64,000 bases of DNA from Pseudomonadota bacterium (GTDB lineage: Bacteria > Desulfobacterota > Desulfobulbia > Desulfobulbales > Desulfocapsaceae): contig JAHIUA010000016.1 of assembly GCA_018817385.1 (NCBI GenBank), positions 1 through 64,000 of the forward strand, written 5' to 3'. A program made the translations under genes and the position numbers. Under the pieces are notes generated by a model that was given only the letters and a program-made list of their open reading frames with translations, was not told the DNA's origin and made no database searches. Positions within the stretch are counted from its first letter, which is position 1. Every line of letters begins with the position of its first letter. Below are positions 1-64,000 of the stretch, in pieces.

Positions 1-217
1 CGGCCCATATTTCCATAGATTTTCGTTAAATAGGCCTGCTATTCGCCTCAAATCCATGAAAATCTGGTCTCGATTTCTCTAATTTTCGCTACGATTCTCT
101 AAATCCGACAGGCTCCTAGATGAAGCAGATGCATAATTTTGATGTGAGTTTCGACTCTACCTGTCATTTTTGGGCGGCTGGCCCAGCCAATTTTGCAGGA
201 ACAATCTTTAATCACGT

Positions 218-268
218 CAGATAGCTTCAAGACAATCACACAAACGATGATTTTCTTGAAGCTATCTG
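218..268. repeat. Long inverted repeat downstream of truA
   Basis: A perfect 15-bp inverted repeat, CAGATAGCTTCAAGA at 218-232 against its complement at 254-268, encloses a 21-nt loop in which a further five bases (AATCA/TGATT) can pair. It lies 10 bp beyond the truA stop. On the truA strand no T-run follows, so it is not a textbook intrinsic terminator; it may be a 3'-end stabilising hairpin or the remnant of a small mobile element. The other bases of 1-217 hold no gene I can support. Confidence 0.6.
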
Positions 269-278
269 GAGTTAAAAA

Positions 279-1064
279 TTACCTTTTCAAAAAATCAGCC
301 AGTCGCTCACTGTCATAGAAGGCTTTCTCGAAAAACAAGCCGGCGCCCGGTGCAGTATGATAAGATGGTAAAACATCAGAATGCCCTTCGAGCAAATTTC
401 GAATACTTTCCTCCGTTAGGCGGTGACAGCCTACCTCGACCATAATCCCAACCATCCGTCGAACCATATGCCAGAGAAAATGAGACCCGACAACCCGGAT
501 CTTGAGAATTTCCTTCTCTGTAAAAACCTCAATTTTATGAATCAATACCTTGGTTGATTTTTTCAGTTCCTTTTTTTCGGCAAAAGCGGCAAAATCATGC
601 ATGCCTGTCATCAGCGATCCGGCATGCTGCATAGCAGGCAGATCCAACTCCGCTTGTACCCACCAGTCATAACGTTTACCAAAGGCCGATTTTTCTGTGC
701 GGAGCTGGTATACATAGCTTCTTGCTATACAGTTATGACGTGCATGAAAACGTAAGTCCGCCGCCTCTACGGATTTTACAGCGATATCTTTCGGCAGGGT
801 CTCATTGAGCTGTCTTGCAACTTCATGCGGACCCATATCACCTGCAACCTCAAGATGGGCCACATACTCAAGAGCATGAACTCCTGAATCGGTTCGACCA
901 CAGCCTTGAAGATCCATCGGGACTTCACCAAAAACACGTACAGCACCCTTCAGCACATCCCCCTGCACAGTCCGGGCATCCACTTGTTTCTGCCAACCGC
1001 TGAAATTGGTACCATCATACTCAAGTGTCAGTCTATAGCGGCGTCGTTTGTCTTTTCTACTCAT
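279..1064 (-). CDS. truA: tRNA pseudouridine(38-40) synthase TruA
   Basis: Cytoplasmic enzyme isomerising uridines 38-40 of the tRNA anticodon stem to pseudouridine. The 261-residue length is normal for the family. The N-terminus has the typical LEYDGTNFSGWQ strand; the catalytic aspartate is in GCGRTDSGVHA (Asp59), and the C-terminal half carries SHFLWHMVRRMVG, the conserved tRNA-binding segment. The ATG at 1064 is preceded only by a weak GAG ribosome site. It stands alone, with about 500 bp of non-coding DNA upstream. Family assignment is secure. Confidence 0.97.
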   Translation of the reverse strand: MSRKDKRRRYRLTLEYDGTNFSGWQKQVDARTVQGDVLKGAVRVFGEVPMDLQGCGRTDSGVHALEYVAHLEVAGDMGPHEVARQLNETLPKDIAVKSVEAADLRFHARHNCIARSYVYQLRTEKSAFGKRYDWWVQAELDLPAMQHAGSLMTGMHDFAAFAEKKELKKSTKVLIHKIEVFTEKEILKIRVVGSHFLWHMVRRMVGIMVEVGCHRLTEESIRNLLEGHSDVLPSYHTAPGAGLFFEKAFYDSERLADFLKR

Positions 1065-1577
1065 AGTGTCTCGTTATTCCGGGTCGAAGATTTCGAGGTA
1101 GCCTAGGCCTCATGATTTACTCGTACGTTTCCTTACATGATGCATACCATGTCCGATGATCTGATTTTTTTGCCCTTATGAAAATTAAAATTCTCATTGA
1201 GGCAAAATAGGGGTCCAAAATAGGGGTCAAGTCTCCCTTTGACCTTTTTTTGTGAATATGGGGTAGAGAAAAACATATCCAGACCACTACGCATATTGAA
1301 ATGGTCAGAACTTTGCTTGACTCATCTGAAGACGATGAAAAAAGTAAGAACACCTCGATTGGATTTTGACTGAGGTTAAAGTAAAGATATCTATGGTTCT
1401 TCCCCTGAAGATGTTCAGGGATAGTTTTAACCTATGGGGTATACTTCCAAGCTGAGGACTGCCAAGAGATATCTTTCCTCATCGAAATGCGGATTGAGGT
1501 AAAATCCAAAGGCTTTTATCTACCGAAGCTCAAAAAGAGCACCTGACCGTGGTATCTTACTAGTATTGGAAGACCTC
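1065..1577. other. Intergenic region with a REP-like repeat
   Basis: About 510 bp without a convincing gene. Open frames here overlap low-complexity DNA and have no ribosome site. The only recognisable item is the GGGGTCAAGTCTCCC repeat near 1222, which recurs at 9109. Confidence 0.5.
1222..1310. repeat. Dispersed REP-like repeat, copy 1
   Basis: The block begins with AGGGGTCAAGTCTCCCTTTG at 1222 and contains a GGTCAA/TTGACC hairpin with an 8-nt loop. The same 25 bp recurs exactly at 9109-9133, and similarity continues patchily for about 80 bp (GTAGAGAAA, then ACTACGC here against CTGCTACGC there). From general knowledge such GGGGTCAAGTCT hairpins flank Y1/RAYT-type transposases in many Proteobacteria. 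No transposase gene is left here, so this looks like a relic. Confidence 0.55.
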
Positions 1578-2198
1578 TTAATCAGCGACTTCCAGAGTAG
1601 ACAGGATTGCTTTTTCCTCAGAGGAGAGGTTATTGACTCGTTGTTCATATGTAACAAACAATGCATAACAAGAAGTGCCATCATAGGGAAGTACATAAAA
1701 GAATGTACCTTCATCTTCTATAAAAGAACGAATAATGACTGTTTTGTTTCCCATTATTTTCATGTAACTTATCGCATCAGGAGCGTTTTGAGCAATACTA
1801 TTCATAAGCGTTTTTTCATATTTTATTCGCTGCTTATCATTTGAATAACTAAATGGGTCATCCGTCTCTTCAATAATAGCGACAGTGGTCCCATCTGTTC
1901 TCGGATTGATAATACCCTTGCCACCTACCTCTTCCTCAAGGGACAAAGGAATCGCCATCCAACTATCAGTGGTACGGATTTGAAACGGACCCAGTCTATG
2001 TGTATTAGATAATTTTTTTTCACTAGATGGGTGTCCTGTTTCTATTGTTTTCCGAGCCTGGGGAATTGTCTGCTTATTTTCCTCAGCATCATCCTGTTCC
2101 CAAGGATACAGGGTTTGAGACAATGCTGGAAAGGCTGCCAAGGTGAAGCATAAAAAACAGAATACTTTCAACCCTACTGTATTAATGCTCATACCCAT
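1578..2198 (-). CDS. Exported protein of unknown function, last gene of the secreted cluster
   Basis: I do not recognise the family. Starting at the ATG at 2198 (or 2192) gives about 205 residues with a signal peptide (hydrophobic GLKVFCFLCFTLAAFPALS, then a cleavage-like ALSQ). The mature part is soluble with no transmembrane segment and no cysteine-rich motif. The central part (GPFQIRTTDSWMAIPLSL) and the C-terminal alpha/beta stretch ending in EEKAILSTLEVAD resemble small periplasmic domains that report on stress or lipids, but this is only a resemblance. It follows the 1471-residue exported protein on the same strand at about 100 bp. A short leader ORF with a stronger ribosome site overlaps its start by ATGA, suggesting coupled translation. 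Confidence 0.6.
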   Translation of the reverse strand: MGMSINTVGLKVFCFLCFTLAAFPALSQTLYPWEQDDAEENKQTIPQARKTIETGHPSSEKKLSNTHRLGPFQIRTTDSWMAIPLSLEEEVGGKGIINPRTDGTTVAIIEETDDPFSYSNDKQRIKYEKTLMNSIAQNAPDAISYMKIMGNKTVIIRSFIEDEGTFFYVLPYDGTSCYALFVTYEQRVNNLSSEEKAILSTLEVAD

Positions 2199-2224
2199 AC
2201 CTGCCTTTTCAATGTTTGTGTCAT
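2189..2224 (-). other. Candidate 11-codon leader ORF overlapping the next start
   Basis: A strong AAGGAG ribosome site precedes an ATG at 2224 that opens an 11-residue peptide (MTQTLKRQVWV). Its TGA overlaps the ATG at 2192 of the exported protein as ATGA. The larger gene has only a weak site of its own, so ribosomes may enter through the leader. Alternatively the leader is the true start and one base change has split the gene. Confidence 0.4.
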
Positions 2225-2295
2225 ATTGATCTCCTTTGAGGAGAACACTCCTCAAAGAAACCTCCTTTATAAATTTTCAAAATTCATCTTCATAC

Positions 2296-5200
2296 CTATT
2301 TGACACGTTTTAGAGATAGTCCATCTGTATCGGTCAGACTGTTACCGTCTGGCGAAAGATTGAGCTTCATTGATTCTCCATTAACAACTACTGTCCCTGT
2401 CCTTCCATGGCAAGAACCATTTACCGACGAAGTATCATTGGAATAAGGATTCCCCTGAGTGAAAAGCTTAAGGGTTATCTGCCCTGACAACTGTTCTCCC
2501 TTCTGGGTTAAATGCAGGGTTACATCTTGGACGGTGTGACCACCAGCAAAAGACTCTTTAGAATGGTAGGTCCCACTCCATGGAGTAGAATTTTCCTGCG
2601 TGACCTTTTTGGTTTGAGTATTGCTGCCAGGTTGCACAGGAGTCTGTTCAACGATTTTTTGCTGTTCCTGGCGCTGCTGTCCCTTTGCCATCTCTTGAGA
2701 TCTGTTATAATCTTTATACTTCGTCTCCATATCATGAATATGGCTCTCTACTTTAACATCGGATTTGATTTGAACAGCCTCTCGATATTGATCAATAGCG
2801 CTTCTTAAATCACCAGCTTTTTCTTTTGCGTATCCATCTTTGATCAAAAAAGAGAACTGCTTCTCTTTTTCCCTCTCCAGCTCAATGCGTTGTTCAAGGT
2901 CATGAACATGGCTAGTAACCTTGCCATCCGCATGTATTGTCAATGCTCTCTTGTAAACATCAATCGCCTTGCTCAGTTGACCTTGTTGCTCTTGCTGATA
3001 TCCTTCTGAAATCAGACGGTTAAATTCTTCTTCCTGGGCTTGTTTGCTTTGCTCTAGATTGTTTTTTGTCCCGTCGATTGCACCGGCTCTCTGTTCGCTA
3101 TCCTGCTCCCCATACTTCATGACAGAAAAAGAATGCAATCGATATGGTCTTGTTGGTGCCGTGGTAATGACGACCTTGGAGATATCCACCGGTTCGGCAA
3201 AATCGAAGGTTAACCAGTCATCTCCTCCGCTCTTTTGGGTAGATGCCCATCCTATCGCCTTGACGGCTATATATCCATACTGCCTGTTGCCATCCATGAC
3301 CTGCTCTATCGAATACCCACCGCTAAAAACGGAAGTGGCCGTTACCTTGGAGGGTGCTGTTTTCTGCCCTTTTGCGTAAAACTCCACTTCGCCGATCCTG
3401 GCGCTGTCCGACCTTCCCTTTGCTGTTAACTCCGAAGCTTCTGTGATATGTAACTTGATCAATTTTGAGAGTCCCGGATCAAGCTGGACAGTGATCAATT
3501 CAAGCGTATTCCCATTGACACCAGCGGCTGCAATGACCTTCGGAGAGGCCGATGTATCGCCTGATTTTGCCACCCCTGTAAGCGTTCCTGCCGACATGAC
3601 CGAACCGCCCGGCTTGGTCGCTGCTGCAGGTTGCACTTTTTTTGTTTGGGCGACTGCCTCTTTCTTCGGGATGTCACGCTGCTCGGCAAGCTGTTTTTCG
3701 AGCTGGGCGATGGCACTGCTCAGGTACGAGTCCGGCCATTGGGAAATACTGGATTTATAGCTCTCGATGGCATTGGCAATATCTTTTTCCTGGCGATAGT
3801 CGTCACCTGCTTTCCTATACTCCCTTCCTTTCTCCTTACGACCAAGAAGTGAATCGAGCTTTTGCTGCACCGCTGCGTCTTTTTGTATATTGACGCTCTG
3901 TCCATACTCATTGAGGGCAGCTGCAAGATCCCCGGATGCAAGATATTTATCACCCATGGTTGCCTGGGCCTCAGCACTTTGGACAAATAGTGCCAACCTG
4001 TTTTTAATTTCATTCTGCAAGCTTGTGGCAGTTGATGCCGGATGTTCCCAATTGTTAAGCGTCCCGGTAATCAGTTTTACAGATGATCGAGGATCTCTTT
4101 CCCGGACCAGCCGCTCAGAGTCTTTCCAGGTATTGCTTATGACCAGCTCATATTCCCGCTTCTTCTTCTGGTAAGCATCCAGCAAAGCCAGATATTCAGG
4201 GTCCTTATATGATGGAGGCAAAATACTGTTGCCTTCCGGAGTCACCATGTATTTGTGAAGTAATCTGAGTTTGTTCTCCACCTTGATCATCCGTCCCTTG
4301 TCAAGGTAGTCATAAATCTCTGGAAATGTTTTCTCTTTGGCCGCTGACCATTGTTTTTTCCAACTTTCAAGTTGATTCAATGGATGCTTCCTGTTCTGGC
4401 TGTCGCCGGCAACTTTGTTCGCCACCGTGCTTGTCGCTATCGCCTTGTCCAACTCCCCTTGTTCCATCTCGAGATGTGCGCGGGCAGCGAGCTTCGGTTC
4501 TATCTTATCTCTTATTGCCTGTTTATCTTTCGGATACAACAAATCCTGGATTCGATTGAAAAGATCGGCGGCTTCAGACAGTGTGCTTTCATCCTTCGCC
4601 AGTTCATGCACTGCAGCCAGTTCTTCGACCACGCTCTGGGCATTCTCATCCCTGGCCTGCTTGCGCCACTTGTCGAATATCGCCTGGTCTTTGGCATAGT
4701 TCCCTGCGGTAATGGAATTATAACACTCGAGCTCCCTCTCCGAGCTCGAGGGGATCGGTGTGTTCCAAATGGTCAGCGGCCCTTTGCACATGCAAGGTCC
4801 GGAACCATATTCTCCTTTGACACCCGGTGCAAAATAGCCTCCAAGTGAGCCCCCGCACTCCTGGCACATACAGTTTAGAAATGGCCCGGCATCTTCGGGG
4901 TGAACCCCCATTTTGGCAACCAGGGCGAATGCCTTCTCAAACTCCTTTCTCTCGAGAACCATTTTCTGCATGACGGCGGCAATCTCGTTCTGAGCTTCGG
5001 TATAGGCATTCAGCTTGTTGGTCCCGGTCACCTCCCCCCAACTCCAGCTGAGCGCCTCAGCTATAGCGTCAGGCAGATACAACATTCCCACTATAGCGTC
5101 TCGGCCCATGTACGTACCAGTTTTCAGAAGGGTCAAAGTGACATGCTTCCTCAATGTTGGATCCTGGCCGGCTGCATGCTCTTTGGCGTAACGTTCAAGC

Positions 5201-6711
5201 TCTTCCGCTTCCGCCTGCTCAAAAGCAGTCCCAATACCACTGCCGTACCACAGCGAGTTCGCAGTCATATTTCGAATCCAATCCCAGTCGGTATCGGTCG
5301 GCTTGACGTTATTAATGCTGATGTCGTATCCTGTCTTGGCCATGAGTATGGCCGATCCCGCAACCATGACCACCTTGAATTTTGTCAGCTCCTTGCTCCC
5401 CATCGCCTCCTTGGTTCTTGCCCACTTCGACGCTTTCTCTGCATCTGCTGCGGCTCCGCCGGCTTTCGCCAGGGAAGAGGTCTTGGCAGCCTGGTTCAGC
5501 GCCCTCGTTTCCTGCACGATATCTTTCGCTGCCCGCGCTCCGAACGTGTTCTCCAGCTGCTGTATCATGCTTCCCTGTCTTGCCGGAGGCAGCGTGCTGA
5601 GCTCCTTGGCAATAGCCTTGGCGATCTTTGAGGCTTTTGAAGGATCTGCCTTCGCTATATCACCGAGGGAATTAATCAGGTCCTCGGTCGCTTTCTGCAG
5701 GCCCTGCTTTCTGAGACCCTTGACGATGGCGGCCTCGGTTTTCGTCGCGGCACCCCGCCTGGCGACATTGATCGTGTCGACCGCTTCATCCAGCCCCGTT
5801 ATGTCACGGGCAGCAGGAGGGAGACCATTCTGCTCTCTGAGGTTATTGTTAACCTGTTGCAACCGTTCGACATATTTGGAGCCCTGGGATTCATAGAGTT
5901 GAGCTTGCAGCTCCAATTCCCTGGCCCTCGCCGGATTGAATTTCCTGACAACATTGGCCTCGTCGAGCAGGTCGTCGGCTTTATTAAATTTCGACGTCGC
6001 TAAATCCTTCATAGTGCTGGAAAAAGATGTCGCTTCATCAAGCGTCACCGGCTTGTTGGCAATCATCTTGAGCTGTGTCTTGGCGGCCTCGCGGGTGCTG
6101 TATGCCGTACCACCATTCTCATTGATATGCTTGGAGATTGCGGCAAAATCGGCGTCTGATGTATAATCAGGGTTGGCTAGAAAATCGGTGTCGGTGTCGA
6201 TTTTCCCTTCAGGTGGTTTGTAACCGGCTTTTTCCGACTTGGCCCGCACCATCTCCTGGAAGTTTTTTTCGGCCTCTTTGATTTTTTTCAGATCCAGTGT
6301 ACCGCCCTCGTCAAGAGGTACAACGTCGACATCCGTGTCTGTGCCGGGATTGAAGATATACTCGCCAGTCTGGGGATCAATTTTATTCGGCGGCGTTATC
6401 CTGGCCTTCATACCAGCTTTCCGAGCTGCCTCCTCGACGTTTGACACATGCATTTTGAAAAACTTGTTCTGGCATTTCTGGTATACCGCTTTCTCGAATT
6501 TTGGGTTTTCCAGGGCCATGGCGTTGATCTCTTTATTATGGTTATAGACAAACCACTCCAACTCCTCGCTGGCTTCATTGCTGGCGACCGACTTGGCTGC
6601 TTCCTCCAATCCAGGCGTCCAGGCCAGAGAAGTACCGGGCTTCATGACAAAAATGAGCAGCAAAAGCATCAGGCAGCTATTGCATGTCGACAGTATTGTT
6701 TTCAATTCCAT
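2296..6711 (-). CDS. Very large exported protein with TPR-like repeats and a discoidin-like region
   Basis: 1471 residues from the ATG at 6711, chosen because a classical signal peptide follows at once (hydrophobic core LMLLLLIFVMKP, then SLAW). The first 430 residues are charged and Ala/Lys rich, probably helical. A possible transmembrane helix (VVMVAGSAILMAKTG) is near 440-460. A cysteine cluster (NCMCQECGG, then PCMCKG) near 605-640 could bind metal or form disulfides. TPR-like helical pairs occur near 920-985, 1223-1257 and 1283-1317. A beta-rich region near 1075-1200 (IGEVEFYAKG, WLTFDFAEPVDISKVVITT) resembles an F5/8 type C (discoidin) domain. The C-terminal 90 residues are another beta domain with a conserved-looking GTYHSKESF. 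No family covers the whole protein as far as I can tell. It lies between two other exported proteins on the same strand, so a shared envelope or surface role is inferred. Confidence 0.75.
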   Translation of the reverse strand: MELKTILSTCNSCLMLLLLIFVMKPGTSLAWTPGLEEAAKSVASNEASEELEWFVYNHNKEINAMALENPKFEKAVYQKCQNKFFKMHVSNVEEAARKAGMKARITPPNKIDPQTGEYIFNPGTDTDVDVVPLDEGGTLDLKKIKEAEKNFQEMVRAKSEKAGYKPPEGKIDTDTDFLANPDYTSDADFAAISKHINENGGTAYSTREAAKTQLKMIANKPVTLDEATSFSSTMKDLATSKFNKADDLLDEANVVRKFNPARARELELQAQLYESQGSKYVERLQQVNNNLREQNGLPPAARDITGLDEAVDTINVARRGAATKTEAAIVKGLRKQGLQKATEDLINSLGDIAKADPSKASKIAKAIAKELSTLPPARQGSMIQQLENTFGARAAKDIVQETRALNQAAKTSSLAKAGGAAADAEKASKWARTKEAMGSKELTKFKVVMVAGSAILMAKTGYDISINNVKPTDTDWDWIRNMTANSLWYGSGIGTAFEQAEAEELERYAKEHAAGQDPTLRKHVTLTLLKTGTYMGRDAIVGMLYLPDAIAEALSWSWGEVTGTNKLNAYTEAQNEIAAVMQKMVLERKEFEKAFALVAKMGVHPEDAGPFLNCMCQECGGSLGGYFAPGVKGEYGSGPCMCKGPLTIWNTPIPSSSERELECYNSITAGNYAKDQAIFDKWRKQARDENAQSVVEELAAVHELAKDESTLSEAADLFNRIQDLLYPKDKQAIRDKIEPKLAARAHLEMEQGELDKAIATSTVANKVAGDSQNRKHPLNQLESWKKQWSAAKEKTFPEIYDYLDKGRMIKVENKLRLLHKYMVTPEGNSILPPSYKDPEYLALLDAYQKKKREYELVISNTWKDSERLVRERDPRSSVKLITGTLNNWEHPASTATSLQNEIKNRLALFVQSAEAQATMGDKYLASGDLAAALNEYGQSVNIQKDAAVQQKLDSLLGRKEKGREYRKAGDDYRQEKDIANAIESYKSSISQWPDSYLSSAIAQLEKQLAEQRDIPKKEAVAQTKKVQPAAATKPGGSVMSAGTLTGVAKSGDTSASPKVIAAAGVNGNTLELITVQLDPGLSKLIKLHITEASELTAKGRSDSARIGEVEFYAKGQKTAPSKVTATSVFSGGYSIEQVMDGNRQYGYIAVKAIGWASTQKSGGDDWLTFDFAEPVDISKVVITTAPTRPYRLHSFSVMKYGEQDSEQRAGAIDGTKNNLEQSKQAQEEEFNRLISEGYQQEQQGQLSKAIDVYKRALTIHADGKVTSHVHDLEQRIELEREKEKQFSFLIKDGYAKEKAGDLRSAIDQYREAVQIKSDVKVESHIHDMETKYKDYNRSQEMAKGQQRQEQQKIVEQTPVQPGSNTQTKKVTQENSTPWSGTYHSKESFAGGHTVQDVTLHLTQKGEQLSGQITLKLFTQGNPYSNDTSSVNGSCHGRTGTVVVNGESMKLNLSPDGNSLTDTDGLSLKRVK

Positions 6712-6806
6712 GTCCTTTTTCGTTATCAATAACCATTTGAAATTCAGTACAATAATCAAAAACTTAGCAGTGCCACTGAATTATAGACTATTCCGCATCA
6801 TACAAA

Positions 6807-7527
6807 TCACTTCTTCTCCTCATCAATGAGAGCCTTACTTATCTGGGAGGTTATCCATAAATAAAAATTCATCGGGGTCCCCGTCACCTCACTTTGAGCA
6901 CCTGTACCCCAATCATCCAGGTACATCCCGACCTCGGAAGTGTCAATTTTGAAAATCCCCATGGGCGGCAATTCTTCAGAAACCCAGGCTTGTATCGCCT
7001 GTTGATCGTCACTTATAGCCTCTACCAGCCATAAACTGATCTTTCGATTTTGAAAATTGACACTTTTTTTCCGTACTTTTTTGGCTAAATGATAAGTTAG
7101 CGTCTGCCCAACTTCAGCATCCTCACCTGTCAAAAAGTTGTGGGGTACGGTGAAAGGCGTATAACCTTCCATCTGAACAATCGCCTCTAAAACCTCACCA
7201 GGGCCCTGCTTAGTTTTTCTGGCCAGGAATCGAGTCACAACTGTCGGCGTTTGTTTCATCTTGACTACAACTTCCATCCAGGAACACGCTCCATCAGACA
7301 TGTTTCCATCTTCCATGACCGAAAATGTCATCTCGTACTCTTCATTTTTCTGTTTATCATGCACCGTATATGTTGCCCAAGTTCCTGGTATAAATTGAAA
7401 GGTATCATCAATAACCACCATCTGCTTTTGTCCCTGAATTTCATCAGCGCTGCAAAATGAAGTGAAAAAAAAAAGAAAAAAATATTCCCAACACTTGAAT
7501 CGGAAGAAACCTATACTTTTCAGACAT
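6807..7527 (-). pseudogene. Exported protein of unknown function with a homopolymer frameshift in its signal peptide
   Basis: The best ribosome site in the region (AAGGAG, 5 nt spacer) precedes an ATG at 7527 opening MSEKYRFLPIQVLGIFFSFF, a good signal peptide start. That frame runs into a stop shortly after. The downstream protein (from TSFCSADEIQG, about 215 residues, mostly beta) is in another frame. The switch falls on a T7-C-T10 tract (A10 at 7465-7474 on the plus strand). Removing one T joins the frames into a 239-residue exported protein with a cleavage site after FCSA. It could be a real null or phase-variable allele, or a sequencing slip. An in-frame start further upstream exists but lacks a ribosome site and gives a poor N-terminus. 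I do not recognise the family. It is the first gene of the three-gene exported cluster. Confidence 0.6.
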
Positions 7528-8034
7528 AAAAATCTCCTTGCTACAATTATACTTTCGATGAATGGTTTTTGAAATCTATGCTCATATAAGGTCACTTCTC
7601 GGCTCACAAACGGAACTCAAATTCTCCCAACAGTCTTGCCGTGAATTTGAAGATGCGTTCATTTTCTGGTCTTTGCCATCTTTTTTTAGAAGTAATTTTT
7701 ACTCATTCCAGTGTGGTTCAGGTTTATAAATGCTGATCTGATCTGATCTAATCATTTCGCTGCGACTTGAGCACGTTGAAGGAAACTTCGATAGGGGCGC
7801 TTTAAATGCAGGAAGTGCAATCGGTTGCCAGTGTGTCCGTTTCAGCAACTGAAACCTCTCTCTAGAAATTGGCACTCCCAGACAAGACTAGTTAAATGTC
7901 ACGAAATTAAGAAGTTAAAGTCCTACTTTCCTGTTGACAAATTTATGGATTCTGGGTGATTCTATGTTGTTAAATAAAATATGGCCAGTTTTTTATCTTA
8001 TCCTGACCACAGCAGAAATAATATTCCTTGAGTA
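7528..8034. other. Intergenic region between divergent transcription units
   Basis: About 500 bp without a gene that I can support. It should contain the promoter of the exported cluster (leftward) and of the membrane protein (rightward). A TTGACA at 7934-7939 has no good -10 partner at 16-18 bp. A short CTGATCTGATCTGATCT microrepeat is near 7735. Confidence 0.4.
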
Positions 8035-8790
8035 TTGTTTGAGAAGACAGATTCCTCACTTATGAAAGAACCAGCAAAATTAAGAAATAGTCAAACTTTT
8101 ATCTCCAACATCTGTTGGATTTTCACGGTCATTTTTACTTTGCTGACGGTGTTTCCTTTTCTCGATGGCAACCCATTCAGTGGGTTTTGGGGAATGGCGT
8201 TTGTCTCTATTTTTTTATCTTTAGCCTCTTGTCTTGTCGCATTTATTTTTCTGAGCAGGGCTAGGAAAATGGACAAACTATTGAGCGGCGATATGTTGCT
8301 TGCCCGCTGGGAATTGGATGACAAAACACTCCAAGATTATGTTGCAAACCAAACAACAGAAAACTGTGAAAAAAATAAGGCCATCATGTGGTTGATCGCT
8401 ATTCTTTTTGGGCTTATTTCCATACCATTTATGCTTTTTTTAGACGGTGATGAAATGTCAGGTTTTTTACTGATAATGGGTTCAACTGTACTCATTGTTT
8501 TCGGCGCATCACGTTTTTTCCCCTGGTATTATCAGCGTCAGAATCTGAAAGGGGATAGACAAGTATTGATTGGCGGCAAGTACGCCTATGTAAATGGTTA
8601 TTTCCATAATTGGGATTTCCCCCTTTCGGGCTTAAGCAAAATAGCAGCCATAAACAAACCCTTCTATGGCCTGCATCTTACCTATTATTACACAGACAGA
8701 ACACTCAAGCATACGCATGATTTGAAGATTCCTGCTCCCGTCGGAATGAATTTACTACCGCTCATTGCCTGGATTAAAAAAAACAATTAG
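8035..8790 (+). CDS. Four-helix integral membrane protein of unknown function
   Basis: 251 residues from a TTG at 8035; an ATG at 8062 would give 242 residues and is equally possible, since neither has a clear ribosome site. Four transmembrane helices are visible as two pairs: about residues 22-42 and 50-75, then 118-140 and 148-168. The C-terminal 80 residues are soluble and beta-rich (VLIGGKYAYVNGYFHNW), reminiscent of the PH-like domains of small bacterial membrane proteins; that comparison is only by feel. No catalytic motif is seen. The gene stands alone between the exported cluster and a repeat-rich intergenic region. Confidence 0.65.
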   Translation: MFEKTDSSLMKEPAKLRNSQTFISNICWIFTVIFTLLTVFPFLDGNPFSGFWGMAFVSIFLSLASCLVAFIFLSRARKMDKLLSGDMLLARWELDDKTLQDYVANQTTENCEKNKAIMWLIAILFGLISIPFMLFLDGDEMSGFLLIMGSTVLIVFGASRFFPWYYQRQNLKGDRQVLIGGKYAYVNGYFHNWDFPLSGLSKIAAINKPFYGLHLTYYYTDRTLKHTHDLKIPAPVGMNLLPLIAWIKKNN

Positions 8791-8865
8791 CAATTGAGAC
8801 CCAATAAAATTATTAAATCCGATTTCAAAGAACAATAGCTGAAAATCCCTTTAATTACGGCCCTA

Positions 8866-9081
8866 TCACTTTTTACTTTTACCTCGTTTCATTGAAATAA
8901 AGATTAAGAAAATTCCAGTGCCAATTAAGATCAAATTTGCCATTGACAATTGAGTGTGTTTTTCAAGTTCATGAATTCTTGGAAAGAATTTAAGGTACAG
9001 AACAGCAACAGGCCCCTTCGGAATCCCCGCGCTATAAGTGCTTACCGACGATAGTAGCTCCACCCTCGATTTTTCTTCCAT
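8866..9081 (-). CDS. Possible small single-span membrane protein
   Basis: A 71-residue frame from the ATG at 9081: a charged N-terminus, a middle containing FPRIHELEKHTQ, and one C-terminal transmembrane helix (ANLILIGTGIFLIFISM) ending in a positive tail (KRGKSKK). No ribosome site precedes the ATG. Extending the frame upstream runs into the REP-like repeat, so the longer version is unlikely. Real but hypothetical at best. Confidence 0.35.
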   Translation of the reverse strand: MEEKSRVELLSSVSTYSAGIPKGPVAVLYLKFFPRIHELEKHTQLSMANLILIGTGIFLIFISMKRGKSKK

Positions 9082-9108
9082 CAGGAAGCAAAAAATAAAG
9101 GCAAAAAC

Positions 9109-9205
9109 AGGGGTCAAGTCTCCCTTTGACCTTTGTTGTGAATCTTTGTTGTAAATATTCGGTAGAGAAATATAGGTTCATACTGCTACGCCAAGAATAC
9201 CCAGG
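9109..9205. repeat. Dispersed REP-like repeat, copy 2
   Basis: Second copy of the element seen at 1222: the first 25 bases are identical, including the GGTCAA/TTGACC hairpin, followed by looser similarity to about 9205. The rest of the gap to 9387 holds no gene I can support. Confidence 0.55.
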
Positions 9206-9387
9206 CGGCCGCTATCGCATTACGAATCGGGGCAGGCGAAAAAAAGATATTCTTCTCGTCCAATGACTATGAACTTTTCATCTTCGTTCTTCAGGAACCC
9301 GTTGGAATGTTTAATCTCTACGTTTCCGCCTACTGCCTCATGTCTACACGAATGGGCAACAAAAAGGCGGCTGGAAAGAAAATACTG

Positions 9388-9813
9388 CTAACTCAAAGCT
9401 GGTAGAATAAGTTTATTCTCCTCATGAATGATTTTCCCGGCACTGCGGAGAGCTTTCATTGCCCTGGTAATACTGACTCGGTGTGCTCCTGTCAAAAAGC
9501 TCAGGTCTTCAGGGGTCAGCGGGAATTGGATCACCATTCCCCGTGGGACACGGGAACCATGCTCTTGAGCAACATTGTACAGGACACTGTAGAGTCGCTC
9601 TTCGACATTCGTCACCGCCAGACTCCCTACCCGGCTGATGAGCCATGAGATTCTCTCACTCTGGTTTCTTATAAGCTGAAGACCGATATTCGGATTTTGG
9701 CGCCCAAGCTGTTCGAACTGGCTTCTACTGTATCCGCAACCCAATGTATCTTCAAGAAAAATGGCGCTCACAGGATAATTAGCTGTCTTCCATTTATTGT
9801 CGTTACTGTTCAA
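9388..9813 (-). pseudogene. Crp/Fnr-family regulator, N-terminally truncated
   Basis: What remains is the end of the cyclic-nucleotide-like sensor domain (YPVSAIFLEDT), the dimerisation helix, and the winged-helix DNA-binding domain with a good recognition helix (FLTGAHRVSITRAMKALRSAGKI). About 90 residues of the sensor barrel are missing. The frame opens inside the last codons of the upstream DsbA-like gene, with only about ten foreign residues (from a TTG) before homology starts. This indicates that the 5' half was lost by recombination at 9790-9813. It might still make a constitutive DNA-binding fragment, but pseudogene is the simpler reading. Confidence 0.7.
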
Positions 9814-10447
9814 CCAACTCAGCTAATACTTGTTTGTAAACGTCAACTGGCTGCGCACCTGTAAGCGAACTTGCGCGGTTAAAGACCATCGTCGGTACAG
9901 ATGACACGCCTAAGCTATGCCAATATGCTTCTTGAGCTTGAACTCGATTGCGAGTGTCAATATCATCCAATCTAGCGAGCGCTTCAGCAACCGTTAAGCC
10001 AACCCTTTGTAACTCTTGGGTTAGAATCTGTCGATCAGAGACATCTTTTCGCTCACTAAAAAACGCTTCAAAGAGACGCAGTTGCAGCTCGGTCTGTTTC
10101 CCAAACTCTTTTGCGTAATCGAGCAATATGTGTACATCTCGCGTATTGACCATTTTCATCCCATCAAAATAGTCAAACTTAAATCCAAGCTCTGCGCCAA
10201 GATTCGTCATATGAGCCAGGGTGCGGCTACTTTCGTCCGGAGTCATACCATACTTCCTGGCAATATGAACAGATACCTCTTCACCTTCTGCGGGAATATC
10301 GGGGTTGAGTTCAAATGGTTGCCATTCAATTTCAACCTTGTCTTGTATGCCTAGTTCGGAAATGGCTGCTAATAAACGTTTGTATCCAATGATACACCAG
10401 GGACAAACAACATCTGAGATGATGTCCAGCTTAATTGTATCTGCCAT
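9803..10447 (-). CDS. DsbA-family oxidoreductase (FrnE-like)
   Basis: 214 residues of thioredoxin fold with a helical insertion. The active site is VVCPWC (Cys15 and Cys18) right after the first strand, and the cis-proline loop is VSSVPTMVFN. There is no signal peptide, so it is cytoplasmic, as in FrnE/YwbO-type proteins linked to polyketide chemistry and oxidative stress. The stop lies within the opening of the truncated Crp/Fnr frame. Together with the adjacent SDR, peroxiredoxin and TetR genes it forms a redox and detoxification patch that looks imported. Confidence 0.9.
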   Translation of the reverse strand: MADTIKLDIISDVVCPWCIIGYKRLLAAISELGIQDKVEIEWQPFELNPDIPAEGEEVSVHIARKYGMTPDESSRTLAHMTNLGAELGFKFDYFDGMKMVNTRDVHILLDYAKEFGKQTELQLRLFEAFFSERKDVSDRQILTQELQRVGLTVAEALARLDDIDTRNRVQAQEAYWHSLGVSSVPTMVFNRASSLTGAQPVDVYKQVLAELVEQ

Positions 10448-10572
10448 GCTAAAACCTCATTGTTTCGGTTATCAATTATACTTACAGGCCTACTCCCGGG
10501 AGAAGTGGGCCGTGATCAGGACCACGTCATGGTGGTAATCAAAAAAAATCAGTGCGTTACCGTAACCACTCA

Positions 10573-10970
10573 TTACTCGGAGAAATCAGCCTTCACAATA
10601 TTATCCGAAAAGCTCTGGTAGGCCGCTTCGAATTGCGTTGCCATATCATCTGGGAACATGTGGAAGTCGCCTGCTTCCAACGCACTCACAATACCCTCTG
10701 AAACAATTGAGGGTGAAAAACCTTCTTCAAAGCCTGCTTGATCAGCCATACCGGTAACAATTGGTCCTGAGTGAACACTTGTAAGCCTGGACTGTAACTA
10801 ACGACTTTATCACCAAATTGTTTTTCCAACGCTTTGGTGGCTTCTGGATTACGAACCGCCAAATATACTTTTTTGGCTCCCTGACTTAGAAACGATTCCA
10901 CAATAGCTTTGCCAAACCCACGATTTGCGCCAGTACCCAAAGCGACTTTGTTTTCGATAGAACTACTCAT
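10573..10970 (-). pseudogene. Short-chain dehydrogenase (SDR) with internal deletion and frameshift
   Basis: The N-terminal 56 residues are intact and carry a Rossmann start (VALGTGANRGFGKAIVESFL; the usual VTG is LGTG here). After FGDKVV the sequence jumps to a C-terminal part in another frame (SVHSGPIVTGMADQAGFEEG to NIVKADFSE, stop at 10573). The central 100 or more residues, with the Ser-Tyr-Lys catalytic residues, are gone. Both ends clearly belong to one SDR of about 240 residues. It cannot be an active enzyme. Confidence 0.85.
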
Positions 10971-11066
10971 GATTCTGCTCTTTTCCTGTAAATTGTTGCT
11001 ATTAATTTCATACCGAGCGATACGTTTGACATAATTTATACCGATTGGTAGTCAGAGAAAGACCTT

Positions 11067-11717
11067 TCACTTCATGAGAGCCTCGAGTTCTTTTACAACA
11101 TCCGCCGGCTCTGCACGCAACGTATAATCCGTATCAACAAAAGCAGAGGTGATGGTACCGTCGACGTCGACAACGAAGGTTGCAGCAAGAGGCAGGTCGA
11201 ATTGCCCTTTTCCATTATGTTTCTCAATCTCTATTCCAAAGCTTTCATAAATTGGCCGCAACTCTTCAGGCAGGGTAAAGACAATGCCTAGCTCCCGAGC
11301 ATAATTGGAGTTGAGATCTGTGAGCACTTCAAATTCCAGATTATGTCTTTCAGAAGTCGTTAGCGACGCATCAGGAAGCTCAGGGGTGATTGCAACAAGC
11401 GTTGCCCCCGTGGCATTTATATCCTGCAAGACCTCTTGGTAGGCATGCAGCTCCAGACTGCAATACGGGCACCACCCGCCCCGGTAAAATGTCACGACGA
11501 CAGGCCCGTTTTTTCGTAACGAAGCAAGGCTCCTGGCCTCCCCGAGATGATTTGGCAAGGTGAAATCTTTTAATTTTTCACCGACCTTTGGCGCACCCTC
11601 GACGAGGTCAGACTCGCTCAATATTTTCGCGTCATTCAGCAGAATAGTTCCAATTTCCTCTGGAAATTTGGCGATATTATCTGCTTTTAAAGCAGATAAC
11701 TGCTCTTTAAGGGACAT
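11067..11717 (-). CDS. Peroxiredoxin-like protein (AhpC/TSA family)
   Basis: 216 residues. After a 45-residue helical N-terminus a thioredoxin fold follows with the motif FYRGGWCPYC (Cys83 and Cys86), which fits the peroxiredoxin-like AhpC/TSA subgroup that reduces peroxides. A strong AGGAG site lies before the ATG at 11717. The gene is divergent from a TetR regulator, and two near-identical palindromes in the shared intergenic region make it the probable target of that regulator. Confidence 0.9.
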   Translation of the reverse strand: MSLKEQLSALKADNIAKFPEEIGTILLNDAKILSESDLVEGAPKVGEKLKDFTLPNHLGEARSLASLRKNGPVVVTFYRGGWCPYCSLELHAYQEVLQDINATGATLVAITPELPDASLTTSERHNLEFEVLTDLNSNYARELGIVFTLPEELRPIYESFGIEIEKHNGKGQFDLPLAATFVVDVDGTITSAFVDTDYTLRAEPADVVKELEALMK

Positions 11718-11781
11718 AACATTCTCCTCCCATTTTGATTAAACGTCAGTTGTATTGCTTCGTTCCTCCAAACAAGACCAT

Positions 11782-11799
11782 CTTGAATGTTCATTCAAG
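11782..11799. promoter_or_regulatory. TetR-type operator 1
   Basis: Perfect palindrome CTTGAATGTTCATTCAAG. It lies 65 bp upstream of the peroxiredoxin start and is matched by a second copy starting exactly 50 bp further on, five helical turns. The size and symmetry fit a TetR dimer site. Confidence 0.75.
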
Positions 11800-11831
11800 T
11801 TAAATCCCAAAGGAGTGCTTGTCAATGTCTT

Positions 11832-11849
11832 CTTGAATGATTATTCAAG
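11832..11849. promoter_or_regulatory. TetR-type operator 2
   Basis: Near-perfect palindrome CTTGAATGATTATTCAAG, differing from operator 1 at two positions, located 63 bp before the tetR ATG. Binding here should repress tetR itself and, together with site 1, the divergent peroxiredoxin. Confidence 0.75.
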
Positions 11850-11912
11850 TTAATAGTGTATAGTGTTATTTGTAATGCTCAGAATCTCATCACAGATAAA
11901 CGAGGCAACCCT

Positions 11913-12476
11913 ATGGCAAGAGCCCAATTTGATAGAAACGACGTTATTGATAAATCGATCGGACTTTTCTGGCAAAATGGCTTTAGCGCCTCATCAATGC
12001 AGCAAGTAGTCAAAACCACTGGCCTTAAGCCCGGCTCAATCTATCTTGCCTTTGGCAATAAAGAAGGTTTGTTCCGGGAAGCATTGGAGAGTTATGCCCA
12101 AAAATCCATCGCCCAAATACGCCACACACTGGATACGGCAGCAAGTGTCGGTGAAGGTCTTTGCAGGCTTCTCGATGCGGTTATACAGGAATCAACCAGG
12201 GAAAATTATTGCAGTTGCTTCCTCATCAAAACCCGGCTTGAGTTAGCTGCAGAGGGAAACGATCTCCATGAAGTTGCCTCCGCCAAGCTGAATGAGGTAG
12301 AAGCACTATTTCGAAGCTATTTGGAAAAAGAGTTCGATCATACAGTGAGCAGGCAACGAGCAGTCAGCCTCATGTTACATATCTTCGGGGTGAGAGTTTA
12401 TGGCTACCAACGAGATTCCGCTGATCGTATGCGTCAGGGACTGCGAGAGGGGTTGCCTTGGCTTCCCTGGGAATAA
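11913..12476 (+). CDS. TetR/AcrR-family transcriptional regulator
   Basis: 187 residues from the ATG at 11913, chosen because the helix-turn-helix starts directly after it (FDRNDVIDKSIGLFWQNGF, then GLKPGSIYLAFGNKEGLF). The C-terminal ligand domain contains a Cys pair (YCSC) near residue 105, plausibly sensing electrophiles or oxidants as in NemR-like members. It is divergent from the peroxiredoxin with two operator palindromes between them, which supports local autoregulation. An upstream in-frame ATG at 11856 would put the start beside the operator and adds no conserved residues. Confidence 0.92.
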   Translation: MARAQFDRNDVIDKSIGLFWQNGFSASSMQQVVKTTGLKPGSIYLAFGNKEGLFREALESYAQKSIAQIRHTLDTAASVGEGLCRLLDAVIQESTRENYCSCFLIKTRLELAAEGNDLHEVASAKLNEVEALFRSYLEKEFDHTVSRQRAVSLMLHIFGVRVYGYQRDSADRMRQGLREGLPWLPWE

Positions 12477-12487
12477 TATGATCAATT

Positions 12488-13168
12488 TCAGGCAAGCATG
12501 ATTAGGCCTGCCACCCAGCTTGTGGCATCTTTATCAGATAACATTGATTTTTCCGCTATCGGTGCTGACCATCCTGAAGCCTTCATCAATGCGATGACAT
12601 CAACACCAAAACCTGACATTGATGGGCGGGCTGACTCTATGTGGCGGCAGGGTTTATTCTCTGCTAAAACGCAACATTTTTCTTGATCCTCACAAAACAG
12701 TTCTTTACAAGATCCACCAGCAAATCCTTTTGCATTTTTAAAACCTGCTTCAATGGCTTTTTGCTCTACTGCGGCTACAATTTGATGAAGCAGCTGCATC
12801 ACACCCTTTCGCTCAGCGGAAAACATAACTGATGTTGGTAGCTCTATTTTCACAGTAATGGAATAGTTGCTTTGTGCCTGCCACTTTCTAAATTCGTCAG
12901 GCCCTTCCACATTGGGTGGACAACCCGCTGCAAGACCATAATTCGGACAAGTATATTCTCCGTTACATAATGCTGCCAAACTATCTTTAGACTGAATCTC
13001 TTTGGACGATACAATGGCGGAAGAGGTTGCTCCAAAGCTTATTGCTTCCTTGAACAAGCATGCAATTTGATGTTTTAATACGACATGCCCCCTTGAATCT
13101 GTTGCGTTTCTCACGATATGATCCATAATGCCGTTAAATTTGTATAACTCGCTATCTAAGCACTTCAC
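12488..13168 (-). CDS. DUF2284 metal-binding protein
   Basis: 226 residues. The family's cysteine pattern is present: CPNYGLAAGCPPN in the first half and SCKELFCEDQEKC followed by CRHIESARPSMSGFGVD in the second, together probably holding an iron-sulfur or other metal centre. The start is taken as the GTG at 13168; an ATG at 13126 has no ribosome site. It follows the Rieske-like gene on the same strand with 31 bp between, so the two may be co-transcribed. The cellular role of DUF2284 is unknown to me. Confidence 0.85.
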   Translation of the reverse strand: MKCLDSELYKFNGIMDHIVRNATDSRGHVVLKHQIACLFKEAISFGATSSAIVSSKEIQSKDSLAALCNGEYTCPNYGLAAGCPPNVEGPDEFRKWQAQSNYSITVKIELPTSVMFSAERKGVMQLLHQIVAAVEQKAIEAGFKNAKGFAGGSCKELFCEDQEKCCVLAENKPCRHIESARPSMSGFGVDVIALMKASGWSAPIAEKSMLSDKDATSWVAGLIMLA

Positions 13169-13199
13169 TCAGCTTTGCCCGAAAATGATCATGTTGTTG

Positions 13200-13625
13200 T
13201 CATTCTGAAATCAGAACGATAAGCTTTTCCTGATCCTTTTCTACTGGATAACAATGAATCGAGTGAGGGGCAGGCCCGAAGATTGTGTTGCCACTAGAAT
13301 CGAAAGTTGACTTATTGATGCTGCAACACTGTACTGTATTTGTCCCTGGTACAGGATCTAATCGACGATGCCCAAAATGTGTACACTGATTGCGATACGC
13401 ACGATATTCTCCACCTTCACCACATACAACGAGAACTCGTACCGGAAGATTTCCCCCCTCAAACCGTATTGCGCCACCTGGGGTTCTTAGTTCAGAGGCT
13501 TCATGAAGATTAATGACAAGTTTCCCATCTTCATATTCCCAGCAATTTGCAACTGTAGGTTTTTTAGTCTCCGAAACCCCAAATACCCTTTGGAAAAAAC
13601 TTCTTTTTACAAATTTGCAATCCAT
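13200..13625 (-). CDS. Rieske-type protein with altered second cluster motif
   Basis: 141 residues. The C-terminal 80 residues have a Rieske fold pattern: CTH at 81-83, a proline-rich connection, then QCCSINKSTFD at 99-109. The first motif (CxH) is normal. The second should be CxxH, but after Cys100 and Cys101 there is no histidine (Ile103, Asn104), so a normal two-Cys two-His [2Fe-2S] site cannot form. I recall related bacterial proteins that share the CCS.NKS form, so this may be a subfamily rather than a mutation. The ATG at 13625 has a GAGGAG site. Confidence 0.75.
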   Translation of the reverse strand: MDCKFVKRSFFQRVFGVSETKKPTVANCWEYEDGKLVINLHEASELRTPGGAIRFEGGNLPVRVLVVCGEGGEYRAYRNQCTHFGHRRLDPVPGTNTVQCCSINKSTFDSSGNTIFGPAPHSIHCYPVEKDQEKLIVLISE

Positions 13626-13774
13626 CTCATTTTCTCCTCATTAATACCTTTTTAATGTCATTCACATCGAACAAGGAAGTGCTGCATACAAGATATGGTA
13701 TACGCCACTACTTGACTTACTGAGCGATCTTGTGAGATTTCGGAAAGACTTCTATAGTTTTCCACCTGAAGGTG

Positions 13775-14184
13775 CTAGCCCATAGCCACCAGAGGTCTCA
13801 TTCCTGTAACATCAAAGACCACTCCGGCGGCAATCATTTTTGCGGCATCAGTTCCCTTAGCATCAGCTATGGCCTTTGTTACCCCATCGATAATTGGGCC
13901 TTCTTTTTGAATCTCCCAAGCTTTAAAATAAAGCCGGTAACCAGGGGTTACGAAAGTAACCGGACTTACAGCAACACAGAAAAAGCCTGCCTGAGGATTT
14001 TCCTCTAAATTTTGCAATGCCCAGTTGCTTCCCAACCCCATCACAATGGTCCCATCTTCCGATAGTTGGGGACTACCGAAACAAGCGATATAGAGGCTGT
14101 CCCTGTTTATTCGCAGTCCCAAGAGTACCCTATCTGACCGGCTTTATTTACTGTTTCAAGAACATCTTTGCTGATCTCTACCAT
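13775..14184 (-). pseudogene. Pyridoxamine 5'-phosphate oxidase-like (PPOX) gene with two frameshifts
   Basis: A good AAGGAGG site precedes the ATG at 14184, opening MVEISKDVLETVNKAGQIGY. Homology then continues as LGTANKQGQP in a second frame and as YIACFGSPQLSEDG through to GMRPLVAMG in a third. Two single-base insertions about 35 bp apart explain this. The reconstructed product is a split-barrel flavin-binding protein of about 136 residues. The reading frame from a TTG at 14122 gives the 115-residue C-terminal part only. Real decay or two sequence errors. Confidence 0.75.
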
Positions 14185-14352
14185 GTTATCCTCCTTTTGG
14201 AGTAAACAAATTTTGGACTAACATGAGCCACAACAGCCGACCCGCCAAGTTTCGCATAGCCCTATTTTGGGTTCAATGGCAATTGTCACACCGCAGGGGC
14301 ATAAGTCCCGATGTCTCTCAGGTTCGTTTATCGGTTTGAGCAGACAAGCTGC

Positions 14353-15027
14353 TCAACTCAACTTTATCCTGTCGGCAAGCTCCACCAGACTACTCACAGT
14401 AATGGTTGGATCTATCCCCCAAGGGTCAAATATTTTCTCCGGAGAACGGCGAACCCAGGCGGCTTTCATTCCGGCCGAAATTGCCCCTATAACATCAAAA
14501 GGATTACTCGAAACCAGCCATGCACTAGCGCCAACTGCCCTGCTCTGTTGTAAAAAATGACCATATGTTGCCGGGGATGGCTTGAAGGTCTTAATGTCGT
14601 CGACGCTCACAACACCCAGAAACAAATCTCTGATGCCCGCATTATTCAACAACATCTCAAGAGCATCTGCCTTGCCATTTGAAAAGGCATAAAGGCGAAA
14701 TCCGGCTGTCTTCAACCGGGCTAACCCCGTTTTAACGTCACTAAATGCCGGGAGCACCCGGTAAATGTCCATCAGCTCAGCCTTCTGCCTGTCAGTGAGT
14801 GATACTTTGTGAAAGGCACAGGTATAAGCAAGTGCTTGGCTTGTACACACAGCAAAGTTCTCGTAATTCTGCATAAGCCCACGCCGAAAAGAGTATTCCA
14901 ACTGCTTGTCACGCCAAGTTTGAGAGAACTTCTCTGCATCATCATGTACAAGCTTTTGCAATGCTGCAACGACACCATTGGTATCGATCAGGGTTCCATA
15001 TACATCGAATGCAAGGGTCGTCTGCAT
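14353..15027 (-). CDS. Haloacid dehalogenase, type II (L-2-haloacid dehalogenase-like)
   Basis: 224 residues, HAD superfamily. The nucleophile aspartate is in LAFDVYGTLID near residue 8; the second motif is YAFSNGKADAL; the third lysine and acidic residues are in the FKPSPATYGHFLQ and SSNPFDVIGA segments. The SSNPFDVIGA signature is typical of L-2-haloacid dehalogenases, which hydrolyse 2-halocarboxylates to 2-hydroxy acids with inversion. The ATG has an AAGGAGAA site. It may act with its redox neighbours in xenobiotic breakdown. Confidence 0.9.
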   Translation of the reverse strand: MQTTLAFDVYGTLIDTNGVVAALQKLVHDDAEKFSQTWRDKQLEYSFRRGLMQNYENFAVCTSQALAYTCAFHKVSLTDRQKAELMDIYRVLPAFSDVKTGLARLKTAGFRLYAFSNGKADALEMLLNNAGIRDLFLGVVSVDDIKTFKPSPATYGHFLQQSRAVGASAWLVSSNPFDVIGAISAGMKAAWVRRSPEKIFDPWGIDPTITVSSLVELADRIKLS

Positions 15028-15102
15028 GAGGTTCTCCTTTTGTCGGTTAGCTTGTCTGTGCTCTAATTTTTTCTAGAATCACGACATAGCAACGTGCTAC
15101 TG

Positions 15103-15756
15103 TTACATCAGGCTGACTGTTTTCAACCTTTCAGCTATTTCCCTGCCAAGATTTTCGGCCTGCCGCCATGTGTCTTTTTGGTCTTCTACCTTGCAAAATT
15201 TTTCAGGGGTAACTTCAGTGTCGTCCCCAAAGACCCATGGCAAAGAACTCATAGGACAGGTCTGGCCAAAACCACAGACCAAACATTCCGTGTTGCCAAC
15301 CACCTTAAGCTGGCCCAGCACTTCCATTCCTTCCAAAGTCAGTGCCATGTTGAGTTGATTGCTCGCCTCATCCACTCCAGGAGCTCCCCGGCCAATGCCG
15401 GTGACTACCGTCACTGCCAGTTTTCCACGGTTATAGCCGTTCTGATGTCGAAGAGAAAAGAGTCTTTCAAGAAAAGCCTTGGTAAAACCATCAATGGTAC
15501 CATAGGGTGGATATCCACCAACCACAATCGCACCAGCATGTTTCACTTTCTCAGCTATCTCCTGGAAGTCGTCCTTAACTTTACAGATATTGTCTTTGGT
15601 ACAACCCAGGCAGGCGATACACGGTTGGACCTTGTGTTTAGACAACTTGATAAACTCTGTTTCAAGGCCTGTATTTTCCAGAACTGCCTGGACAAGTCTG
15701 TCTGTGTTTGAGTTTTTTATAGGACTCCCAGAAATTCCGATAACCTGAGGTTTCAT
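15103..15756 (-). CDS. NADPH-dependent FMN reductase / iron-sulfur flavoprotein-like
   Basis: About 217 residues from the ATG at 15756, which has GGAG six bases upstream; an ATG at 15768 adds four residues. The flavodoxin-like FMN phosphate loop is GISGSPIKNSNTD. A CIACLGCTKDNIC segment near 45-57 matches the compact cysteine motif of iron-sulfur flavoproteins that bind [4Fe-4S]. A second cysteine set (CLVCGFGQTC) follows near 160. It probably transfers electrons in the cytoplasm. The partner is unknown. Confidence 0.85.
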   Translation of the reverse strand: MKPQVIGISGSPIKNSNTDRLVQAVLENTGLETEFIKLSKHKVQPCIACLGCTKDNICKVKDDFQEIAEKVKHAGAIVVGGYPPYGTIDGFTKAFLERLFSLRHQNGYNRGKLAVTVVTGIGRGAPGVDEASNQLNMALTLEGMEVLGQLKVVGNTECLVCGFGQTCPMSSLPWVFGDDTEVTPEKFCKVEDQKDTWRQAENLGREIAERLKTVSLM

Positions 15757-15891
15757 TGTCTTCTCCATAGTAAAAAATGATTGCCGAATATCCTGTCATA
15801 TTCCTGAACCATCAATATATAGATTGTAGCAGTTGTTACAATCTATAAAATAATTTTTAAGAAATCCGATGATAACAAATAACGAATTCAA

Positions 15892-17082
15892 TCAGCGTAA
15901 GACCTTCAAGGCCAGGATTGCAATAATTCCAAGAACAATCCAGTGGGATGTCAACAAGATACATCCAAATGAAATGGCAAGGGTTAATGCTGTGTAGCGA
16001 ATTGTTTTATTGCTTGCAAGTTTATATGCTGCCATTAAAGCAATTGTGGCGTTAGCTATAAAAAATCCATCGGCCAAAGCTACCAGGTCTTCAATGGTAA
16101 AGATTTCAAAGTGCACCAGGAAGAGTACGAAGATATTGACAGAGCATAAGAACAATACAGCTCCAAGAGGTGCTCCATTGTGAAGCCTTTTATTGAGGAG
16201 GTTTAAAAGATTGTTCTGTCCAGAGCTTATTCCTGCAATGAGTCTTGCAACTCCGCCTACAAAAAGAAGTACTGTACTGATACAAAGCATCAGCGCAAGA
16301 ATACCCATAACAAGAGCACTGCTCTTCCCAAAAAGAGGGTAAATAAGTGCTGTGATGGCATTCTCGTCTTGAAGATGCGTGAACTGGATTGCAGAGATCA
16401 CCAGCAGATAAATCATAGAGATAACTACTGCACTAATTTTCACCGCCCTGGGGATCATAGTCGCAGGGTCCTGGACCTCTTTGGAGTAGTTGCCCACCAC
16501 TTCCCAGCCAACGATGGACCAAAAAGCCAAGAGTAAGGCCCTTGATATTACAGCCAGATCAAAGGGTGACTCTAAGGAAAATGAAGTTTCATGTCCAAGC
16601 AGAACTGCACCACTTCCAAGAGTTAAAATAATGGCAATGATCGTGGTTACCGCCAGGGAAACAGTACCCAGGAAGTGAATAGGTCGGAGCAGGGCAAAGC
16701 AGACAAAACCTATCATCAGAAAAGAGATAGTGGTGACATCCAGTCCCAACAGCGGTTGTATAAACCGGGCACCAACCAGATAAACCGCCACCGGCCCAAA
16801 TAAAACGGCGCTGATGAGATAAGAGGAGGTGAGATATTTGAATTTGACATTAAACGCCGCCTCAACCGCGTTTGTCACCCCTTCATCGCCTGGAAACTTT
16901 ATACTCAAATTGCCCAGAACTAACGCAAAAGCAAAACCGACCACAAGTATGGCAAACCACACCGGCACCGAAAGGTTTCCGGTGAGGCCATACACAAGCG
17001 GCGGCAGAAGAATGATCCCAGAACCAAGAATGGGGCCGATCATCAGCCCGGAAAGGGTCAACGTCGTGAGTTGTTTTTTCAT
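15892..17082 (-). CDS. yjeH: APC-superfamily amino acid exporter (YjeH-like)
   Basis: 396 residues, eleven to twelve transmembrane helices. The N-terminus (LTLSGLMIGPILGSGIILLP) has the unwound first helix of APC transporters, and the spacing resembles YjeH, an exporter of methionine and branched-chain amino acids, rather than the longer importers. A WSIVGWEVVGNYSKEVQDP segment near 190-205 is the conserved loop. No ribosome site is visible before the ATG. Substrate unproven. Confidence 0.8.
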   Translation of the reverse strand: MKKQLTTLTLSGLMIGPILGSGIILLPPLVYGLTGNLSVPVWFAILVVGFAFALVLGNLSIKFPGDEGVTNAVEAAFNVKFKYLTSSYLISAVLFGPVAVYLVGARFIQPLLGLDVTTISFLMIGFVCFALLRPIHFLGTVSLAVTTIIAIILTLGSGAVLLGHETSFSLESPFDLAVISRALLLAFWSIVGWEVVGNYSKEVQDPATMIPRAVKISAVVISMIYLLVISAIQFTHLQDENAITALIYPLFGKSSALVMGILALMLCISTVLLFVGGVARLIAGISSGQNNLLNLLNKRLHNGAPLGAVLFLCSVNIFVLFLVHFEIFTIEDLVALADGFFIANATIALMAAYKLASNKTIRYTALTLAISFGCILLTSHWIVLGIIAILALKVLR

Positions 17083-17571
17083 GTATATTTTAAATAAGCT
17101 CGAAGCAAGATCTCTCCATTTTAAACTGCACCTAGCAGCTCACAGGTCTCCACAAAAAGGTGTCTACCATACACTCTAAAACAGCTGGTTGCACAGCAAA
17201 GCCAGGTTTCTCTCCTTTTTTTCTGCTTTGCCGGACTTGGGTCTTGTTTTATTATCCCCCCTAGACACTCTCACCTTGTGGCCATGCCTTATCTTTACAA
17301 TATCATCCTGTTGCATCATTTTTTGCCACACCAGGAAGGTTTTCTGATTTTGACTTCCCTGTTGTCTCCACGAACCGGAACAACCACCTGCGTGAGCCTC
17401 ACAGCTGAATTGAGCCAAGTAGTTGTCCCTTTTTTTATATAGTCCTTGACAAGCCCTTCTCTTTTTGGAGAGAATACACTATTCAACGATTACTGGCTAT
17501 TAAGGGGAAAAAAATCGTTTTCGCCAAGCAAGAGATAGTCGACCATTCTCCATTACAAAAGGAGCTGCAGA
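17083..17571. other. Intergenic region upstream of the Lys-rich miniprotein
   Basis: About 490 bp. An 80-codon frame at 17176-17418 on the minus strand has no recognisable domain or ribosome site and is not called. The last 130 bp hold a candidate promoter for the miniprotein. Confidence 0.4.
17446..17475 (+). promoter_or_regulatory. Candidate sigma-70 promoter of the Lys-rich miniprotein
   Basis: A perfect TTGACA at 17446-17451 is followed after 18 bp by GAGAAT (four of six to consensus) at 17470-17475. The spacer contains the small inverted repeat TTCTCT/AGAGAA. Transcription would start about 90 nt before the miniprotein ATG. Confidence 0.4.
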
Positions 17572-17700
17572 ATGGCTAAAGAGAAAGACAAGAAAAAAAA
17601 GGACGACAAGAAAAAAGAGAAAAAAGACAAGAAAACTGAATGCTGTACAAAGTCTTCCTGTAAAAAAAAGGACGACAAGAAAAAGAAAAAGAAAAAATAG
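17572..17700 (+). CDS. 42-residue Lys/Asp-rich miniprotein with a Cys patch
   Basis: ATG at 17572 with a good AAAGGAG site; stop at 17698-17700. The peptide starts MAKEKDKKKKDDKKKEKKDK and continues with TECCTKSSC before ending in lysines. More than half the residues are lysine, broken by DD/E pairs, with three cysteines (CC and SSC). A KKKDDKKK motif occurs on both sides of the cysteine patch. It is strongly basic; nucleic acid, metal or phosphate binding is possible but unproven. I know no family. Such runs also arise by slippage of A-rich DNA, so expression needs evidence. Confidence 0.55.
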   Translation: MAKEKDKKKKDDKKKEKKDKKTECCTKSSCKKKDDKKKKKKK

Positions 17701-18130
17701 GTTAAACGAGCAAAATCCAGCACGGCGGGCTCACTCTTACTGCAGAACTGGCCCTTTTCTTCTACCGTGCTGATCTGCCAAGCGTTGACTCCGCTGGGAT
17801 TAAAAACAGGGAGTCAACGGTTCTTTTCACTCCCCCGTTTTCAGAGCTAGCACCTGGCTATACATGTTTTTTTTCTAATTCTTGGAGTCTCCGCTGAACT
17901 CGTTGCGCTTAAACATTTACGCCACACCATACCATGGCCATGTTCATCCATTTTGTTACGGATTGCTATGCTGTTGCGAGCATTGGTCTGACCATCTTAG
18001 TGCCTGACAACGGCTTAGAAAAAACTCTCTCAATTATGAGCTGACAGACACCAGATACCATCCCCCAACCTGATTCGAGCCCAAATTGCCTGCACCAAAA
18101 AACCACCTGCATCAGGAAAACCACAGAAGA
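17701..18130. other. Intergenic region with inverted repeats
   Basis: 430 bp without a gene I can support. It contains CAGCACGG at 17718-17725 paired with CCGTGCTG at 17765-17772, and a stronger hairpin at 17783-17819. Confidence 0.4.
17783..17826 (+). terminator. Hairpin, possible terminator of the miniprotein transcript
   Basis: Perfect 10-bp stem CGTTGACTCC/GGAGTCAACG around a 17-nt loop, followed by GTTCTTTTC. The loop is long and the T-tract interrupted, so the terminator call is tentative. Confidence 0.4.
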
Positions 18131-19348
18131 CTAAAAGGAAGGCATAGGCATAGTGCCCCATTTGTGCTCACCAGAGGTGCTGACCACTGCCAGAACCTCA
18201 TGATCAAAGGCATCCACATCCACGATCAACACAGGCCGTCGCCTGGCCCCAACGTCAAAGAGGTTATCCGCTGGCAATAACACACCCTGGGCGTTTTCTA
18301 CCCGGACAAATACAAATCGTTCCACGTCATAATCTGTTTTCTTGCTTCCTAAGGTGATAAAAAAGTTATGGAAAATCCTGAAAAACTTTCCAAGCCCCCC
18401 ACTGAACTTATGTTTTTGCCACTCCAGCACCTCTGGAAAACGTTCAATAATATCATCCGAAAAATGTCTTTCCTTGTCCGTAACAAGGGCTGTGAGAAAA
18501 AAATCCCCTGGAAAGATATAGGCCAGATTGGCTTCTTCCCCTTCAACCCCAGCCTGTTGATATTTCCCCGATGAGCGAATGACTTGATACAAAGTCCTTA
18601 CCTCAGCATCAGGACGTGGAAATACAGAAAGAAAAGTTATGGCATCTGTTGATATGGTCTGAAGCTTCCCTACGGTATATTCTCTGATCCCCATGGCAAG
18701 AGATACAGACAACACCAGGGCCAAACAATATGTTGCTAAAAGACCAAGCCACTTGGGCCGTATCCAAGCAAGGAGAAAGTTGTAAATCTTTCCTCCAGGC
18801 TCTCCTGGAAGAAACATGGAGGTGTTTTTCATGTACCGTTCATACGTCCCGGGAGCTTCTAGTTTCATCCGCCACTCTTCATTACGGGCAAGAAGATAAT
18901 AGACGAAAAGCATCGTCACATACATGATCAGGATAATGAATCGTGGCCAATAAAGGAGAAGACCAAAACCGGAAATAGCGAGGAAAAGATACTGTGGATG
19001 GCGAATTTTAGAATAAAAGCTGAACTGGACCACACCCTTTTTGGTAAAACGTCCGTAATAAAGAGGGATGGCCGCCCAAAAAAAGAGGAGCAGTCCAATA
19101 ATGAGTAAGATCTGGAAATAAGAAATCCCGACGATAGCAGGATCAGAAATAAAGACCATATGAGGAAGAAAAAATTCCGTGGTCCAACTCAGATAAGCAG
19201 AAGAAGCAAAAAACTGGAGAACAGGTCCATAAACAGAATAAAAGTAGACCGCAAAGGGAGAGATCATTACTATGATCTCAATACCTATCAAAAGATAGGC
19301 GGCGATTGTACCGACTAATAAAAATTTTGAGTTTTTAGAATATTCCAT
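18131..19348 (-). CDS. Membrane protein with isoprenylcysteine-methyltransferase-like domain
   Basis: 405 residues. The first 190 hold five to six transmembrane helices with the ICMT/PEMT-type signature: SFYSKIRHPQYLFLAISGFG (the RHP-x-Y core), then a hydrophobic pair, and LLARNEEWRMKLEAPGTYERYM (the EE and Y-x-x-Y part that closes over S-adenosylmethionine). A further helix near 200-220 leads to a soluble C-terminal half of about 180 residues ending in a beta segment (RRRPVLIVDVDAFDHEVLAVV) that I do not recognise. Methylation of a lipid or a cysteine thiol at the inner membrane is inferred from the fold only. Confidence 0.7.
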   Translation of the reverse strand: MEYSKNSKFLLVGTIAAYLLIGIEIIVMISPFAVYFYSVYGPVLQFFASSAYLSWTTEFFLPHMVFISDPAIVGISYFQILLIIGLLLFFWAAIPLYYGRFTKKGVVQFSFYSKIRHPQYLFLAISGFGLLLYWPRFIILIMYVTMLFVYYLLARNEEWRMKLEAPGTYERYMKNTSMFLPGEPGGKIYNFLLAWIRPKWLGLLATYCLALVLSVSLAMGIREYTVGKLQTISTDAITFLSVFPRPDAEVRTLYQVIRSSGKYQQAGVEGEEANLAYIFPGDFFLTALVTDKERHFSDDIIERFPEVLEWQKHKFSGGLGKFFRIFHNFFITLGSKKTDYDVERFVFVRVENAQGVLLPADNLFDVGARRRPVLIVDVDAFDHEVLAVVSTSGEHKWGTMPMPSF

Positions 19349-19352
19349 ATCT

Positions 19353-19508
19353 CTAGCCCTTCCCTTCGTTTATATTTATCACAATAAGGGTAAAAACCAA
19401 ACAGTCAATAATAGTCATTCTTATAAGCCAGGCGACGGACCAGCGGCTACTGATCGTTTTTGGCCATTCATCGAGACAAAAGGCAGGATTGTCCTCCCAT
19501 GTTGCCAT
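19353..19508 (-). CDS. Possible small membrane peptide coupled to the methyltransferase-like gene
   Basis: A 51-residue frame from an ATG at 19508 with one C-terminal hydrophobic helix (AWLIRMTIIDCLVFTLIVIN). Its TAG ends four bases before the ATG at 19348, which suggests translational coupling. The AGGAG upstream abuts the ATG, so the start is doubtful; the frame stays open further upstream to 19613. Hypothetical. Confidence 0.3.
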   Translation of the reverse strand: MATWEDNPAFCLDEWPKTISSRWSVAWLIRMTIIDCLVFTLIVININEGKG

Positions 19509-19740
19509 CTCCTGGTCAGTGCTTACTTTTTTATGGAGACCAAGACAGGCAGGAGAAATGAGAAACAAAGACCGGAACCCTGATCTTTTTGTGCCGGAAA
19601 CGTTTCCAGGCAAGCAGCGGCGGAACTTTTTCAGGATATCGAAAATCGGCTAAGGAGACTTGGGAACGTGCCGTTATTCAATGGCACGAAAAATTTCTGC
19701 CAGGAAATGAAGAAGATACCTTATCAAAAGGAGACACAGC

Positions 19741-20235
19741 ATGCTTCGTCCTCTCTATACGCTACTGACTTTTCTTCTAGCTGTTTTTGTTCTTCCCCAG
19801 ATCGCTTCGGCAAGCAAACAGAACGACCTTGAGGCGCTCCACAATCTTCCGGGTCTGAAAGCATATTTTGACGTAAAGGATGACTCTGCCGCCAAAATTG
19901 AACAACGACTGATATGGATCAATGATATCTATGAGCAGATGAGCCAAAAAGGTCTTAAGGCTACATTCGTCATAGGATTTCGCAGCCAAGCAAGTTTTTT
20001 TGTCACAAAGGGAGATGAATATATCGAAGAAGAAGATCTTGCCACAAAGGGAAAAATAGAGAACTGGTTGAAACACTTTGTCAAGCTGGGAATACCTCTT
20101 GAACAGTGCGGTCTCAGTGCCAAACTTTTCGATATAGACTCACAGGACTTTCTTCCTGAGCTTACAGTAGTCACAAATGGGTATATCTCGATGATCGGCT
20201 ATCAGAACAAAGGCTATGCCTATGTCCCCATGTGA
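19741..20235 (+). CDS. Exported DsrE-like protein
   Basis: 164 residues with an obvious signal peptide (LYTLLTFLLAVFVLPQIASA, then SKQ). The mature domain has the alpha/beta pattern of the DsrE/DsrF family: a helical segment preceding KATFVIGFRSQASFF, a helix with IENWLKHFVKLGIPLEQCGL, and the final LPELTVVTNGYISMIGYQNKG strand-loop. One conserved cysteine (EQCGL) corresponds to the DsrE active position and could carry sulfane sulfur in the periplasm. The ATG has an AAAAGGAG site. Export of DsrE-like proteins is common in sulfur-metabolising bacteria; the partner is unknown. Confidence 0.82.
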   Translation: MLRPLYTLLTFLLAVFVLPQIASASKQNDLEALHNLPGLKAYFDVKDDSAAKIEQRLIWINDIYEQMSQKGLKATFVIGFRSQASFFVTKGDEYIEEEDLATKGKIENWLKHFVKLGIPLEQCGLSAKLFDIDSQDFLPELTVVTNGYISMIGYQNKGYAYVPM

Positions 20236-20490
20236 GGGGTTGAGCTTTGTTCTACGAGGCCAAATTGCTCCGCGAGCAACCTCAATTACATACTGCTCCA
20301 TCAACCAGAGAGAACTGTTGAGAGGAATCGATTGAATGCTGAATAATTACCAATCAGGCCTGTCATACTCTCTGAGCAACAAACCATCAGGGCTGCAAGC
20401 CGGTGGAATTACCTCCAGAGAACGAACCCATTTATTTTAAAAGCTCTGGTTCTCCACACGTTATCAAATTACGTTTCAGGAGGAATAGAC

Positions 20491-20976
20491 ATGTGGCCAA
20501 CGACAATCTACGGTTTCTCTATTCTTTGCATACTAAGCGTTGGTTGTCTTGTTACCCTCTCTTCCTGTACCCGATCCACCGCAACAGATGATAATAATGT
20601 TTCCCGGACAGAAATGTTACTGACGGATATGGGCAATGGAACATGTCTCCAGCTTCCCTCAGGTCTCCTGTGGCAGATGAAAAAAAGTCATGTTTTCTCC
20701 ACCTGGAACGAAGCCAATGAGTATATAACCACATTAAAACTCGCTGGATTCGGTGATTGGCGTTTACCAACTCGTGACGAGTGCCTCAGTTTATTAGAGG
20801 TCCTGGAGATGAAAAAGGGAAACTGCCCCATCACGATTAAAAGAGGGCACTGGATCAGAAACAACGAAAAGGCTGAATCCGGATATTGGGAAGACTATCC
20901 TCTCTGTGGTGGATCAGAGTTTCGCTGGGTAAGAGAGAAAAAAGGCTCTGTTCGGGGCGTTCGCCGTTCAAGATAA
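20491..20976 (+). CDS. DUF1566 lipoprotein
   Basis: 161 residues. Signal peptide with lipobox-like LSSC (after GCLVTL) suggests lipidation. The mature part has DUF1566/Lcl features: a strand, TSGLLWQMKK-type start, the W-x-x-A-x-x-Y helix, and the hallmark GFGDWRLPTRDECLSLL. The C-terminus ends FRWVREKKGSVRGVRRS, matching the usual FVRPVR strand. AGGAGG lies before the ATG. DUF1566 domains are extracellular C-type-lectin-like folds; ligand unknown. Confidence 0.85.
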   Translation: MWPTTIYGFSILCILSVGCLVTLSSCTRSTATDDNNVSRTEMLLTDMGNGTCLQLPSGLLWQMKKSHVFSTWNEANEYITTLKLAGFGDWRLPTRDECLSLLEVLEMKKGNCPITIKRGHWIRNNEKAESGYWEDYPLCGGSEFRWVREKKGSVRGVRRSR

Positions 20977-21101
20977 TTCTCTTTTTGCATGGGATGAACG
21001 ACTTGCCTTTTTTGAGAAAAGATCTCTTCATCGCTGCACAAAAAGATGTCATTATTCAATTCAAGTCCAGCAGGATCCTTGCCTGTAAAAAGGATACAAA
21101 T

Positions 21102-21338
21102 ATGGGAATAATAAAATGTACCGACTGTGGCACTCCGATACGCACAACGGACAAGGTCTGTCCCGAGTGTGGAGCAAACCCGAAAGGGCAAATCAGACGC
21201 TTAGGCTGTATTGGGAAAGTATGTCTTATTTTATTACTGCTTGGATTAGCAGGAAATTTATTAAATTTTTGTACCGGTACAAGTAGTATATTACCAACAC
21301 CCAGCCTCAAACAGTCAAATGACGTTACAGCCGAATAA
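21102..21338 (+). CDS. Small zinc-ribbon membrane protein
   Basis: 78 residues from an ATG at 21102 with AAGGA seven bases upstream. A zinc ribbon opens the protein (KCTDCGTPIRTTDKVCPECG, four cysteines), followed by a linker and one hydrophobic helix (VCLILLLLGLAGNLLNF). Length and layout fit the many short zinc-ribbon-plus-helix proteins of bacteria, whose roles are unknown. Confidence 0.75.
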   Translation: MGIIKCTDCGTPIRTTDKVCPECGANPKGQIRRLGCIGKVCLILLLLGLAGNLLNFCTGTSSILPTPSLKQSNDVTAE

Positions 21339-21753
21339 GGGACTCTCAAAGAAAGTTCTGCATTCATAACAAAAAGATACCAGAGGTAACGGACTGGAAT
21401 CGAGAAACAATGCACATGAATCGGAGAGGAAAAGACATCTCCCTGTCTTTTGTTCGCCAGGGCTGGGTCAACAAAATGACATTCAAAAACCAATGACAAG
21501 GCAAGAGAACACTTATGCTCCAATCAGGCATCCAACCGTCATTTAGCAGAAATCTAATACAACCAGCCAGCATCCTATAAACAAAGCGAAATCGACTAGA
21601 CAACTGCAGTGGGAACAGTATATGGTACGGATGACCTTATGACAAGACGTCCTGACAACTCTTCATCCACTGCGTAACTGGAAATTTGTCCACCTTAGAT
21701 CTGATGTTCCCCACAGTCTTACTGTCTGTCCACCCCTGAGTTGAATAGTAAAC
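21339..21753. other. Intergenic region before the MCE operon
   Basis: About 415 bp. Open frames on the minus strand here are out of register with any recognisable domain. I see no repeat or clear promoter. Confidence 0.4.
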
Positions 21754-22878
21754 ATGACTACAGAATGTGCACTGCAAACCAATAGAGACGAAGATCGTCT
21801 CTGTCTTATTTTTCTTGGTTCCTGGACTATTCATACCCCGCAGTGTTCTATTCCTGACATTCATCCTCTTTTCTCTTCTCCCGTCAAAACCCTCTGCTTC
21901 AACACGGACAATCTCAATGAATGGGACAGCAGATTACTGGTCGAGCTCTCTCGAATTCTCGACCTGGCTGCATCTCAATCTATCACAGTTGACGATCAAG
22001 GCCTCCCTCCCGGTATTCGCAGGCTCCTCCAGCTGACCAGAACAAATAGCGATCAACTGGCCGCTGCAAAAAAAACTTCTCCCTTCGGGCTCCTTGCAGA
22101 TATCGGTAATCACACTCTTGGTTTTTTTCGCGAATCGCACGAAATGTTGACCTTCACCGGTGAAATCATCCTGGCATACAGTCGATTTTTCCTTGGCAGA
22201 GCCCGTTTCCTCAAGAACGATTTTTTCTATTTCCTTTATGACTGTGGCCCCCAGTCCCTGCCCATTGTGACCCTGATTTCTTTCCTTGTGGGTGTCATCC
22301 TGGCCTTTGTCGGTGCTGTTCAGTTAAAAATGTTTGGTGCTGACATCTATATAGCCGACCTGGTTGGATTGGGTATGACCCGGGAGATGGGGGCCATGAT
22401 GGCTGCTATCATCCTTGCCGGTCGCACCGGTGCGTCCTTCGCGGCCCAGCTCGGCACCATGCAGGTCAATGAAGAAATCGATGCTCTAAAGACCATGGGA
22501 ATAAACCCCATAGACTTCCTTGTCCTTCCCAGGATGACATCCCTGATAATGATGATGCCCCTGCTCGCCCTCTGGGCCGATTTCATCGGAATTCTAGGTG
22601 GTTTCTTCATCGGCTGCCTGACCCTCGACATCAGTGCCAGTCTTTATTACGAACAGACTATCAAGGCCATCACCCTCAATCATTTTTCAGTAGGACTCAT
22701 CAAATCCGCAGTGTTCGGATATCTTGTCGCTTTCTGCGGTTGCCTCAAAGGACTCCAATGTGGACGCAGTGCCTCTTCCGTCGGCCAGGCAACCACCTCT
22801 GCTGTGGTGACAGCCATCGTCTTTATTGTCATGGCTGATGCGGCATTCACTTTCCTGTTTAACATCCTTGGGGTATAG
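21754..22878 (+). CDS. mlaE: MlaE-family lipid ABC permease with N-terminal STAS-like domain
   Basis: 374 residues. The first 90 look like a degenerate STAS (MlaB-like) domain (RLCLIFLGSWTI, then ITVDDQGLPPGIRRLL). The rest is the MlaE permease: an interfacial helix, then DCGPQSLPIVTLISFLVGVI, the conserved VGLGMTREMGAMMAAIILAGRTGASFAAQLGTM coupling segment, and three to four more helices. In E. coli the STAS protein MlaB is separate; here it is fused. The permease stop is 10 bp before the ATPase start. Function: phospholipid transport between inner and outer membrane. Confidence 0.92.
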   Translation: MTTECALQTNRDEDRLCLIFLGSWTIHTPQCSIPDIHPLFSSPVKTLCFNTDNLNEWDSRLLVELSRILDLAASQSITVDDQGLPPGIRRLLQLTRTNSDQLAAAKKTSPFGLLADIGNHTLGFFRESHEMLTFTGEIILAYSRFFLGRARFLKNDFFYFLYDCGPQSLPIVTLISFLVGVILAFVGAVQLKMFGADIYIADLVGLGMTREMGAMMAAIILAGRTGASFAAQLGTMQVNEEIDALKTMGINPIDFLVLPRMTSLIMMMPLLALWADFIGILGGFFIGCLTLDISASLYYEQTIKAITLNHFSVGLIKSAVFGYLVAFCGCLKGLQCGRSASSVGQATTSAVVTAIVFIVMADAAFTFLFNILGV

Positions 22879-22888
22879 TATCGCTATC

Positions 22889-23674
22889 ATGACTCCCGCT
22901 CCGCCCCTTATCGATGTTCAAGATCTGACCATGGCTTATGGTGATTTTATCCTGCAGCAGAACTTGACCTTTTCCATAACAAAAGGGACTGTTTTTGCCA
23001 TCATCGGAGAATCCGGGTGCGGCAAATCCACTCTGCTCAAGCATATGATAGGCCTCAAACGTCCTGCAGTGGGTACCATTCATTACTCCGGTAAAGATTT
23101 CTGGAAGAGTTCTTCCCATGAGCAGGTACAGCTCCTGCAAAAAACAGGCATCCTCTACCAGTCCGGTGCGTTATGGAGTTCCATGACAGTTGGTGACAAC
23201 ATTGCCCTCCCTTTGCAGCAATTCACCGACCTCTCTCCAAAAATTATCAGGGAGCTGGTCGACCTTAAACTTGCCCTTGTCGGTCTTGGAGGTTTTGCAG
23301 ACTACTTCCCTTCAGAGATCAGCGGCGGTATGAGAAAACGGGCAGGACTTGCCCGAGCCATGGCCCTTGACCCGGACATCCTTTTTTTTGACGAGCCTTC
23401 TGCCGGCCTTGACCCCATCAGTTCCAAATCGCTCGACGACCTGATCCTTGAACTTCGAGACAGTTTCGGAGCCACCATTGTCATGGTTACCCATGAACTG
23501 CCGTCAATCTTCGCCCTGGCTGATGATTCCGTTTTTCTCGATACCGAAACACGAACCATGCTGACCACCGGTAACCCCAAAATCCTGGCTAAAGAGAGCG
23601 ACATCACCAAGGTCAGACAATTTCTCAGCCGTAATGCGTTCTCACCAGTAAAAGGACTGCATCACTCATCATGA
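22889..23674 (+). CDS. mlaF: MlaF-family lipid ABC ATPase
   Basis: 261 residues from the ATG at 22889. Walker A is [13 protein letters not shown], the Q-loop region LLYQSGALW, the signature SEISGGMRKRAGLARAM, Walker B DILFFDEPSAGLDP and the H-loop VMVTHEL. The SGALWSSMTVGDN segment is typical of MlaF rather than of general ABC ATPases. It drives the MlaE permease. Its stop overlaps the MCE gene start by four bases (23671-23674). Confidence 0.95.
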   Translation: MTPAPPLIDVQDLTMAYGDFILQQNLTFSITKGTVFAIIGESGCGKSTLLKHMIGLKRPAVGTIHYSGKDFWKSSSHEQVQLLQKTGILYQSGALWSSMTVGDNIALPLQQFTDLSPKIIRELVDLKLALVGLGGFADYFPSEISGGMRKRAGLARAMALDPDILFFDEPSAGLDPISSKSLDDLILELRDSFGATIVMVTHELPSIFALADDSVFLDTETRTMLTTGNPKILAKESDITKVRQFLSRNAFSPVKGLHHSS

Positions 23675-24729
23675 CCAGCAAAAAATTACAGCCAACCCTT
23701 ATAGGTGCCTTTGTTTTGTCCTCCTTTGTCCTGTTTACAGTGGCAGTCGTCATTTTTGGCGGCAGCAAATTCTTCGACAAAGAAGATACAGTGATCACCT
23801 ACTTTGACGGCTCACTGCAAGGTCTGACCGTTGGGGCTCCGGTAACCTACCGAGGTGTAACAATTGGTCGGGTAAAAGATATTAGAATTCACGTTAAGAC
23901 AAACGGCAGCCAACAGCATCGGATCGTCATCCCTGTCCTGATCTCACTCATTCCCGGAAAATCTATCATCAGCGACGGCTCCAACAGCTCTAATGAAAAC
24001 AAGAGAAATGAATTCTTAGAATCAATGTGCAAACAGGGACTTAGAGCAAAGCTAAAGCTGCAAAGCCTGTTAACCGGTAAACTCTACATCGATCTGGCCA
24101 TTTACGAAAACACGACTCCCGTATACCACAGTCAGGATACTACCTATTTTGAAATCCCCACTCTCCCCTCGGAGATGTACCAAGTAAGGCAGGTTTTGGA
24201 AAATATGAACTTCGCCGAATTGTACAATAAAACGCTGAGCACCCTCAACGCCATCGAAAGTCTGACCACCAGTCTTGATCAGGCTCTGCATAGTGAGCAG
24301 ACAGAAGACATTGTAACCAAACTGGACACGACCACAACAAGTCTCAATTCCATCCTCTCCAAAATTGACACCAAGATCTCTCCTCTTTTACAAAATATGG
24401 ACAGCGGCTTCACTCAGATCAATGAACTTGCCACTCATGCAGACCAGGCAGTCACCTCATTTGATGCGAAAATGTCACCTCTCATGGATACTATGGGCAC
24501 AACCCTTTCCTCCCTGGAAACAACCCTGCAACAGGCAAATCAACTCCTGAACCAGGCAGAAAAAGCAATCCAACCAAGTTCCCCCCTCTATTTCAGACTC
24601 ACAGAGGCCATGCGCCAACTCAAAGAAACTGCCAGCGCCATCCATAATCTGAGTACCTTCCTCCATCGGAACCCCGAGGCCCTGATCTATGGTCTGCAAC
24701 CAACAGGAGACACCGACCATGAGCAATAA
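23671..24729 (+). CDS. MCE-domain lipid-binding protein (MlaD/PqiB type)
   Basis: 352 residues. One N-terminal transmembrane helix (LIGAFVLSSFVLFTVAVVIFG), then a single MCE domain (VITYFDGSLQGLTVGAPVTYRGVTIGRVKDI up to GLRAKLKLQSLLTGKLYIDL) and a long coiled-coil C-terminal half (about 180-330) rich in T/S-L-x-x-I heptads. The single MCE domain with a long helical tail suggests a hexameric ring with a needle reaching across the periplasm, as in PqiB/LetB relatives. It shares the operon with the MlaE/F-like pair. Confidence 0.92.
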   Translation: MTSKKLQPTLIGAFVLSSFVLFTVAVVIFGGSKFFDKEDTVITYFDGSLQGLTVGAPVTYRGVTIGRVKDIRIHVKTNGSQQHRIVIPVLISLIPGKSIISDGSNSSNENKRNEFLESMCKQGLRAKLKLQSLLTGKLYIDLAIYENTTPVYHSQDTTYFEIPTLPSEMYQVRQVLENMNFAELYNKTLSTLNAIESLTTSLDQALHSEQTEDIVTKLDTTTTSLNSILSKIDTKISPLLQNMDSGFTQINELATHADQAVTSFDAKMSPLMDTMGTTLSSLETTLQQANQLLNQAEKAIQPSSPLYFRLTEAMRQLKETASAIHNLSTFLHRNPEALIYGLQPTGDTDHEQ

Positions 24730-25345
24730 TATTCTGTGGAGAACACTTTTCCCTGCCCTTGTGGTCCTTATCTTTTTGGCAAGCGGATGCGTGAAACAGG
24801 GGGCACCTCTCTACTACCACACCCTCAGCAGTCCAGAGCAAGCATCTGTCTCCTCCTCGGGCAATTCTCTGCCGCCCATTCTGGTGGGTCCTGTTCGCAT
24901 TGCCTCCTTTCTTGATCAGGAACAACTGGTCAGACAACGTACAAGCAATTCCATTTCTCTTATCGAACAGCACCGCTGGGCAGGAAATCTTTCCGAAATG
25001 CTGAGCAATGCCCTCATTACTCTGCTGACTCAGGAACTGAGCAGTGAAAAAATCTACAGTTTTCCCAATACGCATAACGAGGGTGGACTCCGCCTGGAGC
25101 TTGACTTTCTCCACTTCGAAGAAGATCAGAACAGAATGGCTACCCTTGAGGCCCGCTGGAGAATTTTGTCAGAAGATGACCAAGCCATCCTCCACGCTGC
25201 AACTTCACGCTATCGGATAGTACCTGAGACAAAGGATTATGATGGACTGGTGCAGGGACTCAGCCAGGGCCTTACCCGCCTCAGTATGGAAATTTCCACA
25301 AAGATTCTCTTACTCACTTCTTCAACAGAGAGAGACCAATCATGA
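24719..25345 (+). CDS. PqiC-type ABC transport auxiliary lipoprotein
   Basis: 208 residues from the ATG at 24719, which overlaps the MCE gene by 11 bp. Lipobox LASGC (Cys24). The domain has the PqiC/YmbA pattern: YYHTLSSPEQ, then PILVGPVRIASFLDQEQLVRQ, and HRWAGNLSEMLSNALITLL. It probably anchors the MCE needle at the outer membrane. Confidence 0.9.
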   Translation: MSNNILWRTLFPALVVLIFLASGCVKQGAPLYYHTLSSPEQASVSSSGNSLPPILVGPVRIASFLDQEQLVRQRTSNSISLIEQHRWAGNLSEMLSNALITLLTQELSSEKIYSFPNTHNEGGLRLELDFLHFEEDQNRMATLEARWRILSEDDQAILHAATSRYRIVPETKDYDGLVQGLSQGLTRLSMEISTKILLLTSSTERDQS

Positions 25346-25842
25346 CAACAAAAAACCTTTCCCGTTTTTCTATTCTGCTTCTCACCTTTTCTCTGTTTTG
25401 CCTCTATCCTCAAGACAGCAGGGCCCTAACCGTTGAACGCTGGCTTGCCCAGACAGTATATGTCCCGATCTATTCGCACATTTATGCAGACTCCCGATTC
25501 AAAGACAAGCCCTTTCAACTCACAGCCATTGTCAGTATCAGGAATACAGACATGAACAACCCCTTTACCCTGGAAAAAGTCGACTATTACGACTCCCATG
25601 GAAAACTGCTCCAGCATTACCTGGAAAAACCTCTTCTAATAGCGCCGCTGGCCTCCACCCGCTACATAGTCCCGGAATCCGATACCCTAGGAGGCTCGGG
25701 AGCAAAATTTATTGTCCGCTGGAGCAGCAAAGAGAGTGTTACCGAACCCATCATTGAAGGGGTAATGATCGGAACCAAAATGCAGCAGGGGATCTCCTTT
25801 GTCACGAACTCACAGGTCCTGTCGGGAACCATAGCGGATTAA
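25342..25842 (+). CDS. DUF3124 exported protein
   Basis: 166 residues with a signal peptide (FSILLLTFSLFCLYPQDSRA). The mature domain has DUF3124 features: VYVPIYSHIYADSR, LTAIVSIRNTDMNNPFTL, LIAPLASTRYIVPESDTLGGSGAKFIV and PIIEGVMIGT. All-beta, periplasmic, function unknown. Start overlaps the lipoprotein gene by four bases, so it is translated as part of the lipid-transport operon; its role there would be new. Confidence 0.88.
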   Translation: MTTKNLSRFSILLLTFSLFCLYPQDSRALTVERWLAQTVYVPIYSHIYADSRFKDKPFQLTAIVSIRNTDMNNPFTLEKVDYYDSHGKLLQHYLEKPLLIAPLASTRYIVPESDTLGGSGAKFIVRWSSKESVTEPIIEGVMIGTKMQQGISFVTNSQVLSGTIAD

Positions 25843-25890
25843 ACATCCGCTTTCGAGTCCATTGCCCTCTTCTCAAAGCAATTTATTCTT

Positions 25891-27255
25891 ATGAAAGACG
25901 AAGACCCTCAAAGCTGTGCTGAAAAACGATTGTCCAGCTCTCTTGAAAAAACATTCAAACAGGCCATGGCCCCGTTTGAAGAATTTGTTCATGCCGAGGC
26001 CTCATCCGGATTGCTCCTCATGGCCTGTACCATTGCCGCCCTGGTCATAGCCAACACAGGATGGTACAGCACCTATGATGCTGTCCTCCACACCAAAATC
26101 AGCATCGGCGGAGGTTTTTTTGTTCTCTCCTATACTCTCCAGCACTGGATCAATGACGGCCTGATGGCCCTTTTCTTTTTTACCGTGGGGCTGGAAATCA
26201 AACGGGAAATCCTCGTCGGTGAGCTTGCCGACCGCAGGCAGGCCATTCTTCCCATAGCCGCTGCCCTGGGAGGTATGATCTTACCAGCCCTGATTTACGT
26301 CCTGCTTACTGGCAACAGCGATGCCATCGACGGCTGGGGAATTCCCATGGCCACCGATATCGCCTTTGCCATGGGGGTCCTGGCCCTGCTCGGAAAACGG
26401 GTACCCAGGCCGCTCATCGGCTTTCTATTGGCACTCGCCATCGTCGATGACCTGGGGGCAGTCCTCGTCATTGCCGCCTTTTATACGGAACAGATCAATT
26501 CCTTGGCACTCCTCTTCGCCGCCGGGGCTCTGCTCATGCTGATCCTCGCCAATATGGCCGGGATACGTCATCCTCTCCCCTATGTCATCTTTGGCCTCCT
26601 GCTCTGGCTGGGAATGCTCAAATCCGGGATTCATGCCACTCTGGCCGGCGTTATCACCGCCCTTACCGTACCGGCTAACTCCTCCTGTGAGGCCCTCCCC
26701 TTCAGCCACCAGATGAGACAGTTAAATAGCCAGTTCGAAGCACTCCATGAAGAGAAGAGACATATCATGGAGAATGGCAGACAGCAGAAGATCCTCCAAT
26801 CCATGGAAAATTTTGTCCACAAGATGGAAAGCCCTCTACAGCGCATGGAACACACCCTCCACATCTGGGTCTCTTTTCTGATTATCCCCATTTTTGCTCT
26901 GGCCAATGCAGGGATTGCCATCGACCTCTCCACCCTGGGTGTTACCCTGCTGCATCCGGTGACGCTTGGCGTTATCCTGGGACTTATGGGAGGCAAACTG
27001 ATTGGCATATCCCTTTTTTCCTGGCTGGTAATCAAGATGGGATGGAGCCGCCTGCCCCAGGGGGTGAGCATGGCCCAGATTGCAAGCGCTGGTCTGCTTG
27101 CCGGAATCGGTTTCACGATGTCCATTTTTATCGGAGGCCTGGCCTTTGACAATGCTCAGTACCTGCTCAACGCCAAGATTGGTATCCTTGTCGCATCACT
27201 GGGAGCCGGAATTATCGGCTATATTGCCTTATTCTTCAACACCCGAAAACCGTAA
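25891..27255 (+). CDS. nhaA: Na+/H+ antiporter NhaA
   Basis: 454 residues against about 390 in E. coli. Twelve transmembrane helices; the hallmark LALAIVDDLGAVLVIAAFY carries the two ion-binding aspartates, preceded by MATDIAFAMGVLALLGKRVP. A hydrophilic insertion of about 60 residues (around 265-325, charged, helical) separates the mid-protein and C-terminal helices and accounts for the extra length. It expels sodium in exchange for protons. It follows DUF3124 at 48 bp on the same strand, but need not be functionally linked to the lipid operon. Confidence 0.95.
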   Translation: MKDEDPQSCAEKRLSSSLEKTFKQAMAPFEEFVHAEASSGLLLMACTIAALVIANTGWYSTYDAVLHTKISIGGGFFVLSYTLQHWINDGLMALFFFTVGLEIKREILVGELADRRQAILPIAAALGGMILPALIYVLLTGNSDAIDGWGIPMATDIAFAMGVLALLGKRVPRPLIGFLLALAIVDDLGAVLVIAAFYTEQINSLALLFAAGALLMLILANMAGIRHPLPYVIFGLLLWLGMLKSGIHATLAGVITALTVPANSSCEALPFSHQMRQLNSQFEALHEEKRHIMENGRQQKILQSMENFVHKMESPLQRMEHTLHIWVSFLIIPIFALANAGIAIDLSTLGVTLLHPVTLGVILGLMGGKLIGISLFSWLVIKMGWSRLPQGVSMAQIASAGLLAGIGFTMSIFIGGLAFDNAQYLLNAKIGILVASLGAGIIGYIALFFNTRKP

Positions 27256-27272
27256 CTGAGACTTCTTTTCCC

Positions 27273-28163
27273 ATGTCACTTGCAGCAACACGCATCGACC
27301 TTCTCAAGGGTTGCCCCAGAAATATCAAAAGACGCCTCCCCCGCGACATCCTCCTCATTCTCTTTGTCACGTTTGGGGCTATTCTGACTATTATTCTGGT
27401 CCAGAGAATCAAGACTGAAAATGATATTTCCACGGCCCTGATCAATGATTCCTCTCATCTCGTTAAAAAACGTTTTCAATCCGTTACCTCACCTCTCAAC
27501 AACACCATGATGCTGCTTGCCAAGTGGGGTGAATTGAATCTGCTCAGACTTGATGACCCCGAGCTCCTTGGCCGCCAGTTCAAAGCTCTTATGGGCATTC
27601 ATTCTGATATCAGTGCCATCGCTCTGGCAGACACAGAATCAAATGAGGTGATCCTATCCCATCACAAGAAGCAGTGGTTCCTGTATGAAGAGCGTGAAAG
27701 GAGGACAATCTCCTCAATCTTGAATAACGGCAAGATTATCAACAGTGAGGAAAAGAGAGAGAACAGGGCCAACCAAGCGCCATCGCTCTGGGTTCAGGGA
27801 GCGATGGCCAGCACCACTCCAGCCGGAAGTCTCTTTTTAACAGCCCCCTCCCCCCTTAAAGGATCTGAAGAGACCGGTATCATCGCAAGTCTTCGCTGGT
27901 CGAGACGTGACAGCCCGGACAACAGCTTTATCTCTGTCTTTTCCTTTACCATAAAAGACCTTATGCTCTTCATGGAAGATTTGGAAATCACTGAGAATGG
28001 ACACCTCCTCCTGCTCCAGAAGAACGGGACACTTCTCAGCAGCATCAGAGACAGCAGTCTGCAGCCATCAGCAACGCTCCCGTTAGCAACACAAAAGAAC
28101 ATACCTTTTTTCAAAAAATACTCTCAGGAACCACCATGTCCAGACCGAAATATCAACACATAA
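27273..28163 (+). CDS. Membrane-anchored sensor domain without output domain
   Basis: 296 residues. One N-terminal transmembrane helix (ILLILFVTFGAILTIILVQ), then a periplasmic domain of about 230 residues with Cache-like features (long helix ISTALINDSSHLVKKRFQSV, strands such as ISAIALADTESNEVIL and GHLLLLQKNGTLLSS). Proteins of this plan normally continue into a second helix, HAMP and a GGDEF, kinase or chemoreceptor module; here the frame ends after IPFFKKYSQE and the last 9 codons overlap the start of the next gene. It seems to be an orphan or truncated sensor. Family weakly recognised. Confidence 0.6.
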   Translation: MSLAATRIDLLKGCPRNIKRRLPRDILLILFVTFGAILTIILVQRIKTENDISTALINDSSHLVKKRFQSVTSPLNNTMMLLAKWGELNLLRLDDPELLGRQFKALMGIHSDISAIALADTESNEVILSHHKKQWFLYEERERRTISSILNNGKIINSEEKRENRANQAPSLWVQGAMASTTPAGSLFLTAPSPLKGSEETGIIASLRWSRRDSPDNSFISVFSFTIKDLMLFMEDLEITENGHLLLLQKNGTLLSSIRDSSLQPSATLPLATQKNIPFFKKYSQEPPCPDRNINT

Positions 28164-28945
28164 CCTCCCGCTGCTTTGTCAATGCCCCCTGGTATGACCT
28201 TAAAGAACGCTATCTCGATCTCTTTCTTGCTCATCGTATTCGGCCGGAAATTGGCCTGGAAGGTCTCTGTCTCTACCGGGAATCCAGGGAAGAATTTTCA
28301 AAGATAGCCAGGATTCTCCAGGAGAACAGTCTCGACTGCACCCTGCATGCACCTTTTTTTGACCTTGCCCCCGGTGCCCTTGATCCTGAGATCCTTGAGG
28401 CCAGCCGCAACAAACTGCACAAGGCCTTCAGCCTGATCGAAATATTTCACCCCAGATCAGTGGTCTGTCATTTAAACTATGAACAAAACAAACAAGGCTA
28501 CAAAGAAAAAGAGTGGCGGACGGCAGCTCTAACAACATGGCAGGAACTGACAGAGATTGCGGCTGCCTCAGGGACCCTTCTCATGCTGGAAAACACCTAC
28601 GAGAAAAGCCCCGATGCCCACGAGGCCATCCTCTCCACACTCAATTCTCCCCATGCCCGCTTCTGCCTCGACGTCGGCCACCTCATGACCTTTGCCAAAA
28701 CTGACTGGCAGAAATGGCTGCCCAGGCTCTCCCCCTGGTTGGGCCAGCTCCATCTCCACGACAACAACGGTGAAAGAGATGAGCATCTCGGTTTAGGGTT
28801 AGGTTCCTTTGATTTCAAGGGCTTGTTCAACTTTCTGGCCACACAAAAGCTCCATCCTCTGGTAACCCTGGAACCCCACAGTGAAGAGGACCTGTGGCAG
28901 GCCCTGGAATATCTGGATCGGACAGCCCTGCTGGATCTCCTTTAA
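28136..28945 (+). CDS. TIM-barrel protein of the sugar phosphate isomerase/epimerase family
   Basis: 269 residues, AP-endonuclease-2-like TIM barrel. Metal-ligand segments are visible: LHAPFFDLAPGA, VVCHLNYEQN, LMLENTYE, ARFCLDVGHLM, LGQLHLHDNNGERDEHLGLG and LVTLEPHSEED. The E-D-H-H arrangement fits a divalent-metal isomerase or epimerase. The substrate is unknown. It overlaps the sensor-domain gene by 28 bp, implying coupled translation. Confidence 0.85.
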   Translation: MSRPKYQHITSRCFVNAPWYDLKERYLDLFLAHRIRPEIGLEGLCLYRESREEFSKIARILQENSLDCTLHAPFFDLAPGALDPEILEASRNKLHKAFSLIEIFHPRSVVCHLNYEQNKQGYKEKEWRTAALTTWQELTEIAAASGTLLMLENTYEKSPDAHEAILSTLNSPHARFCLDVGHLMTFAKTDWQKWLPRLSPWLGQLHLHDNNGERDEHLGLGLGSFDFKGLFNFLATQKLHPLVTLEPHSEEDLWQALEYLDRTALLDLL

Positions 28946-29034
28946 AAATTTGTAACTATACGGCATTAGCTGAATAATCACAAAAAGTTCAATTTGAGGG
29001 GAGAGCAGTTCGCAAAGACCCTTCCTTTCCCTCG

Positions 29035-29208
29035 TCAAGAGGTGAGGATGACAACAAAGTCATCGCCTGCGGCGCCGATACAGAAGAGATAGCTGTCCCC
29101 GGCAACAACGATGGACATTGGAGTACCAGTTGTGCTATCGAAGGTGAGTTGTTTGTCTTGAGAAGATATCATTACGCTGCCAGTGCTGGGATGAGGGCAT
29201 GTCATCAT
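29035..29208 (-). CDS. Possible small hypothetical protein
   Basis: 57-residue frame from an ATG at 29208 preceded by AGGAGG at a good seven-base spacing. The peptide is rich in Ser/Thr/Gly with MTCPHPSTGS at the start and beta-like GDSYLFCIGAAGDDFVVILT at the end. No family recognised. The ribosome site is the only positive sign. Confidence 0.3.
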   Translation of the reverse strand: MMTCPHPSTGSVMISSQDKQLTFDSTTGTPMSIVVAGDSYLFCIGAAGDDFVVILTS

Positions 29209-29416
29209 GCCTTGGCCTCCTGGCGTGTACACCTCCACGGAATGACAGAGGACTCATCCCCCCTCTATCCCTTGCCCCCTCTTAATAAATCCTGGCACGA
29301 GGAGATAACTTCTCGGCACCTCGCACGAAAAACGCTTTTCCCTCCCTCTCGCTACCCCGCCTCTTTTTGTTGATCCAAAATTTCCCAATTCCACCTGCGC
29401 ACCAACAATCATTATG

Positions 29417-29468
29417 ACATTTACGTCATGTCTCCAGACGCTATTGTGGAGATGTTTACATTTATGTC
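29417..29468. repeat. Direct repeats ACATTTAYGTC upstream of the operon
   Basis: ACATTTACGTC at 29417-29427 and ACATTTATGTC at 29458-29468, 41 bp apart and one base different. The first sits inside the palindrome ATGACATTTACGTCAT; the second contains ACAT-TT-ATGT. The spacing of about four helical turns would suit a regulator such as the NikR-like protein or an NtrC-type activator. Confidence 0.4.
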
Positions 29469-29601
29469 GATCAGCACACATTCCACAGACAAGGCCATAG
29501 TCCTGCCCCAGGTTTGAAAAAGCTCAAAAACAATGGCTACCCTATCGATATTAAAACCATTTTTTTTATTCGTGGTAACGCAGGCAATCCAATCTCACCA
29601 T

Positions 29602-29617
29602 TGGCACATTATTTGAT
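29602..29617 (+). promoter_or_regulatory. Sigma-54-like promoter of the guanidine/urea operon
   Basis: TGGCAC-N5-TTGAT, with GG and GA exactly 12 bp apart as for -24/-12 promoters. The -24 half is perfect; the -12 half has GA where GC is expected. It lies about 60 bp before the ATG of the binding protein and overlaps the inverted repeat CCAAT-N6-ATTGG (29589-29604). Nitrogen-scavenging operons commonly use sigma-54, which raises the plausibility. Confidence 0.45.
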
Positions 29618-29674
29618 AGGACCAGTATTACCAATTGACCCATTCGTAATAATTTAACCGGCGAGGTGCAAGAA

Positions 29675-30652
29675 ATGAAGTTGAGAAGCAAGTGGTTGAT
29701 GAGTGCAATATGTCTCTTTGTAATGGCCTGCAACGTTCAGGCTGAGCCCCTGAAAATTGCCTACAGTGACTGGCCTGGCTGGGTGGCCTGGGACATTGCC
29801 AAACAAAAAGGTTTCTTTGCAAAAAACGGAGTTGAGGTGGACCTTGAATGGTTTGAGTACATGGCCTCCATGGACGCATTTGCTGCCGGTAAAGTTGATG
29901 CGGTCACCGTGACCAATGGTGATGCCCTTGTCCTGAATGCCACCGGTGCCAGAAACATCATGGTGATGATCAATGATGTCAGTAACGGCAACGACAAGAT
30001 TGTTGGTGGCCCTGGGATCAGCTCCATCAAGGACCTCAAAGGCAAAAAGATTGGAGTAGAGCTTGGGGTTGTCAGTCATCTTCTTCTCATAAATGCCCTC
30101 AAGGACTATGGCATGACTGACAAGGATGTGAGTCTGATAAACGTACCTACCCACCAGACAGCACAAATCCTGGCCTCGGGCGATGTAGATGCCATTGTCG
30201 CCTGGCAGCCGAATTCGGGTCAGGCCTTAAAATCTGTCCATGGTTCCTCTGCGATTTATACCAGTGCCGATGCCCCTGGTCTGATCTACGATGTATTAGC
30301 CGTCTCTATTGGCTCTATGATGGAGCGCCGTGCTGAGTGGGAGAAGGTTGTTGCGGCCTGGTATGATGTTGTCGCCTACATGAAAGATCCCGCCAACCGA
30401 AAGGATATGCTGGAAATCCTTTCGGCCCGTGTCTCACTGACACCCGAAGAGTATGAACCTTTTCTGGAAGGAACAAAGATCCTGTCACTCCCAGAGGCCC
30501 TGAAAATCTTTAAACCTGCCGACGGCTTCGGCAGCCTCTATGGTTCAAGTGATGTGGTCAATGCGTTTCAGGTCGAAAACAAAGTGTATGATACCCCCGT
30601 AGACGTCAAGAAGAGTATCGACAGCTCTCTTACCGAGAAGTTGAAAAATTAA
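29675..30652 (+). CDS. ABC transporter substrate-binding protein (urea carboxylase-linked, NMT1/TauA type)
   Basis: 325 residues from the ATG at 29675, eight bases after a GAGG site. Signal peptide ending VQA, with a cysteine (MACNVQA) nearby but no proper lipobox. The fold is that of the NMT1/TauA/SsuA binding proteins: LKIAYSDWPGWVAWDIAKQK, GKVDAVTVTNGDALVLNATG, IKDLKGKKIGVELGVVSHLLL and GDVDAIVAWQPNSGQALK. This subtype is known from urea carboxylase/guanidine gene clusters. It presumably binds guanidine or a related cationic compound in the periplasm. Confidence 0.9.
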   Translation: MKLRSKWLMSAICLFVMACNVQAEPLKIAYSDWPGWVAWDIAKQKGFFAKNGVEVDLEWFEYMASMDAFAAGKVDAVTVTNGDALVLNATGARNIMVMINDVSNGNDKIVGGPGISSIKDLKGKKIGVELGVVSHLLLINALKDYGMTDKDVSLINVPTHQTAQILASGDVDAIVAWQPNSGQALKSVHGSSAIYTSADAPGLIYDVLAVSIGSMMERRAEWEKVVAAWYDVVAYMKDPANRKDMLEILSARVSLTPEEYEPFLEGTKILSLPEALKIFKPADGFGSLYGSSDVVNAFQVENKVYDTPVDVKKSIDSSLTEKLKN

Positions 30653-30664
30653 GGGAGAACATTC

Positions 30665-31726
30665 ATGTCCTGGCTTTCTATTCAAAAAGAGCTCCCGGCC
30701 AGAAGGAAGGCAGCATTGATTCTGCTCTCCTTTCTACTCCCTCTTGCTCTCTGGTCAACCATCAGCTATGTGCCTTTTATCTGGCATCCAATGATGGAAA
30801 TACAAAATGCAGGTGGAAGCCTGTACCTAGAGCAGGGACAAAGGGTCACCAGGAATGTCTTTGAGCAGGAAAACAGGAGATTGATGGAAGGTGGCGAGGA
30901 GGTACTTACAGGTGTTCGAGCAAATCCAGTGTACCTGCCGCCACCCCACAACGTACTTACTGCTGTTTATACAGCATTTAAAACGAAACCTCGCCGTCCC
31001 GATGACCCGTGGCTGCATGAGAGTCTGGCCCATAGTATTCAGGTTGTATTCTATGGCTTTCTCCTGTCTTCACTCATCGGGGTGCCGCTGGGCATACTCT
31101 GTGGCGTCTTTAGTTTTTTCTCAAAACTCTACGAACCGTTTTTTGAGTTCTTCAGGTATATGCCGGCTCCCGTCTTCGGTGCCCTTGCTGTTGCCGTTTT
31201 AGGAATTAACGATGGCCCTAAAGTTGCCATTATCTTTATCGGCACCTTTTTCCAACAGGTACTGGTAATTGCCAATACCACCAGACAATTACCGCCCTCA
31301 CTGCTTGAGGCAGCCCAGACCCTGGGAGCAAAGGGAGGAACCCTGCTCAAGAAAGTTGTCCTCCCGGCAATTGCCCCTACTGTGTTTCTTGATATGCGCA
31401 TCCTTCTCGGCTGGGCCTGGACATACCTTATTGTGGCGGAGGTTGTTGGCACAAGCACCGGAATAACCTGGTTTATCAACCAGCAGGCAAAATACCGGAT
31501 TTATGAAAATGTCTACGCTGCCATTCTCATGATAGGAATTATCGGTCTGGTCACCGATATGGTGCTGGCCTGGATAGGACGAAATCTCTTTGTCTGGGAT
31601 GGGGGAAAACGAAGCGGATTATTCCTGTTTCTTTCGGAATTGTTCTGTGGACCAATGGACAAGACATTTACGTTCACCAAAAAAAGAGCCTTGAAACATG
31701 CAGACTATACAACTCCCGAGCTATAA
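30665..31726 (+). CDS. ABC transporter permease of the guanidine/urea operon
   Basis: 353 residues. First helix near 17-37, then an unusually long periplasmic loop of about 70 residues (to around 100) before the core of five helices. The coupling loop [24 protein letters not shown] fits the TauC/SsuC group. The long loop is, as far as I recall, shared by permeases of this carboxylase-linked subgroup. The ATPase start lies 29 bp inside its 3' end. Confidence 0.9.
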
Positions 31727-32591
31727 AGAACAAAGCCCCACAGTCGCTGACCGCTTCAATCGTCTGAAGCAACGGCAAGTGATCCTAGAGGCGGAGAATA
31801 TCAGCAAAATATTCCCAACCGAACAAGGAGATATCACAGCTCTTGCAGATATCTCCTTTAAGGCATACAGGCGGGAATTTCTCTCTGTAATCGGTCCCTC
31901 CGGTTGTGGGAAATCAACGCTGATCAGAATCCTTTCGGGCTTGGAGAGCGCTTCTGAAGGACAGGTATTGCTTGACGGCAAGCCAGTTGACCAACCTGGT
32001 CCTGAACGGGGCATGGTCTTTCAGGGCTACACCCTCTTTCCCTGGCTGACTGTCAAAAAAAACGTCATGTTTGGGCTTGAGGTTGCGGGGAAGAGCCAGA
32101 CACAGGCCCGAGCTGAGGCATTGCAGTGGATAGAAATGGTGGGACTTGAGGAGTTTGTTGATCATTATCCCGCCCAGTTATCGGGGGGCATGAAACAACG
32201 GGTAGCCATTGCCCGCGCCCTGGCAAACCAGCCGCGGGTACTATTGATGGACGAACCCTTTGGCGCCCTTGATGCCCAGACCAGAGCCCGGATGCAGTCG
32301 TACCTGATGCAGATTTGGCGGAATGTGGATATCACCATTATTTTCATCACCCATGATCTTGATGAAGCCGTCTATCTGTCAGATCGCGTTCTTGTTTTGA
32401 ACGCCAACCCCGGCACAGTTCAAGAGATGATAGAGGTGCCGGTGGCACAACCTCGCTCTCCCAAACAGCACCTCAATCCTGAGTTTCTGGCGACCAAAGA
32501 GCATATCGAAAGTCTCATCCACCCGAACAGGGATGAAGAAGACGTATTACCAATCATTCGTCTTACCAATATCAAAGATGACATCCTTTGA
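31698..32591 (+). CDS. ABC transporter ATPase of the guanidine/urea operon
   Basis: 297 residues, TauB/SsuB type. Walker [15 protein letters not shown]-loop [11 protein letters not shown], signature [15 protein letters not shown], Walker [14 protein letters not shown]-loop [19 protein letters not shown]-terminal extension of about 35 residues follows the core. It overlaps the permease gene by 29 bp, so the two subunits are co-translated. Confidence 0.93.
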
Positions 32592-32639
32592 TGCCCTTAT
32601 GAGCATGCTGGTGAAGAAGGCAAACAGACAGGTCTAATC

Positions 32640-33110
32640 ATGGAACAGAAGCCAAAAACAGACAAGGTGCACAGAATAAGTGTCTCACTCCCTGAGAAAC
32701 TGACAAGAGAGTTAGACCAGATGGTAACAGAGGGTGGATATCTCAATCGCAGCCAGGCAATAGCCCATATGATACGCAACACCCTCCTCGAACACTACCA
32801 ACGACAAGGAACCCAGGTCATGGCCGGGGCCATGACTCTGGTCTATGACGAAGCTCGGCCCAACCTGAGGGCGAATCTTGTTCGAATTCAACGAAAATAT
32901 ATCGATTCAGTGATTTCTTCTCTCAATGTTTTGCTGGAAAACGACTTTTCCCTGGAGGTGCTCCAGGTCCAGGGGCCAGTGAACAGATTAAACAAAATAG
33001 TAAAAGAGATCAGGGCCTGCAAAGGTGTTGAAAGCTGCAAGTTAGCACTTACCTCCACCGTAATACCACCAATACACAGGAAAGAAGGAGTGACTGATGG
33101 AGACGTTTGA
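32640..33110 (+). CDS. NikR-like ribbon-helix-helix regulator lacking the nickel site
   Basis: 156 residues. The N-terminal ribbon-helix-helix is clear (VHRISVSLPEKLTRELDQMV, then GYLNRSQAIAHMIRN), followed by a NikR/ACT-type domain (GAMTLVYDEA). In alignment by eye with E. coli NikR the four Ni ligands (His76, His87, His89, Cys95) are replaced by Arg85, Asn96, Leu98 and Ser104, so classical nickel sensing is lost. It sits inside the operon, its stop overlapping the first DUF1989 gene by 14 bp, and so probably controls the operon in response to another ligand. The ribosome site is weak. Confidence 0.82.
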   Translation: MEQKPKTDKVHRISVSLPEKLTRELDQMVTEGGYLNRSQAIAHMIRNTLLEHYQRQGTQVMAGAMTLVYDEARPNLRANLVRIQRKYIDSVISSLNVLLENDFSLEVLQVQGPVNRLNKIVKEIRACKGVESCKLALTSTVIPPIHRKEGVTDGDV

Positions 33111-33822
33111 ATCCGGAAAGATATTATTTGAAAAAGTGATTGCAGGGGGATGGAACTGGTCCCATATCATCAAACGGGGCACAGCCGTACGTTTGACGGA
33201 CCTGGAGGGCGGGGCCAATGTTTCTGCCCTTTTCTACAACGGTACCAACTTCAGCGAACGGTACAACATGGGAGACACCTTGAAAATTCAGCACATCTCC
33301 TATCTGGCCAAAGGGTGCTGTATCTATTCGGATATGGGTCGCATTCTCATGTCAATAACGGATGAATCCTGCGGTTGGCACGATGTCATATGCGGAGTTT
33401 CCGATGCCGGCCTGATAGAGAGACGGTTTGGCAAGAAATCGTATCAACAATTCAAGAATTCCTTTTATCGCAACGGCTACGATTCCCTCCTTGTTGAACT
33501 TGGCAAGCACGGCCTGGGACGAAGAGATTTTACCGAAACCGTGAATTTTTTCAGCAAAGTTGCTGTGGATGAAGACGGCAATCTCTCCTTTGCCGAAAAC
33601 GCTTCCAGGCCCGGCGATTATGTGGAGCTGCGAGCAGAAATGGATACACTGCTGGTTCTCGACAGCGGCATGCACCCCCTTCATCCCAGCAAGTCATATC
33701 TGGAAAAACCGGTGCAGATTACCATCTCAACCTGTGCTCCTGCTCTTCCTGATGATCTCTGCCGTTCCTTCTGCCCGGAAAACGAACGCGGTTTTATAAA
33801 CACCGAACAGTATCATCTATAA
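33097..33822 (+). CDS. DUF1989 protein 1 (carboxyguanidine deiminase subunit candidate)
   Basis: 241 residues. DUF1989 (urea carboxylase-associated) features: GWNWSHIIKRGTAVRLTDLEGGANVSALFYN, the Cys/His motif DESCGWHDVICG near 90-101, VNFFSKVAVDEDG and YVELRAEMDTLLVLDSGMHPLHP. Paired DUF1989 proteins form the heterodimeric carboxyguanidine deiminase (CgdAB), which converts carboxyguanidine to allophanate and ammonia. AAGGAG lies eight bases before the ATG. Confidence 0.9.
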   Translation: METFESGKILFEKVIAGGWNWSHIIKRGTAVRLTDLEGGANVSALFYNGTNFSERYNMGDTLKIQHISYLAKGCCIYSDMGRILMSITDESCGWHDVICGVSDAGLIERRFGKKSYQQFKNSFYRNGYDSLLVELGKHGLGRRDFTETVNFFSKVAVDEDGNLSFAENASRPGDYVELRAEMDTLLVLDSGMHPLHPSKSYLEKPVQITISTCAPALPDDLCRSFCPENERGFINTEQYHL

Positions 33823-33852
33823 CAAATCGACGAACGATACTCTGGAGCCGAC

Positions 33853-34623
33853 ATGAATCAATGGCATCGAATGACATGGGAAGAGATCGGGCACCTGCCA
33901 GCCGCTGGTATGGATGCCGCTTTGTTGCCCGTTGGTGCAACCGAACAGCATGGCCCCCACCTGGGATGTGGTATGGATTCTGAGATTGCAGCACAACTCA
34001 GTCAAAAAGTATCTGAAAAGACCGAGGTAGTCTTATTGCCAACCTTGCCCTACGGCTGCTCAATTGGCCACTCACATTCCTGGCCAGGCACCATTGCCCT
34101 GCAGCCTAAAACTCTGATTGACGTGGTGAAAGAGATTGGTGACTGGGTGCATGCCTCGGGGTTCAAACGATTTTTTATCGTTAATGGCCATGTTTCTAAC
34201 TTTGCCCCCTTACGCTGCGCTTTAGAGATGCTCAGGGCAGAGCACGATGACTTTATGGTGGCACTTATTAATTCAGGCACACTCAGTGAGCGCGTTCGAG
34301 AGAGGCACTCGCAAGATGCCAGCGATTGGCATGCCAATGAGGCTGAGACTTCATTAATAATGGCCCTGGCCCCGGAACTTGTGAGGCAAGAGCGCTTAAA
34401 AGACAGTGATGATCCCGACAGAACAGCAGGCTGTGTTTTTTCGCACCCTGTGAACCGCACGAGCACAAATGGCGTTACCGGCAAACCGAGTTTGGCAACC
34501 ACTGACAAAGGCCAAGAACTGTTCACCTGGATGGTTGAAGATTTAAGCACCCTTGTGAAAAAGGGCATGAAAGAAAACCCGCCGTTAGCACAAGGTTATT
34601 TCAAAAAAACGGTACCTGTTTAG
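33853..34623 (+). CDS. Creatininase-family amidohydrolase
   Basis: 256 residues. Metal-binding residues of the creatininase family are visible: ATEQHGPHLGCGMDSEIA (Glu31, His33, Asp42), SHSWPGTI and DWHANEAET, where the last glutamate should bind the second metal. The usual NGHGGN loop is NGHVSNFA here. The family includes creatinine hydrolase and other amidases of cyclic or N-substituted substrates. Its place between two DUF1989 genes hints at release of guanidine or urea from a larger compound. Its last three codons and stop lie inside the terminal repeat of a 108-bp element, so the C-terminus was set by that insertion. Confidence 0.85.
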   Translation: MNQWHRMTWEEIGHLPAAGMDAALLPVGATEQHGPHLGCGMDSEIAAQLSQKVSEKTEVVLLPTLPYGCSIGHSHSWPGTIALQPKTLIDVVKEIGDWVHASGFKRFFIVNGHVSNFAPLRCALEMLRAEHDDFMVALINSGTLSERVRERHSQDASDWHANEAETSLIMALAPELVRQERLKDSDDPDRTAGCVFSHPVNRTSTNGVTGKPSLATTDKGQELFTWMVEDLSTLVKKGMKENPPLAQGYFKKTVPV

Positions 34624-34719
34624 CAGCACTCCATCTTCGTCCATTGAGGTCTTCTCGAAGAGCACGAGTATACTTCGAAACCCTAAATGAACGAATACAA
34701 AGCACTGCTAAACAGGTAC
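34612..34719. repeat. 108-bp MITE-like element with perfect 15-bp terminal inverted repeats
   Basis: GTACCTGTTTAGCAG at 34612-34626 is the exact reverse complement of 34705-34719. Similarity of the arms continues inward (CACT/AGTGCT, CTTCG/CGAA). A small palindrome CTTCTCGAAGAG marks the centre. A diverged full-length copy is at 59147-59268, and a right end at 50032-50065. No protein is encoded, no target duplication is visible, and no matching transposase is present. It interrupts the operon between the creatininase and glnT genes. Confidence 0.75.
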
Positions 34720-34782
34720 AGAGTAATTGGTTACCAAACTATTGGGCATTCCATGAATAGGTACAAAAGACAAGAGGGTGTT

Positions 34783-36147
34783 ATGAGTATTAAAGTTGAT
34801 ATTGAGGAAATGAAAGAGAAGTTGAAAGCCAAGGGCGTTAAATTCTGCCTTGGGGCCTATGTAGACATTCATGGCATCCCAAAAGGGAAGTTTGTCCCCA
34901 TTGACCACCTCCATCACATGGTGAAAGGGTCTGAACTCTATACAGGATATGCCTTGGATGGCTTAGGTCAAATGCCCAATGAAGATGAAATTGCCTCTGT
35001 TCCGGACTTAGAGAGTCTGATTCAACTCCCCTGGCAACCGGAAGTTGCCTGGATGGCTGCAGATAATACTCTGCATGGCGAGCCCTATGCTATCAACACC
35101 CGTGTAGCCTTAAAAAAAGTGCTGGCAGAAGCTGAAGCAAAGGGCTTTGGCCTCAATCTGGGGATTGAGTGCGAACTCTTCGTCTTAAAGGAAGAAGAGG
35201 ATGGTTCTCTTACCGTTCCTGATCCAGAGGATCGCCTGACCAAGCCATGTTATGACGTACGTAGTTTTATGAACCGTTTTACATGGATCAATAAGATGGC
35301 CACCACTATTAACGACGACCTCGGCTGGGATTTATACTCCCTGGATCATGAAGATGCCAACGGCCAGTATGAATTCGATTTCGAATACAGTGATGCCTTG
35401 ACCATGTGTGACCGCTTCATTTTCTTCCGCTATATGGCCAAACACTATGCGCAGGAAGAAGGGTTGTTAGCCACCTTTATGCCAAAACCATTTGCCGACA
35501 AAACAGGAAATGGCGCCCATTTCAACATGTCTCTGTATGACAAAGAGACAGGTGCCAATCTGTTTGCCTGCGATCCCAAAAATGATCCTCGTGGATTAGG
35601 ATTAACCGAACTCGGTTACCACTTTATCGGTGGGGTCTTAAAACATGGTCTGGCCTTGTGCGCAGTATTTTCACCCACAGTGAACAGCTACAAACGTCTT
35701 GTCAGGCAAGGTTCTATGGCCACTTTTTCCTGGGCCCCTGTGTTCAACTCATTCGGTTCCAATAACCGTACCAACTCGGTTCGTGTGCCCATGGGCGGCG
35801 GGCGTTTCGAATCGAGAAATGCCGATGGCGCAGTCAACCCCTATCTCGCGGCAGCCTTAGTCTTGGCAGCAGGCCTGGAAGGAATTCGTGAAAAATTAGA
35901 CCCGGGTCAGGCTCAGGAAGACAACCTCTATGCCCTATCCGAAGAAGAACGGGCGATAAGAGGTATAGAGTTCCTCCCCCAGGACTTGGGCGAAGCCGTA
36001 CAGGCATTTGCAGGTGACCCGTTTGTGGAAGAGGTACTGGGAAAAGGATTACGAGATGAATTTATAAAATATAAGACCCTGGAATGGGAAGAATACCACC
36101 GCACTGTGTCAGCATGGGAGATTAAACGCTATAGCCATCTTTTCTAA
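34783..36147 (+). CDS. glnT: Type III (GlnT-like) glutamine synthetase
   Basis: 454 residues from the ATG at 34783 (GAGGG before it); the frame is open upstream into the repeat element, but that part is not conserved. Catalytic segments: [52 protein letters not shown] and [31 protein letters not shown]. This matches GlnT or gamma-glutamyl-amide synthetases of the short class rather than GlnA. In this operon it could fix ammonia freed from guanidine or allophanate, or glutamylate an amine intermediate. The usual adenylylation loop is not obvious. Confidence 0.9.
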
Positions 36148-36248
36148 GATATTTTCTGTAACGTTTTGCCAAAACAGCTCCATTACCAGCAAACAGGAAG
36201 ATCGTTGCTGATTTCGTCTTAACAGGTCAAAAGAGAGGTAGCATTGTC

Positions 36249-36899
36249 ATGAATCTGGAACTCAAAAAAAGCCTGCTCACCCCGGAAAATGCTCTCTCCA
36301 CAGAGAAGGTAGAAGCTGGCTGTGGGTGGATGTATCCGGTTAACAAAGGGCAGATTATTCGTATCACCGATCTCCATGGCAACCAGGCCGTTGATACTCT
36401 TTTTTTCAACGCCAACAGAACCGAGGAACGGTATCACGCAGGCAACACCATGCGCGAACAGGGGAATGTCTACATTTCAACGGGAACAGAAATTCGTTCG
36501 AACGATAACAATGTGTTGCTGACGGTGGTAGCCGATACCTGTGGCCGCCATGACACCCTTGGCAGTGCCTGCTCATGCGAGAGCAACACAGTCCGTTATG
36601 CCCTGGACAAGAGGTACATGCATTCGTGCCGCGATATTTTCCTCAAGACCCTCCTCGATTGGGGCCAGGGCATGGATAAGAAGGACCAGGTCTGCAATAT
36701 CAACTTTTTTATGAATGTCCCTGTCAACCCGGAAGGAGGATCCAATTTTGCAGACGGTCTTTCAGAACCTTTCAAATATGTAGAGATGCGAGCGGAGATG
36801 GATGTCATTGTTCTGGTGGCCAACTGTCCTCAACTCAACAACCCCTGTAATGCCTATAACCCTACCCCTGTGGAAATGACCATCTGGGATGTGGAATAA
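36249..36899 (+). CDS. DUF1989 protein 2 (carboxyguanidine deiminase subunit candidate)
   Basis: 216 residues. Same family as the protein at 33097 but a different subgroup: CGWMYPVNKGQIIRITDLHGNQAVDTLFFN, the motif ADTCGRHDTLGSACSCESN, VNFFMNVPV-type strand and YVEMRAEMDVIVLVANCPQLNNPCN. The two paralogs are only distantly alike, which fits the two-subunit deiminase CgdAB. It is followed after 14 bp by the carboxylase gene. Confidence 0.9.
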   Translation: MNLELKKSLLTPENALSTEKVEAGCGWMYPVNKGQIIRITDLHGNQAVDTLFFNANRTEERYHAGNTMREQGNVYISTGTEIRSNDNNVLLTVVADTCGRHDTLGSACSCESNTVRYALDKRYMHSCRDIFLKTLLDWGQGMDKKDQVCNINFFMNVPVNPEGGSNFADGLSEPFKYVEMRAEMDVIVLVANCPQLNNPCNAYNPTPVEMTIWDVE

Positions 36900-36913
36900 G
36901 AAGGATTTTATCT

Positions 36914-39900
36914 ATGTTTACCAAGGTACTTGTAGCAAATAGAGGGGAAATTGCCTGCCGCATAATTCGAACCTTACGTGAGATGGGTATCATTTCGGTG
37001 GCTGTTTATTCGGAAGCAGATGCCCATTGCCAACATGTATTGGATGCTGACGAGGCGTATCTCTTAGGTCCGGCAGCACCATCTGCAAGTTATCTTGATG
37101 GTGAAAAAATCCTTGCCCTCGCCCAAGAATGCGGGGCTCAGGCCATTCACCCGGGATACGGCTTCTTAAGTGAAAATACGGGATTTTGCCAGAAGTGCGA
37201 GGACAGAGGGATACGGTTCATTGGCCCCACCGCAACCCAAATGCTTGATTTTGGCCTCAAGCACAGGGCACGTGGACTGGCCGAGCACTACAAGGTACCG
37301 CTCCTGCCAGGTTCCTCGCTGCTCACCTCGCAAGAGGATGCCCTGAAAGAAGCGCAGCGCATTGGTTACCCCGTGATGCTGAAGAGCAGTGCCGGTGGTG
37401 GCGGTATCGGCATGGAACTCTGTTTTTCTGCTGAGGAGATACAGAAAGCCTATGAGCGCATCAGAAGGTTGAGTGAAAATAACTTCAACGATGCTGGTCT
37501 CTTTGTTGAAAAATATATCGAACAGGCCCGGCATATAGAGGTACAGATTTTTGGTGATGGAAAGGGGAATGCCCTTATCCTTGGCGACAGGGATTGCTCG
37601 GTACAGCGCCGTAATCAAAAAGTAATCGAAGAGACCCCGGCCCCGCATGTCAGCAAAGCAATGCGAGACGACTTATACAGTGCAGCCAAGCGCCTGGTTG
37701 AAGGGGTACGGTATCGATCTGCCGGAACCGTCGAGTTTGTATATGATGCCGCGGAGAAACAGTTTTATTTCCTTGAGGTCAATACCAGACTACAGGTCGA
37801 GCATTGCGTAACGGAAGCGATCTTTGATGTCGATCTGGTGCAATGGATGGTCCTCCTGGCAGCTGAAGAATTACCTGAGCTCGCCTCATTTACCCTGGCT
37901 CCCCAGGGAGCGGCAATTGAAGTCCGGATCTACGCCGAAGATCCCGGCAAGTCATATCAGCCCAGCACAGGAATCTTGACCGAAGTAGTCTTCCCGGAAA
38001 ATGTCCGCCTCGACACCTGGATCAAACGGGGATCTGAAATCAGTTCCTATTACGACCCCCTTCTTGCCAAACTCATTGTCCATGCCCCGTCCCGAGCAGA
38101 GGCGATCCTCGCCCTGCAGAGTGCCCTGGCCCTGTCCGCCCTCGGGGGCTTGGAAACAAACCTCATTTTATTACGGCAGATAGCTGAATTTCCAGCTTTT
38201 ACAGAGGGCATATATACCACCCGCATTCTCGATACCCTCGTCTATATGGCGCCAACCATTCTGGTAGATGTTGCCGGCATGCAGACAACACTCCAGGATT
38301 ATCCTGGACGCCTTGGCTATTGGGCCGTGGGAGTACCGCCTTCCGGTCCCATGGACAGCCTGAATCATCGCCTGGCCAACAGGATAGTCGGCAACTCTGA
38401 GGAAGCAGCAACCCTGGAAATAACAATAAAAGGCCCGGAACTCACCTTTAACACTCCGGCCATCATTGCTCTCAGCGGAGCTGATATCTCTGCCACCGTT
38501 GATGGAGTAGCTGTTGATCGCTACAAACCACTCCCTATAGAAGCTGGCAGTGTACTGAAAACAGGTACGGCCTCACATGGTCAGCGGGCCTATCTCTCTG
38601 TCCGAGGTGGTATCGATGTCCCCCTCTACATGGGGAGTCGTTCAACCTTTACCCTTGGCCAGTTCGGAGGCCATGCCGGTCGCAGCCTCAGGGCCGGAGA
38701 TGTCTTGCGAATTGGCACTGCCTTTGAATCCGAGCCACGCTCTCTTGCCGAAGAAGACATACCCGGCCTCCCGCAAATATGGGAGATCGGCGTCCTCTAT
38801 GGCCCCCATGGCGCTCCTGATTTCTTCACCACTAAGGACATAGAGACATTTTTTGCAACAAAATGGGAAGTGCACTACAACTCATCCCGCACTGGAGTCC
38901 GTTTGCTCGGCCCGGGGCCCCAATGGGCCCGTACCGATGGTGGAGAGGCTGGTCTCCACCCGTCAAATATCCATGACAATGCCTATGCCATCGGCGCTAT
39001 TGATTATACTGGTGACATGCCGGTCATCCTGGGCCCGGATGGCCCGAGTTTAGGGGGATTTGTCTGCCCGGCAACCATTGTTCAGGCCGAGTTGTGGAAA
39101 ATGGGCCAACTGAGGGCTGGAGACAGGGTCCGCTTTATACGTTTGAGCCAAAGTGCTGCAGAACAGTTGGAGACAGGGCAGGAAAATTTCATAAACACCT
39201 TGGCTGGAGATCACAAGGAAGCGACATTTGATCTTTCAGGGGCCGCTCAGGAACCAGCCATTGTCAAAACTCTGGCCATTGACGGCAATAAGGAAGAGGT
39301 CGTGTATCGAAGGGCTGGAGATAAGTACCTGCTCATTGAGTATGGTGAGCTTGTCTTAGACCTTCGCCTCAGATTTCGCGTCCATGCCTTGATGCTCCAC
39401 CTGGAACAATTGGATCCTCCCGGGATAATTGACATTACTCCAGGAATCCGTTCCCTCCAGATCCATTACGACAATCGCATCCTCCCCCTAGCTGACCTGC
39501 TCACCCTCCTGGAACACGTTGAGAGGGAGATTGCCGGTTATGAAAATAAAGACGTTCCGGCCCGCATCGTCCATTTACCTCTGAGCTGGGATGATGTCTC
39601 AACCCATACCGCTATTGAAAAGTACATGCAATCGGTTCGGCCTGATGCACCGTGGTGCCCTTCAAACATCGAATTTATCAGACGGATAAATGGCCTGGAA
39701 AGTGTGGAAGAGGTACAAAAGATCGTTTTTAATGCCAGTTATCTGGTTATGGGGCTTGGCGACGTCTACCTGGGTGCCCCAGTGGCCACGCCAATGGATC
39801 CACGCCACCGCTTGGTTACGACCAAATACAATCCAGCCAGGACATGGACACCGGAGAATGCCGTGGGAATTGGCGGGGCCTATCTCTGTGTCTACGGCAT

Positions 39901-40528
39901 GGAGGGACCGGGCGGATATCAGTTTGTCGGCCGCACAGTCCAGATGTGGAACCGTTATAATTCGACCCCCGAATTCGAACCTGGAAAACCCTGGTTACTG
40001 CGGTTTTTTGATCAGATACGATTTTACCCCGTCAGTCACGAAGAACTCAAAAGACTGCGCCGGGATTTTCCCCACGGAGGCGCCGGATTACAGATAGAAG
40101 AAACAACATTTAATCTCCAGGCCTATGAACAATTTCTTCAGGAGAACAGCGAATCAATCAGTTGTTTTAAAGAACAGCAGCAAAAATCTTTTGAGCTTGA
40201 GCGACAGGAGTGGCTCGAAAAGGGTCACCTTAATTTTCATAGTGAAGAACCGGTCGCCCCGATACAGGACGGAGAAATAAAAATCATCCAGGGATGCGAG
40301 GCTGTGCTCAGTCCCGTTTCAGGCAGCCTGTGGAAACTCCTGGTTGAGACAGAAAAAGCAGTCACCGAGGGCGACACGCTTGCGGTGATTGAGTGCATGA
40401 AGATGGAATTTAATGTCAAGGCTCCCTGCAGCGGCATTGTAAAACAAGTGCTGTGTGTTGAAGGTGGCAGAGTATCCTCCGGACAACACCTGGTCAGCAT
40501 TTCTCCCCTCAACAGGAAAAGAATATGA
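36914..40528 (+). CDS. Biotin-dependent urea/guanidine carboxylase
   Basis: 1204 residues, single-chain carboxylase. Biotin carboxylase domain about 1-440 ([19 protein letters not shown] loop [11 protein letters not shown] near 155, [23 protein letters not shown]). The carboxyltransferase follows as fused KipA/KipI-like parts: [18 protein letters not shown] and [19 protein letters not shown] near 450-800, then a KipI-like region near 820-1010. The biotinyl carrier domain ends the protein, with the biotin lysine in [10 protein letters not shown] (about residue 1163). Annotated homologs are called urea carboxylase; with two DUF1989 genes beside it, guanidine is the more probable substrate. Its stop overlaps the next start (ATGA). 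Confidence 0.95.
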
Positions 40529-42315
40529 ATCTGACAATCTCCAACTTACATCAGCTCTACGAGAGTGGCCAGAAGAGTCCCCGACAAGTAATCACCAGGT
40601 TACTTGCACAGAGCCGGGAAAACGATCCTGAAATCTGGATCCACCTCCTGACAGAAGAGGAAGTCGAGCCATACCTCCAAGGTCTGGAATCTTCCAAGGC
40701 AAGGGATTTGCCCCTCTATGGAATTCCATTTGCAATCAAAGACAATATCGACCTTGCCGGAATTCCGACGACTGCCGGTTGCCCTGAGTATGGGTATGTG
40801 CCGACTGGCTCAGCCTTTGTTGTCGAACAACTCATAGCCGCAGGGGCTGTTCCTCTGGGAAAGACCAATCTCGATCAATTTGCCACCGGTCTCGTCGGCA
40901 CCCGCTCACCCTATGGGGCCTGCAAAAACAGCTTTAGTCCGGAATTCATTTCCGGTGGTTCAAGCAGCGGTTCGGCAGTGGCAGTGGCCAAGAACTTGTG
41001 TACTTTTGCACTTGGTACCGATACGGCAGGTTCCGGAAGGGTCCCTGCTGCATTTAATAATATACTGGGGCTGAAACCATCCAGGGGATTGATCAGTACC
41101 AGGGGAGTAGTTCCTGCCTGTCGCACCTTGGACTGTGTCTCTCTGTTTGCCCTTTGTACTGGCGATGCGGCTCAGATCATGCAGGTGGCGGTGAAACATG
41201 ATCCCCAGGAACCCTATTCCAGAAAGAAACAAGGCTTGGCCAAGACGACCACTGTCCGCAACACCTTCACCTATGGCGTGCCGTATAAGAACCAGTTACA
41301 GTTTTTTGCGAACCTCGAATATGAACAGTGTTTCTCAGCCACTCTGGAACGGTTAGACTCCTTGGGCGGAAAACGGGTTGAGATCGATTTTGAACCGTTC
41401 CTGACCGCAGCTCAGCTCCTCTATGAGGGACCATGGGTGGAGGAACGCACTGCCGCTGTCGGAGGATTTTTAGAGACCCATCTAGATGCCGGGTATCCGA
41501 TTACCCGAGAAATCATCTGCGGGGCCAAGCCGCAATCTGCAGTCGACCTGTTTACAGCCATGTACAGCCTGCAGACACTGAAAGCCAAAACAGACGCCAT
41601 ACTGGAAGAGCTGGATGTGCTGATAACCCCCACGGCCGGAACCTGTTATACCCAGGCAGAAGTCTCGGCTGAGCCACTGGCCCTCAATACAAACCTTGGC
41701 TACTATACCAACTACATGAACCTCCTGGATTACTGCGGCCTGGCCGTCCCCGCAGCCATGACAGCAACAGTACCCTTTGGAGTAACACTCGTTGCCCCGG
41801 CCTTTCATGATGAGATCTTGTTAACGCTAGGTTCACGACTGCACCAGGCCGCTCAGGTAGGCATGGGAACCGGGAGTGAGCGCCCTCCTCAATATACGCC
41901 GGAAGGCCTGGAGGACACTGTTCTGGTGGCGGTCTGCGGGGCCCATATGCAGGGTCTTCCCCTTCATTACCAACTCATGGATCTGGACGCGCAACTGATA
42001 GTAAAAACAGCCACTGCTCCTTCCTATCGGATGTATGCACTGAATGGCAAGCCAGCCAAACCCGGCCTTATTCGCGATACGAAAATGGGTGCAGCCATAG
42101 AGGTAGAGGTCTATTCACTTTCCTTCAAGGCCTTTGGCCAATTTACCGCCCAGATACCCCATCCTCTGGGGATGGGAAAACTTGAACTGACAGACGGGAG
42201 ATGGATCCCGGGTTTTATCGCCGAACCCCTCGTCTGCCAGGAGGGAAAAGAAATCACAGAATTCAAAGGCTGGCGTTCCTATCTCAAGACAAAAGGGATT
42301 TCCTCCAATAAATAG
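40525..42315 (+). CDS. atzF: Allophanate hydrolase
   Basis: 596 residues. Amidase-signature domain (about 1-450): Lys in GIPFAIKDNIDLAGIPTTAG near residue 72, and the Ser-cis-Ser set in ISGGSSSGSAVAVAKNL near 140-150, then GTDTAGSGRVPAAFNNILGL. A C-terminal domain (about 470-590; LPLHYQLMDLDAQLI, SYRMYALNG, AIEVEVYSLS) completes the two-step hydrolysis of allophanate to CO2 and two ammonia. It overlaps the carboxylase gene by four bases. Confidence 0.95.
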   Translation: MNLTISNLHQLYESGQKSPRQVITRLLAQSRENDPEIWIHLLTEEEVEPYLQGLESSKARDLPLYGIPFAIKDNIDLAGIPTTAGCPEYGYVPTGSAFVVEQLIAAGAVPLGKTNLDQFATGLVGTRSPYGACKNSFSPEFISGGSSSGSAVAVAKNLCTFALGTDTAGSGRVPAAFNNILGLKPSRGLISTRGVVPACRTLDCVSLFALCTGDAAQIMQVAVKHDPQEPYSRKKQGLAKTTTVRNTFTYGVPYKNQLQFFANLEYEQCFSATLERLDSLGGKRVEIDFEPFLTAAQLLYEGPWVEERTAAVGGFLETHLDAGYPITREIICGAKPQSAVDLFTAMYSLQTLKAKTDAILEELDVLITPTAGTCYTQAEVSAEPLALNTNLGYYTNYMNLLDYCGLAVPAAMTATVPFGVTLVAPAFHDEILLTLGSRLHQAAQVGMGTGSERPPQYTPEGLEDTVLVAVCGAHMQGLPLHYQLMDLDAQLIVKTATAPSYRMYALNGKPAKPGLIRDTKMGAAIEVEVYSLSFKAFGQFTAQIPHPLGMGKLELTDGRWIPGFIAEPLVCQEGKEITEFKGWRSYLKTKGISSNK

Positions 42316-42745
42316 TCGCAGCAGACAGGGGCTGCCACCCTATCTGCTATCCAGGTCTGGGAAGTCACGACAGATCAGACCTGTCTCCTTGCCCCCCTTA
42401 TCAGGCAAAAACTATGTTCTAAACAATGAGAAACTCTCTCAGAGAGATTCTTTTTTGCTCTTCATCACCTGATAATCAAGGACACCCGGGCAGCTCCTCT
42501 CCCCTTTCGAAGTTCTCCTGGCTCAAGGGAGAACTCTCCCTCACACACCTAACACAGACCTCTCTCCGCGCCCTGAAACCAACCTATTCCTTCCCTCCAA
42601 CAGATAGACATTTCCTATTTGCACTATAGGAGATATTACGCTAATCATTCCTGACTTTCATTTTATCGAACCGCATGGCCATATTCAGGCCCTCCAGTTA
42701 ACAAGAAAAAAAATATCAGGGCATGTCCTGAGCAGGAGAAAAGAG
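42316..42745. other. Intergenic region after the guanidine/urea operon
   Basis: 430 bp without a gene. It has two hairpins: GCAGACAGGG/CCCTATCTGC at 42321-42346 (one mismatch) and CAGGTCTG/CAGACCTG at 42352-42383, neither followed by a T-run. A third, weaker hairpin CTCTC/GAGAG near 42435 leads into TTCTTTTTT and is the best terminator candidate. The promoter of the reductase genes should be in the last 100 bp. Confidence 0.4.
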
Positions 42746-44035
42746 ATGACTCATTTTGAAATAAAGGCCTATCCGGAAATGTGGCGTGCCCTTGACATGG
42801 ACGTAGAGAGATTTGACAAGATGCGTCTGACGCTGGGCGAAATTTATGAAAAGACGTATCTGTCTCAGGTAAACCGACCAGACGCCATGGCCTACTTTGA
42901 CAATATGATCGCCGAGATCCATGGCGGCCGGATCAAGGAGCTGCTGGCAGCGAAGGAAGAAGGCAGACCAGTAATCGGGACCTTCTGTGTCTATATTCCC
43001 GAAGAGATCGTCCTGGCCGCAGGCGGTATCTGCGTTGGCCTTTGTGGAGGATCCCAGGGATCCGTCCCCGACGCCGAAAAGATCCTCCCGCGGAATATCT
43101 GTCCCATGGTGAAATCCGCCTTTGGCTTCAAGGCTGGCCGAATCTGCCCCTATTTTCAGGTGCTTGATTTTGTCTACGGAGAAACCACCTGCGATGCCAA
43201 GAAAAAGACCTGGGAAATTCTCGACGACATGGTGCCCACCCATGTCATGGAAATTCCCCAGATGAAAAACCAGAGCGACCGGGACATGTGGCTCACGGAG
43301 GTGAAGGCGTTCAAGACCAAGGTGGAATCAGTTACCGGAAAAGAGGTGACCATAGAAGAACTGAGACAAGCCACCAGAATAATGAATAACAAGCGCAAGG
43401 CCCTGCAGAGGCTCAACAGGCTGCGCCACGCCAAGCCGACACCGATCTCGGGAAAAGATGTGCTGCTCATCGAACAGATTGCCTTCTACGATGAACCGGT
43501 CCGCTTTACCGCAGAGGTAAACACCTTGTGTGATGAGTTGGAAAAACGTATCGCCGCAGCTGTTGCCATTCCCAACAAAAATGCGGCTCGGGTGATGGTC
43601 GCCGGGGTCCCCATGGCCCTGCCCAACTGGAAACTCCATCATCTCGTAGAAGGGGCCGGGGCGGTCATTGTCAACGAGGAGAGCTGTATCGGAACCCGCT
43701 ATTACAAAGACCTGATGGACGAAGACGCTGAGGACATGGAATCCATGTTAAAAAACCTCACCAGTCGCTACATGCAGATCGACTGTTCCTGTTTCACTCC
43801 CAATAATGAACGGATAGACCAGGTACTCAAAGAATACCAAGAGTCAGGTGCTCAGGGCATCATTCACTACTCCCTGCAGTTCTGCCACACCTATAATATT
43901 GAAGAAATCCGTATTCGTCAGGCCTGTGAAAAAGAAGGAATTCCATACATGTTCATTGAATCTGATTACTCTCCGGAAGATGTCGGACAGTTGCAGACCA
44001 GGGTCGAGGCCTTCCTCGAACAGATAGGCGATTAG
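42746..44035 (+). CDS. Double-cubane-cluster anaerobic reductase (HgdB-like, YjiM type)
   Basis: 429 residues, 2-hydroxyacyl-CoA dehydratase component D family. Cysteines in FCVYIPEEIVLAAGGICVGL, NICPMVKSAFGFKAGRICPYF, NEESCIGTRYY, QIDCSCFTPN and HYSLQFCHTYN can bind the double-cubane [8Fe-9S] centre. No CoA-ligase partner is present. It is followed by its ATP-dependent activator, the usual two-gene DCCP arrangement, which reduces small, hard-to-reduce substrates at very low potential. Physiological substrate unknown. A GCAGGAGA site precedes the ATG. Confidence 0.9.
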   Translation: MTHFEIKAYPEMWRALDMDVERFDKMRLTLGEIYEKTYLSQVNRPDAMAYFDNMIAEIHGGRIKELLAAKEEGRPVIGTFCVYIPEEIVLAAGGICVGLCGGSQGSVPDAEKILPRNICPMVKSAFGFKAGRICPYFQVLDFVYGETTCDAKKKTWEILDDMVPTHVMEIPQMKNQSDRDMWLTEVKAFKTKVESVTGKEVTIEELRQATRIMNNKRKALQRLNRLRHAKPTPISGKDVLLIEQIAFYDEPVRFTAEVNTLCDELEKRIAAAVAIPNKNAARVMVAGVPMALPNWKLHHLVEGAGAVIVNEESCIGTRYYKDLMDEDAEDMESMLKNLTSRYMQIDCSCFTPNNERIDQVLKEYQESGAQGIIHYSLQFCHTYNIEEIRIRQACEKEGIPYMFIESDYSPEDVGQLQTRVEAFLEQIGD

Positions 44036-44059
44036 ACCGGTAAGGGGAAGGGGCACACT

Positions 44060-44818
44060 ATGTATATAGGCGTAGATCTCGGTTCACGGACGATCAAGGT
44101 GGCAGCCTGGCAGGATGGCAGGATGGTTGACCAGCAGTTACAGGAAAGTGGTTTTGAACCGCATGAGCAGGCCAGGGAAATGATCAAGGCCTATAATCCC
44201 AGGTATATTGTTGCCACCGGCTATGGCCGCCACCTGGCCCGCGAACACTTTGCCAATGGCGTTATCACCGAAATCAAGGCCCACGCCATGGGCATCCACA
44301 CCATGCTGCCCGAGGCAACCACGGTGGTGGACATTGGCGGCCAAGACTCCAAGGTCATCACACTAAATGTCAAAGGACAGGTCACCAATTTTCAGATGAA
44401 TGACAAATGCGCCGCCGGCACCGGCAGATTTCTTGAAATCATGGCCACATCACTGGCCTATCCCCTGACTGATTTCGGTCCCGCTGCCCTTGCCTCGGAG
44501 GAGGAAATTCAGATCAACTCCATGTGTACGGTCTTTGCCGAATCCGAGGTTATCTCCCTGAAAAACAGAGGCATCCCCAGGCAGCACATCGCCCGGGCTG
44601 TCCATTCCTCTGTGGCTGATCGGATTATGACCATGCTCGGCCGTATCGGCTTTGGTGAATCCATCGCCTTTTCAGGCGGCGTAGCCAACAACCCCTGCAT
44701 CGTGGAGATGATCCGCAGCAGGCTTGAAAACGTGGAGGTTAACGTCCCTGATAACCCAAGCATCATTGGCGCTCTGGGTGCATCCATTGAAGCTGCAAGG
44801 CTGGGTGTTCAGGCTTGA
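44060..44818 (+). CDS. Acyl-CoA dehydratase activase / DCCP activator ATPase (YjiL type)
   Basis: 252 residues of the ASKHA fold. GVDLGSRTIKVA is phosphate loop 1, TVVDIGGQDSKVI phosphate loop 2, and NDKCAAGTGRFLEIMA holds the first of two cysteines of the intersubunit [4Fe-4S] cluster, with INSMCTVFAESEVISL giving the second. FSGGVANNP is the adenosine motif. ATP hydrolysis drives electrons into the reductase encoded upstream. Confidence 0.95.
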   Translation: MYIGVDLGSRTIKVAAWQDGRMVDQQLQESGFEPHEQAREMIKAYNPRYIVATGYGRHLAREHFANGVITEIKAHAMGIHTMLPEATTVVDIGGQDSKVITLNVKGQVTNFQMNDKCAAGTGRFLEIMATSLAYPLTDFGPAALASEEEIQINSMCTVFAESEVISLKNRGIPRQHIARAVHSSVADRIMTMLGRIGFGESIAFSGGVANNPCIVEMIRSRLENVEVNVPDNPSIIGALGASIEAARLGVQA

Positions 44819-45396
44819 CCAGGAGTGGAAACCAAAAGAAAGGTGGGTACCTCCCTGTTGTCCACACCTGGATGGCCAGAATTTGCCGTTGGCTGATAAG
44901 TGTACCTTTTCTCTATGCAGGTATCACAAAACTTGCTGATCCGGAAAGCTTCGCAAGAGTTATCGGTGGCTACGGACTCGTACCCGAACCCCTGCTTTTC
45001 CCTACAGCCCTGCTGTTACCTCTTGTTGAAATTGGTGTGGCTGCCGGGCTGCTCTTCAACATCCGCTTATGCCTTTATGCTGTTGCCACTCTGCTAGCTC
45101 TCTTTATCGCCGTGCTCAGTTACGGAATCTGGTTAGGCCTGGATGTGGACTGTGGCTGTTTTGGCCCAAACGATCCGGAGCAGGCATACCATGGCCTTTG
45201 GAGCGCACTTTACAGGGATCTGGGACTTCTTATCCCCACCCTCTATTTATTCTTATTTCATACCTATTCAGGTAATGGCCAACACTTGGCAAAAGGAGAA
45301 AAAAATGAAACTGAAAAAAATCATAGTCACCTTCCCTGTAATCCTCAGTCTGATACTGGGAATCAGCCTGTCGGCAATGGCTTTCGGCACCAATAA
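44815..45396 (+). CDS. MauE/DoxX-like membrane protein
   Basis: Up to 193 residues from a TTG at 44815 that overlaps the activator stop; an ATG at 44875 is also possible. Four transmembrane helices. The segment RWLISVPFLYAGITKLADP resembles the MauE/DoxX core, and the DVDCGCFGPND motif before the last helix is the dithiol of MauE/DoxD-type proteins, probably exchanging thiol electrons across the membrane. The C-terminal 40 residues are hydrophilic and overlap, out of frame, the next gene by 92 bp, so the tail may not be conserved. Confidence 0.75.
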   Translation: MTRSGNQKKGGYLPVVHTWMARICRWLISVPFLYAGITKLADPESFARVIGGYGLVPEPLLFPTALLLPLVEIGVAAGLLFNIRLCLYAVATLLALFIAVLSYGIWLGLDVDCGCFGPNDPEQAYHGLWSALYRDLGLLIPTLYLFLFHTYSGNGQHLAKGEKNETEKNHSHLPCNPQSDTGNQPVGNGFRHQ

Positions 45397-45841
45397 ATTT
45401 GAAGCTGAAGTAGAGAAAGAGACAGATGCGGTCAAACTTGCTCGCGAAGTTGTCAGAGGTGACTATGACGTCATTACCACGGAAGAACTGAAGAAGTTGA
45501 TTGACTCCGGTCAAGAAATTGTCATTGTCGATACGATGCCTTATGCAGACAGCTACAAGAAAAGCCATATCCCCGGGGCACAGCAATTTTTGTTCCCCAT
45601 TCCAGAGATGACGACATGGGACAGCAAAGAGACCGATGGCAAAAGCCAGGATGACTTTAAAGCTCTCCTTGGCCCTGACCAAAACAGAACCATTGTTATC
45701 TATTGCGGCTTTGTAAAATGTACCAGGAGTCACAATGGAGCCATGTGGGCCAAAAAACTCGGATACAAAAATGTCCTTCGCCATCCCGGTGGAATTTTTG
45801 CCTGGAAGGGAGCCGGTTACGAAGCTGAAGCAGTCAACTGA
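45305..45841 (+). CDS. Exported rhodanese-like protein
   Basis: 178 residues from the ATG at 45305, preceded by a GGAG site. Signal peptide FPVILSLILGISLSAMAFG. Rhodanese fold: ITTEELKKLIDSGQEIVIVDTMPYADSYKKSHIPGA, then the active loop YCGFVKCTRSHNGA with Cys at the nucleophile position and a second Cys four residues later. The substitution of the usual D in VDTRP-like strands (here VDTMPYADSY) is normal for exported members. With the MauE-like neighbour it suggests a periplasmic thiol or sulfane-sulfur relay. Confidence 0.88.
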   Translation: MKLKKIIVTFPVILSLILGISLSAMAFGTNKFEAEVEKETDAVKLAREVVRGDYDVITTEELKKLIDSGQEIVIVDTMPYADSYKKSHIPGAQQFLFPIPEMTTWDSKETDGKSQDDFKALLGPDQNRTIVIYCGFVKCTRSHNGAMWAKKLGYKNVLRHPGGIFAWKGAGYEAEAVN

Positions 45842-46017
45842 CAAAAAAACCGAGCCCAGAGAATCCGGTATGGATCCCCCCCGGAAGGGAGTGTTTTACT
45901 TCCTTCCAGGGGCACTGACTGAACAACGCAGCAGGTGTCGCTCAAGAGATTGAACTGTTTGAGCAAAGCCAGTTTTCACACTGGCGGCGACTTCGAGGAG
46001 GCCAAGGAAGTGCGAAG

Positions 46018-46061
46018 GGCCCAGAAAGATAGAACCCCTCTCTGGGCCTTCCTTTTCTTTT
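46018..46061 (+). terminator. Rho-independent terminator after the reductase-rhodanese unit
   Basis: GGCCCAGA at 46018-46025 pairs with TCTGGGCC at 46041-46048, followed by TTCCTTTTCTTTT. It lies about 180 bp after the rhodanese stop. Confidence 0.7.
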
Positions 46062-46135
46062 CACCCTGGCTGCCATAACGTTCAGCACGGCACATGGTGC
46101 GGCACATCAGAAAAATGGCTGAGCCCAATGACTCT

Positions 46136-46165
46136 AACCTGGCCTGAAAGACCAGGTTTTTCACT
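46136..46165 (+). terminator. Second rho-independent terminator
   Basis: AACCTGG/CCAGGTT stem with a 9-nt loop, then TTTTTCACTTTT. It protects the convergent LysR gene from read-through. The rest of 45842-46281 holds no gene that I can support. Confidence 0.7.
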
Positions 46166-46281
46166 TTTAAAGAAACTAGCAATAGGTCGTGATCTTCAGC
46201 TCAATCAGCTGCAGGAGGGGAGACGAAGCGAAGGTGGTTTTTTTCTGAAGGAAGAGAATGGTCCACAACTGTATGTTCAAC

Positions 46282-47265
46282 CTATTCCCTGGTCATATTT
46301 TTTTTATCAATGAATTTACGCACCAGATTCTGGAAACTCTCCGGTGAGGAAAGACAGGCCTGTCCTTCGCTGCATTGACTTAAAAGAAAGCAAAAATCGA
46401 GGAATTCATTCATCAAATGAGTCTTGGTTTTATTCTTGTGTTGAATAACATAGAGCTGACGTTTCATATCAACGCCTTCAAGACGAATCTTTTGCAGACC
46501 ACCACGTTTAATTGTCCGACATACCGTCAAACTTGAAACACAGCCAATACCGGCACCGGCCTCAACAGCCTTTTTAATGGCTTCAGTATGTCCCAGTTCC
46601 ATCACCACATTCAGGTCTGTAACGTATTTACCAAGTTTACTCTTAAATATCTGGGCAGTTCGTGATCCAGCCTCACGCATTACCCATTGATATTTTTTTA
46701 TGTCGGTTGCGACATGACATACCTGCTCTGATTCTTTGTTTTTTGTAGCATCACTGATAAGAACAAGTTCATCCTGAAACCAGGGTTTGGCAGTTACCAG
46801 TTCATTATTGACTTCGCCCTCAACAAAGCCAAGGTCAGCTTCCCGGTCGGCGATAAGCCTCTCAACTGTTTCCGTATCATACACCCGCATGTTGAAATAA
46901 ACATTGGGATGCATGCTCTTAAAGGCCGTAAGCAGGTAAGGTAAGATATAGTTTCCTATGGTAGAACTGGCAACCAGATTCAGAGAGCCGCCAAATTGGC
47001 CATCTTTTTCATTCATCAATCTATCCAGATTATCTAACTTATCGAGGATCTCTCGACAGATAGGGAGAAAATATCGTCCTCTATCATTGAGTTCAAGAGA
47101 GCGGCCTGATCGGTCGAACAAGGTCCCACCCAGTTGATTCTCCATTTCATTCAAGGCTAGACTGACCGCAGACTGGGTGATAGAGAAACCTTGAGCGGCT
47201 TTTGTTACCTGGCCACTTTCTACAACTGCATTAAAAATTTTAAGTTGACGTATTGTTACTGCCAT
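46282..47265 (-). CDS. LysR-family transcriptional regulator
   Basis: 327 residues. N-terminal winged helix: MAVTIRQLKIFNAVVESGQV, QGFSITQSAVSLALNEMENQLGGTLFDRSGRS. The effector domain has the GSLNLVASSTIGNYILPYLL strand and EAIKKAVEAGAGIGCVSSLTV, typical of CysB/CbbR-like regulators. It points toward the terminators of the reductase unit, so it need not regulate that unit. The ligand is unknown. An A/T-rich upstream region (47270-47360) should hold its promoter. Confidence 0.93.
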   Translation of the reverse strand: MAVTIRQLKIFNAVVESGQVTKAAQGFSITQSAVSLALNEMENQLGGTLFDRSGRSLELNDRGRYFLPICREILDKLDNLDRLMNEKDGQFGGSLNLVASSTIGNYILPYLLTAFKSMHPNVYFNMRVYDTETVERLIADREADLGFVEGEVNNELVTAKPWFQDELVLISDATKNKESEQVCHVATDIKKYQWVMREAGSRTAQIFKSKLGKYVTDLNVVMELGHTEAIKKAVEAGAGIGCVSSLTVCRTIKRGGLQKIRLEGVDMKRQLYVIQHKNKTKTHLMNEFLDFCFLLSQCSEGQACLSSPESFQNLVRKFIDKKNMTRE

Positions 47266-47396
47266 AGAGTCCTCTTCCAGAGGTTATTATTTATTTTTTT
47301 GATGTTAATCATATCTATTATAAATTTTACTATTTATAAAGAATAAATTAATTATTACTTTGTCTTCTTCTCAGAAGATTACTTTTTGCCTGAAAA

Positions 47397-47525
47397 GCCA
47401 CTCCGGCAGGTGGAGGCAGAGTTTCTCGACCAAAGAAACGCCACTCCGGCAGGTGGAGGCAGAGTTTCTCGACCAAAGAAACGCCACTCCGGCAGGTGGA
47501 GGCAGAGTTTCTCGACCAAAGAAAC
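47397..47525. repeat. Three perfect 43-bp tandem repeats
   Basis: Three consecutive identical 43-bp units start at 47397, 47440 and 47483 (each begins GCCACTCCGGCAGGTGGAGG and ends CCAAAGAAAC). Each unit contains two partly self-complementary stretches, CTCCGGCAGGTGGAG. 43 is not a multiple of three, so the frame shifts through each copy and no protein can be encoded across it. Such perfect repetition suggests recent slippage or unequal recombination. Confidence 0.9.
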
Positions 47526-48002
47526 CTTCCAGGACCATACGGCGCTGGGGAATACTTTTCGAATTGTGGATAACCTTCTGCCACGTCTAATGACGTACAA
47601 TTACCCAATGGGTAAAGCCAATCAGGCAATAAACTGTTGCCCCTACAGTTTACGATTCAGAAATACTCTTTTGTCAGATGCGCTCAACTAAAGCCCATAA
47701 CATACACCCATAACAGCATGATTTCACTTCTATAAAGTAAGACCAACAACACTGTCGTCGTTTTAACCGAATTCAAAACGTAATTATAAATACCTTAAGG
47801 TCACTAAAAAATTCGGCTTTTTATCAAAAATCAGATAAGCTGGGCTTTGACATTTCAAGACATGCTAAAAATTTTATCGGCAGGTGCCCCACAAGAAATA
47901 CCCTTTCAGGAGATCATTTCGTCAGTATCCTGCAGAGATATTACACAAAACGCCAATTTTTCAAGGTAGCCTTTTATTCAAGGTTGATATCAGGAGGAGA
48001 TC
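47526..48002. other. Intergenic region before the two-CW protein gene
   Basis: About 480 bp without a gene. It is A/T-rich from 47690. I see no clear promoter. The last 20 bp hold the AGGAGG site of the next gene. Confidence 0.4.
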
Positions 48003-48293
48003 GTGTCTAGACTACGTGAAATGCAGTGTTGGGAAATAATCAAATGTAACAGGAAAGAACAATGTATCTCCGGCGCAGATACAACAAAGGCATGCTGGGA
48101 ACGAGTCAAGGATGATGATGCATGCTCATTCCATATCTGCATTGACTGTCTGGTCTATGTAGCAAAACAACACAACTCCCTTCTCAGTGAGGAAGAGTTT
48201 TCTTCTATCCTGGCGCATCGAGAAGAGAAAAGGACCAGAAGGTATGAATGCAATCAATTACCTACACTTCTCGAGTCCTTATATCCAGACTGA
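48003..48293 (+). CDS. Two-CW-type small cysteine-rich protein
   Basis: 96 residues from a GTG at 48003 after a perfect AGGAGG site. Two CW-type elements: MQCWEIIKCNRKEQCISG and KACWERVKDDDACS, then ICIDCLVYVAKQ. The CWE repeats fit the small two-CW proteins of anaerobic bacteria, which probably bind metal or an iron-sulfur cluster. The function is unknown to me. It stands alone. Confidence 0.8.
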   Translation: MSRLREMQCWEIIKCNRKEQCISGADTTKACWERVKDDDACSFHICIDCLVYVAKQHNSLLSEEEFSSILAHREEKRTRRYECNQLPTLLESLYPD

Positions 48294-48777
48294 TTATAGA
48301 CGTTTTCTATCTCCTCCTGTATAGCGTTATAGCTCTTCACAGATACCGTGAGGTTTCCATAGGAATTGATCTGTCTGCAGCCCTTATCTTGCTCTCTGGT
48401 CCACCAGATGCCAACACCTCCCCCTAACAACCCTGTCAAACCTGTTGACCTCCATCCAATTCCGCCCTCAGTGAGAACTGTTTTTATCGCCCCCAACAGG
48501 CAAGCCCACATTTCTCAGCAAAGTCGTTCCGAAAAACTGGAGTTGACCTCTTATTTCCCTCTTGGCTATCAATGACTTATCCAGCAGCACTAATTGTCTT
48601 TCCAGTCTATCTTTTCTCCAGAAAATCCGTCGCCTCAGAAAACTGCCTGCCTATGGCTGGATCCTGCCAGCTTGTTTTTGAAAGTTGCATTTGCTATACT
48701 CACGAAAAAAGTTCTCTCAAGCATCCAGACCAATTATCAAAGCCAGCAACAGAGAATGGCCTTTTTTTCAGAAGGTT
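48294..48777. other. Intergenic region with candidate promoter
   Basis: About 480 bp. An 85-codon minus-strand frame at 48254-48511 overlaps the previous gene and lacks a ribosome site; it is not called. A candidate promoter for the next gene is at 48672-48700. Confidence 0.35.
48672..48700 (+). promoter_or_regulatory. Candidate sigma-70 promoter of the SDR epimerase gene
   Basis: TTGTTT, 17-bp spacer, TATACT (five of six to consensus), ending 77 bp before the ATG at 48778. Confidence 0.4.
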
Positions 48778-49962
48778 ATGATAGAGAATTCAACAAAAAT
48801 TCGTGGCATCATTGTCGGTGGATCAGGAATGATTGGCGGCGCACTGGTTCACCACTTCAACACCTGTTGCCCCAACAACATAGAAGTCCTGTCGCCAAAC
48901 TCAAAAAAAATGAGTCTGGCGGTCGCAGAAGACATTGAACGTTATACCAACAAATGGAAACCGGATTTCATTATCAACTCGGCCATTGCCGCCATCGACT
49001 GTGACCCTCAACTTGCCTACACCATTAATTATATAGGTTCCATAAACCTTGCAAAGGTAGCACTCAAACTGGATATTCCCTATATCTTTATCAGCTCCGC
49101 GGCCGTCCTGCCCTCGGGAAATCGGCTTCGTGAAGAGGAGACACTCACCCTTGATGAAACCCTTTCCAACTATGCCAAATCTAAACTCATGTGTGAGTTG
49201 ACACTCCGACATATGCATGAACAGGAGGGTCTTGATTTCACCGCCATCCGGTTGGCAATTGTCTATGGAAAACACGACCACAAGACACAAGGATTCCACA
49301 GACTCCTCTATTCAATAGCTGATCAGGCCATGCCCCTTTTTTTAACGGCAAGGGGAGTAAAACACTCCTACTCCAATGCCAAAAAAGTGCCTCTCTTTGT
49401 TCACCATACCCTGCAAAACAGAACGGAATTTACCGGCCAGGCCTACAATTTTGTGGACCCGGAACCAGTTGAACTTGTCCATCTCATTCAAACTATCAAA
49501 AACTTTCTTGGCGTCACCAAACCCCGGAACATTTTCCTTCCTCTGCACGTCGCCAAATTTGGGGCAAAGTGCCTGAACATTCTCTTGAAGGAACTCTTGA
49601 AGATCGGAATTGATACAAAAATGCCGGCAGAACTCCTATTCCTCAACCAGTTTTATGAAAATCAGACACTTGACAGTGAGAGGCTCCGCAACTCCTCTTT
49701 CAAAGACCCCTGCCCAGAAGCGACAATATTCACAAAACTTCCTGAAATAATACAGTATTACATCTCAAGATGGGAACAACGGAACCTCATCTCCGGATTC
49801 AATGATGAATTTTTCGTGCCGCGTGAAGATGTGCAGCAATTCATTAACAAACCACAGAGCCTCCTGAAAGAGATCCATGACGGAGGATTCACTCCCTTCA
49901 GCAATTTTTCCGGACTGGAGAAAAAGGAAAAGAGTTCAAAAAATGGCCTCCCTCCTGCCTGA
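48778..49962 (+). CDS. Extended SDR (NAD-dependent epimerase/dehydratase-like)
   Basis: 394 residues from the ATG at 48778. Rossmann loop IVGGSGMIGGALVHHF near 12-24; active-site tyrosine and lysine in NYAKSK near 132; IFISSAAVLP before them. The second half is variable, with helices such as LLKELLKIGIDTK. It resembles dTDP-4-dehydrorhamnose reductase or NDP-sugar epimerases but also has a long C-terminal region of about 120 residues after the core (FYENQTLDSERLRNSS onwards) that I cannot place. It is followed at about 230 bp by the MotB-like gene on the same strand. Confidence 0.78.
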   Translation: MIENSTKIRGIIVGGSGMIGGALVHHFNTCCPNNIEVLSPNSKKMSLAVAEDIERYTNKWKPDFIINSAIAAIDCDPQLAYTINYIGSINLAKVALKLDIPYIFISSAAVLPSGNRLREEETLTLDETLSNYAKSKLMCELTLRHMHEQEGLDFTAIRLAIVYGKHDHKTQGFHRLLYSIADQAMPLFLTARGVKHSYSNAKKVPLFVHHTLQNRTEFTGQAYNFVDPEPVELVHLIQTIKNFLGVTKPRNIFLPLHVAKFGAKCLNILLKELLKIGIDTKMPAELLFLNQFYENQTLDSERLRNSSFKDPCPEATIFTKLPEIIQYYISRWEQRNLISGFNDEFFVPREDVQQFINKPQSLLKEIHDGGFTPFSNFSGLEKKEKSSKNGLPPA

Positions 49963-50031
49963 CAGTCTTCTCACCACCCTGTTGTCAGCGCCTGACTTGT
50001 CTCTACTGACTTATTGCCCACCCGGCCTTCT

Positions 50032-50065
50032 TGAACGAAGATAAAGCACTACTGAACAGGTACAG
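50032..50065. repeat. Right-end fragment of the MITE-like element
   Basis: TGAACGAA, then AAAGCACTACTGAACAGG and TACAG, matches the right end of the elements at 34612-34719 and 59147-59268. The matching left end is not convincing. Confidence 0.5.
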
Positions 50066-50194
50066 GGCGGTTGTTTGTCTGTTATTAGGCCTTGCCTGAA
50101 TAGGGACGAATTTTCTTTTGTTTTTCTCCTCTTCTTCCGATATGACAATAAAGGCCAAGCATTAAAACTGCAAAAAAGGTATTCCCTTATCCCT

Positions 50195-51364
50195 ATGAAC
50201 CAGCAACCTGAGCCCTCTAACCACCCCAGCCCCCTGGCGACCAACAAATCCTTTTCTCCCCATCTCTCAGTTGCCGGTCAGCTCCATGGAGAAAGGCTTG
50301 TCTCCCCTGCTGCCAATAATTACGGACCTGAAAACAGTTTTATCATAGAAGACTCCTTTTACCGGTCACGGATGCCCAAAGCCACGCACTGGTCAATCGC
50401 CTGGTCCGACCTGATGATGACCATGTTTATCCTCTTTCTTTCCCTCTTTGTCTATCAGGCAGCCCATGAGGAATTCCTGGTCAGTCACACACCGGAAGTT
50501 ATCGGCGGAAGCACTACCGAAGCCCTTGATATCGAGAGAGATAACGATCTCATCACCCCCATCATCCCACTGAAAAACAAGGTCCCTCTCCTCAGCGCAG
50601 GAACCATCAAAAAGGTGGAAACGATAAAAATTGCCCCCCTCGACATCGACACCGTCTTCAAGGAAAAGGCCGAGCCTCCCCCCCAAGCCATGGAACTAAC
50701 GGCAGAGCAGGAGATGGTTATTCCCAACCCAGATCAACCACCTGATGTACCCATCGAGGAGGAACCCGCCCCGGCTCCAACGTTTCCTCCTCTTTCCTCC
50801 ACAGGGGACTCTATCCAGCCGACACCTCTTCTCCCTGCCACTGAGGAAGCTCCTGCCGGAGAAGAAAAAACCGATCGATTCAGTGGGATTTATGACAAGA
50901 GTCAACTGACCCTGACCACAAACAAGCTCAATGACTTCGCCTCAATCGACCTGGTTCCAGACACCACCATGCGCATCATTCTTACCGGCGACCTCCTCTT
51001 TTCCACCGGCCAGGCAGATCTTTCAAGAGAAGCCCAAGAATCGCTGCAGAAAATTGCGGCCATCATCAAGAATACGCCTTATATGATCAACGTTATCGGC
51101 CACACCGACAACCTGCCCATGCATTCAAGTCAATTTACCACGAACTGGGAACTCTCTGTGGTCAGGGCCAGTCGTGTGGCCCGCTTCCTCATCGAAAAAA
51201 TGGGAATGCAGCCCGATCAGTTTGTTGTCAGTGGCTATGGGGCCACTCGTCCCCGTAAGCCCAATACCAACGTTCTCAATCGAGCAGCGAACAGACGGGT
51301 GGAAATCATCATCTCCAAGCGCATGCCACCGGCAGTCAAGGCCACCTCTGAAAATCTCCTTTAA
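50195..51364 (+). CDS. MotB-like flagellar-type stator/OmpA-domain protein
   Basis: 389 residues from the ATG at 50195. A 65-residue cytoplasmic N-terminus precedes a MotB-type transmembrane helix (WSIAWSDLMMTMFILFLSLFVYQ) whose aspartate fits the proton-binding Asp of MotB. A Pro/Glu-rich linker (about 140-225, PPDVPIEEEPAPAPTFPP) leads to an OmpA peptidoglycan-binding domain (VIGHTDNLPMHSSQF, WELSVVRASRVARFL, GYGATRP, NRRVEIII). It anchors a stator or a MotAB-like motor to the cell wall. It precedes the MotA-like gene, the reverse of the usual order. Confidence 0.88.
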   Translation: MNQQPEPSNHPSPLATNKSFSPHLSVAGQLHGERLVSPAANNYGPENSFIIEDSFYRSRMPKATHWSIAWSDLMMTMFILFLSLFVYQAAHEEFLVSHTPEVIGGSTTEALDIERDNDLITPIIPLKNKVPLLSAGTIKKVETIKIAPLDIDTVFKEKAEPPPQAMELTAEQEMVIPNPDQPPDVPIEEEPAPAPTFPPLSSTGDSIQPTPLLPATEEAPAGEEKTDRFSGIYDKSQLTLTTNKLNDFASIDLVPDTTMRIILTGDLLFSTGQADLSREAQESLQKIAAIIKNTPYMINVIGHTDNLPMHSSQFTTNWELSVVRASRVARFLIEKMGMQPDQFVVSGYGATRPRKPNTNVLNRAANRRVEIIISKRMPPAVKATSENLL

Positions 51365-51371
51365 CAAAAGT

Positions 51372-52181
51372 ATGGCTATGAAAAACAAAAATATTATCGG
51401 CCTCCTTGCCTTTACCTTCCTCTTCTGTATCGGCTTTACCATTAACGGTAATCTCAGCCTCTACTTCAATATTTCCGGTCTGCTCATTGTTTTCGGCGGC
51501 ACCTTTGCCGCGACCCTGCTCAGTTTCAAGACCGAACAACTCTCCATTGTCTTCAAGGTCCTGTGCACCGCCTATCGTAGTAAGAGCAAAAAAGAGACCG
51601 AGATCATTCAAATCCTCATTGACCTCTCTATCAAATCCAGGATCCAAGGAATCCTCTCCTTGCAGGATGAAGAAAACGAGACATCAATCCTCTTTCTCAG
51701 GAGGGCCCTGGGCTGTCTGGTCGACGGCTACCAGAGTGAGCAAATCAGAGATATCCTCAACACTGAGATGTATTTTTTCAAACTGAGACGGGAAGATTCG
51801 GAGCGAGTCCTTCGCACCATTGCCGATTTTTTCCCGGCCTTCGGCATCACGGGCAGCGTAGTGGGTCTCATTTCCATGCTTGGCGGCATCGGTGATACAT
51901 CGGTTATTCTGAAGGCCGTTCCCATTGCCCTCACTTCAACATTATACGGGATCATATTTTCGAATTTCTTTTTCCTTCCATTTGCCGCTTTTCTTAGAGA
52001 AAGGACAAACCAGGAGTTACTGTTGCAAAAAATCATCATGGAAGGAGTGATCGCCATTGACTCTGAACTCAACTCAGTCATCCTCAAGACCAAACTGGAA
52101 TCCTTCCTCACTCCGTCAGAGCGCCAGGAAGAGATGGTCTCCTACCTGAAGATCAAAGAACGGTTCAATATTGCCCCCTGA
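51372..52181 (+). CDS. MotA/TolQ/ExbB-type proton channel protein
   Basis: 269 residues. Four transmembrane helices in two pairs: about 8-45 and, after a 110-residue cytoplasmic loop, 160-215. The core RTIADFFPAFGITGSVVGLISML matches MotA, including the proline that couples to the rotor (PAFGI). It is seven bases after the MotB-like gene and should form the stator with it. No other flagellar gene is in the window, so it could be a gliding or other MotAB-like energiser. Confidence 0.88.
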   Translation: MAMKNKNIIGLLAFTFLFCIGFTINGNLSLYFNISGLLIVFGGTFAATLLSFKTEQLSIVFKVLCTAYRSKSKKETEIIQILIDLSIKSRIQGILSLQDEENETSILFLRRALGCLVDGYQSEQIRDILNTEMYFFKLRREDSERVLRTIADFFPAFGITGSVVGLISMLGGIGDTSVILKAVPIALTSTLYGIIFSNFFFLPFAAFLRERTNQELLLQKIIMEGVIAIDSELNSVILKTKLESFLTPSERQEEMVSYLKIKERFNIAP

Positions 52182-52502
52182 GTTTTTTTCTTTACTGACT
52201 CTTCTCCTCAACGCCGGATTCTTTTCAAAAAGAATCCTGCTTTCAATGTGCAATGATGCTATGAGTGTGGTATAATACGTCCTCATTTTACATCGTAACA
52301 GTTCACCGAAGACGCTAGCAAATTCACAACCCTTTTTTACTGTACAAGTACACTCGAAACTACAGAATAATCCCCAAAAAACATAGTTTTTGAGGTGTCC
52401 AGAGACGAATCAAACGTCTCCTGAGACAATCAGGCCCAAAAAGGTGTTTGAGACTTTTGCACTCTTTCTCTCTGCTATTTTCCTCCGCACAGGAGAACCA
52501 CT
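52182..52502. other. Upstream region of the pentapeptide lipoprotein gene
   Basis: 320 bp with a hairpin GGATTCTT/AAGAATCC at 52216-52237 (possible terminator of the motor genes, weak T-tract), an extended -10 promoter at 52268-52276, and two further hairpins in the presumed leader: CCCCAAAAAAC/GTTTTTGAGG at 52372-52395 and GAGACG/CGTCTC at 52402-52420. Confidence 0.5.
52268..52276 (+). promoter_or_regulatory. Extended -10 promoter candidate
   Basis: TGGTATAAT matches an extended -10 (TGnTATAAT). No good -35 lies 17 bp upstream, as allowed for this class. A leader of about 220 nt with two hairpins would precede the TTG at 52503. Confidence 0.45.
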
Positions 52503-53441
52503 TTGAATAAAAAAACATTTATCCCACTGCTCCTCCTCACTCTCCTTATTCTTTCAGGCTGTGCCGCGTCATCTATCAGCACAGCAGTAAATAAAGGTGC
52601 AAAAGCTCTCAATGCAGAGGAAATCTTTACCCTTGTCAACAACAATACCCTGCACATGGTGGCCTCTGATTTTGATGCTCACGTCTTTTGCAATCAGGAT
52701 GGCACACTGGCTGCCCAAGCCCTCCTCAACTCAGTCACCGATAACGGGGTCTGGGATATCAAAAGTGACGACACACTCTGTATCAAATTTAATGTCTGGT
52801 ATTTTGGCGATGCAATCTGCTCTTCCGTCTATCAGGAGGCAGAAACAAACGGCTACTTACTCTTTACCAGCAACGGCTCCCTGGCTTTTACCGTTACTGC
52901 CGCCTCTGGGAACGCTCAAAACCTCAAGATCAAACCCCAAAAAGGGATGGATCAGTCCTTTCTTCGTTCAAAGCTGGAACAGACTCAGGGAAAAAGTCAC
53001 TCCCAGCCTGTGGCCGTTACTGCAGCCGCCGCACCTGTAGCTTCGCATACGGACCCGGTCAGTAGCAGCGGCCCTGGAGCCTCCACTGAAGAAATCAGCT
53101 ACACAGTCAAAAGTATGGCCAAAGACTGTCCCGGCTGTAACCTGAAAGAGGCAGACCTTCGCAAAGCAGATCTGGTTGCTGCCAATCTCAAAGGAGCCAA
53201 CCTGAGAGGAGCCGATCTCAGCAGAGCTAACCTGAGACGGGCAAACCTTGAAGGGGCCGACCTGTCAGGCGCCACTCTCCTCAGTGCCAACATGCCGGGA
53301 GCGAACCTTAAAGATGCAGATCTCAGTGGAGCGGACTTCACTGGTGCAAACCTGATTCATGCCGATTTCACTGGCGCCACTCTGGATGACACCATCCTCG
53401 AAAACACTCTCCAAGAGGGAGTGAAGGGGTTGAAACAATAA
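52503..53441 (+). CDS. Pentapeptide-repeat lipoprotein
   Basis: 312 residues from a TTG at 52503 with AGGAG seven bases upstream. Lipobox LILSGC (Cys20). The middle (about 40-160) is a beta domain of unknown kind; a Ser/Ala/Pro linker follows. The last 90 residues contain about 17 pentapeptide repeats of the A(D/N)LXX type (ADLRKADLVAANLKGANLRG and so on), forming a right-handed quadrilateral beta-helix. Residues before it include a NCxxC-like CPGCNLKEADL. It is probably exposed at the outer membrane. dnaE starts two bases later; the pair may be co-transcribed. Confidence 0.9.
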   Translation: MNKKTFIPLLLLTLLILSGCAASSISTAVNKGAKALNAEEIFTLVNNNTLHMVASDFDAHVFCNQDGTLAAQALLNSVTDNGVWDIKSDDTLCIKFNVWYFGDAICSSVYQEAETNGYLLFTSNGSLAFTVTAASGNAQNLKIKPQKGMDQSFLRSKLEQTQGKSHSQPVAVTAAAAPVASHTDPVSSSGPGASTEEISYTVKSMAKDCPGCNLKEADLRKADLVAANLKGANLRGADLSRANLRRANLEGADLSGATLLSANMPGANLKDADLSGADFTGANLIHADFTGATLDDTILENTLQEGVKGLKQ

Positions 53442-53442
53442 G

Positions 53443-56400
53443 ATGAGTGCCGGCTTTACCCACCTTCACGTCCATACCCAATACAGCCTCCTGGATGGGG
53501 CCATTCGCATCCCGGACTTGCTGGCCAAATGTAAGGAATACGGGATGGACTCCGTGGCCATGACAGATCATGGCGCCATGTACGGAGCCTTGGAGTTTTA
53601 CCTCAAGGCCAAGGCCAAAGGGATCAAACCGATTGTCGGCTGTGAATTTTATATCGCCCCCGGCAACCGTGCTGACAAGGACCCCTCTGCTCCCACCAAG
53701 GCCTACCATATCGTTCTCCTGGCCATGAATTATGCAGGCTATAAAAACCTGATGAAGCTGGCAGGCATTGCCCAGTTTGAAGGTTTTTACTCAAGGCCGC
53801 GAATTGACATGGAGGTGCTGGCTGAAAACAATGAAGGCATTATCGCCCTTACCGCCTGCCTGCACGGAGAAATTCCCTGGCTTATAACCCACAGTGGCCT
53901 TTCTGCAGCTCGAAAAAAGGCGCAGCAATTTCTCGACATCTTTGGTGATCGGCTCTACTTTGAGCTCCAGGAAAACTCCATTCCTGAACAGAAAAAAGTC
54001 AATGACGGCCTCAAAAAACTGGGGGCAGAAATGGGAGTTAAAGTCGTGGCCACCAACGACTGCCATTATCTGAATCGGCAAGATTCCCATGCCCATGAGG
54101 TCCTGCTCTGCATCCAGACCGGCAAGACCATCACCGACCCCAAACGCTTTCATTTTTCTTCCGATGATTTCTATTTTAAATCACCTGAAGAGATGAAGAA
54201 ATGCTTTGCCCATTCTCCAGAGGCCATTGCCAGCACCACCGAGATAGCTGAGCGCTGCAACCTGGAGATCAATCTCGACGACTATCATTTTCCTGAGTTC
54301 ACTGTCCCCGAAGGTGAAACTCTGGAATCCTTATTTACAAAACACTGTTGGGAAGGGCTCAAAGACCGCTTTGCAGCCATGCGCAAGGCTGGCACTTTCA
54401 GCAAGGAGATAGAAGAACAGTACAAAAAACGACTGGAATTTGAGATCAAAATAATCAATTCCATGGGGTTTCCCGGCTACTTCCTCATTGTTGCAGATTT
54501 TATCAACTGGGCCAAAGACCAAAAAATCCCTGTGGGCCCTGGCCGAGGGTCTGGTGCCGGCAGCCTGGCGGCCTATGCCATGCGCATCACCAATATCGAC
54601 CCCATTCCTTATGGCCTGATCTTTGAGCGTTTCCTGAACCCTGAACGGGTGAGCATGCCTGACTTTGATGTGGATTTTTGTCAGGACCGCCGGGGAGAAG
54701 TTATTGACTACGTGCGGCATAAGTATGGCGGTGCCCCTCATGTGGCCCAGATCATCACCTACGGCTCCATGAAGGCAAGAGGAGTTATTCGGGATGTGGG
54801 CAGAGCGCTTGACATTCCTTTTGGGGACGTGGATAAAATTGCCAAGCTGATCCCCGAACAGCTGAAGATGACCATCGCCAAGGCCTTTGTCGAAGAGCCA
54901 CGTCTTCAGGATGCAGCTGACAGAGATCCACGTATTGCCGAGTTGCTCAAAGTGGCCCAGACCCTTGAGGGACTAGCCAGACACACCTCGACCCACGCCG
55001 CTGGAGTCGTGGTCTCGCCAAAACCCATGGTGGAGTACCTTCCTACCTGTAAGGGAAAAGAGGGCGAGACGCTCACCCAGTACGACATGAAGCATACCGA
55101 GAAAACCGGACTCATCAAATTTGACTTTCTCGGTCTCAAAACACTCACCGTCATTGACTATGCCCTCAAACATATCAAGGCGGACATCGGTACCGATCTT
55201 GACATTGATGCCCTGCCCATGGACGATGTCAAGACATATAAGCTCCTCTGCTCCGGTGACGCCTTGGGAGTCTTCCAGCTGGAGAGTTCCGGCATGCGGG
55301 AACTCCTGGTGAAGCTGGCCCCGGAACAGTTCAGCGATCTCATCGCCCTGGTGGCCCTCTATCGCCCCGGCCCTCTGGACTCAGGTATGGTGGACGACTT
55401 TGTCGAGACCAAACATGGTCGCGCAACAGCCAACTATCCCCTTCCCCAGATCAAACCTGTCCTGGAAGAAACCTACGGAGTTATTGTCTACCAGGAACAG
55501 GTGATGAAAATCGCCAACATCCTTGCCAGCTATACCCTAGGTGATGCCGACATCCTGCGCCGGGCCATGGGTAAAAAGATCGTCGAGGTCATGGACGATG
55601 AGAAAATCAAGTTTATGGCCGGGGCCAGAAAGAATCAAATAGATGAAAAAAAGGCCGAAGTTGTCTTTGACCTGATGGCAAAATTTGCCGGGTATGGATT
55701 CAACAAATCCCATTCGGCAGCCTACGCCCTCATCTCCTATCAGACGGCCTATCTCAAGGCCCATTACCCGGCCCAGTTCATGGCAGCGCTGCTCTCCTGC
55801 GACATGAACAATACCGACAAGATAGTCCTCTATATTAACGAGTGCAGGGAACATGATATCGAAGTCCTTCCACCTGATATCAACGAATCGATCATCAACT
55901 TCAGTGTCCATAATGATCGTATTCGTTTTGGCCTTGCCGCTGTCAAAAATGTGGGCAAAGCGGCCCTGGAATCGATCATTCAAGAGCGGCAAGAAAACGG
56001 CAGATACAGCTCTCTTGAGGACTTCTGTAACCGTGTGGACTCACGAAAAGTCAACTCACGCGTTATTGAAAGCCTGATCAAATCAGGTTCCTTTGATTCT
56101 CTGGGCTGCCGGCGATCCCAGCTTATGACCATCCTCGATCAGGCCATGGACAAAGCCAAGGCAGTTCAGCGGGATAAACAGAGCGGACAGATGTCCCTCT
56201 TTGCCATCTCCCCAAAAACAGACACTATGGACAAAAGCGCAATCCTCATGCCTGACATCCCGGAATGGGAAGAGCGTGACAAACTGGCCAATGAAAAAGA
56301 GACCGTGGGATTCTATATCACCGGCCATCCTCTGGATCAGGCCATTCATGAAATAAAAACCGTGGCCGACACCGACATCGCCGGTCTTAGCGAATACGGA

Positions 56401-56955
56401 GAAGAGCAGCCGGTCAGGGTCGGTGGCCTGATCCGCAGCTGCAAACAGCTGAAAAGTAAGAAAGGCGACCCCATGGCCTTTCTCACCGTGGAGGATCTCC
56501 TCAACTCCGTTGAGGTAATTGTCTTCCCCGACACCTTTTCCCACTGTTACCAGCTCCTGTCTTCTACAGAGCCAATCATTGTCCAGGGAACTGTGCAGAA
56601 CGATGAACGGGGGGCGAAGATGATAGCCGAATCCATTGAACTCCTTCCGGCTGCCAGGGAAAAGCATACGGAATCAATCAAAATTCAGCTGCAGAGCGAC
56701 AAAGTAAGTAGAAAACGCCTGGAATCCCTGAAACAGGTCCTCTACCAGTATCATGGCAGCTGTCCTCTCCTGCTCACCATGCATTTTGCCGGTCAGGGAG
56801 AAGTTGATATAGAGATCATGAAAGATTTCACGGTACGACCGTGTCGGGAATTTACAGAAGAAGCAGAAAAGATACTGGGATACAAGGCACTTTCCTTCAA
56901 AAAGAAAGTCCTTACAGGGAACCGTCGCAAGCGCTGGGGACAGCCCGGAGGGTGA
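53443..56955 (+). CDS. dnaE: DNA polymerase III subunit alpha
   Basis: 1170 residues, normal for DnaE. PHP domain at the N-terminus (HLHVHTQYSLLDGAIR, AMTDHGAMYG). The polymerase active site has PDFDVDFCQDRRGEVIDYV (about 405) and FGYGFNKSH-type residues near 745 (AGYGFNKSHSAAYALISYQ). An OB-fold follows near 985-1070 (RVGGLIRSCKQLKSKKG). It synthesises the chromosome. Its stop is two bases before the start of the GGDEF gene. Confidence 0.97.
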   Translation: MSAGFTHLHVHTQYSLLDGAIRIPDLLAKCKEYGMDSVAMTDHGAMYGALEFYLKAKAKGIKPIVGCEFYIAPGNRADKDPSAPTKAYHIVLLAMNYAGYKNLMKLAGIAQFEGFYSRPRIDMEVLAENNEGIIALTACLHGEIPWLITHSGLSAARKKAQQFLDIFGDRLYFELQENSIPEQKKVNDGLKKLGAEMGVKVVATNDCHYLNRQDSHAHEVLLCIQTGKTITDPKRFHFSSDDFYFKSPEEMKKCFAHSPEAIASTTEIAERCNLEINLDDYHFPEFTVPEGETLESLFTKHCWEGLKDRFAAMRKAGTFSKEIEEQYKKRLEFEIKIINSMGFPGYFLIVADFINWAKDQKIPVGPGRGSGAGSLAAYAMRITNIDPIPYGLIFERFLNPERVSMPDFDVDFCQDRRGEVIDYVRHKYGGAPHVAQIITYGSMKARGVIRDVGRALDIPFGDVDKIAKLIPEQLKMTIAKAFVEEPRLQDAADRDPRIAELLKVAQTLEGLARHTSTHAAGVVVSPKPMVEYLPTCKGKEGETLTQYDMKHTEKTGLIKFDFLGLKTLTVIDYALKHIKADIGTDLDIDALPMDDVKTYKLLCSGDALGVFQLESSGMRELLVKLAPEQFSDLIALVALYRPGPLDSGMVDDFVETKHGRATANYPLPQIKPVLEETYGVIVYQEQVMKIANILASYTLGDADILRRAMGKKIVEVMDDEKIKFMAGARKNQIDEKKAEVVFDLMAKFAGYGFNKSHSAAYALISYQTAYLKAHYPAQFMAALLSCDMNNTDKIVLYINECREHDIEVLPPDINESIINFSVHNDRIRFGLAAVKNVGKAALESIIQERQENGRYSSLEDFCNRVDSRKVNSRVIESLIKSGSFDSLGCRRSQLMTILDQAMDKAKAVQRDKQSGQMSLFAISPKTDTMDKSAILMPDIPEWEERDKLANEKETVGFYITGHPLDQAIHEIKTVADTDIAGLSEYGEEQPVRVGGLIRSCKQLKSKKGDPMAFLTVEDLLNSVEVIVFPDTFSHCYQLLSSTEPIIVQGTVQNDERGAKMIAESIELLPAAREKHTESIKIQLQSDKVSRKRLESLKQVLYQYHGSCPLLLTMHFAGQGEVDIEIMKDFTVRPCREFTEEAEKILGYKALSFKKKVLTGNRRKRWGQPGG

Positions 56956-56957
56956 AG

Positions 56958-58445
56958 ATGATGCCAACACAACAATCGGACCATACACTCCCCTTGCAGA
57001 AAACAGAGTCTTCCCCACTGAGTCGGCGGGCGAAAGACAGAGACGTCTTTCGTATTCTCTTTATCAGTATGATCCTCTTTGGTCTCCTCATGGGCGTGGC
57101 CTTCCCTCCCCTGGTGAATTCCTATTTTAACGACAGTGGGTCAGTCTCCCTCAGCTTCACCCTGATGTGTATTGCTGCCGGAATCACTGTCGGCATTGCA
57201 AATTACATCCTTTTTTCAATCGTTATCTCCAAGGAACTCCACTATCTTGTGGAAGGAATGAACCGGGTCAACAATCATATCAGCGCCGCCCTGTTCAGCA
57301 GAAAACTTCGCACAGAAACCTTTGAGATAGAGGTCAAATCCAATGACATGATCGGCCAGGTGACCATGGCCTTCAACACCATGGGCAAAACTGTGGAGCA
57401 GCGGCTGCTCAATGAAACACGTTTCAGAAATCTGACCTCGGACCTTTCCGCCAATGTTGCCCTGGACAAGACTGCGGCAATCATCCTCCACTACTTTATT
57501 GATGCCACCTGCATGACTTCCGGCCTCCTGTATGGAAAGATAGAAGAAGAGATGACCCTGCTCTCAAGCAAGGGTATTGATACAGATGAGAAGCTGCCTC
57601 GCAAACTGGAAATCTGGCAGGGGCCGATTCATGATGCCATCCAATCCGGAGAACCCTGTACCCTCGACACCGAGAGCAACTGTATCGATTGGATAACCAC
57701 CACTACCCCATACGGGAGTATCAGACCCAAACTCATTCGGATTATCCCCTTAATTGCCGAGAAGAGCACCGTTGGCCTGGTTATTTCTGCCTGCGGCCAG
57801 AGCCCAATGTCGGAAAGCATTCAACTGGAAACGCTGAAAACCTATTCCTCCTACATGGCGCCCTACCTCCAAAACTCCCTCCTCCACAACAAAATACAGG
57901 AAATGGCGTCCTACGACTTCTTGACCCATGTCCTGAATCGTCGTTTCGGTCTGATACGACTGCACGAGGAATTTACCACAGCCCAGCGCCACCAAAGTGA
58001 TCTCAGCGTTGTCATGATAGATATCGATAAATTCAAGACCATCAATGACACGCACGGACACGAAGGAGGAGATCAGGTACTGAAGACCCTGACTTCCACC
58101 CTTTCCCTTCATCTTCGCAACGAGGAAATCATCTGCCGCTATGGCGGGGAAGAATTTCTCATCATCCTGCCCATGACCAACCTCAACAAGGCCGGACTGG
58201 TTGCAGAACGTTTACGGGATTTGGTAGAACAACAGACCTTCTTTTACAAGAACAAGGTCATTCTGGTTACCATCAGTCTCGGGGTCAGCAGCCTCTCCTC
58301 TCTGGTCACCCAAAATGAAAATGACCTGATTAACGCTGCGGACACAGCCTTGTATCACACTAAAGCCATGGGCCGCAATCAGGTCTCCATCTTCCGCAAC
58401 AACGAAGCCGTTCTCCTTCCGAAAAACAAGCCTGCCCTCTCCTGA
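56958..58445 (+). CDS. Membrane GAF-GGDEF diguanylate cyclase
   Basis: 495 residues from the ATG at 56958 (GGAGGG upstream). Two transmembrane helices near 30-55 and 70-95, then a HAMP-like helix pair around 100-160, a GAF-like domain (about 195-340, LDKTAAIILHYFIDATCMTSG, PYGSIRPKLIRIIPLIAEKSTVGL) and a C-terminal GGDEF domain with an intact GGEEF active site (ICRYGGEEFLIILP). DIDKFKTINDTHGHEGGD binds metal. It makes c-di-GMP at the inner membrane. No RxxD inhibitory site is evident at the expected place. Confidence 0.93.
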   Translation: MMPTQQSDHTLPLQKTESSPLSRRAKDRDVFRILFISMILFGLLMGVAFPPLVNSYFNDSGSVSLSFTLMCIAAGITVGIANYILFSIVISKELHYLVEGMNRVNNHISAALFSRKLRTETFEIEVKSNDMIGQVTMAFNTMGKTVEQRLLNETRFRNLTSDLSANVALDKTAAIILHYFIDATCMTSGLLYGKIEEEMTLLSSKGIDTDEKLPRKLEIWQGPIHDAIQSGEPCTLDTESNCIDWITTTTPYGSIRPKLIRIIPLIAEKSTVGLVISACGQSPMSESIQLETLKTYSSYMAPYLQNSLLHNKIQEMASYDFLTHVLNRRFGLIRLHEEFTTAQRHQSDLSVVMIDIDKFKTINDTHGHEGGDQVLKTLTSTLSLHLRNEEIICRYGGEEFLIILPMTNLNKAGLVAERLRDLVEQQTFFYKNKVILVTISLGVSSLSSLVTQNENDLINAADTALYHTKAMGRNQVSIFRNNEAVLLPKNKPALS

Positions 58446-58556
58446 GCGGCAGGACTCAGAATTCAGGCAGCAGAAGAATTTAACGTCTCATCGTTCTTCT
58501 CAATTCTGATTTCTGAGTCTCCGAAATCGGCATCAGCTGCGCGATATCCCCTTTTC

Positions 58557-59081
58557 TTAAAAACAGAGACCGCAGTCGGGACAAGTACTGGAGTCTGTAG
58601 AAAAGACAAAGCCACAGGCAGGGCAGGTCGTCTGTTCAGCTCCCCGGTCATATACTGCATGGATGTTACTCAGATCATAGGAATCCAAAGCCGTGGTCCT
58701 TTTAAACTCCTGGGCCAGGACAGCCATGGCCTCTTGCCCATCCTCTATCCTGATCCTCAAGTATACTTCGCCGCCACCACAGCAGCCCTTGCCACATCCC
58801 CCTTTTTCTCCACCAATGAGAGAGGGAATGCTATTGGCTGCCAGTACGGTCTGCAAATGCTTCATTTCACCAAGAGGCCCTTTCCTGATATCAGCCATCT
58901 CATCATCACTGGACAGCTCCATGGATCTTGAAGGACGACTTTTGGCTACCTCCTGCTCCACGGCCAGTTTTTCACTCCCTGTAATAAGGGCCACTGCACA
59001 AGAAACACAGGTCGAGATCTCTGCTCTGTACTCTTCATCACAACGTGGGCAGTATTTCAAATCCGGATCAGTATAACGCAT
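58557..59081 (-). CDS. Double zinc-ribbon protein with a DUF2007-like core
   Basis: 174 residues from the ATG at 59081 (the TTG at 59093 is possible). Two zinc ribbons flank the protein: YCPRCDEEYRAEISTCVSC at the N-terminus and TCPACGFVFSTDSSTCPDCG at the C-terminus. Between them lies a DUF2007/putative signal-transducing region (MKHLQTVLAANSIPSLIGG, then VYLRIRIEDGQEAMAVL). An unusual glycine-cysteine patch, KGGCGKGCCGGG, sits in its loop and could bind metal. It is convergent with the GGDEF gene. Confidence 0.7.
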   Translation of the reverse strand: MRYTDPDLKYCPRCDEEYRAEISTCVSCAVALITGSEKLAVEQEVAKSRPSRSMELSSDDEMADIRKGPLGEMKHLQTVLAANSIPSLIGGEKGGCGKGCCGGGEVYLRIRIEDGQEAMAVLAQEFKRTTALDSYDLSNIHAVYDRGAEQTTCPACGFVFSTDSSTCPDCGLCF

Positions 59082-59146
59082 AATATTTCTCAATTCTATG
59101 TAGATTGGGATTCAGACCTCAGGTCCAATCTACGGTTAATTGTTTC

Positions 59147-59268
59147 GTAACTATTCAGCAGCACTTTATCTCCCTCTATTCAAGTTTTCTCGAATAGGAC
59201 GAGGAGTCTGTCCTTGTATGCTTTCGAAGCCCTAACTGAACGAATAGAAAGCAATGCTAACCAGTTAC
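59147..59268. repeat. 122-bp MITE-like element, diverged copy
   Basis: GTAACTATTCAGCA at 59147-59160 pairs with TGCTAACCAGTTAC at 59255-59268 (11 of 14). The right end aligns base by base with the 108-bp element at 34612-34719 (CGAA-CCCTAA-TGAACGAATA, then AAGCA-TGCTAA-CAG). Both right ends are followed by AGAG. It encodes nothing. Confidence 0.65.
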
Positions 59269-59388
59269 AGAGCCATTTTTTGCAACGTATTGGTGCAAAT
59301 TTGAAAAAGATAAGGTCTACGGACACGAGCCGCAATGACTGAAAACCTGCACCAATAAAGGAGATGACGCTTTTTTTTCACAACACCA

Positions 59389-60804
59389 TCAAAGGATAAA
59401 GCGGCTGAGATCCCTATCCTCAACCACATCCTGAAGTTGCTTCTTCACATAGTCTGCAGTGACTACGAAACTATCACCCTCCCGGTCACAGGCATCAAAA
59501 GAGAGTTCATCGAGTACCCGCTCCAAAACGGTATGCAACCGCCTTGCTCCGATCTCCTCTGTCTTCTCGTTTACCTCGACAGCAATGGCGGCAAGTTCTT
59601 CGATGGCCTCCGGTTCAAAAGAAAGGGTCACTCCCTCTGTTGCCATCAACGCAGTATACTGTTTGACCAGTGCACTTTCCGGCTCTGTCAGAATACGGAC
59701 AAAATCCTCCTTTCCCAGGGAGGTAAGTTCAACCCGTATGGGAAATCGCCCCTGAAGCTCTGGAATCAGATCAGACGGTTTGCACAGATGGAAGGCACCA
59801 CTGGCAATAAAAAGAATATGATCGGTCTTCACCATCCCATGTTTAGTGGTGACAGTGGACCCTTCAACTATGGGCAGGAGGTCGCGCTGGACACCTTCCC
59901 GTGAGACTTCCGGACCGTGGCCTCCAGAGTTGCGTGAAACAACTTTGTCAATTTCATCAAGAAAGATAATACCTGACTCTTCGGTGCGCTCCAGGGCCTC
60001 CTTGATCACTTTATCCATATCAACCAGGCGTTCCATTTCTTCCTGGGTCAAGGCCTCGATGGCATCCGGAATTTTAATTTTCCGTTTCTTTTTCTTCTTG
60101 GGAAAAATCTTACTGAAGGCGTCCTGAATATTGGACTGCATATCCTCCATACCCGAGGTGGTCATAATTTCCACCATGGGGGTGGAGCGGGAATCATCGA
60201 GATCGAGTTCTATCTCCCGGTCATCAAGTTTACCCTGACGCAGCATCTCCCGAAATTTCTCCCGAGTGGCATCTTCTTCATCGCTCTTTAGTGATGGACT
60301 TGCAGCCTTGGCGTCCCGATTACCGAGAAGCAAAGATTGGGAGCTGATCCCGCCTTCATAGTGGGGAGCAGGCGTTCTCCTGGGTGGCAAAAGGATATCC
60401 AGGATACGTTCCTCGGCATTTGCGGCAGCAAGTCCTTCCAGTCGTTCCTTTTCCTCCACCTTCACCATGTTCACCGCAATCTCGACCAGATCACGGATCA
60501 TGGATTCCACATCCCTGCCTACATAGCCGACCTCGGTAAACTTAGAAGCCTCGACTTTAAAAAAAGGTGACTGGGCAAGAGTTGCCAGGCGTCTGGCAAT
60601 TTCGGTCTTGCCCACCCCGGTGGGACCGATCATGATAATGTTCTTGGGCGCTATTTCTTCACGCAAGGGTGATGCGACCTGACGCCTTCGCCAGCGATTT
60701 CTAAGGGCAATGGACACTGAACGCTTAGCAGCAGCTTGGCCTACAATATATTTATCAAGCTCTGTAACAATTTCTTTAGGGGTAAGGGACTGTATAGCAC
60801 TCAT
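59389..60804 (-). CDS. hslU: ATP-dependent protease ATPase subunit HslU
   Basis: 471 residues. Walker [12 protein letters not shown], then a long I-domain (about 100-250; [11 protein letters not shown], acidic), Walker [11 protein letters not shown], sensor [27 protein letters not shown], and the conserved C-terminus ending LSRFIL that docks into HslV. AAA+ unfoldase of the HslUV protease. Start overlaps the hslV stop by four bases. Slightly longer than E. coli HslU because of the I-domain. Confidence 0.97.
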
Positions 60805-61331
60805 ATCTTTTCTATCACAATAGCATGGTTTGTAAAAACACAGATATCGGCAGCAATACCCATGGCAACACGACAGATGCTTTCAACGTCTAGATCACTG
60901 TTATTCACCAGAGCCAGGGCTGCAGCTTGGGCATAAGGCCCTCCGGAACCAATGGCAAGTACGTTGTTGTCCGCCTCAATAACATCACCGGTTCCAGTGA
61001 GCAGCAAAGAAGACTCCTTGTCCACGGCTACCAACATGGCCTCGAGCCTGCGCAGCATCTTGTCTGTTCGCCATTCTTTGGCCAACTCCACTGCAGCCCG
61101 CATAAGATTGCCATTATACTGTTCCAGTTTCTTCTCCAGCAAATCAAAGAGAGTAAAGGCATCAGCGGTAGCACCGGCAAAACCGGTGATCACCTGACCA
61201 TGATAGAGGCGCCTCACCTTACGCGCCTGATGCTTCATCACCGTATTTCCTAAAGAGACCTGACCGTCACCAGCCACAGCCACCTCACCTTTATGGCGGA
61301 CAGCAAGTATTGTTGTTGAACGTATTTTCAT
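60801..61331 (-). CDS. hslV: ATP-dependent protease peptidase subunit HslV
   Basis: 176 residues. After removal of MKIRS the catalytic threonine starts [20 protein letters not shown], matching E. coli Hsl[17 protein letters not shown] follows. The C-terminal [32 protein letters not shown] is typical. It forms the barrel-shaped protease driven by HslU. hslV and hslU overlap and form an operon. Confidence 0.97.
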
Positions 61332-61658
61332 ATCATCCTGTTATCTTATATAAATTACCAATTGTTTTTATGAAGGCGTTTACACGTGCTGCAACTCTCC
61401 AGAAATCAATCTCCTGGCTTGAACCATTTGTTCATTACAAGCCACTTGTTACACCACCAACTCATCATTATTAAACCAAACCTTATAAAAAACAAGCAAA
61501 GGAGCAGGCGACAAGCCTGCTCCAGCAAAATAATTCAACAAGGGGCAAGAAGTCGTAAGCGTTTCCCGGCGCCTCAGCTGCGTCCGTTTTAGATCTTGGA
61601 CCATAGCATTCCTATGTGCAAGGTCTAAAACGGACGCAGCTGGGGGGCTGGGAAACGC
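61332..61658. other. Intergenic region between xerC and hslV
   Basis: About 330 bp that hold a terminator (61481-61523), most of a long palindrome (61554-61663) and presumably the hslV promoter. No gene. Confidence 0.5.
61481..61523 (-). terminator. Rho-independent terminator of xerC
   Basis: Perfect 9-bp stem GGAGCAGGC/GCCTGCTCC with a 5-nt loop at 61501-61523. On the minus strand it is followed by TTTGCTTGTTTTTT, so it ends the xerC transcript before hslV. Confidence 0.8.
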
Positions 61659-61663
61659 TTACG
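61554..61663. repeat. 110-bp near-perfect palindrome overlapping the xerC stop
   Basis: The left arm (61554-61605) and the right arm (61612-61663) are reverse complements over about 50 bp with a few mismatches; ends CGTAAGCGTTTCCC and core CAGCTGCGTCCGTTTTAGA match exactly in both arms. The loop region is ATAGCATTCCTAT. The right arm contains the xerC stop codon (61659-61661). No protein. It may be a small mobile element or a cruciform protein site. Confidence 0.75.
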
Positions 61664-62573
61664 GTTTTTTGGCCATGGGATGGGCCTTATCATATACCTC
61701 TGTCAAATGATCAAGGGTCAAGTGAGTATAGCGCTGTGTTGTTGACAAACTTGCATGTCCCAGCAATTCCTGAACTGATCGCATATCAGCTCCCATTTCC
61801 AAAAGATGCGTGGCATAGGAATGGCGCAGGGCATGGGGTGTTACGGTTTGTGGAATAGCTGCCCGTTCACCGTAGTTTTTTACCATTCTTTCCACACTGC
61901 GACTGGTCAACCGCCCTCCTTGACCATTCAAAAACAGGGCCTCTCTTTCAGTCTTACGGCCCCTGCGGGCGCGATCCAGAGTAAGCTGTTCTCGCATAGG
62001 AAGCCAGGCGCGCACAGCCTCAAGAGCAGGCCATCCCACCGGCACCAGTCGCTCCTTGTTTCCTTTGCCAGTCACCCTAAGCATTTCCGTTTTAAAATCA
62101 AGGTTTGATATGTCCCGGGAGACCAGTTCAGCAACCCGCATACCGGTGGAATAAAGAAGCTCCATGATAGCGAGATCACGAAGCATAAAACGATCCCTCC
62201 GATCAGGCATTTCCAGGAGACGAAAGACCTCATCAATGGTGAGAAAAACCGGCATATATTTTCCAACCTTGGGTCCGGCAATTCCGACAATGGGATCTGA
62301 GTCCAAGAGTTCTTCTCTAAGAAGAAACTTAAAAAATGTTCGCAGTGCAGAAAGTTTACGCCCTACAGTGGCAGCACCATTATGACCGTAGAGAGCAACA
62401 ACAAAACGGCGAATATGAACAGACTCTATGGCTTTCACGTCAATATCCTTGCCCAGCCCTGCCATAAATTCGTGGAGATCATGTCCATATCCTGCCAGCG
62501 TATGGGCAGAATATCCTTTTTCCACTTCCAGCCATCGTAAAAATAAGGTTAAAGCCTTTTCAATCGTAGTCAT
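61659..62573 (-). CDS. xerC: Tyrosine recombinase XerC
   Basis: 304 residues from the ATG at 62573; ATGs at 62576 and 62582 also fit. N-terminal SAM-like domain (LFLRWLEVEKGYSAHTLAGYGHDLHEF). Catalytic residues: Arg in STGMRVAELV, Lys in VTGKGNKERLVPVG, His-x-x-Arg in HALRHSYATHLLEMGA, His in LLGHASLSTTQRYTHL and the nucleophilic tyrosine at the end of that segment. It resolves chromosome dimers at dif. It is followed by hslV and hslU, the order found in many bacteria (codV-clpQ-clpY in Bacillus), though a terminator separates them here. Confidence 0.95.
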   Translation of the reverse strand: MTTIEKALTLFLRWLEVEKGYSAHTLAGYGHDLHEFMAGLGKDIDVKAIESVHIRRFVVALYGHNGAATVGRKLSALRTFFKFLLREELLDSDPIVGIAGPKVGKYMPVFLTIDEVFRLLEMPDRRDRFMLRDLAIMELLYSTGMRVAELVSRDISNLDFKTEMLRVTGKGNKERLVPVGWPALEAVRAWLPMREQLTLDRARRGRKTEREALFLNGQGGRLTSRSVERMVKNYGERAAIPQTVTPHALRHSYATHLLEMGADMRSVQELLGHASLSTTQRYTHLTLDHLTEVYDKAHPMAKKP

Positions 62574-62582
62574 CATTTCCAC

Positions 62583-62917
62583 ATCTGAGAGAATCTTTTG
62601 CCAACACTTGGAATTGACTAAAATGCTTTTGCAAGCCTTCGTCCGCTAACTATTCAGTTCCCTATTTTCTTCTCGACTTCTCTCCAATCTATGAATATAA
62701 AGAGGGTTTAGTCTGGAGCGGCATCACCGATACAGATGCTCTCAACATACTGGAAAAGACTTTTTTTTATAATAGTATTTACACCAAGATATATTTTTTT
62801 TCTAAAAACAGGAACAAAACATTATCGTTAAGAATTATAATAACATAATGCCAGTTAAACAGATAAAATTGTGTTACTCCACCCTCTTAAAATTCAGTTT
62901 TTACGAATCTATTACTT
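62583..62917. other. Divergent promoter region of xerC and xseB
   Basis: 335 bp without a gene. Very A/T-rich around 62740-62880. A TATAAT at 62836-62841 has no convincing -35. A CTAACTATTCAG at 62646-62657 resembles the left end of the MITE-like element at 59147. Confidence 0.4.
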
Positions 62918-63166
62918 ATGGCAAAGCGAACTTTTGAAAATGCACTGACCAGACTGGAACAGATCACCGAAGAGCTGGAAGACGGTGATCTCAGCCTGGA
63001 AAAGAGCCTCAAGAAATTTGATGAAGGGATAGGCCTGGTTGAATACTGCAACAGCACCCTGACTGAGGCAAAGGCAAAGGTGGAGCTGCTTCTGGAAAAG
63101 AAAGGTGAACTCACCGCAACCCCCTTTGACGAGTTAGAAGATGGAGATCAAGAGCTATCTGAATAA
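62918..63166 (+). CDS. xseB: Exodeoxyribonuclease VII small subunit
   Basis: 82 residues. The conserved core [35 protein letters not shown] and [17 protein letters not shown] fits XseB. It is the small helical subunit of exonuclease VII, which degrades single-stranded DNA in both directions. It overlaps the next gene by 26 bp, the common xseB-ispA arrangement. Confidence 0.96.
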
Positions 63167-64000
63167 ACAGAGGGACTTGGTCGAACAGTCCTTTGACAGC
63201 TATATTCCGGCCACAGAGGGTGTCTTTCGTGACCATATCAAGGCCCTGCGCTACTCCCTTTTTGCCGGTGGAAAACGAATACGTCCCATTCTCTGTCTGG
63301 CTGCCGCAAGTGCAGTTCGTGGTGAGACGGCAACAGGAAATGATCTCCTTCCTGTTGCCTGTGCCCTGGAATGCATCCACACCTACTCACTGATTCATGA
63401 CGACCTTCCGGCCATGGATAACGACGAACTACGGCGAGGAAAACCCACCAATCATATCCTCTACGGGGAGGCGGGGGCAATCCTGGCCGGTGACGGCCTC
63501 CTGACCTGGGCCTTTGACCTGCTCAGTGATACAGCGTATGGCAACCTGGAACCAGAGAGGAGGCTACGCATTATTCATGTTGTGGCCAGAGCTGCCGGTT
63601 CGCTGGGAATGGTTGGCGGCCAGGCCCTGGATATCGCCCACGAAAATACCACCTTCCCCTTCGAGACCCTGCAGACCATCCACCGCAGCAAGACCGGGGC
63701 CCTGATTACCGCCTCTGTACTTGCAGGGGGTATTGGAGCAGGAGCCGATGTGCAGCAACTGGCGGCACTAAAGGACTACGGTGATCAAATAGGGCTTGCC
63801 TTTCAGATCGTTGACGACCTTCTGAACGCCACGGCCACCACGGAACAACTTGGAAAAGCGGCTGGAAGCGATATCAAACTTGGCAAAGCGACGTATCCTG
63901 CTTATTTTGGGGTGGAAGAAACCCGGACCCTGGCCCAGGCGACAGTAGAAATGGCCAAGACAGCCCTGAGCAATTTTGACCACAAGGCCGAACCACTGCG
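63141..64000 (+). CDS. ispA: Short-chain polyprenyl (farnesyl/geranylgeranyl) diphosphate synthase, 3' end cut by the window
   Basis: First 286 residues, open at the window end; the full family length is about 295-300. Starts at ATG 63141 inside xse[12 protein letters not shown] is the IPP site; the first Asp-rich motif is [12 protein letters not shown] with [11 protein letters not shown] following; GQALDI and the second Asp-rich region FQIVDDLLN follow. The second motif is DDLLN instead of DDxxD, a change I recall in related bacteria. It condenses isopentenyl diphosphate units for quinone and undecaprenyl synthesis. Confidence 0.95.

Follow-up and report, generated by a model that had tools for sequence, protein, structure and literature searches.

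A NikR-fold regulator without the nickel ligands as a candidate guanidine-responsive switch of guanidine carboxylase operons

The guanidine operon of a Desulfocapsaceae genome, contained in a window of 64,000 nucleotides (the whole stretch of DNA analyzed here), encodes a NikR-fold regulator devoid of the nickel ligands (32640–33110, forward strand), a 156-aa open reading frame supported by Pfam, NCBIfam, and structural alignment. Judging from residue patterns and gene neighborhoods, the nickel-ligand-less NikR is a family, found in Desulfobacterota, Alphaproteobacteria, and Acinetobacter, for which we use the working label NIKRX. The NikR architecture was already known, and it is the specificity that would be new. 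Our best reading, held with somewhat more than even confidence, is that NIKRX acts as a repressor devoted to the guanidine operon, independent of nickel and released by guanidine. The broader proposition seems to us evenly balanced, namely that these proteins make up a family of guanidine-responsive, NikR-derived transcription factors in the three groups, doing the job of a riboswitch in protein, by themselves in most bearers and in tandem with a riboswitch in Acinetobacter. NIKRX is thus presented as a strong candidate for a guanidine-responsive protein switch, concrete and testable, with a defined operator. If this is true, NikR has changed from sensing a metal ion to sensing a small organic molecule, and a protein replaces, or shares its post with, a riboswitch. 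To our knowledge, guanidine sensing for gene control is so far known only from RNA. A search of the open-licence literature by titles and the opening parts of abstracts returned no protein regulator of guanidine genes, NikR-like or other, and the consulted portion of a report on Acinetobacter baumannii (PMC5050338) places a urea carboxylase operon under a LysR regulator, with NikR, CopG, and guanidine not mentioned in that portion.

Both parts of a NikR were recovered in the window protein, in line with the original prediction of a NikR-family member with an intact DNA-binding ribbon-helix-helix (RHH). Residues 12–47 (32673–32780, forward strand) matched Pfam RHH_1 (7.4e-6, 26.2 bits, cut-off 20.5), this domain being assigned from sequence, as the structural alignments with NikR begin at residue 58. 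Residues 62–138 (32823–33053, forward strand) matched the ACT-like NikR_C domain (6.5e-19, 68.4 bits, cut-off 22). All five NCBIfam NikR models matching the protein stayed below their curated cut-offs, the closest with 103 versus 105 bits, and all eight distinct sequences matched in the PDB were nickel-responsive regulators (best 2bj1, 6e-24). An AlphaFold model of the protein (mean pLDDT 76, nine sequences in the alignment) was superposed on 2bj9, which we take to be the Pyrococcus NikR, with Z 14.8 and rmsd 1.1 over 82 residues (59–140 on 52–133, offset 7), and on the E. coli NikR 3od2 with Z 14.2 and rmsd 1.5 over 84 residues (58–141 on 49–132, offset 9). Both alignments, of the structure-based kind that had been proposed as a check, were ungapped, and the offset of 9 reproduces the earlier by-eye assignment, from which the E. 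coli ligand numbers were also taken: R85, N96, L98, and S104 stand in place of His76, His87, His89, and Cys95. NIKRX has the RHH and NikR_C fold in common with the NikRs of E. coli, H. pylori, Pyrococcus, and delta-proteobacteria (Z 13–15), whereas the His3Cys nickel tetrad of NikR has been lost. The top match outside NikR was TM1266, a stand-alone ACT domain (PDB 2nzc; Z 14.4, rmsd 1.2, 79 residues), which resembles NIKRX in fold only, with 9% identity and a chain of 80 residues that lacks any DNA-binding portion.

In Desulfobacterota, where 65 of 66 NikR-family loci were read (L028 was left out), 53 presented HHHC at the nickel-ligand positions and 12 rows from 11 genomes presented R-N-L/M-S/R, with no intermediates. 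We examined 24 NIKRX members in total (12 from Desulfobacterota and 12 from Pseudomonadota), all located beside guanidine carboxylase genes, and the first, third, and fourth ligands (E. coli H76, H89, and C95) were lost in every one of them, while the second (E. coli H87) was lost in 12. The 12 Pseudomonadota members all keep this second position as H96 (NIKRX numbering), their four ligand positions reading A/L/Q, H, F/V/Q, and S/V/I in order. R85, E71, and N96 are held only in the Desulfobacterota members, with A, L, or Q at position 85 in Pseudomonadota, and a salt bridge of R85 locking the free form, considered as a general mechanism, was dropped because R85 and E71 are not kept there. As residues of the old metal site differ between the lineages, we name no ligand-binding site. 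Conservation across the whole group lies elsewhere, with Q111, L117, and P143 present in 24 of 24 members and P144 in 23 of 24, so that Q111, L117, and the PP tail are, by alignment, the main group-wide marks of NIKRX. The 24 NIKRX sequences grouped together in a 77-row tree, where a branch with support 96/95 separates them from 53 canonical NikRs; this tree is midpoint-rooted with long branches, and it does not place the Pseudomonadota NIKRX among all NikRs, because its canonical rows come from Desulfobacterota only and include no Pseudomonadota NikR.

The operon around the regulator runs entirely on the forward strand. It opens with a substrate-binding protein of an ABC transporter (SsuA/putative urea ABC family; 29675–30652, with the ATG at 29675 taken as the start, its NCBIfam matches falling short of the model cut-offs), followed by the permease (30665–31726) and the ATPase (31698–32591), both assigned by family models, and by NIKRX. 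Downstream lie UAAP1 (33097–33822; TIGR03425 and PF09347, 315 bits, cut-off 205.95), a creatininase-family protein (33853–34623; Pfam), a type III glutamine synthetase (34687–36147; TIGR03105), UAAP2 (36249–36899; TIGR03424 and PF09347, 306.6 bits, cut-off 284.7), a guanidine carboxylase (36914–40528; urea carboxylase by model name), and a predicted allophanate hydrolase (40525–42315), the latter an open reading frame whose homologs follow the carboxylase in related loci and are named atzF in RefSeq. UAAP1 and UAAP2 are probable carboxyguanidine deiminase subunits, a role taken from the consulted portions of PMC12186494 and PMC11410670. In those same portions, PMC11410670 gives Asp at both diagnostic positions as the criterion for a guanidine carboxylase, and PMC12186494, a 2025 review, describes the Asp/Asn difference. 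The window carboxylase has D697 and D950 at the positions of N1330 and D1584 of the K. lactis urea carboxylase (numbered by the 593 offset between chains 3va7 and 5i8i), which, together with the UAAP1/UAAP2 models, agrees with the earlier placement of the regulator inside a guanidine operon. The D/D pair was read in 14 of 17 loci, the other three being one with the first position (D) only (L116) and two that were unreadable (L037 and L119), and in all 11 Pseudomonadota loci.

Among 395 genomes of the phylum, a single close relative of the window protein was found, in genome G153, with 44% identity. Scanning genome contigs with two peptide patterns gave eight loci (L035–L042, of which L035 is from Desulfogranum japonicum DSM 18378) with a common gene order, one of them ending at a contig edge; these eight are no census, because the patterns were derived from Desulfobacterota and returned no Pseudomonadota member. 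The slot between the ATPase and UAAP1 genes is occupied by NIKRX in all eight, and also in L088–L090, Novosphingobium, and Sphingobium, while in Asticcacaulis NIKRX heads a UAAP1 operon divergent from the transporter, and in Acinetobacter the same gene set stands in a different order, with NIKRX preceding the allophanate hydrolase. A co-occurrence search with a nine-row NIKRX alignment, in which members scored at least 232 bits and the other matches listed fell below 110 bits, detected NIKRX in 7 of 257 genomes of Desulfobulbia, the class of the window, with UAAP1 in exactly those seven. In the class of G153, inferred to be Desulfuromonadia from matching named loci, NIKRX was present in 4 of 277 genomes, all within the eight that have UAAP1, and thus all 11 members reside in UAAP1-bearing genomes. 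Among the control genomes, Caulobacter vibrioides gave matches to UAAP1 as well as to NikR_C. A protein search of a plasmid collection yielded 17 records, of which 4 were annotated nikR (31–36% identity) and 13 matched at 37.9–44.3%; 11 of these 13 constitute our Pseudomonadota set, H16 and H19 being left out as further strains of the same species. The carriers are Novosphingobium, Sphingobium, Asticcacaulis excentricus (strain CB 48, L153), and Acinetobacter, in which the proteins are annotated as “CopG family ribbon-helix-helix protein,” “CopG family transcriptional regulator,” or “transcriptional regulator,” and guanidine carboxylase, UAAP2, and allophanate hydrolase genes are present in all 11 loci. 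Altogether, NIKRX is linked to guanidine carboxylase genes in 23 of 23 loci examined, in contrast to the linkage with nickel uptake or nickel enzymes that marks a NikR. Plasmid pSA1 of Novosphingobium resinovorum (L146) harbors two NIKRX copies (5456–5881 and 9001–9420) flanking transporter genes, and the A. baumannii “plasmid” records L147 and L155 measure 3.66 and 4.09 Mb and so look like chromosomes filed as plasmids.

The DNA upstream of 29675, to which the original prediction had pointed, contains a NikR-type candidate operator, GTATTAC-N14-GTAATAA (29625–29652), placed 22 bp before the first gene. It agrees at 13 of 14 positions with GTAWTAC-N14-GTAWTAC, the 28-bp motif of two 7-bp half-sites that we scored and that recurs in related loci. 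At least 12 of 14 positions agreed in 7 of 10 Desulfobacterota loci; this scoring is not independent, since the motif was read off Desulfobacterota sequences that were later scored. The other three (L038, L088, and L089), which are Desulfobulbus-type, reached only 8–9 of 14, and L088 and L089, serving as a fresh test of the operator, failed it at that level. A spacer of 14 was the best of 31 over eight Desulfobacterota loci (12.38; next 10.62). Extra operators before the NIKRX gene itself in L039, L040, and L041, unused for the motif, scored 13, 13, and 14 of 14, each unequaled in 20000 shuffles, although the three loci share one genus and are mutually not independent.

In Pseudomonadota, with the motif fixed beforehand, a site of at least 12 of 14 was present in the promoter region of all 11 loci, the mean best score being 12.73 versus a null of 8.77 (sd 0.22, maximum 9.64 of 200) where the upstream sequences had been inspected before the scored regions were chosen; spacer 14 was a clear peak among 20 tried (next 10.55). 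The shuffles used for operators and for the sigma-54-like elements described below were first-order Markov, not exact dinucleotide shuffles. The A. baumannii loci L147 and L155 have an operator before each of three transcription units (UAAP1 14/14, NIKRX 14/14, and permease 13/14). The sphingomonad loci L148 and L152 present a second operator (at 5818 and 5792, respectively) in the gap that separates the operon from a divergently oriented TonB-dependent receptor gene, with similar sites in L149 (5856), L150 (5936), and L151 (5957), and this receptor is a candidate outer-membrane route for guanidine.

Sites of at least 12 of 14 numbered 38 in the 463 kb of the 23 bearer loci versus 37 in the 5.38-Mb genome of the window. 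In the latter, the full pattern matched 4 times when one mismatch was allowed and 37 times when two were, against 78 for a reversed-pattern control, and a shorter, exact 13-position pattern had one match, with one per strand for its reversed control. Genome-wide rarity of the operator was dropped as evidence because these own-genome counts do not exceed the control. A 12/14 site at 9655 in L117, whose operon has a riboswitch, was taken as chance. The consulted portion of PMC545781 reports the delta-proteobacterial NikR signal as GTGTTAC-N13/14-GTAACAC, also with its half-sites turned round. Both signals consist of two 7-bp halves about 14 bp apart, the half-site being GTGTTAC for NikR but GTATTAC for NIKRX, and this same build makes the NIKRX operator NikR-type, each of its half-sites differing by one base. 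On sequence grounds, it is very probable that NIKRX controls the guanidine operon through this operator.

The promoters that these operators accompany differ among lineages. In the window, a sigma-54-like element, TGGCACATTATTTGAT (29602–29617, forward strand), agrees at 10 of 12 positions, was equaled by 2% of 200 shuffles, and lies 7 bp before the operator. In Desulfobacterota, 8 of 10 loci have a comparable element close to the operator with a shuffle frequency of at most 0.02 (L035 and L089 being the two without), and all three Acinetobacter loci have one at the NIKRX promoter with a frequency of at most 0.01, but in the eight alphaproteobacterial loci the best match was no better than chance (0.25–1.0). 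From these matches, sigma-54 control is apparently limited to some lineages, and in the alphaproteobacterial loci a −35-like TTGAC was seen by sight inside the spacer of some further operators. The operator begins 7–9 bp past the sigma-54-like element in the window, L035, and L036 and ends 2 bp before it in L039–L042, both placements being such as would suit repression. A GC-rich hairpin followed by a T run is conserved between the operator and the first gene of L041 (~6845–6875) and, similarly, of L039, L040, and L042; by eye this leader is attenuator-like, and searching the L041 leader for RNA families brought up 12 weak matches, with no guanidine family among them.

In related genomes without NIKRX, the guanidine-I (ykkC) riboswitch precedes guanidine carboxylase operons. 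In the Desulfuromonadia operons L117, L118, and L119, which lack NIKRX, guanidine-I scored 88–90 bits before the first transporter gene, so that a guanidine riboswitch is present in three of the four assessable non-bearer operons (L116 was cut and left out). For the window, no guanidine riboswitch was detected at Rfam gathering scores, and lowering the threshold to E up to 10 over 28900–29720 brought three weak, unrelated RNA matches only. None was found at gathering scores in L035–L042, L088–L090, or the eight alphaproteobacterial loci either, which makes 0 of 18 assessable bearers (10 from Desulfobacterota and 8 alphaproteobacterial) after L037 and L090 had been excluded because their promoters are missing. 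Acinetobacter, in contrast, has both NIKRX and guanidine-I in three of three loci, with 82 bits in L147 and L155 by the Rfam model and 62.8 bits in L156 by a custom model; the latter was built from five sequences of these loci and, outside the riboswitch loci, gave two chance-level matches only (E 2.7 and 5.9). The order in each of the three is operator, guanidine-I riboswitch, and UAAP1. The RNA switch and the protein NIKRX thus occur together only in Acinetobacter among the bearers assessed. Strict mutual exclusion between them is disproved by Acinetobacter, which has both. The fourth assessable non-bearer, genome G018 (L121) from outside both classes, has a guanidine carboxylase operon with neither NIKRX nor a known guanidine riboswitch.

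Taken together, these features lead us to the following scheme, in which we infer operator binding by NIKRX, repression, and guanidine as the inducer. The RHH domains would bind the 28-bp NikR-type operator with its two 7-bp half-sites and 14-bp spacer and, since the operator overlaps or abuts the promoter, bound NIKRX would block transcription, in several relatives probably including that of its own gene. The ACT-like domain, minus its metal site, would sense guanidine, which would loosen DNA binding, and the release of NIKRX would switch on guanidine import and breakdown. In Acinetobacter, NIKRX would stand before the riboswitch, possibly as an additional checkpoint. Canonical NikR needs nickel for DNA binding, so that the logic of NIKRX would have to be reversed, with the free form being the one that binds. 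That guanidine itself is the ligand we regard as about evenly poised, leaning slightly in its favor: NIKRX was the only guanidine-linked control found in the Desulfobacterota and alphaproteobacterial bearers, whereas the residues at the old metal site are not shared between lineages, and the guanidine-I riboswitch at the Acinetobacter UAAP1 promoter leaves room for a different NIKRX ligand in that genus, if not elsewhere. Nothing found in the analysis points to creatinine.

A rather improbable alternative keeps the same repressor and makes the inducer a pathway intermediate (carboxyguanidine or allophanate) or urea in place of guanidine. Because the Acinetobacter riboswitch already reads guanidine, sensing a different metabolite would be more informative there; R85 and N96 of the Desulfobacterota members would accommodate an anion, for instance allophanate, better than a cation; and in yeast, allophanate induces the breakdown of urea. 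Against such an inducer speaks the lack of any known guanidine riboswitch in all 18 assessable loci of Desulfobacterota and Alphaproteobacteria, as does the consideration that uptake would have to begin before any intermediate could form, and R85 is replaced by A, L, or Q in Pseudomonadota.

It is unlikely that the C-terminal domain of NIKRX senses no small ligand, the protein being a fixed repressor or responding to nitrogen status while induction comes from elsewhere. Activators of sigma-54 could provide such induction in the 8 of 10 Desulfobacterota and three of three Acinetobacter loci with matching elements, and the riboswitch is another inducing device in Acinetobacter. The chance-level sigma-54-like matches of the eight alphaproteobacterial loci count against this, together with the group signature that the ACT-like domain and tail have kept (Q111, L117, and P143 in 24/24, P144 in 23/24).

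Returning to nickel, a second NikR_C protein was found in 10 of 11 NIKRX-bearing genomes, the one showing none being G490, which is 85% complete, and all 12 non-NIKRX copies read were HHHC (10 from bearers and two from the non-bearers G710 and G734). The HHHC NikR of the genome of the window (L033) has a perfect GTAACAC-N13-GTGTTAC site at 5318, just before its likely ATG, and is followed by NikMQO-like genes (5291–8518), the start and the transporter naming being taken from open-reading-frame reading. In G153, the best site of the canonical type around its canonical NikR gene reached 11 of 14, and because a good site is lacking there the two operator specificities are contrasted in one genome only. 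The conserved ligand loss, the link to guanidine carboxylase genes, and an operator type of its own make a non-nickel specificity well supported, and NIKRX is very probably not nickel-responsive. The part of the original prediction that proposed a new specificity with a ligand other than nickel is therefore supported at the sequence level, while the identity of that ligand stays at the strength given above for guanidine.

A metal sensor working through other ligands appears quite improbable. C127 is invariant in the Desulfobacterota NIKRX (12/12 rows) and seldom if ever seen among the canonical NikRs, H146 is invariant there too (9/9), and the Pseudomonadota members keep H96 in 12/12 and H146 in 4/12, all of which could hint at metal binding; yet C127 is kept in none of the 12 Pseudomonadota members and H146 in only those four, which weakened these alternative ligands, and against any metal site stand the loss of H76, H89, and C95 in 24/24 and the separate HHHC NikR of 10 of 11 bearer genomes. 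We know of no nickel enzyme among the guanidine operon genes. Finally, it is highly improbable that the operator belongs to canonical NikR and that nickel controls the guanidine operon, for although the 7-N14-7 build is that of the published NikR signal, with half-sites one base apart, and G153 has no good canonical site near its NikR (best 11/14) so that the contrast stems from one genome, the NikR of the window genome has its own perfect site and NikMQO-like genes, all 10 Desulfobacterota sites fit the GTATTAC type better by 2 positions each, and operator sites also precede NIKRX's own gene.

Some genes around the operons deserve separate mention. In the window (33853–36147) and in L090 (1779–3906), UAAP1 and UAAP2 are separated by the creatininase-family and type III glutamine synthetase genes, which are absent from that position in L035–L042, L088, and L089; this insert perhaps feeds in another guanidino or amide substrate. 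At 28136–28945, the window encodes a TIM-barrel protein resembling CbiR (cobamide remodeling; 93.5 bits versus a cut-off of 105). In Acinetobacter sp. NCu2D-2 (L154, 12323–14549), the cluster includes an SMR transporter, a 2OG-Fe(II) oxygenase, and a hypothetical gene, which resemble the guanidine export and methylguanidine demethylation genes described in the consulted portion of PMC12508155.
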